A stretch of 33,577 nucleotides of DNA from Candidatus Methanoperedens sp. GTDB lineage: Archaea > Halobacteriota > Methanosarcinia > Methanosarcinales > Methanoperedenaceae. Below the pieces are notes generated by a model that saw nothing but the letters and a program-made list of their open reading frames with translations, was not told where the DNA came from and did no database searches. Numbering within the stretch: the stretch's first letter is position 1; each line of letters opens with the position of its first letter. Below, in pieces: positions 1 to 33,577 of the stretch. The stretch spans positions 1 through 33,577 of the forward strand of contig JAPZAP010000060.1 in assembly GCA_027460585.1 (NCBI GenBank). The letters run 5' to 3'. Both the position numbers and the translations under genes were made by a program.

Positions 1-74
1 GCCTCATTCATTGATTGAAGGTGTTCTGCGGATTCAACCGCATACATTTCTTTATATTCAGACATATCATCCAT
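1..74 (-). CDS. cheA: chemotaxis histidine kinase CheA, N-terminal fragment
   Basis: Only the first 24 codons are inside the window; the gene continues past base 1. The ATG is at 72-74 with an AGAGGA ribosome binding site at 82-87 that overlaps the cheB stop codon, so translation is probably coupled to cheB. The visible peptide has the YKEM...ESAEHLQSMNE pattern seen at the first helix of the CheA Hpt domain in archaea and Gram-positive bacteria. The phosphorylated histidine would lie further downstream and is not visible. CheA is the cytoplasmic kinase that takes signals from methyl-accepting receptors and phosphorylates CheY and CheB. The position directly after cheY-cheB supports the call; the fragment alone would not be decisive. 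Confidence 0.72.
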   Translation of the reverse strand, partial: MDDMSEYKEMYAVESAEHLQSMNE

Positions 75-85
75 AATTATATCCT

Positions 86-1138
86 CTAAGAGATTTCCGC
101 AATGCTCTGGGCAATTTGATTTATTGGTAAAACATAATCAGCCAGATTTTGTTCGATCACAGACCTGGGCATGCCATACACTACGCATGTTGATTCATCC
201 TCAGCGATGACCTTTCCGCCAGCCAGCTTCAGTTTCTTTATTCCTTCAGAACCATCCGAACCCATTCCTGTGAGTATTACCCCAACTGAATTCTCTTTGT
301 ATATGCGCGCCACGGATTCAAGAAGAACATCAACGGAAGGCCTTACTCCCTGGACTTTGTCGCCCTTTGTAAGCGCGATAACCTCACAGAGTTCCCCATC
401 GATCTTTTGCTGTCTTACTGTCATATGAAAGTCCCCGGGTGCTATCAAAACTGTGCCCTGTTTGATGATATCTCCTTCCACAGCTTCTCTCACTCTCATC
501 AGGGATTGGGAGTCCAGTCTCTCTGCAAGGGATTTTGTGAATCCCGCAGGCATATGCTGAACAACAAGCACAGGCGCCTGGAGGTTGGATGGCAAAAGAG
601 GTATGACCTGCTGCAAAGCCCTGGGACCGCCTGTGGATGAACCTATTATTATTATTTTTTTCACTTTTGTTCTTACAGGAGATACTATTTTTTCCTTCTT
701 GATCACTTTTTCTTCTATAAATCCGAGTTTATGAACTTCAACACGCGCAGCAGCTAGCACTTTTTTTATCAGGTCATCCCTGATCTTTTCCATATCAAGG
801 CTTATATTCCCGGATGGTTTTTGAATAAAATCAATAGCACCGTACTGAAAAGCTGTCATTGTCAGATCCCCGTGTTCTGATTCTGCCCCCGTAAGCATTA
901 TTACCCGGGTGGGACACTCACTCATTATATAACCAAGCGCCTGTAAACCATCAAGAACCGGCATTTCTATGTCCATAGTTACTACATCAGGTCGAAGGTG
1001 GGTGACCTTTTCTATTGCTTCCTGCCCGTTTTTTGCCGTGCCCATCACATCTATGTCCGCAGACCCAGCCAGAATATTACTGATAATCTTACGCATAAAA
1101 GCAGAATCATCGACGACAAGCACTTTTATTCGGGGCAT
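86..1138 (-). CDS. cheB: chemotaxis response regulator and protein-glutamate methylesterase CheB
   Basis: This 350-residue protein has the full CheB layout. Residues 1-120 are a receiver domain with the acidic pair D10/D11, phospho-acceptor D56 in the TMDIEMP motif and a conserved lysine in QKPSG. Residues from about 160 are the methylesterase domain, with the catalytic serine in GSSTGGP, the histidine in VQHMP and the aspartate in TGMGSDGS. CheB removes methyl groups from (and deamidates) chemoreceptor glutamates, resetting the receptors after stimulation. It lies 12 bases after cheY and just before cheA. Length and motifs are normal and nothing looks broken. Confidence 0.96.
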   Translation of the reverse strand: MPRIKVLVVDDSAFMRKIISNILAGSADIDVMGTAKNGQEAIEKVTHLRPDVVTMDIEMPVLDGLQALGYIMSECPTRVIMLTGAESEHGDLTMTAFQYGAIDFIQKPSGNISLDMEKIRDDLIKKVLAAARVEVHKLGFIEEKVIKKEKIVSPVRTKVKKIIIIGSSTGGPRALQQVIPLLPSNLQAPVLVVQHMPAGFTKSLAERLDSQSLMRVREAVEGDIIKQGTVLIAPGDFHMTVRQQKIDGELCEVIALTKGDKVQGVRPSVDVLLESVARIYKENSVGVILTGMGSDGSEGIKKLKLAGGKVIAEDESTCVVYGMPRSVIEQNLADYVLPINQIAQSIAEIS

Positions 1139-1150
1139 AAGTTAACCCGA

Positions 1151-1507
1151 TTAAAGATTCTTGGAAACGGCTTCCAATACTTTTGCAGCATCAAATGGCT
1201 TGATAATAAAATCCCTTGCGCCTATTTTGATAGCATCATTCACAACTGTCTGTTGCCCTATCGAACTGCACATAATTACTTTGGCATTACTGTCATGCGC
1301 CATTATCTGTTTCAGGCATTCGATCCCGTCCATATTCGGCATTACTACATCCAGGAATACAAGATTCGGTTTATGCTCCTTATATTTAGCAACACCATCT
1401 AAACCATCAACTGCGTCTATAACTTCATTTCCAGTCGGGGCTATGATTTTTTTAAGCATCATTCTCATGAATGCCGCATCATCTATTAGCAATATTTTTC
1501 CAGCCAT
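1151..1507 (-). CDS. cheY: chemotaxis response regulator CheY
   Basis: A single receiver domain of 118 residues with acidic pair D9/D10, phospho-acceptor D53 in FLDVVMPNMDG and the switch lysine in IKPF. An in-frame ATG five codons upstream (1520-1522) is rejected because a GGAGGA ribosome binding site at 1511-1516 is correctly spaced only for the ATG at 1505-1507. In archaea CheY-P signals to the archaellum motor, normally through CheF and ArlC/D/E adaptors, rather than to a bacterial FliM. It is the first gene of the cheY-cheB-cheA transcript, downstream of arlJ but with its own TATA box. Confidence 0.94.
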   Translation of the reverse strand: MAGKILLIDDAAFMRMMLKKIIAPTGNEVIDAVDGLDGVAKYKEHKPNLVFLDVVMPNMDGIECLKQIMAHDSNAKVIMCSSIGQQTVVNDAIKIGARDFIIKPFDAAKVLEAVSKNL

Positions 1508-1544
1508 TGTTCCTCCGATCAATAAAATTTTTATGGGGTATTAT

Positions 1545-1555
1545 TTTAAATATAT
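1545..1555 (-). promoter_or_regulatory. predicted TATA box for the cheY-cheB-cheA transcript
   Basis: The minus strand reads ATATATTTAAA, a good archaeal TATA box, about 40 bases upstream of the cheY ATG. Transcription would start near 1520-1525, leaving a short leader that includes the GGAGGA site. This separates the chemotaxis genes from the archaellum operon that ends at 1630. Confidence 0.5.
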
Positions 1556-1583
1556 CTGATCGATTTATAGAGTTAATTCCACC

Positions 1584-1621
1584 CACACCTCTATAAACAA
1601 AGGTGTGATATTTGTGTGATA
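1584..1621. promoter_or_regulatory. inverted repeat with two GTGTGATA boxes
   Basis: CACACCT at 1584-1590 is an exact inverse of AGGTGTG at 1601-1607, followed by a second GTGTGATA at 1614-1621. It lies upstream of the cheY TATA box and just after the arlJ stop. The 10-mer GTGTGATATT (1603-1612) recurs at 9254-9263, upstream of the response regulator gene, also as half of an inverted repeat. It may be an operator shared by the motility genes. That is inference; the stem could also act in arlJ 3' end formation. Confidence 0.4.
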
Positions 1622-1629
1622 CAACAAAA

Positions 1630-3282
1630 TCACAAACCCAATAGCGGTCCCATTCCCTGTAACGTTACTTCTGCGGTTAATGCCGATATCCACACAAGCC
1701 CTACAAAATGGGTATATGTGTTAAAATGATGCCCGCCGTCAACAACCCTGATAAGCATTGCAGAAATTAGCGAATGACATACCATCATTACCATAAGCAT
1801 TGATGTCATCAGGGGAATATTACTGGCACCTATTGTTGCGATCGATATCCCTATGTCGATCTCAGGAAGGGATACTTTTGAAAATAGTTTAGCAAGCATT
1901 GCTATTATGGACAGGGCAAGGAACATTGTTGCCGCTATTCCTGCAGTCATCCCGTATAGCACACCTATAAGACTTGAAGCGCTGCTATATCTCAATTTCC
2001 TCATGGAAAGGATAGCCATAAAATTTTTACTGATAATTTCCCCGATTACTGTAGGTTTTCCGCCGACATTCGTTCCTTCAACGAACATCGTTGCAAAGCG
2101 TTCAATCAGATTACTTCCTGTTCCTGCCGCAAAATGCTCCCAGGATCGCGGGGTATTTAACCGTGTTTTAAGTCTCTTATAAAGGTTATTTATATTTAAC
2201 GAAAGAGGACCGAAATCATGTCCAATTAATTCTTTTAAAGATTCAAGGATAAGACCGCTTCTTGTCCCTGCTGCGCCGCCAAGGGAGCGTATGAATGCGC
2301 CGAAATTATTATCGAATCGCTTTATTTTATCTTCTTCAAAACGTGCTATTAATCCTGTCAGTAACAGGGGTGTCAGGGAAACTGCGAACATTATTGGTGT
2401 AGGAAGATGAGTGAATAACAATACAACTCCTGTTACGATCATACAAAGAAATAAAGAGACCGGCATTGACCATTTTATTCTCCTGTCAGCAACGGTCTCA
2501 ATGTTCAGTGTATGCCAGATCCTGTCTGCAGGCACTTTTGATCTTGCATAAAGCAATATGACTAATTCCGTTACTACAAATATGCCTATGGCGCCGCCAA
2601 GGAGTAATATGGAATCCACACCTGTAATTATAGGCATAATTATAGCAAAGGCGACAATGAAAATAAGGGACATGCACATGGAAACGAACATTTCCTTTAC
2701 CATATCGATGGAATTTAAAGAGTCCTGGTACATCGTCACGAAATCGTTCATGACGACTGTCTGCTCTGATATTACGAAATCCTCAAATGCCTGTCCTGCC
2801 TGCACCGAATGCGCCATCCTGTCAAGAAAATCAGCAAACAGCTCCGAAGGTGTCCTGTTCGCTATGAACCGGCACGCTACGGGAAAACTTACATGCCAGT
2901 AGAATACGAGAGCATATATTCTTCCCGTTTCTTTGGCCAGGTAACCATACGCTTCAGTATGTGACAGCTTCAGCAACAGGTCAATCCTTGACATCTGGGA
3001 GGTTGCTAGAACTCCCATATGTGTTATGTAATAATGCATATTATTGTCAATTTCTTTCTTTTTGCTTTCAAGACTTGATATGGGGTATATGATCACAATG
3101 GAAAAAAGAGCCAGCGGAACCAATATAATCCCGACCACCATGACTCCCTGTAAAATCGAGGGAACAAGAAGTACAATTATTACAGGGAACAAAATTGCCA
3201 GGATAGTTACAGGGATCACAAATTTTTTAAAATAATTCTCTTGTGACATTCCAAGACAGTGAAATATGACTTTTGTGTTCAT
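1630..3282 (-). CDS. arlJ: archaellum assembly membrane platform protein ArlJ (FlaJ)
   Basis: A 550-residue polytopic membrane protein with hydrophobic clusters near residues 20-70, 200-245, 270-315 and 430-550, and the conserved cytoplasmic blocks of the type II secretion F / ArlJ family (for example the GGAAGTRSG and FAxGTGSNLIERF regions). ArlJ is the inner-membrane platform on which the ArlI ATPase assembles and rotates the archaellum. The start has GAGGT spaced about eight bases upstream, within the end of arlI; the ATG follows the arlI stop by three bases. As usual it is the last gene of the arl operon. Confidence 0.93.
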   Translation of the reverse strand: MNTKVIFHCLGMSQENYFKKFVIPVTILAILFPVIIVLLVPSILQGVMVVGIILVPLALFSIVIIYPISSLESKKKEIDNNMHYYITHMGVLATSQMSRIDLLLKLSHTEAYGYLAKETGRIYALVFYWHVSFPVACRFIANRTPSELFADFLDRMAHSVQAGQAFEDFVISEQTVVMNDFVTMYQDSLNSIDMVKEMFVSMCMSLIFIVAFAIIMPIITGVDSILLLGGAIGIFVVTELVILLYARSKVPADRIWHTLNIETVADRRIKWSMPVSLFLCMIVTGVVLLFTHLPTPIMFAVSLTPLLLTGLIARFEEDKIKRFDNNFGAFIRSLGGAAGTRSGLILESLKELIGHDFGPLSLNINNLYKRLKTRLNTPRSWEHFAAGTGSNLIERFATMFVEGTNVGGKPTVIGEIISKNFMAILSMRKLRYSSASSLIGVLYGMTAGIAATMFLALSIIAMLAKLFSKVSLPEIDIGISIATIGASNIPLMTSMLMVMMVCHSLISAMLIRVVDGGHHFNTYTHFVGLVWISALTAEVTLQGMGPLLGL

Positions 3283-3285
3283 ATT

Positions 3286-4917
3286 TCATACCTCAAAAGG
3301 AATGCCCTCAAGACCCCTATCCTGGAAAGCCCAGATTATATCTCTTACTTTATAATAATCCAGGATATTTTCTTCCACCATCCTTGTAAGGATTTTTGCG
3401 CGCAATGAAAGTTCATCATATATCAAGCGCTTATCATCGTACCCCTGCTTCACAGCTATCCTATCCAGGATAAAACTATTGTTCATGCCCCTGAAACGAT
3501 GCCTGTCATTGGTAAAATCCCATTCGAAAACGCCACGCGTTATTACACCCCCCGCTTCTTCCAGGTACCCTTCAATTTCATCAACCGAAGTGCATCTTCG
3601 TAAATATTTGCCTTTCCTGTAAATAGCCTGGAGGATCAAAGCACAATTGAGGTTATCCGCGAATGTTGGCGGGATATTGATAGGTACACCTGTAAGACGC
3701 TGGAGAAGTTTCTTGACCGATGAGGCATGGAATGTAGCAAGAACTGCATGCCCTGTCTGCATGGCCTGGAATGCCACAGCACCTTCAGCACCCCTGATCT
3801 CACCCACAATGATATAGTTAGGTCTTGATCGAAGGGCGACTTTTAGAAGGGTGAATGTATCAACCTGCGATTCCACCGGGCCATCCAACCTTGTGATCAA
3901 TTGCTGCCATGCTGGCTGCGGTGGAAGTACTTCAGCCGTATCCTCTACTGTATACATCTTTGATCTGCTGTTGATAAATGGCAATGCGGCGTTAAGCATT
4001 GTTGTCTTACCGCTTGCAGTTTCACCACTGAAAAATATGCTCATCTGGTTCTCAAGCAGAAGCCACAGGTAGGCACACAGGTTAGCATCAACACTTCCCC
4101 ATTTTATAAGCTGGGGAATGCTTGCCGGTATTTCCATAAATTTTCTCATGGTGAAACTGGAACCTCTTCTACTAACATCAGTGCTGTAAATAGCGGAAAT
4201 CCTTGTTCCATCAGGAAGAGACCCATCGATTATGGGACGCGCATCACTCACCGGCCTACCAATACGCTCACCCATCGTGTGAAGCCAGTGGCTCAAGTAT
4301 TCCGCAGTTCCAAAGGTAAGATTGGTTGAAAGCATCGCCAGTATCTTATGAACAATATAAACCCCGCTTACTCCTATACTGTGAATATCTTCAAGATAGG
4401 GATCTCTTATCAACGGCTCTATCGGACCCTGGCCAATTATATCCCTGTCCAGGAAATAAGATATTTTATCATATTCCACCTGGGATAAGGAAACAAGCTT
4501 TACGCCAAGAAGCTTGTCTAAAAAACTTGTCGGCGCAAAACTGCCCTGGATCTGCACGGATTCATTAAAAAGTTTCATTATTAACTTTCGTAACTGGTCT
4601 TCGTTCTCAGGAACAATTTCATCTGCGGCTTTTTCAAGGATTGAATCCATTATAAGCTTATATTTTTTTGATTCCTCTGGCAATAAAACAGGCTCAACTG
4701 CAATATATGCGGTTTTCTTTGATACTTTATCCCCCTTCAAATGGATAAATATCGGATCACCTACCGGATAAATGATGTTTATGACAGGGATATCTGTAAT
4801 ATCACGGGATAACTTGGGAAAAAAGTCCGGCATAACACCGCTTTCCTTCTTGCATTTCTCCACGTATTCAGCAAGATGCGGATTTCTTTTCATGGCTTCT
4901 TCGAATTTATCATCCAT
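3286..4917 (-). CDS. arlI: archaellum motor and assembly ATPase ArlI (FlaI)
   Basis: A type II/IV secretion-type ATPase of 543 residues. The Walker A is GETASGKTT about 300 residues in, followed by the Asp box around MYTVEDTAE, the Walker B region IIVGEIRGAE and the His box AVLATFHASS. ArlI powers both archaellin assembly and filament rotation on the cytoplasmic face of ArlJ, in complex with ArlH. A GTG at 4924-4926 opens the frame three codons earlier, but GGGTGG at 4924-4929 sits six bases before the ATG at 4915-4917, so I use the ATG. It starts 13 bases after the arlH stop. Confidence 0.95.
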   Translation of the reverse strand: MDDKFEEAMKRNPHLAEYVEKCKKESGVMPDFFPKLSRDITDIPVINIIYPVGDPIFIHLKGDKVSKKTAYIAVEPVLLPEESKKYKLIMDSILEKAADEIVPENEDQLRKLIMKLFNESVQIQGSFAPTSFLDKLLGVKLVSLSQVEYDKISYFLDRDIIGQGPIEPLIRDPYLEDIHSIGVSGVYIVHKILAMLSTNLTFGTAEYLSHWLHTMGERIGRPVSDARPIIDGSLPDGTRISAIYSTDVSRRGSSFTMRKFMEIPASIPQLIKWGSVDANLCAYLWLLLENQMSIFFSGETASGKTTMLNAALPFINSRSKMYTVEDTAEVLPPQPAWQQLITRLDGPVESQVDTFTLLKVALRSRPNYIIVGEIRGAEGAVAFQAMQTGHAVLATFHASSVKKLLQRLTGVPINIPPTFADNLNCALILQAIYRKGKYLRRCTSVDEIEGYLEEAGGVITRGVFEWDFTNDRHRFRGMNNSFILDRIAVKQGYDDKRLIYDELSLRAKILTRMVEENILDYYKVRDIIWAFQDRGLEGIPFEV

Positions 4918-4930
4918 GATGACCACCCGG

Positions 4931-5623
4931 TTATGAAACTCCGGAAATGTTGATCATAACACCGCTTTTCGCTTCGACCTTGAAACCTATCATTGCCCCA
5001 ACCTGGATTTCGGGACGTGAATATTTATTAATCATCATAGTCCTTAACATTTCAGTTCCCATCTGGCGCATTTTCAGTGTCATCAGTATCTCAGCCGCAT
5101 CTTTAAATTCGTTCACTACTTTTTGGGGCATTTCGGTGCTGTCCATTGTTATAATAATGGTTTTTTGCATGCCGGTTAGTTTTTTGAAAAAAGAAATAAG
5201 CTCAAGGCTCTTTTCGGCATCTGTGCCATATCTTATGAGGGCGGAAAGAGTATCAATGATAATTACGTTCTTTTCAAACAGGACTTCAGCACTCATCAGG
5301 CGCTTGATAAAATCTATCCTGGGCTTTGATTCTTTCAACAATGGGAAAACAGGAATATACAGTAATTCTCCTTTTAGCAGCCTGATACCGATAGGATAAT
5401 CCAGGGAATTCATCTGGCGGATGAAATTCTTGGTGGTCAGCTGGGTAGATACGTAAGTAACCGTTATTTTGTTATCCAGAAGCCCGTATGCGAATCTCTG
5501 GCAAAGGGCGCTTTTTCCGCTCCCGCTTGGACCATCGATCATAATAAGTGAGCCTTTGGGAAAACCACCGCCAAGCATCTGGTTCAATTCATCCCTGTCT
5601 AGAATAAAAGTATATCCTGCCAT
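4931..5623 (-). CDS. arlH: archaellum motor regulator ArlH (FlaH), RecA-like ATP-binding protein
   Basis: A 230-residue KaiC/RecA-like protein. The Walker A is GPSGSGKS at residues 31-38 and a Walker B-like strand is VIIIDTLSAL. ArlH binds ATP and forms a ring next to ArlI; in characterised archaea it is needed for assembly and has been linked to switching. The ATG begins two bases after the arlG stop and has only a weak AGGA upstream, which points to coupling with arlG. Length and order in the operon are typical. Confidence 0.94.
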   Translation of the reverse strand: MAGYTFILDRDELNQMLGGGFPKGSLIMIDGPSGSGKSALCQRFAYGLLDNKITVTYVSTQLTTKNFIRQMNSLDYPIGIRLLKGELLYIPVFPLLKESKPRIDFIKRLMSAEVLFEKNVIIIDTLSALIRYGTDAEKSLELISFFKKLTGMQKTIIITMDSTEMPQKVVNEFKDAAEILMTLKMRQMGTEMLRTMMINKYSRPEIQVGAMIGFKVEAKSGVMINISGVS

Positions 5624-5625
5624 AG

Positions 5626-6075
5626 TTATGTTGTCCTGAATGGAAATGTATCTTCAATTCCATTGCTTGTGATAACCCTGAGATTATGATTGCCCGCTTG
5701 AAGTGATACGGTGGCATTTATCATTAGAACGTCTCCTGTGAGCCATGTCTGGCTGCCATCTATTATAGTTTTATTAAGATCATTATCGTGAATGATGGTA
5801 CCGTCTATTATTACATTTATATATTTAGTATCAAGCTCTTGTACCCCTGTGTTTTTTACATAAAATGTATAAATTACACTGGAATTAGGAATGATTTCTG
5901 GATCGTTGATCACTGTAATGTCCGTTCTTAATTGCTCGGTCAGGGTCTTACTGCCAATGATCACAGCAGATGAGAGGGACTGGACGTTCATAAATAATGC
6001 CCCTACTACACTTAACGCGATTATGAGAGATGCGATGAAGAAAACCATCTGGGTTGCGGATGCACCTGCGCCCAT
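5626..6075 (-). CDS. arlG: archaellum stator component ArlG (FlaG)
   Basis: A 149-residue protein with one N-terminal membrane helix (about residues 8-32) followed by an extracellular beta-sandwich related to archaellin. The TDITVINDP sequence just after the linker resembles ArlG of methanogens. ArlF and ArlG anchor the motor to the S-layer and act as stator. A GGAGG ribosome binding site overlaps the arlF stop, with the ATG nine bases later. I separate it from ArlF by order and by the INDP motif. Confidence 0.83.
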   Translation of the reverse strand: MGAGASATQMVFFIASLIIALSVVGALFMNVQSLSSAVIIGSKTLTEQLRTDITVINDPEIIPNSSVIYTFYVKNTGVQELDTKYINVIIDGTIIHDNDLNKTIIDGSQTWLTGDVLMINATVSLQAGNHNLRVITSNGIEDTFPFRTT

Positions 6076-6084
6076 TCTTGCCTC

Positions 6085-6480
6085 CTATGGTACTGAATAA
6101 TCAGCCGCACCGTTTGCGGTGATAATTTTAACTCTTCCACCCGCATCAATGATATCCACATTAATGGATGTCTTTGGCGGCCATACTCCCGCGGGATTTA
6201 CATTATAGGAGGAACCGGATTTGAATTCCCCGTCAATAATTACGTTGATATTTCTTGAATCAAGAGTTGTAGACCCATTGTTAAAGATGGTAAGGGTATT
6301 TCCATCCCGGTTCGATATTACTATTTTAGTATTCAATTTTTCTTTCCATAATTCATTTGCATTTTTTTCGGCCTTTTGAACCTGTTTGTTTGACATATCA
6401 GCCAGTGGATAAAACATTGATGCCATATATAATATGGATGCGGTAAAAATAACCACAACGGCAGAGGTTGAAAATCCCAT
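6085..6480 (-). CDS. arlF: archaellum stator component ArlF (FlaF)
   Basis: A 131-residue protein starting MGFSTSAVVVIFTAS, as ArlF proteins of other Euryarchaeota do. It has one N-terminal membrane helix, a charged coiled region (residues 30-50) and an archaellin-like beta domain with the KIVISNRDG and NVIIDG strands. ArlF binds S-layer protein outside the membrane and holds the stator in place. GGAGG lies seven bases before the ATG, next to the arlB3 stop. Confidence 0.83.
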   Translation of the reverse strand: MGFSTSAVVVIFTASILYMASMFYPLADMSNKQVQKAEKNANELWKEKLNTKIVISNRDGNTLTIFNNGSTTLDSRNINVIIDGEFKSGSSYNVNPAGVWPPKTSINVDIIDAGGRVKIITANGAADYSVP

Positions 6481-6495
6481 TTGATGCCTCCGCTG

Positions 6496-7173
6496 TTATG
6501 GATATAGTGGAACGTATTTGTTTACTGCGAACGAGTTGGGTGTTGTTATTTCGAGATTTACTGCCTGCCCAAGTTCCTGGTTCAAAGTTAGCGAGAAACT
6601 TTTTCTTGGAGCTAATATTATACCTTTGAGTGGATCAGTGTTTGGATTAGCAGCACCAGTATCTGTTATAGCAAAGGCACTTATTGTGATTTCTATTAAA
6701 TCTCCACTGTTAAGTACCGGTGTATCGATACTAAATGAAGAATCCACATCTCGCACTGCTGCAGCAGAATAATTTGTCTCACCAGCCGCCACTGGTATAA
6801 CCGTACTATACTTGAGATCATAGCGTTTGTTAGAATCCATAACCGTGATAATAACTTGCCTCAAGTCTATCGATGTAGTGCCTACATCAGGTTTGATCCT
6901 TATTGTTAAATTTTGTATATTATCAACGAGTTTAGTGGAATCGGCTGGATCAGTCCTATCTCCAAGAACCTGCTCCACAACGATATTCGAGGATATCTGC
7001 TGCGTCGCCTCTTTGCTGGTCTTTGTTGCTTTTTGCTGGAGCGACCCTGTTGTATATATCAAGACAGTGGCAGCTACTGCAGCGACAAGTACCATCGCGA
7101 TGAAGATGATCAAAGTGCCGACTCCTATATCACCTCTTTCATTGTCCACCAGGAATTTTTGGTTTGCTTTCAT
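6496..7173 (-). CDS. arlB3: archaellin ArlB, third copy (FlaB)
   Basis: A 225-residue prearchaellin and the longest of the three. Its class III signal peptide has the canonical site ERG|DIGVGTLIIF, with cleavage expected after Gly14 by the preflagellin peptidase. The hydrophobic core [16 protein letters not shown] is the filament-core helix. The C-terminal beta domain is longer than in the neighbours and is exposed on the filament. The start has GGAG seven bases upstream. It lies 37 bases after arlB2, behind a predicted stem-loop, so its level may be lower than that of the upstream archaellins. Confidence 0.93.
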   Translation of the reverse strand: MKANQKFLVDNERGDIGVGTLIIFIAMVLVAAVAATVLIYTTGSLQQKATKTSKEATQQISSNIVVEQVLGDRTDPADSTKLVDNIQNLTIRIKPDVGTTSIDLRQVIITVMDSNKRYDLKYSTVIPVAAGETNYSAAAVRDVDSSFSIDTPVLNSGDLIEITISAFAITDTGAANPNTDPLKGIILAPRKSFSLTLNQELGQAVNLEITTPNSFAVNKYVPLYP

Positions 7174-7195
7174 ATGTTACTCCATATTAAAAAGG

Positions 7196-7218
7196 AAAAA
7201 ATCCCCATCTTCAGGGGA
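7196..7218 (-). terminator. predicted intra-operon stem-loop with U-run between arlB2 and arlB3
   Basis: On the minus strand TCCCC-TGAAGAT-GGGGA (7218 to 7202) forms a five-pair stem, followed directly by six Ts (7201-7196). It overlaps the end of arlB2, whose stop codon is in the loop. It looks like an attenuating terminator or processing site that would set the ratio of the first two archaellins to the downstream genes. Confidence 0.4.
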
Positions 7219-7792
7219 ATAGCTGGACGAAGTCACTCTTAAAGGTTGCAGGAGCTACTACATTCTGGATAACCATTGTGCCTGTTTCAGGAATAATCTC
7301 AATTGTAGCTTTTCCCCTGGTGGCCAATGAATTAGTTGGAGTAATTCTAATCACTCCAATTTCTCCTGGCGACAATACTTGATTATCCACCCCAGTAGTA
7401 TCATTAATTCTAAAATTGGTTGGATCCGGCGAAACAGTTTTAGTGTAATTCAACGTATCCGTTTTAGTGCTATCAATATATTTAATAATAACTTTGGAAA
7501 AATCAATATCTGAGCCACCTGGAGCGGTTTGTACTGTTACGGTAAAGTTATCAATGTTAGCGCCAATAGTCAGAGTATTACCTACAATCGATACTACCTT
7601 CAAATTGGAAGCTACTTCTGCAGTTGCTTGCTTCCCTGTTATCTGGGCTTTTTGCTGCAATACACCTGATGTCTGGATCAACACTGCTGCCGCAACCGCT
7701 GCGACAAGTACCATAGCGATGAATATTATCAGCGTGCCAATTCCGACATCACCTGTGTTATTTTTCAAAATGTTATTTTTTGACTTAATCAT
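7211..7792 (-). CDS. arlB2: archaellin ArlB, second copy (FlaB)
   Basis: A 193-residue prearchaellin. Signal peptide cleavage is expected after Gly14 in [14 protein letters not shown], followed by the conserved core helix [21 protein letters not shown]. The beta domain ends in FVQLFP, as in arlB1 (IQLFP). The frame can also open at 7820-7822, overlapping the arlB1 stop as ATGA. I prefer the ATG at 7790-7792, because AAGGTGAT lies about five bases before it and the signal peptide then has the same length (14) as in the other two copies. Confidence 0.93.
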   Translation of the reverse strand: MIKSKNNILKNNTGDVGIGTLIIFIAMVLVAAVAAAVLIQTSGVLQQKAQITGKQATAEVASNLKVVSIVGNTLTIGANIDNFTVTVQTAPGGSDIDFSKVIIKYIDSTKTDTLNYTKTVSPDPTNFRINDTTGVDNQVLSPGEIGVIRITPTNSLATRGKATIEIIPETGTMVIQNVVAPATFKSDFVQLFP

Positions 7793-8330
7793 AGTATCAC
7801 CTTCTAAGGATATTATTTTCATGGGAATAACTGAATCTGGCTCTGCCCTCCGAATGTTGAAGGAGCTATTAGATCCTTTGTTATCATAGTACCTGTTTCA
7901 GGTATAAACTGAATAGTTGCAGTATCTCTTGGATTCATATATTGACCAGCGCCTAGATTAAATGTAAAATTTCCAAGTTCTCCAGGTTCCAGAACTTGAT
8001 TAGCGGTTACTACCCGTTCTTCGCTATAGGTAATAGATTCAAATGACGAATTACTGGCATTAATAAATTTATATTTCATCATAGTTGTATCTATAGGATT
8101 TCCACCTGCTGATACTTCTGCCAATACGTTCAATGTATCAATATAAGCTCCCTTAACGTTACCGACAACCGATATAATTTTCAAGTTGGAAGATACTTCC
8201 GCTGTCGCTTCTTTACCTGTCTGCTGAGCTTTCTGCTGCAATATGCCTGATGTCTGGATCAACACTGCTGCTGCCACCGCTGCAACAAGTACCATAGCGA
8301 TGAAAATGATCAGCGTGCCAATACCAACAT
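7664..8330. repeat. near-identical archaellin N-terminal segments
   Basis: About 90 bases encoding the core helix in arlB2 (7664-7755) and arlB1 (8244-8330) differ at only a handful of mostly third-codon positions, and the same segment in arlB3 (about 7055-7130) is clearly related. These direct repeats are potential sites for recombination or gene conversion among archaellin genes. Confidence 0.6.
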
Positions 8331-8373
8331 CGGCGTCCTCATTTCTTAATATTTTTGTTCCTTTAGCTTTCAT
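7819..8373 (-). CDS. arlB1: archaellin ArlB, first copy (FlaB)
   Basis: A 184-residue prearchaellin, first in the operon and so probably the major filament subunit. The core helix is identical to that of arlB2 over [20 protein letters not shown]. The cleavage site is unusual: NEDA|DVGIG has Ala at -1 and two acidic residues before it, where family members usually have Gly and a basic residue. The start at 8371-8373 is supported by GGAGGC at 8377-8382; the longer frame to 8421 has no such site. Confidence 0.93.
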
Positions 8374-8410
8374 AACGCCTCCATTATTGTTTTTTATTTT
8401 TTGAAACTCA

Positions 8411-8432
8411 GGTGGCGTCATTACGCCTAACC
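8411..8432 (-). promoter_or_regulatory. hairpin in the arlB1 mRNA leader
   Basis: GGCGT-CATT-ACGCC (8414-8427) is a perfect five-pair stem with a four-base loop. It is extended by GGT (8411-8413) and ACC (8430-8432) across a TA bulge. It lies between the predicted TATA box and the ribosome binding site, so it would be in the leader of the archaellin mRNA. Protection of an abundant mRNA is a possible role; no direct evidence. Confidence 0.4.
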
Positions 8433-8462
8433 TTGCTTCATATGATTATTAGAATGATACGT

Positions 8463-8471
8463 GGATATAAA
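8463..8471 (-). promoter_or_regulatory. predicted TATA box of the archaellum operon
   Basis: The minus strand reads TTTATATCC, about 95 bases upstream of the arlB1 ATG. A start 25 bases downstream would give a leader of roughly 65 bases containing the hairpin at 8411-8432. A GTGTGA box (8488-8493 on the plus strand) lies just upstream of it. Confidence 0.5.
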
Positions 8472-8526
8472 CAACGTTGTGAAAAAAGTGTGAAGATTGT
8501 TGGCAAAAAAAGTACGGACAAATAAT

Positions 8527-9156
8527 TCAGGCAACTAAAACCTTATAATTCTTGAAATAGTCAATATTATTTTTTGTTTTATTGATTTTTCCTTTTAAAT
8601 TATCCAGCATGAGTTTTGTTTCTATCCCACTACCCCGATTTCTATCTGAATAAAGTTGCTTCATTAATATATACTGCTTCCTGTCAGATATATTCTGTTT
8701 GAGAAGCAGGAATAAGTTGTACATCGATTTCTCTTTATCCATGTATTTGTTAACGCTTTCGAGACATTGATTAATAAGGTGTGGCAATTCCAGGGCATCT
8801 TTGACGGCCATCAGGAGACCATCAAGAGTGACTGGTTTCATGAGGTAGTCAGATATTAATGAAATACGCATGTAATCTTCAATAACAGGGGCTTTAGAAC
8901 TGATTACTATGACTGGTATATCCCAGTTGTTTTTGATATTCCCGATTAATTCCCAGCCATCCATATCCGGAATTTCAGTATCGAGCAGAACAAGGTCGGG
9001 AAGATTTCGCTCCATTGCCTGGAGGCATCCTTTTCCTGTGTTTGCGACACTTATTATGTATAACTCATCACCCATCAACAGCATTTCTGCGAAAAGATCT
9101 GCAATGTCCGGTTCTCTATTTACTATGAGGATGGAACTTAATTTCTTCGGGTTCAT
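8527..9156 (-). CDS. atypical receiver-domain protein upstream of the archaellins
   Basis: A 209-residue protein. Residues 7-125 are a receiver domain with phospho-acceptor D59 in LLDTEIPDMDG and the lysine in LMKP. The acidic pair that binds magnesium is replaced: N13 and R14 stand where Asp-Asp is expected, with E15 P16 D17 following as in normal receivers. Residues 126-209 are predicted helical and charged and show no DNA-binding or enzyme motif I recognise. It could be a motility regulator working by protein contact, or unrelated to motility. There is no ribosome binding site, and a TATA box lies about 29 bases before the ATG, so the mRNA may be leaderless. Confidence 0.85.
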   Translation of the reverse strand: MNPKKLSSILIVNREPDIADLFAEMLLMGDELYIISVANTGKGCLQAMERNLPDLVLLDTEIPDMDGWELIGNIKNNWDIPVIVISSKAPVIEDYMRISLISDYLMKPVTLDGLLMAVKDALELPHLINQCLESVNKYMDKEKSMYNLFLLLKQNISDRKQYILMKQLYSDRNRGSGIETKLMLDNLKGKINKTKNNIDYFKNYKVLVA

Positions 9157-9180
9157 ATATCGTTAAGTTCGATTTCACAA

Positions 9181-9189
9181 AAATATAAG
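9181..9189 (-). promoter_or_regulatory. predicted TATA box for the receiver protein, leaderless spacing
   Basis: The minus strand reads CTTATATTT, centred about 29 bases upstream of the ATG at 9154-9156. Transcription would begin at or near the start codon, in line with the lack of a ribosome binding site. Confidence 0.45.
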
Positions 9190-9238
9190 GGTTAGTATGA
9201 TTGATATTCACAATAAATCCCAAATTTCACATTACTGT

Positions 9239-9263
9239 TCACACCGATTTTTCGTGTGATATT
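9239..9263. promoter_or_regulatory. inverted repeat TCACAC-N9-GTGTGA
   Basis: TCACAC at 9239-9244 is the exact inverse of GTGTGA at 9254-9259. The right half extends to GTGTGATATT, identical to 1603-1612 next to the cheY promoter. It lies upstream of the receiver-protein promoter and is a candidate regulator binding site. Confidence 0.4.
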
Positions 9264-9285
9264 ATGCACATTTTATCTCACTCAA

Positions 9286-9300
9286 CCTTATATAAATAGG
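9286..9300. promoter_or_regulatory. TATA-like element in the divergent region
   Basis: CCTTATATAAATAGG reads as a TATA box on either strand. It is about 130 bases from the receiver-protein start and 170 from rmlA, too far for a short leader, so it may be a second promoter for either direction. Confidence 0.25.
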
Positions 9301-9321
9301 AACATATTCCATTCATAGAAC

Positions 9322-9380
9322 CCCCATTGGCCGATAATCTTTGCAATTTTCCACCTTTTGCCTTTATCGGCCATAAGGGG
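9322..9380. repeat. long inverted repeat upstream of rmlA
   Basis: TGGCCGATAA (9328-9337) is the exact inverse of TTATCGGCCA (9364-9373). Both arms are extended by a CCCC/GGGG match (9322-9325 and 9377-9380) with a small mismatch between; the spacer is 26 bases. It lies 30-85 bases upstream of the rmlA TATA box and looks like a binding site for a dimeric regulator, or a stem in a transcript crossing this region. Confidence 0.5.
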
Positions 9381-9408
9381 CAATCATTTCTTATCCTGAA
9401 AAAAGAGG

Positions 9409-9416
9409 TTATATAT
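9409..9416 (+). promoter_or_regulatory. predicted TATA box for the rhamnose/exporter operon
   Basis: TTATATAT lies 53-60 bases before the rmlA ATG. A start about 25 bases downstream leaves a leader of some 30 bases containing the palindrome at 9447-9458 and the GAGGG ribosome binding site at 9460-9464. Confidence 0.5.
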
Positions 9417-9446
9417 CTATAGTTACCTTTAAGCCAGCTATATCAC

Positions 9447-9458
9447 AATCCTAGGATT
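9447..9458. promoter_or_regulatory. perfect 12-base palindrome before rmlA
   Basis: AATCCTAGGATT reads the same on both strands and lies two bases before the ribosome binding site, just after the predicted transcription start. Position and symmetry fit a repressor operator. Confidence 0.35.
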
Positions 9459-9468
9459 TGAGGGCAAA

Positions 9469-10533
9469 ATGAAAGCATTAATTTTAAGCGGCGGCAAGGG
9501 AACAAGGCTTCGGCCTTTAACATTTACAACAGCAAAACAGCTCATTCCGGTAGCTAATAAACCGATTCTGGGTTATGTCCTGGATCAGACTTCCCAGGCT
9601 GGAATTGAAGATACGGCAATAATAATCGCCCCTGAAACAGGTGGATTTGTTAAAGACTATGTAAAGGATGGCTCATCGTGGGGAATAAGGGTAGAATATA
9701 TAACACAGGAGCCCCTGGGACTGGCTCATGCTGTAAAAACTGCAAAACACTTCTTAAATAATGACTCTTTTGTAATGTGCCTCGGGGATAACCTGCTTGG
9801 TGAAGGAATAAATAAGCTTGTAGAGAAATTTAACCGGGAAAAGCTGGATGCTCTTATTTTGCTTAAGAAAGTTGAAAATCCAGGCGCTTTTGGTGTTGCA
9901 GTCCTGGATGAAAACGGAAATGTAGTTAAGCTTATTGAGAAACCAAAGCAGCCGCCCAGCAATTTAGCTCTGGTTGGAGTATATATCTTTTCTCCGAGGA
10001 TCCACGAAGCTATTGAGAGGATCAAACCATCCTGGCGAAATGAGCTTGAGATTACAGATGCGATCCAGGAATTGATCGACATGGGCTGCAATGTAAAAAG
10101 CGAGATATTAAATGCATGGTGGCTGGATACCGGAAAAAAGGATGATATTTTAACTGCGAACAGTATTGTCCTTGATGAATACATTAAATATGAAATATGT
10201 GGCAGCGTAGATAATCAAAGCAAAATTACAGGAAGAGTAAAAATTGAAAAAGGTTCAGTTATCGTAAACAGCATTATCCGGGGTCCCGTTGCAATCGGCG
10301 AAAACTCTTACATCGAGAACTCTTTCATAGGTCCGCATACCAGCATCGGTAACAATACTAAAATTTTTGAATCTTCAATTGAACATTGTGTGATCCTCGA
10401 TAACACCCAGGTCAGGGAAATAGAACGGCTGGAAGACAGCTTACTCGGAAAGGATGTGAAAGTATCAAAGAACAATAAGGGTCGGGGAGCATTGAGATTG
10501 ATGATCGGGGATTATTCGGAGATAGAAGTATGA
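9469..10533 (+). CDS. rmlA: glucose-1-phosphate thymidylyltransferase RmlA, long archaeal form
   Basis: A 354-residue nucleotidyltransferase that makes dTDP-glucose from glucose-1-phosphate and dTTP, the first step to dTDP-L-rhamnose. The nucleotide-binding signature LSGGKGTRLRPLT starts at residue 6, and QLIPVANKP and EKPKQPPSN follow as expected. Residues from about 240 form a left-handed beta helix of hexapeptide repeats (for example AIGENSYIENSFIG and TSIGNNTKIF), as in the long archaeal RmlA rather than the short bacterial enzyme. GAGGG at 9460-9464 supports the start. The end overlaps rmlC by four bases (ATGA). Confidence 0.93.
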   Translation: MKALILSGGKGTRLRPLTFTTAKQLIPVANKPILGYVLDQTSQAGIEDTAIIIAPETGGFVKDYVKDGSSWGIRVEYITQEPLGLAHAVKTAKHFLNNDSFVMCLGDNLLGEGINKLVEKFNREKLDALILLKKVENPGAFGVAVLDENGNVVKLIEKPKQPPSNLALVGVYIFSPRIHEAIERIKPSWRNELEITDAIQELIDMGCNVKSEILNAWWLDTGKKDDILTANSIVLDEYIKYEICGSVDNQSKITGRVKIEKGSVIVNSIIRGPVAIGENSYIENSFIGPHTSIGNNTKIFESSIEHCVILDNTQVREIERLEDSLLGKDVKVSKNNKGRGALRLMIGDYSEIEV

Positions 10534-11006
10534 ATTTTAAATCCGGTGAAATTAATGATATAATAGTAAGAGATCTAATAAAAAATGAAGATAAAAGAGG
10601 CTGGTTAATAGAACTTTTCAGGAAAGATCAAATTGATGAAGCTATTTTTCCTCAGATGTCTTACATATCTCTTACATATCCAGGAATTGCCAGAGGCCCT
10701 CATGAACACAGGGAGCAAACAGATTATTTTTGCTTTCTAGGCCCGTCGACTTTTAGATTATTGCTATGGGATACTCGAAAAGGTTCTTCAACATATGGAA
10801 ATATGATGGTCATGGAGATTGGCGAAAGTGACCCGAAAATCATAATAGTACCACCGGGCGTAATTCATGCTTACAAGAACATTGGTGAAAAACCCGGTCT
10901 TGTAATAAATCTCCCAAATAAACTGTATGCAGGATGGGACAAGTTAGAGAAAGTTGATGAAATACGATATGAAGGAGACTCGAACAGTCCTTTTAAGGTG
11001 GATTAG
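10530..11006 (+). CDS. rmlC: dTDP-4-dehydrorhamnose 3,5-epimerase RmlC
   Basis: A 158-residue cupin-fold protein that epimerises dTDP-4-keto-6-deoxyglucose to the L-rhamno form, the third step of the pathway. The substrate/catalytic histidine region RGPHEHREQTDYF and the strand IIVPPGVIHAYKN match the family. It is somewhat shorter than the usual 180 residues. The overlap with rmlA (ATGA) and the two-base gap to rmlB place it in one operon. A specialised sugar epimerase with a different product cannot be fully excluded. Confidence 0.88.
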   Translation: MNFKSGEINDIIVRDLIKNEDKRGWLIELFRKDQIDEAIFPQMSYISLTYPGIARGPHEHREQTDYFCFLGPSTFRLLLWDTRKGSSTYGNMMVMEIGESDPKIIIVPPGVIHAYKNIGEKPGLVINLPNKLYAGWDKLEKVDEIRYEGDSNSPFKVD

Positions 11007-11008
11007 AT

Positions 11009-12001
11009 ATGAGAATCCTTGTAACTGGCGGATGCGGATTCATTGGTTCCAATTTTATTCATCATTTGCTTAAAAACACTGACAACGAGATAATAAATCT
11101 GGACATATTGACATATTCAGGAAATCCCGCCAACCTCAAGGACATTAAGGCAAATAAGAAATATCGATTTGTCAGGGGCAGGATTGAAGATAAAAAGCTT
11201 GTTACAGAGCTTATTAAAGATGTAGACCATATTGTTAATTTCGCTGCCGAGAGCCATGTTGACAGGTCAATACTTGATCCGGGCCCTTTTTTTAGTACCA
11301 ATATCGAGGGAACAAGGACGCTTCTTGAAGCTTGCAGGAATAGCGATATTAAAAAATTTGTGCATATTTCCACGGATGAAGTTTATGGCGAGCTTGGGGA
11401 AACAGGTAAATTCACTGAAAATTTGCCTTTGCTGCCAAATTCCCCATATTCAGCTTCCAAGGCTTGTGCAGATCTGGTAATTAGAGCTTATGAAAATACA
11501 TACGGATTGCATGTGGCCACGGCAAGACCTTCTAACAATTACGGATATTTCCAGTATCCTGAGAAGTTCATTCCGCTAATGATAACGAATCTCCTGGAAG
11601 GTAAACCAGTGCCTGTATATGGGGAGGGAAATAACATAAGGGACTGGATATTTGTTGAAGACACTTGCGCCGGCATCGCTGCTATTCTTGAACGGGGTAA
11701 AGCTGGAGAGGTTTACAATGTGGGAGGGGAAAGTGAACGAAGGAACATCGATATAGTGAAGACAATACTGGAATTGCTGGAAAAGGACGAGAGTAACATA
11801 ACATTCGTGAAGGACAGGCCGGGGCATGATTATCGATATGCTTTGGATAATACCAGGATCAGAAAAGAGCTTGGCTGGGCACCAAAAATTGATCTTGAAG
11901 CTGGTCTAATGAAAACGGTGGAATGGTATAAAAACAACTCCTCGTGGTGGAAGCCGCTGAAAGAGAAACTCGCGAGGGAGAATAAAGGATTCTGGTCATG
12001 A
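11009..12001 (+). CDS. rmlB: dTDP-glucose 4,6-dehydratase RmlB
   Basis: An extended short-chain dehydrogenase of 330 residues that converts dTDP-glucose to dTDP-4-keto-6-deoxyglucose. The NAD-binding motif VTGGCGFIGSNF is at the N-terminus, STDEVYGE carries the Asp-Glu pair typical of this dehydratase, and YSASK is the catalytic Tyr-x3-Lys. The C-terminus carries the DNTRIRKELGW segment usual in the family. It is the second enzyme of the pathway, although third in gene order. Confidence 0.94.
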   Translation: MRILVTGGCGFIGSNFIHHLLKNTDNEIINLDILTYSGNPANLKDIKANKKYRFVRGRIEDKKLVTELIKDVDHIVNFAAESHVDRSILDPGPFFSTNIEGTRTLLEACRNSDIKKFVHISTDEVYGELGETGKFTENLPLLPNSPYSASKACADLVIRAYENTYGLHVATARPSNNYGYFQYPEKFIPLMITNLLEGKPVPVYGEGNNIRDWIFVEDTCAGIAAILERGKAGEVYNVGGESERRNIDIVKTILELLEKDESNITFVKDRPGHDYRYALDNTRIRKELGWAPKIDLEAGLMKTVEWYKNNSSWWKPLKEKLARENKGFWS

Positions 12002-12065
12002 AAAAAACTCAGATACAGCGGTGAAGCTTATGGGAGAAATCACGCCGTGGAGAGGTTGAGTAGGA

Positions 12066-12941
12066 ATGAAATCCATGAAAATCACCATTATCGGAGCCAA
12101 CGGGCAGCTTGGTTATGATCTAGTAAGGACATTTAAAGATACCGTGCATGAAATAGTTCCTCTTACCCATGCTGATATTGATGTTGCTGATTTAAGTTCG
12201 TCAAGGAAAATGCTGGAAAAAATACAGCCTGATATCGTAATTAATTGCGCTGCTTATGTAAGAGTGGATGATGCCGAAGATTTTCCTGATAAAGCATTTG
12301 CTGTGAATGCGCTTGGTGCAAGAAATATTGCATTGATCTGCAAGGATATGGATGCGGATCTGGTTCACTTAAGTACTGATTATGTATTTGACGGAAGGAA
12401 AAAAAACCCTTACACAGAAGATGATATTCCTGATCCTGTGGATGTTTACGGGACAAGTAAGCTTGCAGGAGAATATTTTGTTAAAAACATTGTTGAGAAT
12501 CACTATATAATCCGATCATCAAGCCTTTTTGGCATTGCAGGAGCAAGCGGCAAAGGCGGGAATTTTGTTGAGACCATGATAAAAAAAGCCAGGAATAATG
12601 AAGAGATCAAGGTTGTCGATGATATGATAATGTCCCCTACATATACAAGAGACGGAGCCGAAATGATAAGGAAAATACTGGAAAAAGATTTACCTTTTGG
12701 GGTATATCATGCAGCCAATGGAGGACAGTGTTCCTGGTACGAGTTTGCAGTGGCGATCTTTAATATTCTTGGTATGGAGACAAACTTATCCCCGACAAAG
12801 ACCGATATTTTTCGATCGAAAGCCAGAAGGCCCATGTATACGCCACTTGTGAACATGAAACTTAATAATTATGGGCTTGAAATGGAAAGCTGGGAAGTGG
12901 CTTTGAGGAATTATCTTATTGAAAAAGAATATTTGGATTGA
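12066..12941 (+). CDS. rmlD: dTDP-4-dehydrorhamnose reductase RmlD
   Basis: A 291-residue NADPH-dependent reductase that completes dTDP-L-rhamnose synthesis. It shows the family motif IIGANGQLGYDL, the strand DIVINCAAYVRVDDAE, STDYVFDG and the catalytic YGTSKLAGE. Two starts are possible: ATG 12066 (GAGGT at 12052-12056) and ATG 12075 (AGGA at 12062-12065). The second gives the usual family N-terminus MKITIIGANG and cannot be excluded. It is 64 bases after rmlB, the widest gap inside the rml block. Confidence 0.92.
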   Translation: MKSMKITIIGANGQLGYDLVRTFKDTVHEIVPLTHADIDVADLSSSRKMLEKIQPDIVINCAAYVRVDDAEDFPDKAFAVNALGARNIALICKDMDADLVHLSTDYVFDGRKKNPYTEDDIPDPVDVYGTSKLAGEYFVKNIVENHYIIRSSSLFGIAGASGKGGNFVETMIKKARNNEEIKVVDDMIMSPTYTRDGAEMIRKILEKDLPFGVYHAANGGQCSWYEFAVAIFNILGMETNLSPTKTDIFRSKARRPMYTPLVNMKLNNYGLEMESWEVALRNYLIEKEYLD

Positions 12942-12949
12942 TAATATAA

Positions 12950-12965
12950 TTATCTTAGAAGATAA
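12950..12965. promoter_or_regulatory. perfect inverted repeat between rmlD and the ABC permease
   Basis: TTATCTT-AG-AAGATAA is an exact 7-base inverted repeat eight bases after the rmlD stop. It may be an operator, since a TTTAATATC TATA-like element follows at 12967-12975, or a small stem in the operon mRNA. There is no U-run, so it is unlikely to be a terminator. Confidence 0.35.
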
Positions 12966-12998
12966 CTTTAATATCATAGTAATATATGGGATGTAAAC

Positions 12999-13793
12999 TT
13001 GGAGAAATCATTGCTGCCGCTTTATAAATACCGTGGATTGATATGGAACTTTGTGAAGAGAGATATCTCCTCAAAATACATAGGCTCCATGCTTGGTCTT
13101 TACTGGTCTGTTATTAATCCCGTAATCATGTTACTAGTATATTTTATCGTTTTTGGCTTTATCCTGAAGACGAGGCTGCCGGGTAATGATAACATCTGGG
13201 ATTTTGCCCTGTATTTCAGCGCCGGATTCCTCCCCTGGATGGCTTTCAGCCAGTCTGTGATACGCGCCTCAACATCGATCGTGGATAACAAGAACTATAT
13301 TAAAAAGGTGCCTTTCCCAAGTGAGATATTTCCGGTTTATATAATTCTTTCAGAGTTTGTAAACCTGCTGATAGGCCTTTCAATATTTTTAGTATTATTT
13401 ATCGTGCTGAAGGGTACACCCAGTTTCTATTTAGTCTTCCTGCCCATAGGTATCATTCTGCAGATGATGTTCACACTCTCTTTGAGCTTGCTATTTTCAA
13501 GCGCAACAGTTTATTTCAGGGATATCCCGCAAATTCTTGGTTCTTTATTCATGGTATGGTTCTGGGGAACACCAATAGTATATACTATCAATCTGTTGCC
13601 TGAAAACATGATGTGGATATTGAATCTGAATCCGGCATATTATCTGATTGAAATATACAGGGATATACTGATATACAACAGGTTCCCTGATCCGCACAGA
13701 CTTCTTCCCTTCCTTCTGTTCTCGATCATATTTTTATATTTGAGCAGCGCTCTTTTCCAGAGAACAAAAAGAGGTTTTGGTGAGCTCTTATGA
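12999..13793 (+). CDS. polysaccharide ABC exporter, permease subunit (Wzm-like)
   Basis: A 264-residue ABC-2 type permease with six predicted membrane helices and the family N-terminus in which LIWNFVKRDISSKYIGS precedes the first helix (LGLYWSVINPVIMLLVYFI). The conserved periplasmic-side block LPGNDNIWDFALYFSAGFLPWMAF is present. It would export a lipid-linked or surface glycan through the membrane. The frame opens at a TTG with only a weak GGGATG upstream; no ATG lies nearby. It overlaps the ATPase gene by four bases (ATGA). Rhamnose as a component of the exported glycan is an inference from the adjacent rml genes. Confidence 0.88.
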   Translation: MEKSLLPLYKYRGLIWNFVKRDISSKYIGSMLGLYWSVINPVIMLLVYFIVFGFILKTRLPGNDNIWDFALYFSAGFLPWMAFSQSVIRASTSIVDNKNYIKKVPFPSEIFPVYIILSEFVNLLIGLSIFLVLFIVLKGTPSFYLVFLPIGIILQMMFTLSLSLLFSSATVYFRDIPQILGSLFMVWFWGTPIVYTINLLPENMMWILNLNPAYYLIEIYRDILIYNRFPDPHRLLPFLLFSIIFLYLSSALFQRTKRGFGELL

Positions 13794-15604
13794 TCGCTAT
13801 AAAGGTCAATAACCTTTCCAAGAATTTTAAATTATACGGCTCTTCAGGGAAGCGCGCCCTTGAATACATGAGCCTGGGGAGGCTCAACGGCCATACGGAC
13901 TTCTGGGCGCTTCGTGATATTAGCTTCGAAGTTCCAAATGGAACGACTGTTGGCATAATAGGACAGAATGGCTCCGGGAAAAGCACGCTTCTTTCCATCC
14001 TTGCAGGAGTTCTTGAGCCGGGCGGGGGCTCTTTTGAAGTCAACGGCAAGGTCTCGGCGATACTTGAATTGGGCTCAGGCTTTCATCCGGATTTCACCGG
14101 CAGGGCTAACGTTTATATGTACGGCTCTATAATGGGCTTATCAAAAGAAGAGATCGATGATAAGTTCGATGAGATACTGCATTTCTCAGAGCTCGGGGAT
14201 TTCATAGACCAGCCTCTCAGGACGTATTCTTCCGGAATGATCGTCAGGCTTGCTTTTTCGGTTGCTGTGAATGTTAATTCTGATGTACTTATCGTGGATG
14301 AGGCTCTTGCTGTTGGGGATGCCATATTCCAGCACAGGTGCTTCAGGAAGATCAGGGAGATGCAGGAAGCTGGAAAGACAATACTTTACGTGGGTCATGA
14401 CACTGATGCTGTGAGGAATCTTTGCAGCTATGTGATGCTTCTTGACGGGGGAAGGATAATCGAGAGGGGGGATGCGAATACGGTTGTGAATAAGTACCAT
14501 GCGCTGATCGCAGATAGGGAGAGGGCATATAACGATGAGAATGTGGAGGAGAGTGGAGAGATTCTTAACGAAGGGTATGATGTTGTATATAATTTTGTAG
14601 ATAATCTTAAAAACGCGAAGAAAAAGTGCCTGCAGCCAGATTTTTTGGGAGAGCAGATAATAGAGGTCAAGTCCACGCCCAGGAAGATAATCTTTGCTCA
14701 TCCACCTTCACAGATCGAATATGACCTGAAGGTCGAGGAGGGCTCATCGCTGGCTTTTGCAATTGGACTGCTGCCAGGTGCATGGGGTAAAATAAAAAAT
14801 GGTGTGAGTTTTGATATTAATGTTACATGTGATGGTGTAGATAAGAATATATTCTCAAGGGTGATCGAGCCGAAGAAGAACCAGAATGAGAAAGGGTGGC
14901 ATAATTTTAAGAAAGGTCTTGAGGAATACTATGGTAGAGAGGTTTCGATCAAATTTGTTACATCGGGGACAGGTGAAGACAACAGCTTTTGTTGGGGAGC
15001 GTGGGGATGGCCAAAGTTGATTGTATCCGGGGAAAAAAAATTGGCAAAAGAGCAGAATCCAATTATAGAAAATAATAAACCATCAAATCTTAAAACGGGA
15101 GTACGATTTGGAACAAGAGATGCTGAGGTCTTAAAAGTAGAAATGTTAGATAAAAATGATAATTCTAAAAAAGCATTTCAGTCAGGAGAAGAAGCTAAAA
15201 TCAGGATATACATCAAACTTAACAAAAACATAGAAAAGGGTTTTAATGTGGGGTTCATTATTAGAAATAAATTTACCGAAGTATATAATACAAATGCATA
15301 CTGGCAAGGCTTTGATCTGGGCAAAAGGAAAAAAGATGATGTTTTTATAATGGACTTTATCCAGAACCTTGATCTAGGCGGAGGTTTTTATTCTTTAACA
15401 GTAGCACCTGCCATATCTTATTCTCATGATGACGCTGTGATTTTGGATTGGATAAATGATATTTTTACTTTTGAAATAATATCAGATAAAAAATTCTCAG
15501 GATTTGCTAATCTTCACTCCAGGATTGAGATAAAAAATGAGTTGATGGAAGAATTGATTGGAGCCTTTGATAAATATAACAAAGAGGCTGTGGGACAAAA
15601 TTAA
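13790..15604 (+). CDS. polysaccharide ABC exporter, ATPase with two C-terminal beta domains (Wzt-like)
   Basis: This is a 604-residue protein. Residues 1-240 are the ATPase, with Walker A GQNGSGKST, signature YSSGM and Walker B DVLIVDEALAVGD, typical of teichoic acid/O-antigen exporters. Residues about 265-415 form a beta-rich module (IIFAHPPSQIEYDL, GWHNFKKGLEEYYGREV, WGAWGWPKLIVSG) like carbohydrate-binding-type sandwich domains attached to surface-glycan enzymes. Residues about 430-580 look like the Wzt C-terminal domain, which recognises the end of the glycan before export. The usual Wzt is about 430 residues, so the middle module is extra. No glycosyltransferase follows in the window. 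Confidence 0.88.
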   Translation: MIAIKVNNLSKNFKLYGSSGKRALEYMSLGRLNGHTDFWALRDISFEVPNGTTVGIIGQNGSGKSTLLSILAGVLEPGGGSFEVNGKVSAILELGSGFHPDFTGRANVYMYGSIMGLSKEEIDDKFDEILHFSELGDFIDQPLRTYSSGMIVRLAFSVAVNVNSDVLIVDEALAVGDAIFQHRCFRKIREMQEAGKTILYVGHDTDAVRNLCSYVMLLDGGRIIERGDANTVVNKYHALIADRERAYNDENVEESGEILNEGYDVVYNFVDNLKNAKKKCLQPDFLGEQIIEVKSTPRKIIFAHPPSQIEYDLKVEEGSSLAFAIGLLPGAWGKIKNGVSFDINVTCDGVDKNIFSRVIEPKKNQNEKGWHNFKKGLEEYYGREVSIKFVTSGTGEDNSFCWGAWGWPKLIVSGEKKLAKEQNPIIENNKPSNLKTGVRFGTRDAEVLKVEMLDKNDNSKKAFQSGEEAKIRIYIKLNKNIEKGFNVGFIIRNKFTEVYNTNAYWQGFDLGKRKKDDVFIMDFIQNLDLGGGFYSLTVAPAISYSHDDAVILDWINDIFTFEIISDKKFSGFANLHSRIEIKNELMEELIGAFDKYNKEAVGQN

Positions 15605-15975
15605 CCGAGGTACAGGTTCATCAAATTATGCCAGACACCCGTAGAGGTTAAAGCTGTGCTAATAAGATCATCTCTTTTTTGTGCCACTTTCCATCCAAAC
15701 CACCTTTTATCAGCAGAAAATCCGGATTCAGAATTGTTTCACAAATAATATTGTCGAAGATATGTCATTGTTTCATTCACAAACTCTTCCATTGTATCCT
15801 TCCATTTCCATGAACCCTTTAACGTTGCATTTTTTTTTCGGAATGATATAGACCTTTGCCTTCCCGAATCGATCCACATACGACGGTAAGCTATAATATT
15901 TATCAAGCCTCACACTTTCGATTTCTATGTTAATACTTTTTAGCATTTCCATCGCTTTTGATCTTAGAAAAGAGC
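15601..15975 (-). pseudogene. decayed IS4-type transposase, C-terminal remnant
   Basis: Reading the minus strand gives about 120 residues that look like the C-terminal part of a DDE transposase: LRSKAMEMLKSINIEIES, then VRLDKYYSLPSYVDRFG and KVYIIPKKN. A homopolymer of nine bases (15830-15838) needs one base removed to continue into LKGSWKWKDTMEEFV. An in-frame TGA (15739-15741) interrupts YYL*NNSESGFSADK. With Arg in place of the stop this is exactly Y-x2-R-x3-E-x6-K, the YREK signature of IS4-type transposases. The stop codon overlaps the end of the exporter ATPase gene on the other strand. No terminal repeats or N-terminal part were found. Confidence 0.75.
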
Positions 15976-16174
15976 TTTAGAACTGTAGATTAATGGTCTA
16001 TAAAACATATGAAGAAATGCCCACAACAATCTTAAAAGATGATGATAATCAGGAATGGAATAGTGTATTTACATTATGCCTGAAGTTTGTCAAGACAAAC
16101 CTTCTATCAACATGAACTCTTCGTAAATGCTGTAATTCCTAGAAAATCGGCAAAAAAATCAGCGATTAAACCTA
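15976..16174. other. non-coding stretch between the transposase remnant and the TrmB-like gene
   Basis: I see no convincing gene here. A 40-codon plus-strand frame (15993-16115) has no ribosome binding site and no recognisable motif. GTTTGTC-AA-GACAAAC at 16085-16100 is a perfect 7-base inverted repeat about 75 bases past the stop of the minus-strand regulator. It may be left over from the transposon or act in 3' end formation. Confidence 0.4.
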
Positions 16175-17011
16175 TCAATCCTGTTTATTTGCCTGCAACT
16201 TCAACTGCTCCGCATTCTTCCACATATCCTCGAAATGTTTTTTCATTTCAGCAGCCAGCTTCTTATCCCTCACATGTACTATGGCAAACAGCTCCTCTTT
16301 CTTTACAGGGCTGCTGATCTTAAGGTTTATCATCTCGTCGTCAATTATATCAAAAAGCGTTGAGGTGAAATTTATCACTCTGCACTGCAGGCTTTTGTCA
16401 AGGTATTTGAATATACTCTTTGCGGTCTCATCCCTGGGCATTTCCGGGTAATTGATACTCCTGTCAATCAGCATCCTGAACTTCACACCTCTTTCCAGGG
16501 CTTTCAGGAGCGCTTTTCTAGTATCGTTTTTTTCTCCGTTCCTGGAAGGGAGATATTTCGAAAACTCCGGGTAACCTATAGTCAGGCACATTTCGTCATT
16601 TACCTGGTTTATTTGCTCTATAATAATATCACGGGTTTCTTCAGAGCCCAGGGCAGCAGTCCAGAACTGCTTTTCCTGCGTTGACTTTTTAATTCCAAGC
16701 AACTCATTTTCAAGCTCTTTAGCAGTAACACTTAGCTCTACAGATGCCTGCTGGAGTTTAAAACGCTGTGCATCGAGCAGGTATTTTATTGCCGTTCCAG
16801 GCTCAACAGGTGCAAACTTGCGCGGTCTGGTCTCCTGCAACCGTATGATCTTTTTTTCATGGAGGGCGTTGAGGATATTGTACATCCTGCCCAGGGGAAC
16901 TCCTGAAGCTGACGCTACGGCATTGGCATCGGCAGAGCCAAGACGAATAAGGCTGAGATATACATCGGCTTCATATTTTGTAAGCCCGAAACTCCTGAGT
17001 TTTTCCTGCAT
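16175..17011 (-). CDS. TrmB-family transcriptional regulator
   Basis: A 278-residue protein. Residues 1-75 are a winged helix of the TrmB type (LRSFGLTKYEADVYLSLIRLG, then SGVPLGRMYNILNAL as recognition helix). Residues 85-115 are a coiled linker. The C-terminal domain about 120-265 resembles the ligand-binding half of TrmB proteins but has no obvious sugar-binding signature. TrmB proteins respond to small molecules, often sugars. The gene is divergent from the RND pair and probably controls it. There is no ribosome binding site, and a TATA box about 29 bases upstream suggests a leaderless mRNA. Confidence 0.85.
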   Translation of the reverse strand: MQEKLRSFGLTKYEADVYLSLIRLGSADANAVASASGVPLGRMYNILNALHEKKIIRLQETRPRKFAPVEPGTAIKYLLDAQRFKLQQASVELSVTAKELENELLGIKKSTQEKQFWTAALGSEETRDIIIEQINQVNDEMCLTIGYPEFSKYLPSRNGEKNDTRKALLKALERGVKFRMLIDRSINYPEMPRDETAKSIFKYLDKSLQCRVINFTSTLFDIIDDEMINLKISSPVKKEELFAIVHVRDKKLAAEMKKHFEDMWKNAEQLKLQANKQD

Positions 17012-17035
17012 GCAATAATATTGATGTGGCAGTTG

Positions 17036-17096
17036 CTTATAAAGCTTGTCTTAATAAACCATTTAGTAGTTGTTTTCAGAGTGAAATCTTTATAAG
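17036..17096. promoter_or_regulatory. divergent promoter pair with mirror-image TATA boxes
   Basis: CTTATAAAG (17036-17044) and CTTTATAAG (17088-17096) are exact reverse complements. The left one fits a leaderless start of the TrmB-like gene (ATG ends at 17011). The right one gives a leader of about 15 bases before the RND gene, including AGAGGT at 17125-17130. The 43-base centre separating them is a likely site for the regulator. Confidence 0.5.
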
Positions 17097-17133
17097 AAGC
17101 TTTGAGTAATTAGGCTTATTTTAAAGAGGTAAA

Positions 17134-18309
17134 ATGGACCCCCTGCAAAAATCACTTGTAAGGCTTGCAGAAATGCAAAGAAAACACGCAAAATTACTGG
17201 CCGTATTAGTAATCATTTTCACAATTGTACTTGGGTTTGGACTTAAGAATCTGACGATCAATTCCGATTTCAGGAAAGAGATGCCAAAAGATCTTCCGAT
17301 ATTTGCGCTTAATGACCGTATATCAGCTAAATTTGGAGGTGAGGATACCGTCGTCATAGCAGTGCAGATAGACGATTCCGTTGACCTGAAAAGTGCGGTC
17401 AGGGATATCAGGGATCCCAGGGTGATACAATCCTTGATTTTCCTGGATGGAGTGCTAAGGGATGAATCAAGTATAACCAGCGTCACCTCACCGGCCACTT
17501 TTTTCAGGGGAAAAAGTGAAGTAACACCTGAGGAAATAACGCAGACCCTTCAAAGCCCTCAGGCAAATGCATTCTTTTCCCGGAATTATAAGATGACGCT
17601 CATGTACGTTACTGCTGATATTGGCTCCGGGGAGGACCAGATAAAGAAATTTGATGATCTCATCCAGAATCGCATTGATTATACTCCAAAGCCACCCGGT
17701 GTAAAGTTTGGCATAACAGGTGGACCTACCCTCAGGATGACGATTTTTGATTTACTGAAGAGCGATGCTGTTTATACACTGATAGTTGCCGCAGTTATTA
17801 TACTCCTCCTGCTTTTCGTGATGGAAGGTTCATATACACGGGGCCTTCTGGTGTTCGCTCCACTTACTTTAGGATTGATATGGACGATGGGAACACTGGG
17901 CTGGCTTGGAATACCACTCTCTGTAGCTACAGTGGGTCTGAGTTCAATGATACTGGGTCTTGGCGTTGAATACGGCGTATTCATGTTAAGCAGGTATAAT
18001 GAGGAAAGAGCCAAAAATATCGGCCAGCTTGATTCATTGAGAACCACAGTCCGGGGGATAGGCGCAGCCATTATAGGCTCCGGGCTTACTGTAATCGTGG
18101 GTTTTGGAGTTCTTGCATTCGCTACGGTGCCCATGATCCAGCATCTGGGTGAAACTCTTGCGCTTGGGATAGCTTATTGTCTTCTTGCAGCACTTTTTGT
18201 AAACCCTGTGTTCATACTGCTTGAAGAGGACTTCGAGTACTGGAACACCCACAGGAAGCTTGAAAAACTTGCAGCTAAAAAAGCAATGCATACCCAGAGA
18301 GGCAGGTAA
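17134..18309 (+). CDS. RND/MMPL-type transporter, first half-size subunit
   Basis: A 391-residue protein equal to one of the two repeats of a full RND transporter. It has one membrane helix (about residues 20-42), a large extracellular domain (about 45-205), then five helices from about residue 210 to 370. The fourth-helix motif reads GLGVEYGVFMLSRYNEE, where family members of the archaeal HAE3 group usually have Asp; here it is Glu. RND proteins use the proton gradient to move lipids, drugs or hydrophobic compounds. GAGGT lies before the ATG. A second half-transporter follows two bases later, so a heteromeric pump is likely. Confidence 0.87.
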   Translation: MDPLQKSLVRLAEMQRKHAKLLAVLVIIFTIVLGFGLKNLTINSDFRKEMPKDLPIFALNDRISAKFGGEDTVVIAVQIDDSVDLKSAVRDIRDPRVIQSLIFLDGVLRDESSITSVTSPATFFRGKSEVTPEEITQTLQSPQANAFFSRNYKMTLMYVTADIGSGEDQIKKFDDLIQNRIDYTPKPPGVKFGITGGPTLRMTIFDLLKSDAVYTLIVAAVIILLLLFVMEGSYTRGLLVFAPLTLGLIWTMGTLGWLGIPLSVATVGLSSMILGLGVEYGVFMLSRYNEERAKNIGQLDSLRTTVRGIGAAIIGSGLTVIVGFGVLAFATVPMIQHLGETLALGIAYCLLAALFVNPVFILLEEDFEYWNTHRKLEKLAAKKAMHTQRGR

Positions 18310-18311
18310 CC

Positions 18312-19502
18312 ATGAGTAATAAGATAATTAAAATCTATTCAAACTTTATCACAAAATTCCCGGTCCTGGTACTTGTCATTATGCTTTTGGTATCAGTTTT
18401 TGCAATCCAGATGGCAGGCACGATCAAAACGAAGAAATCCGATACCAAGTCGATGCTTCCGCAGGATGCCGAAGCTATAAAAACCCTGAACAGCATCGAG
18501 AACGAGTTCGGCAGCACGAATAGTGTATCTTTCGCAGTGGAGATGGACCCGCTGTATAGTGGCTCGGACGAAGTGCGGGATGTAAGAGACCCCAGGGTGA
18601 TACAGTATACAGACCAGCTCTCGGAGCTGGCGCTACATACCGATAACGTGATAGACGTCACCGGCCCTGCGACAGTCCTGAAAAGCATTAACGACGGGCG
18701 GCTGCCTCAATCCTCAAGAGAGATCCAGGATCTAGCAAATAAGAATGGCCTTCTTGACAGGTATATCAGCAAGGATTACACTTTAGCCCTTATCAATATC
18801 CGCACAACCGATGATGTGGATCTCTCTAAACTTGAGCCTGAACTTGAGAAAATACTACAACAAGTTCCAAAACCGCCAGGAATAACGGCAAACCTTGCCG
18901 GCAGCGTGATGGAAAGCCAGAAAATGCAAACGGCTATCGCGCCCGACATGGCAAAAACATCCCTTTATTCGCTTGTAGGGATCCTGATAATCGTACTCGT
19001 ATTGTTCCGCTCGATAAAATACGGGTTCACTCCGATGACCACAATAATATTCGGCACCCTCTGGACAATGGGCTATGTCGGGCTTATCCAGATGGGATTG
19101 AGTTCCCAGACATCGGGCGTTACATCGATGATTATGGGCATAGGCATTGATTTCGGGATACAGCTTGTAACAAGGTACAGGCTTGAACTGCAAAACCTGC
19201 CCACGTTGAATGAGCATCACCCGCAATTCCAGCTTGGACCCCGTGATGCGATGGAAGTGACACTTAACAATGTGATAATCCCTATGTTAACAACAACCCT
19301 TGCAGCTTTGATAGGATTCCAGGCGATGTCTCTTGGCAGATTAACATTCCTGGGGGACATGGGAACCATGATGAGCTATGGAGTCGCAGCGAGCATGATC
19401 GCAGCTATAACCATTGTGCCTGCAATTATTCTCATAATAGATACGATGAATATGAAAAATAGATATAAAAAATTAATGAACATATTTGAGGTAAGAACAT
19501 GA
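18312..19502 (+). CDS. RND/MMPL-type transporter, second half-size subunit
   Basis: A 396-residue paralogue of the preceding gene with the same layout: helix at about 13-33, extracellular domain to about 215, five helices to about 385. The fourth-helix motif is GIGIDFGIQLVTRYRLE and keeps the Asp that the first subunit replaces with Glu. Both extracellular domains share a VRDIRDPRVIQ / VRDVRDPRVIQ element. The start has AGGTAACC, which includes the previous stop. The end overlaps the next gene by four bases (ATGA). Partner preference (hetero- or homo-oligomer) and substrate are unknown. Confidence 0.87.
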   Translation: MSNKIIKIYSNFITKFPVLVLVIMLLVSVFAIQMAGTIKTKKSDTKSMLPQDAEAIKTLNSIENEFGSTNSVSFAVEMDPLYSGSDEVRDVRDPRVIQYTDQLSELALHTDNVIDVTGPATVLKSINDGRLPQSSREIQDLANKNGLLDRYISKDYTLALINIRTTDDVDLSKLEPELEKILQQVPKPPGITANLAGSVMESQKMQTAIAPDMAKTSLYSLVGILIIVLVLFRSIKYGFTPMTTIIFGTLWTMGYVGLIQMGLSSQTSGVTSMIMGIGIDFGIQLVTRYRLELQNLPTLNEHHPQFQLGPRDAMEVTLNNVIIPMLTTTLAALIGFQAMSLGRLTFLGDMGTMMSYGVAASMIAAITIVPAIILIIDTMNMKNRYKKLMNIFEVRT

Positions 19503-20755
19503 AGAGCAAAATATTGAAGCAGAGTATAGGATTCAGTATACTAATAATCTTCCTATCGGTAATGATCAGTCCTGTTTTCGGCCAACCACCCACGGGAGCA
19601 CAGGGAGACAGAATCCAGGTGAATTTCATGAGTCAGGACCCCGATCCTGCCGATTCCGGAAATTACGTGGATTTAAGATGGCAGGTCTATAACTCCCTTT
19701 CAACCATGACAGACAACCTGAAGTTCCATCTGGATGCTGAATATCCATTATTATTTGAGGCCGGCGATTCTCCTGATCAGAACCTTGGACTATCCGTGGG
19801 CACAAGCGATGCCCAGGTTTTCTATGTGCTTCACTACAAACTGAGGGTGGCCGATAATGCCCTCAAGGGAACATATAACGTCACGCTGACCTGGGATACA
19901 GGACTTGGATATACAAAGAAAGAATTCCCTATATATGTTAATCCTAAAAAGGCAGATTTCGTAGTGGGCGCCCTTGTAACATCTCCTGAAAAGCTGATTG
20001 CTGATACGCAGGAGGCAAAGCTGTCTGTCGATATTAACAACATAGGAAAAGGTGATGCAGAGAATGTCAAAATTAAACTCAATTTGCCAGAAGGCTTCAA
20101 TTCCAGTTACAGTTATTCTGACGAGGACACCCTTGGCATAATCCCAAAGGACGGCAGTAAAACAGCGACTTTCTATGCAGACGTCGATGAAAATATCAAA
20201 GAAGGGAATTACCAGGCTTATCTTAATATCACCTATAAAGACGAAAATGATGAGAGCGCTACGTACAGGACACAGACCCTTGAGCTTGATATACCCATTA
20301 AGCCTGCTCCCCACCTCATAGTGGAATCTGTAACAACAACCCCGGTGAACCTGACAGCAGGAAGCAACGCTGAATTTCACATTTCCATTAAGAACACCGG
20401 GAATAAAAAAGCTGAATCTGTTTCCATGCGCGTATTCAAGGATGCTTCACAGCCATTTGAGTTTAACGACAAATCTGATTTCGTGGGAAAATTGGATCCA
20501 GGCGAGAGCGGTGATGCTGTACTGGGATTTACAGTTGACGCGAAAGCAGCGGCCAAGAAGTACCTTCTTGATGTTGAATTAAGAGGGATCGACGACTCAA
20601 ATAATGTTGTGATCTTCAGGCGCACGGTTCCGCTTACAGTGACTCCTGCACCGAAAGGCTCACCGTTGAGTTCCGCCGGTATGCTGGGTGTGGTTGTTAT
20701 CGGGGCAGTTATAGCGACGTATTATTTCAAGAAAGGAAGAAAGTTTCAGAAATAA
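19499..20755 (+). CDS. membrane-anchored extracellular protein with CARDB/NEW3-like domains (COG1361-type)
   Basis: A 418-residue protein with a signal peptide (hydrophobic residues 10-28, cut near VFG-QPP). An N-terminal beta domain is followed by two repeats of an immunoglobulin-like fold found in archaeal adhesion or S-layer-type proteins (KLSVDINNIGKGDAENVKI and EFHISIKNTGNKKAESVSM mark the repeats). A single C-terminal helix (about 393-410) is followed by a basic tail, so most of the protein is outside the cell. It is coupled to the RND pair by an ATGA overlap and could be their extracellular adaptor or a cell-wall partner. Confidence 0.82.
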   Translation: MKSKILKQSIGFSILIIFLSVMISPVFGQPPTGAQGDRIQVNFMSQDPDPADSGNYVDLRWQVYNSLSTMTDNLKFHLDAEYPLLFEAGDSPDQNLGLSVGTSDAQVFYVLHYKLRVADNALKGTYNVTLTWDTGLGYTKKEFPIYVNPKKADFVVGALVTSPEKLIADTQEAKLSVDINNIGKGDAENVKIKLNLPEGFNSSYSYSDEDTLGIIPKDGSKTATFYADVDENIKEGNYQAYLNITYKDENDESATYRTQTLELDIPIKPAPHLIVESVTTTPVNLTAGSNAEFHISIKNTGNKKAESVSMRVFKDASQPFEFNDKSDFVGKLDPGESGDAVLGFTVDAKAAAKKYLLDVELRGIDDSNNVVIFRRTVPLTVTPAPKGSPLSSAGMLGVVVIGAVIATYYFKKGRKFQK

Positions 20756-21014
20756 TACAGGCATAAAAAGCCCGCAGCATCAGCGCCGAATGCCGTTGGA
20801 CAAACCGGGAAGCTGGTTGTAACCAGGGAAGCCAGCTCCCTCCTTCTATGTGTTTACAGGAGTCAAAAACAACCTCACAAAACCCAGAATTTCGATGCTC
20901 ACAAGAAAAAGTTTTTGCATTAAAGATTGAAAAAAGTGGACTTAAAGTGTACATTTTAGCTTCTTTTCTCTTATAAATGAGTTCTGATAGTATAAGTGTT
21001 TGAGGTGACTAAAA
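20756..21014. other. non-coding region with competing hairpins and a promoter
   Basis: No gene is visible. AGCTGG (20811-20816) pairs with CCAGCT (20832-20837), while CTGGTT (20813-20818) can instead pair with AACCAG (20821-20826). The two stems exclude each other and are followed by a pyrimidine-rich run, so this may be where the RND transcript ends. CTTATAAAT at 20970-20978 is a plausible TATA box for the redox genes that begin at 21015. Confidence 0.4.
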
Positions 21015-21119
21015 ATGAATAACAGAATATTCTTTGGTATCAAACAACGATTGAAATGTCTTGCATGCCAGGGGAGGATACGAAATGTCTTGCTTGCCGG
21101 AGGAGGGATAAATAAATGA
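21015..21119 (+). CDS. 34-residue ORF with a CxxC motif, translationally coupled to the cytochrome c gene
   Basis: This small basic protein is supported mainly by context. GAGGTGA at 21002-21008 is a near-perfect ribosome binding site six bases before the ATG, and the stop overlaps the cytochrome c start as ATGA. The peptide has Cys15 and Cys18 (KCLACQGR), which could bind a metal or heme with partners. Its second half comes from an imperfect 29-base tandem repeat (21053-21080 and 21082-21110) that encodes KCLAC again in another frame, so the gene may itself be frameshifted. It could also be a translated leader that sets expression of the next gene. Confidence 0.45.
   Translation: MNNRIFFGIKQRLKCLACQGRIRNVLLAGGGINK
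21053..21110. repeat. imperfect tandem repeat of about 29 bases
   Basis: Two units (21053-21080 and 21082-21110) share GAAATGTCTTGC and then differ at a few bases. Each ends in a GGGGAGG or GGAGGAGGG run. The second run is the ribosome binding site of the cytochrome c gene at 21116. The period is not a multiple of three. Confidence 0.65.
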
Positions 21120-21436
21120 TTCGGAAAACAATAGCTGTAATGTTTTTGTTATTACTTGCAATTCTAATAGTAGTACCGGAATCTTTTGCTTACCCCCAGT
21201 ACGGTAGTTCATGCAGCTCCTGCCATGGCGTAAACGCAGCACAGAATGGGATGGTTACCAAAATGGGAATATCTACCGCAAAAGGAACTAATAATTTGGT
21301 TCCCAACCAGGGAAATACACAGACGGGAGACATTCTCAATTACAAGATGGATCCAATGAGGTATACATTAGGTGTTATCGGCACCGGTCTCGTTGTAATA
21401 TCCCAATTCTACAGTATTCGCAAAAGGGCGAGGTAG
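21116..21436 (+). CDS. membrane-anchored monoheme cytochrome c
   Basis: A 106-residue protein with a signal peptide (residues 1-25, ending SFA), then one heme c attachment motif CSSCH at about 33-37, a low-complexity linker, and a C-terminal membrane helix at about 83-100 followed by basic residues. The heme domain would sit on the outer face of the membrane. Electron transfer to or from the adjacent b-type protein is likely. An axial methionine could come from MVTKMG or from NYKMDPM; this is not certain. AGGAGGG gives a strong start. The gene ends two bases before the next ATG. Confidence 0.85.
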   Translation: MIRKTIAVMFLLLLAILIVVPESFAYPQYGSSCSSCHGVNAAQNGMVTKMGISTAKGTNNLVPNQGNTQTGDILNYKMDPMRYTLGVIGTGLVVISQFYSIRKRAR

Positions 21437-21438
21437 CT

Positions 21439-21738
21439 ATGAATCTAGGTTCGATTAAGACATGGCTCAATCTGCACACTTATTTTGGTCTTATTGGCGT
21501 TCTTCTGGTTATGCTTCATACAGGCTTACCCTTCCAGTTCAGGTATGCAGATTTCAATGCAGGTACGGTGAGCTTATATTTAATGATCATTGCTGTGGTA
21601 AGTGGTTTTATCGGCAGGTATCTTTACAGGCGTATGGATGAAAGAGGAAAAAAAATATTCAAGTACTGGCGCGATGTACATGTTCCGCTCGTGGGAGTGC
21701 TGATATTTTCTACTGCAATACATATAATAAGACCATAA
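21439..21738 (+). CDS. minimal diheme cytochrome b-like membrane protein
   Basis: A 99-residue protein with three predicted membrane helices (about 13-31, 44-62, 80-97). Helix 1 carries His13 and His27 and helix 3 carries His81 and His95. Each pair is separated by exactly 13 residues, the spacing used in cytochrome b and ferric reductase-type proteins to hold two stacked hemes between two helices. This predicts a transmembrane electron path, and the cytochrome c next door could be the outer partner. GAGGT lies before the ATG, within the end of the cytochrome c gene. I do not recognise a named family of this size. Confidence 0.75.
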   Translation: MNLGSIKTWLNLHTYFGLIGVLLVMLHTGLPFQFRYADFNAGTVSLYLMIIAVVSGFIGRYLYRRMDERGKKIFKYWRDVHVPLVGVLIFSTAIHIIRP

Positions 21739-21923
21739 TGGGTGTTGTTGCAAAAAAGGGACAATGCGCCCAACCCTCACGAGAACGCCTTCGGAAGGGT
21801 AAGCGCATGCATGGGGTTTAGTGACCTTAGATAGCTCTATGAATAATAATTTGAAGATATAGCTTTTGGATTTGAAATCGTAAGCCTTTTATCGTCACAA
21901 AATACTATTAATCTGGTGAGGAA
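21739..21923. other. non-coding gap before rubredoxin
   Basis: I see no gene. A short stem CCTT-CGG-AAGG lies near 21788-21798, and ACCCT/AGGGT flank it as a possible longer hairpin. The rubredoxin may have its own promoter here, but no clear TATA box stands out. Confidence 0.3.
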
Positions 21924-22079
21924 ATGATAAAGTATCGATGTACGGTATGCGGCTATATATACGACCCGGAAGCTGGCGACCCGCCCAGAGTCAAACCCGG
22001 AACTGCTTTTGAAGATCTGCCAGATGATTGGGTCTGCCCTGTATGCGGGGCGCCAAAGGATATGTTCGAGAAAATGTAA
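21924..22079 (+). CDS. rubredoxin
   Basis: A 51-residue small iron protein. The two iron-binding loops are [15 protein letters not shown] and CPVCGAPKD, with four cysteines at 6, 9, 38 and 41, exactly the rubredoxin pattern; the aromatic Tyr4, Tyr11 and Trp36 are also kept. It carries single electrons at low potential in the cytoplasm, often to oxygen or peroxide reductases in anaerobes. GGTGAGG lies just upstream of the ATG. It follows the b/c genes on the same strand after a 185-base gap, so co-transcription is possible but not shown. Confidence 0.95.
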
Positions 22080-22095
22080 TATAATATTAGAAGAA

Positions 22096-22842
22096 TTATC
22101 TCAAATACATCCACTCATCGCTTCTATATTTTTCCTGGGAAAGCTCCCTGGCTCTTTTATTCTCATCTATGCTCGATGCGCCGAACTCATAGTCCTTGCC
22201 TTCAGTAAAAGCGTTAACCAGAGCTTCATAAACCTCTTCCTTACTCGCGTCGCTGTGCTCTGAAATACACGTAACCCTCTCCTCGGCGCTCTTTATCATC
22301 TTATCCGTGATCTTCTGCCTGCTCACATTAAGCACGCTAAACATTGTTTTCAGGTCAAGGCCATAGAGAAGGGTGCCGTGCTGCAGCAATATACCGCCTC
22401 TCCGTGTCTGGGCGCTTCCTGAGATTTTTTTGCCCTTTACAAGAATATCGTTAACCGGCCTGAACTCAGCTTCAATACCGAGGCTTTCAAGACCCTTCAC
22501 AAGCCAGCCGCAAATTATTCCGTATGATTCAATTATGTTCTTCGGGAATGTGCCTGCAGGCGCTATCACGCTGTATGTTATCTCTCCGTCAAAGTCGTGA
22601 TAAACAGCTCCTCCTCCTGTCCAGCGCCTTATGCAGTCCACACCAAGTTCCCTGCACACTTCAAGGTTGACCTCGTCTCTTATGCCCTGGAAATAACCTA
22701 TGGAAACGGCATTCGGTTCCCAGTTATAGAATCGGATCGTAGGAGGCGATGAACCAACTCTAACGCTTTCACTTATTGCTTCATCAAGAGCCATATTGAA
22801 ATAAGCATCGTGCGTTTCAAGACCTATGACCCTCCATTTCAT
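22096..22842 (-). CDS. lplA: lipoate-protein ligase A, catalytic subunit
   Basis: A 248-residue BPL/LplA fold enzyme that activates lipoate (or octanoate) with ATP and attaches it to lysines of lipoyl domains. Visible signatures are the MALDEAI start, RRWTGGGAVYHD, and the lysine in VNDILVKGKKISGSAQ. It is short because the C-terminal accessory domain of bacterial LplA is a separate protein here, encoded by the overlapping upstream gene. Its target (glycine cleavage H protein or another lipoyl protein) is not in the window. Confidence 0.92.
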   Translation of the reverse strand: MKWRVIGLETHDAYFNMALDEAISESVRVGSSPPTIRFYNWEPNAVSIGYFQGIRDEVNLEVCRELGVDCIRRWTGGGAVYHDFDGEITYSVIAPAGTFPKNIIESYGIICGWLVKGLESLGIEAEFRPVNDILVKGKKISGSAQTRRGGILLQHGTLLYGLDLKTMFSVLNVSRQKITDKMIKSAEERVTCISEHSDASKEEVYEALVNAFTEGKDYEFGASSIDENKRARELSQEKYRSDEWMYLR

Positions 22843-23120
22843 TTTAGCGTCTCCCTGATAACTAAAGCCAGCGACTCCGGGCTTATTCCGATCATCTGGG
22901 CATCGTAATTCTTAATAATATTTTGGATTTTGAGGACTAATGTTTCAAAGCTTACGTCCCTTTTCAAGTCAAGCATAGTTTTTTCTATATCATCAAGAAC
23001 TTCTTCGGGATGCAGGAAAAAATCTCCTGAAATCTTGAGCTTTGTAATGACATTATCGAATTGCGCCTCTACTTTTACAATTTTTCCTTCTTTGACTTTC
23101 TGGCTGGAATATGCAATCAA
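22839..23120 (-). CDS. lplB: lipoate-protein ligase accessory subunit LplB
   Basis: A 93-residue protein matching the detached C-terminal domain of LplA, as known from the two-component ligase of Thermoplasma. The pattern GKIVKVEAQFDNVITKLKISGDFFLHPEE fits the domain's opening strands. In the characterised two-part enzyme this subunit is needed for lipoyl-AMP formation. It is first in a two-gene operon and overlaps lplA by four bases (ATGA). The ribosome binding site GGAGGT at 23131-23136 supports the start; a TATA-like TTTATATTT lies near 23189-23197. Confidence 0.88.
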   Translation of the reverse strand: MIAYSSQKVKEGKIVKVEAQFDNVITKLKISGDFFLHPEEVLDDIEKTMLDLKRDVSFETLVLKIQNIIKNYDAQMIGISPESLALVIRETLK

Positions 23121-23188
23121 AATTAACCTCCAAAGCTTTCTCCCTTTGAATGACCTTCAACGCTTATCAGAATAATGGAAATGAAGAA

Positions 23189-23197
23189 ATATAAAGA
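23189..23197 (-). promoter_or_regulatory. predicted TATA box for lplB-lplA
   Basis: The minus strand reads TTTATATTT about 70 bases upstream of the lplB ATG, giving a leader of some 45 bases with GGAGGT near its end. The opposite-strand gdh gene begins at 23285, so this is a divergent regulatory region. Confidence 0.4.
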
Positions 23198-23284
23198 TTA
23201 TGCACTATTTTTGTAAGTACCTCAACAAAGAAAACCTACTTAAACCACAAGTGTACATAATCATAGGTAGAGGAGGTTAATATT

Positions 23285-24559
23285 TTGGAAATAACTAATC
23301 ATGAAAGGATTGACACTGATGACAGGAATCTCTGCAAGCTGGCCATAAGTGAACTCGGGGCCATATATTCAGATCTTAACCTGTCGCAGGAAGAGCTCGA
23401 TTTGCTCGAAATGCCGAAACGTTCTTTTATAGTTCATTTCCCTGTGAGAATGGATTCAGGGAAAAACAAAATGTTCGTGGGTTACAGGGTGCAATATAAC
23501 GATGCCCGCGGCCCGGCTAAAGGTGGCATCAGGTTTCACCCCGAATTGACCCTCGATCATGTCAAGGATCTCTCTTTTTTGATGTCGCTAAAATGCGCCG
23601 TGGTGAATATACCCTTCGGGGGGTCAAAAGGCGGCGTGGTTGTGAATCCCAAGGAACTGAGCAGGAATGAGCTTGAACAGGTCACAAGAGGCTATATCCG
23701 TGCCATAGCGAACTATATCGGGCCATTTATCGATATTCCCGCTCCCGATGTTTATACAGACGAAAAAATCATGGTCTGGATACTTGATGAATATGAGCGG
23801 ATGAAAGGAGAACATGTATTTGCGGTGGTGACAGGGAAACCGGTTGAACTGGGCGGGAGCAAAGCAAGGAGTTACTCAACTTCCCTTGGCGGGATCTATG
23901 TGCTCGAAGAGGCGATGAAAAGGATGGATATGGATAAATTCGGGGTCAGCATTGCAGTACAGGGATTCGGGAATGTGGGGGAAAACGCTGCCCGCATCCT
24001 GCATGACAGGGGATATAAAGTTATGGCGGTCAGTGATTCAAAAGGTGGAATTATAAATAAAAGCGGTCTTGATATCAAGGCTGTAATGGAGCATAAAAAG
24101 GGAACAGGAAGCGTTCTTGATTTTGAGGGAAGTACAAATATCACAAACGAAGAACTTTTAATCTGCGATTGCGATATCCTGATACCTGCAGCACTGTCAG
24201 ACCAGCTTAATAAAGACAATGCAAACGATGTCAAGGCAAAAATGGTACTGGAACTTGCAAATGCCCCGACAACGAAAGAAGCTGACGATATATTTTTTGA
24301 TAAGAAAATAATGCTTATTCCCGATGCGCTGGCAAATGCGGGAGGCGTGGTGGTTAGCTATTTCGAATGGATACAGAATCTTAATAATGATTACTGGGAA
24401 GAGGATAAGGTTCTGGAAAGGCTCAAAAAGATCATGATAACCGCCTTCAATGAGGTTCATTCGTTGTGCGATGAAAACAGTTGCAGGATGAGAAAATCGG
24501 CATATCAGCTTGCAATAAAAAGAATATTGCATGCGGAGAGACTGCGTGGAAATCTATAA
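23285..24559 (+). CDS. gdhA: glutamate dehydrogenase (Glu/Leu/Phe/Val family)
   Basis: A 424-residue NAD(P)-dependent amino acid dehydrogenase, most likely glutamate dehydrogenase. It links ammonium and 2-oxoglutarate to glutamate in the cytoplasm. Key blocks are PAKGGIRFHP, the catalytic lysine region MSLKCAVVNIPFGGSKGG, PAPDVYTDEKIM, the dinucleotide-binding loop VQGFGNVGENAA and ANAGGVVVSYFEW. The frame opens at a TTG. GGAGGT at 23272-23277 is seven bases before it and no in-frame ATG is near, so the TTG is well supported. Length and motifs are normal. Confidence 0.94.
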   Translation: MEITNHERIDTDDRNLCKLAISELGAIYSDLNLSQEELDLLEMPKRSFIVHFPVRMDSGKNKMFVGYRVQYNDARGPAKGGIRFHPELTLDHVKDLSFLMSLKCAVVNIPFGGSKGGVVVNPKELSRNELEQVTRGYIRAIANYIGPFIDIPAPDVYTDEKIMVWILDEYERMKGEHVFAVVTGKPVELGGSKARSYSTSLGGIYVLEEAMKRMDMDKFGVSIAVQGFGNVGENAARILHDRGYKVMAVSDSKGGIINKSGLDIKAVMEHKKGTGSVLDFEGSTNITNEELLICDCDILIPAALSDQLNKDNANDVKAKMVLELANAPTTKEADDIFFDKKIMLIPDALANAGGVVVSYFEWIQNLNNDYWEEDKVLERLKKIMITAFNEVHSLCDENSCRMRKSAYQLAIKRILHAERLRGNL

Positions 24560-24635
24560 TTCCATTTTAGAACTGAGATTTGAAGGTAATTTTTGGTTTA
24601 TGCACGAAGTGTCAGATCGTCCAGGAATTTCCGGA

Positions 24636-24664
24636 GAAACTTTAGGTCTCAGACCTTTGGTTTC
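24636..24664. terminator. inverted repeat between gdhA and the winged-helix gene
   Basis: AGGTCT-C-AGACCT (24644-24656) is a perfect six-base inverted repeat, flanked by GAAAC (24636-24640) and GTTTC (24660-24664) as a second pair of arms. It lies in the 160-base gap between convergent genes, where both transcripts must end. It has no long U-run, so a terminator role is a guess from position. Confidence 0.4.
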
Positions 24665-24719
24665 TTCGCCAAATAAAGTTTCAACCTAACATGGAAATCT
24701 GTGATTAAGGTCAGGGTCA

Positions 24720-25007
24720 TCATGAAATATCCATGTGGATCTTTTCCCATATTTGAATGATATCATTCAAATTTGGCTCCATGTTTTTGGAAATATAATA
24801 TCTCTTGCCGGATTTATCTTCTTTTGTCGTGATAATTCTATTCTTAACAAGGATATCAAGATGGCGCCTGGTAGTTTCATAATCCAGATTTAAATCATCT
24901 GCTAATTGATGTGCATAATATGGTTTATCGGAAATGTTCTTCAGGATATATCCACGGGTATAACCGCCCAGTGTTCCGGCGAACATTTGCCACAATAAAC
25001 TCTTCAT
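24720..25007 (-). CDS. winged-helix (ArsR-like) transcriptional regulator
   Basis: A 95-residue single-domain DNA-binding protein. The helix-turn-helix spans about residues 30-55 (YAHQLADDLNLDYETTRRHLDIL, recognition helix near DYETTRRHLDILVK) and the wing is KEDKSGKRYYIS. No cysteine pair suggests metal sensing. A TTG lies one codon before the ATG at 25005-25007; I use the ATG, with GGGGTTGAG upstream. Target genes are not known; the small-protein operon behind it and gdhA in front are neighbours only. Confidence 0.85.
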   Translation of the reverse strand: MKSLLWQMFAGTLGGYTRGYILKNISDKPYYAHQLADDLNLDYETTRRHLDILVKNRIITTKEDKSGKRYYISKNMEPNLNDIIQIWEKIHMDIS

Positions 25008-25132
25008 CAATACTCAACCCCTGACAATGAAAAACTGCTCAAATAAATTCCCACCTAAAACATGCCTGGAAAAATATAAAACTCCAGGTATGTTTTAGTA
25101 TTTTCAGGAGGTAAATGGGCATTAATTCAACT

Positions 25133-25288
25133 TCATTTTCTTAATCCCAGCATATTTTCATCTACGGCAAAAGCACCACTACCGCAGTCCACGCATGACA
25201 TCATAGCTATTCCCATGATGAAATCCATGCTTTTTATCTTTATAGAATGTTTACAATTAGGGCATTTATATTGTTTGTTGGAATTCAT
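25133..25288 (-). CDS. small zinc-ribbon protein
   Basis: A 51-residue protein with two CxxC pairs, CPNC (residues 9-12) and CVDC (32-35), the pattern of a zinc ribbon. The rest has no recognisable domain. Small zinc ribbons bind nucleic acid or other proteins, or serve as rubredoxin-like metal folds. The start overlaps the stop of the upstream 58-residue gene (ATGA), and GGTGG lies four to eight bases before it. It is the last gene of a three-gene operon. Confidence 0.72.
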   Translation of the reverse strand: MNSNKQYKCPNCKHSIKIKSMDFIMGIAMMSCVDCGSGAFAVDENMLGLRK

Positions 25289-25461
25289 ATAAGCCACCAC
25301 ACATAATCTTTGTTATTACCGGCGCTTTCGGGTTCTTTTTCATCTTCCCTGCTCGGTTTTAGATAATTAATTACATTCCTGCTTTTTTTATCCTGTTGAT
25401 CAAGGTTATAGTGATCCGGCTTTCCTTCAAATTCTCGTCTATCCTTCTGTTTCTTGACCAT
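25285..25461 (-). CDS. 58-residue highly charged hypothetical protein
   Basis: I do not recognise this protein. It is rich in Lys, Asp, Glu and Asn (for example KKQKDRREFEGKPDHYN), probably disordered, and ends in the aromatic sequence DYVWWLI. Support comes from gene arrangement: its ATG lies inside the 3' end of the SH3-like gene (23-base overlap) and its stop forms an ATGA with the zinc-ribbon gene. The ribosome binding site (AAGTGAG) is weak, in line with coupled translation. Confidence 0.5.
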   Translation of the reverse strand: MVKKQKDRREFEGKPDHYNLDQQDKKSRNVINYLKPSREDEKEPESAGNNKDYVWWLI

Positions 25462-25798
25462 AACTTCTCACTTCGCATTGTTTTTCAGAAGTACCTGCGG
25501 CAGTACACGGCACTAATTTAAACGAAACTGTTTCAGGATCTGCCGAGGTACCCGGAACAGCAGGTTCATTATTGTAAATCAAGTCGCCATCTCTTCTATT
25601 TCCTGCAAATGTGCCGTGATTCTTTTCGGTGACCTTCGATATTATTCTTTTTTCAGGAACTTTGTATGCCCACCCGCTAAAACTGTCGACATACAATATG
25701 TTCTCATTGTTATCCTCTTCGACAAATTGAACCTGTCCTGTATGTTTGTCATTTGATCCGACTTTAAATTCTACAACATCTCCTCTTGAGTATCTCAT
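25439..25798 (-). CDS. hypothetical protein with a predicted SH3/Tudor-like N-terminal barrel
   Basis: A 119-residue protein. Residues 1-60 (YSRGDVVEFKVGSNDKHTG, then GQVQFVEEDNNENILYV and WAYKVPEKRIIS) have the GD-x-V-x-(16)-G-x-V rhythm of small beta barrels such as SH3, KOW or Tudor-like domains. The remainder is low-complexity with two cysteines near the end. The longer frame to 25888 is rejected because GGAGGG at 25802-25807 lies directly before the ATG at 25796-25798. It is first in an operon with two smaller proteins. Function unknown. Confidence 0.72.
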   Translation of the reverse strand: MRYSRGDVVEFKVGSNDKHTGQVQFVEEDNNENILYVDSFSGWAYKVPEKRIISKVTEKNHGTFAGNRRDGDLIYNNEPAVPGTSADPETVSFKLVPCTAAGTSEKQCEVRSYGQETEG

Positions 25799-26052
25799 AT
25801 TCCCTCCAGATATTTTTTTTTCCGATTTATACCCAAAATGAAAGTGAAGGAAAGGATACAATCCTTTCCCATAAGGTCCCACTCTCAAGGTCTTATATTC
25901 TCAGGTACATTTTTTGTACGATTCTACAATGCTTTCATACCGATATATTGCCTGTTATTACTGACATTCACAATTTATTAAATTTGCTAAAGTTAGATTG
26001 AAAGAGATTGCGCGAAATCTACAATTCCAACAGGATACAGAAAATAAAACCT
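25799..26052. other. promoter region of the small-protein operon and flank
   Basis: No gene is visible. On the minus strand AATATAAG near 25891-25898 is a plausible TATA box, giving a leader of about 65 bases for the SH3-like gene. A second TATA-like element, TATAAATC at 25825-25832, would start transcription inside the ribosome binding site and is less likely. Confidence 0.35.
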
Positions 26053-26060
26053 AAAAAAAA
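26053..26060 (-). terminator. oligo-T terminator after the PGF-CTERM surface gene
   Basis: The minus strand has eight consecutive Ts about 60 bases downstream of the stop at 26118-26120. Oligo-T runs of this kind end transcription in archaea. It would close the unit that includes the surface protein and possibly the nar genes. Confidence 0.5.
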
Positions 26061-26117
26061 GAACGGGTCATCCATCCACATTGTATTCATTTTGTGTCTG
26101 GTTGACCACAAAAGCCT

Positions 26118-26293
26118 TTAATGTTTTCTTCTGGCAATGTATAGAGCAGCCAAAGTACCGAGGGCTGCCATTATCTCAAATCCGGGTGTTTTCGGATTTG
26201 GGGTTGCTGTCCCTGGTGTCACAGTACTTGTTACCGTCTCGTTAGAAACCTGTGCAGGCGTTTCAGTGGCCTGGGCTACAACAATATCTATCT
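26118..26293 (-). pseudogene. out-of-frame C-terminal tail of the surface protein, with PGF-CTERM signal
   Basis: In the +1 frame relative to the upstream ORF this stretch encodes DIVVAQATETPAQ, a Thr/Pro-rich linker (VTPGTATPNPK), the tripartite tail TPGFEIMAALGTLAALYIA and a basic end RRKH. That is a typical PGF-CTERM signal, which archaeosortase removes while attaching the protein to a membrane lipid. It has no start codon of its own in a sensible place and must belong to the gene that ends prematurely at 26263. The junction is a TATC tandem duplication at 26285-26292. Confidence 0.75.
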
Positions 26294-27342
26294 GGTGAAA
26301 ACTTAGAGATATATACCAGCGCCTGCATTTTGTTATTTCCGGTCTTATTAAGCCAGAAAGATGATTCGGTGGCATTGTATAATTCCTGTTCTGTCCCGAC
26401 TTCCCTCAATGTTTTGTTATCGAGATAGAGTGTTATCTTCTGGCCTTCATTCCATATAAGTGAACTATTATCAATATTCATCAGGATAAACTTGCCAGAA
26501 GGATCAGAAGAATTAACTGTCATTCTCATGCGATCCTTTGCTATTGATTTCATCGATACATTCATATCGGAATAGTTGACGATGGAATATTTATCGGATT
26601 TTCCCACGGAAACCTCAGCTCCGGCCTTTTTAGTCTTCACCTGTTCCATGAACCTGCCTTCCATTTTATCATTGGGCATATTGGTTGGAGAAGCCCTGAA
26701 GATAGTATTTCCACTGGTATCAATGCTTACCTGGTTTCCTGCAATATTTATAGAGCTCGCTTTTTCTGAAACGATATAAGCTGTAATATTTCCTGCCGTG
26801 ATCGTTATGGTATTATCCTGTTTTGTGGCGCTGGCACCACTGGCAAGATTAAAGTTCAGTGTTGTTGAGTTACCTGTTTTTATATCAAACACTGCCGCTG
26901 GATTATCATGTATCTGGATTCCGGTCGAACCATCCATACTGGCGATTTTCGTTTGTGCTCCTTCTGTTGTTGAGGACTTGAAATCAAATCCCTGGATATT
27001 TATTGAATTAAAGATAGCAACGCCTGAGATGGCAAAATTCAATACATTTCCAGTAGTATTGTCCACCGAGAATGTTACGTAACTGCCGTAGTTACTGTTT
27101 TTGCTGTTGTAGAATCCCATTCCCATCATACCTCTGGCGTTTCGCATCCTGCTTCCGTTATCATACATTTCTCTGGCATTTTCTCTCATCGAGTTATTAT
27201 AATTGTTGCCCGATTTCATCATATTCGAATCATTCTTGCTTTTGCCCTGACTGTTATCATTGCTGTTCATCTGACCCAGAACGGGTAAGAATAGCAGTGT
27301 CAAAGCAAGAAAAATTGCGGTAAATTTTATTATTTTACTCAT
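26263..27342 (-). CDS. Met/Asn-rich secreted surface protein, frameshifted before its sorting signal
   Basis: The ORF encodes 359 residues. A signal peptide (about residues 1-24, ending VLGQ) is followed by a low-complexity segment of about 55 residues rich in Met, Asn, Ser and Arg. The rest is a long beta-rich domain with many N-x-S/T sequons. I do not recognise the fold. The frame ends in SKFSPDRYCCSPGH, but removing one of two tandem GATA units (minus strand) gives SKFSPDIVVAQATET and an intact PGF-CTERM tail, a protein of about 406 residues. I use the ATG at 27340-27342, with GAGGT/GGGAA upstream. It lies directly after the nar genes on the same strand. Confidence 0.78.
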   Translation of the reverse strand: MSKIIKFTAIFLALTLLFLPVLGQMNSNDNSQGKSKNDSNMMKSGNNYNNSMRENAREMYDNGSRMRNARGMMGMGFYNSKNSNYGSYVTFSVDNTTGNVLNFAISGVAIFNSINIQGFDFKSSTTEGAQTKIASMDGSTGIQIHDNPAAVFDIKTGNSTTLNFNLASGASATKQDNTITITAGNITAYIVSEKASSINIAGNQVSIDTSGNTIFRASPTNMPNDKMEGRFMEQVKTKKAGAEVSVGKSDKYSIVNYSDMNVSMKSIAKDRMRMTVNSSDPSGKFILMNIDNSSLIWNEGQKITLYLDNKTLREVGTEQELYNATESSFWLNKTGNNKMQALVYISKFSPDRYCCSPGH

Positions 27343-27419
27343 ATATTTCCCATACCTCATGGTAAATATATGATTATAGATAAATAATCTTTTCGTAAGA
27401 TGTTATACAGGTTATCCTG

Positions 27420-28148
27420 TCAATCAGGGAATCCGGCGGATGCTAATATTTTATTTTTAGGATTAAACGAGTGTAAATTTGCAGTCACCAGTTCAAATTC
27501 AGAAGAGATAAACCGTGATGTAATTTGACCAAGCCTGACATAGAAAGTCAGACTTGCCGAGTCCTGGAGTTTAAGGCAAAATTCAGGAATCCACTGGATC
27601 AGGTGACGTTCCAGAAAATCCTTCTGCGCCAGGAGATATCCTTTGTATTCTTCCAACTTATCTTCTCCCAGGGCTTCTTCTTCCCTGAAGGTCAGGAAAT
27701 GAAGAAATTCAAGCTCTGCACAGATATGATCGGGAAATTCCCGTTTACCTTCTTCCTGGCTCATACGCATGCCGAAAAAATTGTAGAATTCACTTACCTC
27801 AAGCATGACCACGCTCCCTGGCTTTCTGCAATAATGACTCTCGTTTGGCGGGCATAAAGGAACAGGTGTGCCAGCGTCGAATATTCGGGTAAATTCGATC
27901 TCGAATTGAGCCATAGTCATTCCTTTCATATCATCTTTATGATTCCCTGCCATGCCGGAGTATTCCAGCATAAGGGCATTGAGCCCGGAAATTGATGATA
28001 TGTTATACATTAGTTCATCCAGGAATTCCCCATTTTGGAAAGTTTTGAAGATTTCCGGATCTGGATAACGGAAGCCTGTTGATAGTAATTTATACAGGTT
28101 GCTTCGAAAAATTGTATCTGTATGGGTATTCATCGATATCTGGGACAT
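27420..28148 (-). CDS. TorD/NarJ-type molybdoenzyme chaperone
   Basis: A helical protein of about 242 residues in the TorD/DmsD/NarJ chaperone family. These cytoplasmic proteins bind the catalytic subunit and hold it until the molybdenum cofactor is inserted. Family features include FEIEFTRIFDAGTPVPLCPPNESHY and a PDHICAELEFLHFL block, matching the conserved P-D-H / E-x-x-F-L region. The frame can begin at 28178, overlapping the gamma subunit gene by 25 bases; I use the ATG at 28146-28148, five bases past that gene's stop, but the choice is not certain. Its client is almost surely NarG. Confidence 0.88.
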   Translation of the reverse strand: MSQISMNTHTDTIFRSNLYKLLSTGFRYPDPEIFKTFQNGEFLDELMYNISSISGLNALMLEYSGMAGNHKDDMKGMTMAQFEIEFTRIFDAGTPVPLCPPNESHYCRKPGSVVMLEVSEFYNFFGMRMSQEEGKREFPDHICAELEFLHFLTFREEEALGEDKLEEYKGYLLAQKDFLERHLIQWIPEFCLKLQDSASLTFYVRLGQITSRFISSEFELVTANLHSFNPKNKILASAGFPD

Positions 28149-28153
28149 GTTAA

Positions 28154-28813
28154 TCACTGGATAAAAAGATTGTGCCACTCTGAGACTATTTTATGTCCGC
28201 CCCTTTCTGAATATGCTCCACCTTTCCAATTAGCAAAGGCTACCCTGTAATTTCTTCCCCGGATAAAGGAAACCTGGTTCTCGGAAGCCTGGGCCATCGG
28301 CCGGGTTATGATCACGGTCCAGGTTCCATTCTCCCATTTCTGGTAATGCCTGATATTCCGGGAAGCCTCATCAGGACTGGTTTGAGGAGTTCCCATTCCC
28401 CCGGCAACGATATTCTCTGGTCCTGGCAGATCTGCTCTCCAGAAAATGATGTTCACAGGTTTGTCCATGGCGCCCATCCAGAGAGGGCTATCTTCAGTAA
28501 AGAGAGGTATTTCCATCGCAAAAGCGTCTGCAAAGACAGGATAATCAGCTACAGAATTATTTTCTGTAACGGCGTTCCATTGAAAGAAGAAAAAAATATC
28601 AGTGTCATTATGCACCGCTTTCATTTTTGCATGCCTGATCTCATCCTGTAAGAATGTGGTTCTTGCACCGGCTTCATTAAGTCTCCTGCTAAAATCAATT
28701 GTGACTTGCTGGGAATCTATCCAGGCCTGACCCGCCGGATCAAGAGATATATTTCCTTGAACATATACTGCTGTAATTACTTTTTGTGCATCACCTGGTT
28801 GTTGAACAGTCAA
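28154..28813 (-). CDS. heme b-binding gamma subunit of a type II DMSO reductase family enzyme (ethylbenzene dehydrogenase type)
   Basis: A 219-residue beta-rich protein of the ethylbenzene dehydrogenase heme-binding family, the gamma subunit of enzymes such as ethylbenzene, dimethylsulfide and chlorate-type oxidoreductases. The WMGAMDKPVNIIFWRAD block probably holds the Met and Lys heme ligands seen in relatives. It would accept or donate electrons via heme b beside NarH. Relatives are normally exported, but no signal peptide is visible here. The gene starts at a TTG supported by GAGGT eight bases upstream; no ATG is in frame nearby. Confidence 0.88.
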   Translation of the reverse strand: MTVQQPGDAQKVITAVYVQGNISLDPAGQAWIDSQQVTIDFSRRLNEAGARTTFLQDEIRHAKMKAVHNDTDIFFFFQWNAVTENNSVADYPVFADAFAMEIPLFTEDSPLWMGAMDKPVNIIFWRADLPGPENIVAGGMGTPQTSPDEASRNIRHYQKWENGTWTVIITRPMAQASENQVSFIRGRNYRVAFANWKGGAYSERGGHKIVSEWHNLFIQ

Positions 28814-28868
28814 GATAATAACCTCATGGATTTTTAAATGAAAGAAATGAAATATATGTTTTCATATT

Positions 28869-29903
28869 TTATACCCTTATACGATCAGCTTCTGAATGCG
28901 GGTTCAATATATCGATCAATTCTGAACTTTCACCTTTTGCCGCTTTTTCCCTTTCAGTCCGCAGGACGAGAAATATCTCCCTGATCCGTTCTGCGCGCTG
29001 CTCAAGGCTCTGGTCTGCGGTGTCACCGAACAATTTCGCCAGCACCTCGACAGGAATGCGTGGATCTCCCGTAAGTTTCCCTGCCTGATTATAAGCAGGA
29101 GGAGAAAGAGGCGGGATGTAAAATACATTAGGTTCGGTTTTAAATTCAGGATGCAGCCGCAAAGCAACTTTCCATTTGTCCACGAGTTTATACACGCTGC
29201 CGGTTGTATCGTCTGCAAAGCCTACATGATGAATCCGCCCGACACACTGGGTTGCGCATAAGTTGCCTTTGTGCTGCTCGATCCTGGGATAACAGAATAT
29301 ACACTTCTGGGATATTTTTTCTTCCGGGTTATAGTATATTTTTTTATACGGGCATCCTTTAATACAGTAGCGATAACCCCTGCATCGTTTCTGGTCAACA
29401 AGGACTATCCCATCCTCTTTTCGTTTATAGACCGCCTGGCGCGGACAGGAATCCACGCAGGGTGGATCGCTGCAATGGTTGCAGATGCGCGGCAGGTAAA
29501 AATAATAAGAATTGGGGAAGGTTCCATCACCTACATCTTCATCCCAGTTGCTTGCATATGCATTTCCCGAAGGTTCGGGTTTTGGAACCAATACCGACGC
29601 TGAGGCATCTCCTCCATCGGTTTTCAATACCTCGCCATAGTTATATTCCCACGGCGCGCCGTAGCCTTCGTTAATATTCGCAAGCGGTATGCTGTTTTTG
29701 TCCTTTGTGTTAAACCATCCTCCCTGGGTTTCCCAGTCCTTCGGGTAACCTTTTCCCGGCCTGGTTTCAACATTGTTCCAGTACATATGCATCTGTCCGC
29801 TGTTCCTGTCAGTCCACATGGTCTTACACGCCATGGTACAGGTATGGCAGCCAAGACACTTGTTAAGGTCAGCCACCATCCGAATCTGTCTTTGTATCGG
29901 CAT
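28869..29903 (-). CDS. narH: nitrate reductase-type beta subunit NarH (four iron-sulfur clusters)
   Basis: A 344-residue electron-transfer subunit. The four cysteine groups are CLGCHTCTMAC (residues 16-26), CNHCSDPPCVDSC, CRGYRYCIKGC and CIFCYPRIEQHKGNLCATQC. The third has Tyr where E. coli NarH has Trp (CRGWRMC), as in other type II family members, and one cluster may be [3Fe-4S]. It passes electrons between the gamma subunit heme and NarG. The ATG overlaps the narG stop by one base (TAATG) with GGGAGG upstream. It is shorter than bacterial NarH (about 510). Confidence 0.93.
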   Translation of the reverse strand: MPIQRQIRMVADLNKCLGCHTCTMACKTMWTDRNSGQMHMYWNNVETRPGKGYPKDWETQGGWFNTKDKNSIPLANINEGYGAPWEYNYGEVLKTDGGDASASVLVPKPEPSGNAYASNWDEDVGDGTFPNSYYFYLPRICNHCSDPPCVDSCPRQAVYKRKEDGIVLVDQKRCRGYRYCIKGCPYKKIYYNPEEKISQKCIFCYPRIEQHKGNLCATQCVGRIHHVGFADDTTGSVYKLVDKWKVALRLHPEFKTEPNVFYIPPLSPPAYNQAGKLTGDPRIPVEVLAKLFGDTADQSLEQRAERIREIFLVLRTEREKAAKGESSELIDILNPHSEADRIRV

Positions 29904-32719
29904 TAAACCTCCCTGGATTTTCGGATCTCAACGCGGGTATCCTTCTGGTTCCCGGTTGGCCCCCAGTAGTTGGGTTTAAAATTAAGCTGTCCATAACCTC
30001 CGACGAGCTGGGTCGGCTTGATGCGGATTGTCATGGGGCTCTGGAAGCCGCCATTCTTAAACGTATAACGCTCCCAGCCCTGGTACATCAATGCCATGCC
30101 TTTTGGCATCCGCGGGGAAATGCACATGTGTGCGGTTATTGTCCCGCAGTCGTTGTATATCTCAACGGGATCGTTGTCGGCAAGCTCCCGGACTGAAGCA
30201 TCTTCAGGATTTAAGTATACAACGGGATACCCCCTCTGTAATCTTAACTGGTATTTTGCATCCCGCCACAGGGAATGAATGCTCCAGCGTCCATGCGGGG
30301 TGAGAAATCGAAGCGGGTATTTTTTTCCGTCCACAGGCGGCTTGTATACAGGCAGTTCCTCATGGAACTCTTTCAGGAACCAGTCATGGTCGATATAGAA
30401 CTGCTGCCGTCCTGTAAGTGTATTAAGGGGCCGTTTCAATTCGTACATCCTCTGGAAAGTATAGTAGGCTTCCCCTTTTTTAATATCGCTAGTCCAACCT
30501 TTATCAGTGGCCACAAAACGCCTGGGCTGCTCGTTGAGCATATCCATTGTCATACCTTTTGTTTCCAGTGAATTATCCAGGATGAACTGGCCTGCGCTCT
30601 TGTCCGGGAAAAGTGCCCCGCCTGCGGTGAAATCATCCGCAAGTGTTGAAAAATCACGATTGACACTTGTTCTATCAGGCAGTGAATCTGTAAAAGAGAA
30701 TTTTGTGTCTGAAAGCGCGCGGGCAAGATGCAAAAATATCTGCCAGTCTGTTTTACTATCTAGCTGCGGTGGAATAATTGGAGTGAATGGATTGATGTAG
30801 GAATGAAGATCGGTTGTGCTTAAATCCCACTTCTCGAACATGCTTGAAGAAGGCAAAATCACATCGGCAGATAAACCTGTGGTGTTCATGCGAAAATCAA
30901 TATCCACTATTAGGTCAAGCTTTGGCCAGAGATTTTTCAGGATAGATTCTGCGCCCTTGGCCTGGTTAAGAAAGTTGGCCCCCCATACGATGAGGACACG
31001 GGGAGTATTGCCGCTGTCAAGAGTTCCTTTCGGATATAATGGCATCCAGCCTTTCTCCACACTTTCACGAATATATTCGCTGATTGGGCGCGGCGAGAGA
31101 TCATGGTTTTGCGGATCTTCTTCGATGTTTGAGTGCACATATGTCCAGAGCGTGGTGGGCATAAATCGTTGCTTTGCATTTCCAAGAGGAAACGCAAGTT
31201 TGAAAAATCCCTCCTCGCACCAGAATTTTTCCTGCCCCACATAATGATCAAATCCCCCGCCAGGTATCCCGACATTGCCTGTCAGGGCAGCAAGCAGGAT
31301 CATGCTCCTGTTTATGAGATCATTGTGATAATAGTGGTTTACGCCAGCTCCCGCGATGATCCTGGCAGGTTTTGTGCCGGCAAACTCGCGGGCAATTTGA
31401 GTGATGAGGTCGGCGTCAACTCCTGTAATGCCAGAAACGCTTGCAGGTTCGTACTCATTTAGTTTCTGTTTGAGGAGTGAAAAAACCGTTGTCACTTCCA
31501 ATTTACCTGAAAGCGTATCTACTATGAAAGTTCCTTCAAGGGCAGGATTGATCGCGCCAATATCCAGGGTCCTGTCACGGCAATCAACCGTACCTGGAGC
31601 CAGTTCAGGTTTTTTCGTGTTCTCGTTCCAGAAATAGAAATTACCCATCTTCCCTTCTGGTTCGACATCGTTCTCCCTTAGGAACTTGCCGTTATCAATA
31701 CGAACGAGCATTGGCAAGTCGGTGAATCGTTTCAGATAATCCTCATTATATAATTTCTGATTAACGATCACGTTTGCCATGCCAAGCGCCAGTGCCCCGT
31801 CGGTTCCGGGTTTTACCGGGATGAATATATCCGCGTGTATCGAGACGGGATTATATTCAGTAGAGATAGAAACTATCTTTGTCCCATGTATTCGTGCTGC
31901 CGTCACAAAATGAGCGTCAGGAATCCGCGTCTCAAGCAGGTTTGAACCCCATATTATGATATATTTTGAATTGAACCAGTCTGCCGCTTCACAGGAATCG
32001 GTTTGCACACCCCACGTCATTGGCTCACCGGGCGGCAGGTCGGAAACCCAGTCATAGAACGTGCATACCACGCCGCCGATGAGGTTTGCCAGGCGCGCGC
32101 CTGCGGCATAGGAAACCAGGAACTTTGCGGGATTGGCAGAATAGAACGTCACTGTATCAGGGCCGTGATCGGATATGGCAGAAACGATCCTTTCCGCAAT
32201 GTAATCCAGGGCCTCTTCCCATGAGGCTTTTCGCCATTTTCCTTCACCCCGCTCGCCGGTCCGTATAAGTGGATATTTTACGCGCTGCGGGCCATAAACA
32301 TATTCTTTATAATTTGCGCCTTTCTGGCATCCTCTAGGATTATAAGTGGGAAGCGTTGAGTTGATATCCGGATAATCAGCATACTGCTCCTCCTTGAATG
32401 CAATATTGTTCCTGACATATACCTTCCATGTACAGGAACCTGTGCAATTGATCGAATGTGTGGTCCTTCCAAAAGAATCGTATTTCCACTGCTCACGGTG
32501 CAGCGTTTCCCATCCCCTGTATGGATATTCACCAACGGGTTCATGTACTTTTTCCAGAAGGTCAAGTGACAGCGCATGCTTTGCTGCCTGTGCGCCGCGT
32601 TCAAGGAGCGCGCGTGCCCGGTCATGCCTTGCAGCCAGGTTTTCTGCTGATGTTGCTGATGATGACTTTTCCAGTGTTTCGGGCTGGATCGGGTTCTCAT
32701 TTCGCGGTTCTTTTGCCAT
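29903..32719 (-). CDS. narG: nitrate reductase-type molybdenum catalytic subunit NarG
   Basis: A 938-residue DMSO reductase family type II protein. The N-terminal cluster ligands are His88, Cys92, Cys96 and Cys131 (THSINCTGSC ... GCQKG), with the same spacings as E. coli NarG. Asp241 in TWGVQTDSCEAADW lines up with the molybdenum ligand Asp222 of NarG. It reduces nitrate to nitrite with electrons from NarH; chlorate or another oxyanion is possible for this clade. No twin-arginine signal is present before residue 60, and no upstream in-frame start would supply one. It is shorter than bacterial NarG (about 1,240), typical of archaeal forms. No clear ribosome binding site. Confidence 0.91.
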   Translation of the reverse strand: MAKEPRNENPIQPETLEKSSSATSAENLAARHDRARALLERGAQAAKHALSLDLLEKVHEPVGEYPYRGWETLHREQWKYDSFGRTTHSINCTGSCTWKVYVRNNIAFKEEQYADYPDINSTLPTYNPRGCQKGANYKEYVYGPQRVKYPLIRTGERGEGKWRKASWEEALDYIAERIVSAISDHGPDTVTFYSANPAKFLVSYAAGARLANLIGGVVCTFYDWVSDLPPGEPMTWGVQTDSCEAADWFNSKYIIIWGSNLLETRIPDAHFVTAARIHGTKIVSISTEYNPVSIHADIFIPVKPGTDGALALGMANVIVNQKLYNEDYLKRFTDLPMLVRIDNGKFLRENDVEPEGKMGNFYFWNENTKKPELAPGTVDCRDRTLDIGAINPALEGTFIVDTLSGKLEVTTVFSLLKQKLNEYEPASVSGITGVDADLITQIAREFAGTKPARIIAGAGVNHYYHNDLINRSMILLAALTGNVGIPGGGFDHYVGQEKFWCEEGFFKLAFPLGNAKQRFMPTTLWTYVHSNIEEDPQNHDLSPRPISEYIRESVEKGWMPLYPKGTLDSGNTPRVLIVWGANFLNQAKGAESILKNLWPKLDLIVDIDFRMNTTGLSADVILPSSSMFEKWDLSTTDLHSYINPFTPIIPPQLDSKTDWQIFLHLARALSDTKFSFTDSLPDRTSVNRDFSTLADDFTAGGALFPDKSAGQFILDNSLETKGMTMDMLNEQPRRFVATDKGWTSDIKKGEAYYTFQRMYELKRPLNTLTGRQQFYIDHDWFLKEFHEELPVYKPPVDGKKYPLRFLTPHGRWSIHSLWRDAKYQLRLQRGYPVVYLNPEDASVRELADNDPVEIYNDCGTITAHMCISPRMPKGMALMYQGWERYTFKNGGFQSPMTIRIKPTQLVGGYGQLNFKPNYWGPTGNQKDTRVEIRKSREV

Positions 32720-32756
32720 GACTATGTGATAATATGACCAAACCTGTATCCAGGCG

Positions 32757-33341
32757 TCATGCGTTTGAAAGGGGCAGTACTTCTATGGCAATATTTATAA
32801 TAATATCCTTTCCAACTAACAATCCGCCGGTTTCCCGCATCAATTCTGTCATCAGGCCAAAGTCTTTACGACTGATCTTTGCGTTCCCATTGAAAGCAAA
32901 TCGCGTGTTGCCCCAGGGATCGTCAACGGTGCCTTTAAAAACTACATCAAGGGATACTGGCCTTGTGACATCGCGAATGGTGAGTTTACCTTCAACTGTC
33001 AAATGGCCTCCGGGTTCAGCTTTAGCATTAGTGCTTTGATAGGTCATTGTTGGAAATTTATTCACATCCAGATATTGTGCGCCACAGAGGTCTTCATCGC
33101 GTTTCTTGTTGTGGGTGCAAAGACTTGCCGTATCAATAGTGATATCAAGTGATGATAGCGCCGGGTCTTCTGCTATAATGATTTTGCCTTTCTGCGATTC
33201 AAAGCATCCCCATATCTGCCCGACCATCAGATGCTGGGCATTAAAGCAGGTAAAGCTGTGAACCGGGTCAATTGTATACTCCCCGGCTGTCGGAAACAGC
33301 AATCCATTATAAATCCTTGTTGTTATTTTATTTTTGTTCAT
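32757..33341 (-). CDS. YceI-family lipid/isoprenoid-binding protein
   Basis: A 194-residue lipocalin-like protein of the YceI family. AGEYTIDPVHSFTCFNAQHLMVGQIWGCF is the family opening, and HLTVEGKLTIRDVTRPVSLDVVF with RKDFGL follow in the expected places. Members bind polyisoprenoids, quinones or amides in a beta barrel. No signal peptide is visible. It sits between a SnoaL-like gene and narG in the same direction, so a role in the quinone or membrane side of nitrate respiration is possible but is inference only. Confidence 0.88.
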   Translation of the reverse strand: MNKNKITTRIYNGLLFPTAGEYTIDPVHSFTCFNAQHLMVGQIWGCFESQKGKIIIAEDPALSSLDITIDTASLCTHNKKRDEDLCGAQYLDVNKFPTMTYQSTNAKAEPGGHLTVEGKLTIRDVTRPVSLDVVFKGTVDDPWGNTRFAFNGNAKISRKDFGLMTELMRETGGLLVGKDIIINIAIEVLPLSNA

Positions 33342-33354
33342 ATGGATCTACCGT

Positions 33355-33577
33355 TCAGCCCAGGCCAATCTGCTTCATCAATCCCACCAGATCATAGAAG
33401 AGCTTTTCTTCAATTATTTCCCCATTCTTCCAATGGGCGACCGTGCAAAACTCAACCCGGAATTTTTTATTCGTGGGTGGAATTATTTTGCCTCCAGGCC
33501 CCTTCATGGGTCCTTTCATTGTGCCTGTAAAATCAGCTACAGTGCAGGTGTAGTCCCCCTGACCAAACATAATCTTA
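33355..33577 (-). CDS. SnoaL-like (NTF2-fold) protein, C-terminal part
   Basis: About 73 codons are visible and the frame stays open to the window edge. An ATG at 33568-33570 exists, but the family is usually around 140 residues, so the true start is probably outside. The sequence VEFCTVAHWKNGEIIEEKLFYDLVGLMKQIGL closely follows the end of SnoaL-like/ester cyclase-type proteins. Function is unassigned; such small barrels range from cyclases to binding proteins. The stop is 13 bases before the YceI start, so the two are probably co-transcribed. Confidence 0.75.
   Translation of the reverse strand, partial: KIMFGQGDYTCTVADFTGTMKGPMKGPGGKIIPPTNKKFRVEFCTVAHWKNGEIIEEKLFYDLVGLMKQIGLG

Follow-up and report, generated by a model that had tools for sequence, protein, structure and literature searches.

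The operon of three small overlapping genes found in the window, which is the whole stretch of 33,577 nucleotides of Candidatus Methanoperedens DNA analysed here (contig C60 of a 2.47 Mb genome), is best described as a patchwork and not as a fixed trio, a conclusion that we draw with high confidence from comparisons of sequences. The patchwork would join two units, namely, (a) a barrel gene with an ArsR-like regulator and (b) gene 2 with a zinc-ribbon gene. With moderate confidence, the main role of gene 2 is that of a translated lead-in for the zinc-ribbon gene. In relatives of the window locus, the conserved frames and motif suggest that this lead-in may be entered by +1 ribosomal frameshifting, whose occurrence we consider about evenly balanced. 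The combined reading, in which a patchwork contains a lead-in that is entered by a +1 frameshift in relatives and from its own ATG in the window, has in our estimate slightly better than an even chance of being correct. The elements of the window locus are as follows.

25439..25798, minus strand: gene 1, Tudor/SH3-like barrel protein of 119 residues, whose family portion comprises residues 1 to ~60
25439..25618, minus strand: orphan tail of gene 1 (residues 61 to 119), predicted to be disordered, with a 23-base overlap with gene 2
25285..25461, minus strand: gene 2, charged, 58 codons, ending in DYVWWLI-stop, with its own ATG and without the frameshift-like motif
25133..25288, minus strand: gene 3, four-Cys zinc-ribbon-like protein of 51 residues (CPNC...CVDC), with an ATGA overlap with gene 2
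24720..25010, minus strand: ArsR-like winged-helix regulator, 96-codon open reading frame (ORF) matching Pfam HTH_5
25799..25995, minus strand: leader located 5′ of the barrel gene, conserved with loci L114, L115, and L116
25055..25098, no strand assigned: inverted repeat with 16-nucleotide arms in the interval between the zinc-ribbon and regulator genes, a possible operator or terminator

Analysis of the ORF coordinates confirmed the gene layout given in the earlier note, since the three minus-strand ORFs overlap by 23 bases and then by 4 bases (ATGA). The winged-helix regulator that the note had placed 3′ of the trio on the same strand was also confirmed, the ArsR-type product of positions 24720 to 25010 scoring 27.7 bits with HTH_5 (Pfam gathering score, 22 bits). 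Relatives of this regulator are located directly 3′ of the barrel gene at four loci in genome G014. The leader (positions 25799 to 25995) displayed 77% mean column identity with L114, L115, and L116. It contains possible hairpins, with two-sided changes in 2 of 34 predicted pairs and a z value of -1.7, on which grounds a structured RNA leader was set aside; Rfam gave no match within the window. The arms of the inverted repeat (positions 25055 to 25098) are 94% complementary and flank a loop containing a TATA-like stretch. The repeat is present once, in this genome alone, with no copy elsewhere in the genus, and could be the operator of the regulator or a terminator. Elsewhere in the window, positions 27420 to 32719 carry genes resembling a molybdopterin oxidoreductase (nitrate-reductase-like) cluster, the names being taken from reading of the translations; its members are a 938-residue catalytic subunit, a 344-residue iron-sulfur subunit, a further subunit, and a chaperone-like protein.

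The barrel predicted for the gene 1 product held for residues 1 to 56, which were modeled as five strands (pLDDT of ~71 to 82), and not for residues 59 to 119, for which pLDDT was mostly <50. Foldseek searches with the barrel model revealed no significant match (best E value, 0.16). Re-alignment of the predicted model with Tudor folds gave a Z score of 9.1, the closest fold being the Tudor domain of PHF1 (rmsd of 1.8 for 57 aligned residues; 18% identity). Other SH3-like folds also scored, such as R67 DHFR (Z score, 7.4), indicating that the fold is common and uninformative on function. According to the model, residues 1 to 60 would share the fold of the Tudor/SH3-like barrels of PHF1 and the MRG chromodomains, to which no sequence family match links them. 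Neither the barrel nor gene 2 of the window matched a Pfam or NCBIfam family, the other barrel members gave weak family matches only, and a profile search of PDB sequences returned no convincing relative.

Homologues of the barrel (matching residues 1 to 60) were detected in 25 of the 60 relatives' genomes searched, with as many as 8 copies in a genome, and in 4 of 392 genomes of the phylum, every one belonging to the same genus or family. The 33 barrel relatives in named genomes came from Candidatus Methanoperedens(aceae), an uncultured archaeon, or one Euryarchaeota MAG. Members of this Tudor-like family have ~57 to 60 residues, most relatives being stand-alone proteins of about 54 to 63 residues. 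Some relatives have longer, unrelated ends, and residues 61 to 119 of gene 1 had no match in the 30 other genomes of the genus. The alignments comprised 34 of 68 barrel domain hits picked for diversity (set A1) and 29 of the 33 named-genome barrel loci (set A3, from which L188, a partial copy, and the near-duplicates L196, L199, and L203 were left out). Three barrel copies lie on one strand within 6 kb at L132 (positions 5743 to 11540). At L162, L164, and L165, in three genomes, a small lysine- and glutamate-rich ORF (MSKKIMERKERDRKEKIAELEK...) is located 3′ of the barrel gene and has a short KKQKDR-like start in common with gene 2 of the window.

Assignment of gene 3 to a four-Cys zinc protein was borne out by its homologues. 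Cys residues 9, 12, 32, and 35, which form two Cx2C knuckles (C9/C12 and C32/C35), were invariant in the 32 aligned members (alignment A2, 32 of 50 domain hits picked for diversity), and the inter-knuckle stretch ADFIKGIAMVSC was strongly conserved. The window protein reached no Pfam or NCBIfam cut-off, zinc-finger matches among PDB sequences covered one knuckle only, and the single-sequence model (pLDDT, 61) contained a helix between the knuckles. Homologues were present in 23 of the 60 genomes searched, with up to 4 copies per genome, and in 3 of 392 genomes of the phylum, all from the same genus or family. The homologue counts of the barrel and of the zinc ribbon (25 and 23 of 60 genomes) exceed chance. 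The zinc-ribbon gene usually has its own ATG preceded by GGTGG and could be translated on its own, a point against the lead-in reading. A mobile or viral origin was rejected, as neither the barrel nor the zinc ribbon had IMG/VR relatives by tblastn on pattern-matched stretches only.

The earlier note had read the three overlapping genes as an operon whose coupling suggests a complex. The mapping of gene order (loci L066 to L173 plus the window) did not sustain a conserved trio, since the barrel and zinc-ribbon genes were <1 kb apart in the window alone; elsewhere they were nearest in L088, at a distance of 8.5 kb. In the 60 relatives searched, the barrel and the zinc ribbon were separate multicopy families of Candidatus Methanoperedens. 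The hypothesis of a conserved trio was rejected. Judged by the refuting condition set in the note (no conservation in relatives of the 58-residue frame or of the gene order), the coupling of this frame to the zinc ribbon was conserved, and neither its sequence nor the order of the trio was. The small genes with their tight overlaps are real, and the pairing of gene 2 with the zinc ribbon is conserved. Assembly of the three window proteins into one nucleic-acid-binding complex, as proposed in the note, would fit the overlaps and the barrel and zinc folds, and is nonetheless very improbable given the gene order in the mapped loci and the orphan nature of the overlapping barrel tail.

Genome G014 contains four barrel-then-regulator neighbors (L115 to L118) and one regulator-then-ribbon pair (L104). 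The leader, barrel, and regulator of the window are colinear with those of L115 and L116, and the window has an extra block composed of the barrel tail, gene 2, and the zinc ribbon. This block may have been gained in the window or lost in G014, the patchwork being compatible with either direction. A stop interrupts the regulator gene of L116, and the regulator of L118 is missing its N terminus. Because two of the four pairs of G014 have damaged regulators, barrel-regulator pairs seem to multiply and decay in this genome. The decay of related copies, including the broken zinc ribbons of L095 and L075 and these damaged regulators, would also accommodate a window copy that is a decaying remnant with accidental overlaps. 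We regard this explanation as improbable, since none of the four ORFs of the window is broken and the copy retains the Cys residues, VWWLI, and ATGA.

In the 60 searched genomes, the 58-residue gene 2 product gave a confident match to itself only (next best E value, 0.07). An open frame ending in xVWWLI-stop and overlapping the ATG of the zinc-ribbon gene was present at 16 of the 47 other zinc-ribbon loci. One further VWWLI-ribbon locus (G015:C10), located at a contig edge, was found by the motif described below, bringing the total to 17 relatives. The gene 2 frames of 16 relatives comprise 37 to 52 codons and have the same ATG overlap as the window. At the 16 motif loci, the Leu residue of VWWLI is encoded by CTG, CTT, TTG, CTA, or CTC and the Val residue by GTC, GTA, or GTG, and neither residue is ever replaced. 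This variation of codons for unchanged residues indicates a protein-level constraint at the end of the gene 2 frame. In the middle of gene 2, second-position changes were as frequent as third-position changes (pairs with ~70 to 75% identity) and, the closest pairs excepted, neither third-position nor synonymous changes were in excess, leaving protein-level selection unsupported in that portion. The gene 2 frame of the window has kept VWWLI and ATGA, and its own ATG lies within the orphan tail of the barrel gene.

We propose that gene 2 delivers ribosomes to the ATGA at which the zinc-ribbon gene starts and would thereby couple the translation of the two frames, the open frame and VWWLI being kept as the middle drifts. 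Gene 2 could instead encode a functional partner that contacts the zinc ribbon through VWWLI, the pair and not the trio forming a complex. In agreement with this possibility, VWWLI is conserved at the codon level, 17 relatives retain the pair, and genes coupled through -4 overlaps frequently code for complexes, according to the available text of PMC10666635. The lack of conservation of the middle of gene 2, the absence of a VWWLI-type partner at 31 of 48 zinc-ribbon loci, and the three loci wholly devoid of gene 2 make a functional partner unlikely, and we retain the lead-in as the preferred role of gene 2.

Upstream in the gene 2 frame of the relatives, we detected a conserved motif, GGGRTTTACTTTGYCCC (AAGGGRUUUACUUUGYCC). 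Searches allowing one mismatch returned 20 matches, in 19 of 31 genomes of the genus, versus 1 match for the reversed control, with no more than one match per genome except in G003, which has two. Nineteen matches were at loci of the gene 2/ribbon type and one (G003:C7) was a degenerate copy. The 0 frame is opened by an ATG at 18 of the 20 motif loci, the exceptions being G013:C82 (ACG) and G003:C7 (stop), and at these 18 loci the ATG is preceded by a stretch complementary to the end of 16S rRNA (ΔG of -5.1 to -10.7). The 0-frame peptide starts with MTxQExRRxLLC... and closes 3 to 8 codons past CTT at all 20 motif loci. From its last stop to the slip site, the +1 frame contains no ATG, GTG, or TTG at any of the 18 loci having a 0-frame ATG. 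At 16 of the 20 motif loci, the +1 frame runs without a stop between the slip site and VWWLI-UGA, the remaining two frames being closed at all 16; the probability of +1 openness in shuffled sequences ranged from 0.055 to 0.355 per locus. In G018, G020, and G021, gene 2 is absent and the zinc ribbon is encoded in the +1 frame directly 3′ of the motif, with no ATG ahead of its first Cys codon. The fused ribbons of G018 and G021 differ by 8 codons, of which 5 are synonymous (P = 0.027 for an assumed 25%), and that of G020 is broken by one extra base. The +1 frame holds gene 2 at 16, the zinc ribbon directly at 3, and a degenerate sequence at 1 of the 20 motif loci.

The surroundings of the motif were also surveyed. 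The degenerate copy of G003:C7 (L240, at approximately record position 17473) is associated with neither a VWWLI end nor a zinc ribbon, and is followed by an ORF for a MarR-like winged-helix protein, which is also found upstream of many motif loci. Uncharacterized small proteins of 99 and 93 residues are encoded beside motif loci (L066, positions 6729 to 7319; L091, positions 5430 to 5720). Beside 18 motif loci, the 99-residue protein, the 93-residue protein, and a MarR/MsvR-like winged-helix protein occurred at 12, 4, and 8 loci, respectively.

The arrangement, the frames, the start and stop positions, and the conservation of the motif are direct readings of the aligned loci. As a mechanism, translation in the relatives would initiate at the Shine-Dalgarno (SD)-preceded ATG of the 0 frame, and the ribosome would slip by +1 at the prfB-like AAGGGRUUUA-CUU-UGY-C to enter the gene 2 frame. 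The window unit would have lost this entry and would use the in-frame ATG inside the extended tail of the barrel gene. Three loci speak against the frameshift: G013:C82 carries ACG in place of the 0-frame ATG, the gene 2 frame of L100 is open in the absence of both a start and the motif, and at G003:C7 the motif is present but the system is not intact. Transcriptional slippage at the A run was rejected, since the run is just AAAG at six motif loci (G003:C64, G013, G015, G018, G020, and G021). Alternatively, the motif might be a DNA operator or an RNA hairpin acting on the zinc-ribbon gene, gene 2 having a non-AUG start or being untranslated, and no frameshift would occur. The location of the motif just 3′ of the start codon, its folding as a 4- to 6-bp hairpin at most loci, and the pairing of its R/Y ends at 17 of 20 loci are consistent with this explanation. 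The covariation of the ends was not significant (P = 0.095), three loci break the pairing, and G008 lacks the hairpin. An operator or hairpin also leaves unexplained the sole openness of the +1 frame at 16 of 16 loci and the lack of a start in the zinc ribbons of G018 and G021, and we consider it rather unlikely. Should the +1 shift be real, a gene of cellular archaea would undergo conserved recoding at a prfB-like signal, which would also account for the ease with which small genes of this start-less kind are overlooked. Should it not be real, what remains would be a patchwork of small paralogues, ordinary in kind and confined to this lineage.

The motif was absent from both strands of the window, where the best match had 4 mismatches. 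The window and L094 are the copies with an in-frame ATG, and both lack the motif, L094 having CTCTG at the site of the CTTTG of the other loci. The counts of the two-by-two table relating the motif to the in-frame ATG (19, 1, 0, and 2) gave a P value of 0.013, with kinship ignored and G003:C7 left out. The genome of the window also carries a motif-bearing version on contig C50 (L066). Since this version coexists with a window copy that has an ATG and no motif, the window operon is a derived copy whose lead-in frame acquired another entry.

The slip site contains a Cys codon, and a slow A-site codon favors +1 shifts, tRNA starvation being able to provoke "hungry" shifts (PMC5009743, in its available part). 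Together, these features led us to propose that access to a Cys-rich protein may be controlled by the supply of Cys-tRNA, slippage at UGY increasing when charged Cys-tRNA runs short. Sensing of cysteine by the frameshift site is assigned low confidence. In the fuller form of this proposal, a conserved chromosomal +1 site, CUU-UGY-C, would gate the Cys-rich zinc ribbon and sense charged Cys-tRNA or sulfur, the window trio being a copy freed from the Cys gate by an in-frame start inside the barrel operon. We view this scheme as possible and somewhat doubtful. In some species, the motif locus is near a metX, metW, metY, or YeiH gene. O-Acetylhomoserine sulfhydrylase was encoded near 4 of 18 motif loci versus 0 of 91 other loci, and MetX, MetW, and YeiH near 3, 2, and 4 of the 18, respectively. 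This neighborhood lends weak support to a sulfur link because the flanks are syntenic, amounting to few independent events, and are often cut by contig ends. A real +1 shift would provide a testable link between amino acid supply and translation in methane-oxidizing archaea.

The closest counterpart of the Methanoperedens site is the +1 signal of bacterial prfB (release factor 2), for which the accessible text of PMC3711429 gives the consensus CTT_TGA_C, preceded by a stimulator of the SD type. Both combine a CTT_TG-_C slip site soon after the start codon, the +1 direction, a purine-rich SD-like stretch upstream, an early end of the 0 frame, a +1 product, and conservation across species. They differ by the A-site codon, which is a Cys codon in Methanoperedens (CTT_TGY_C at 20 of 20 loci) and the UGA stop in prfB. 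The SD-like pairing is also weaker in Methanoperedens (-6.2, -5.6, and -4.0 kcal/mol for AAGGGG, AAGGGA, and AAGGAA, respectively, versus -10.4 kcal/mol for the E. coli sequence). Both differences count against the frameshift reading. In addition, the Methanoperedens site is archaeal, is known from sequence, and would yield a small lead-in and a zinc ribbon and not a release factor. Termination-reinitiation at ATGA overlaps is a known system (PMC6728339, text seen in part) that resembles the junction at which the gene 2 stop and the zinc-ribbon start share ATGA, the difference being that the upstream cistron, gene 2, looks like a lead-in and not a full partner gene. A +1 frameshift has been predicted as the rescue of a Borg split protein, a case from the same host genus and with the same direction, which concerns a single split gene and for which the available portion of PMC12660748 mentions no conserved slip motif. 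The accessible literature on Methanoperedens, archaeal recoding or frameshifting, and methanogen frameshifting contained no report of this locus, and the parts of the archaeal reviews at hand name just -1 cases and one virus for frameshifting. Recoding in archaeal translation would be common to the present case and to those recorded in the same partial texts, namely, the -1 frameshift demonstrated in Sulfolobus fucA1 (PMC8211752) and viral cases that include a likely +1 shift in the haloarchaeal virus HSTV-2 (PMC8211752 and PMC5009743). Unlike the viral +1 site of HSTV-2, that of Methanoperedens would be a conserved chromosomal locus.
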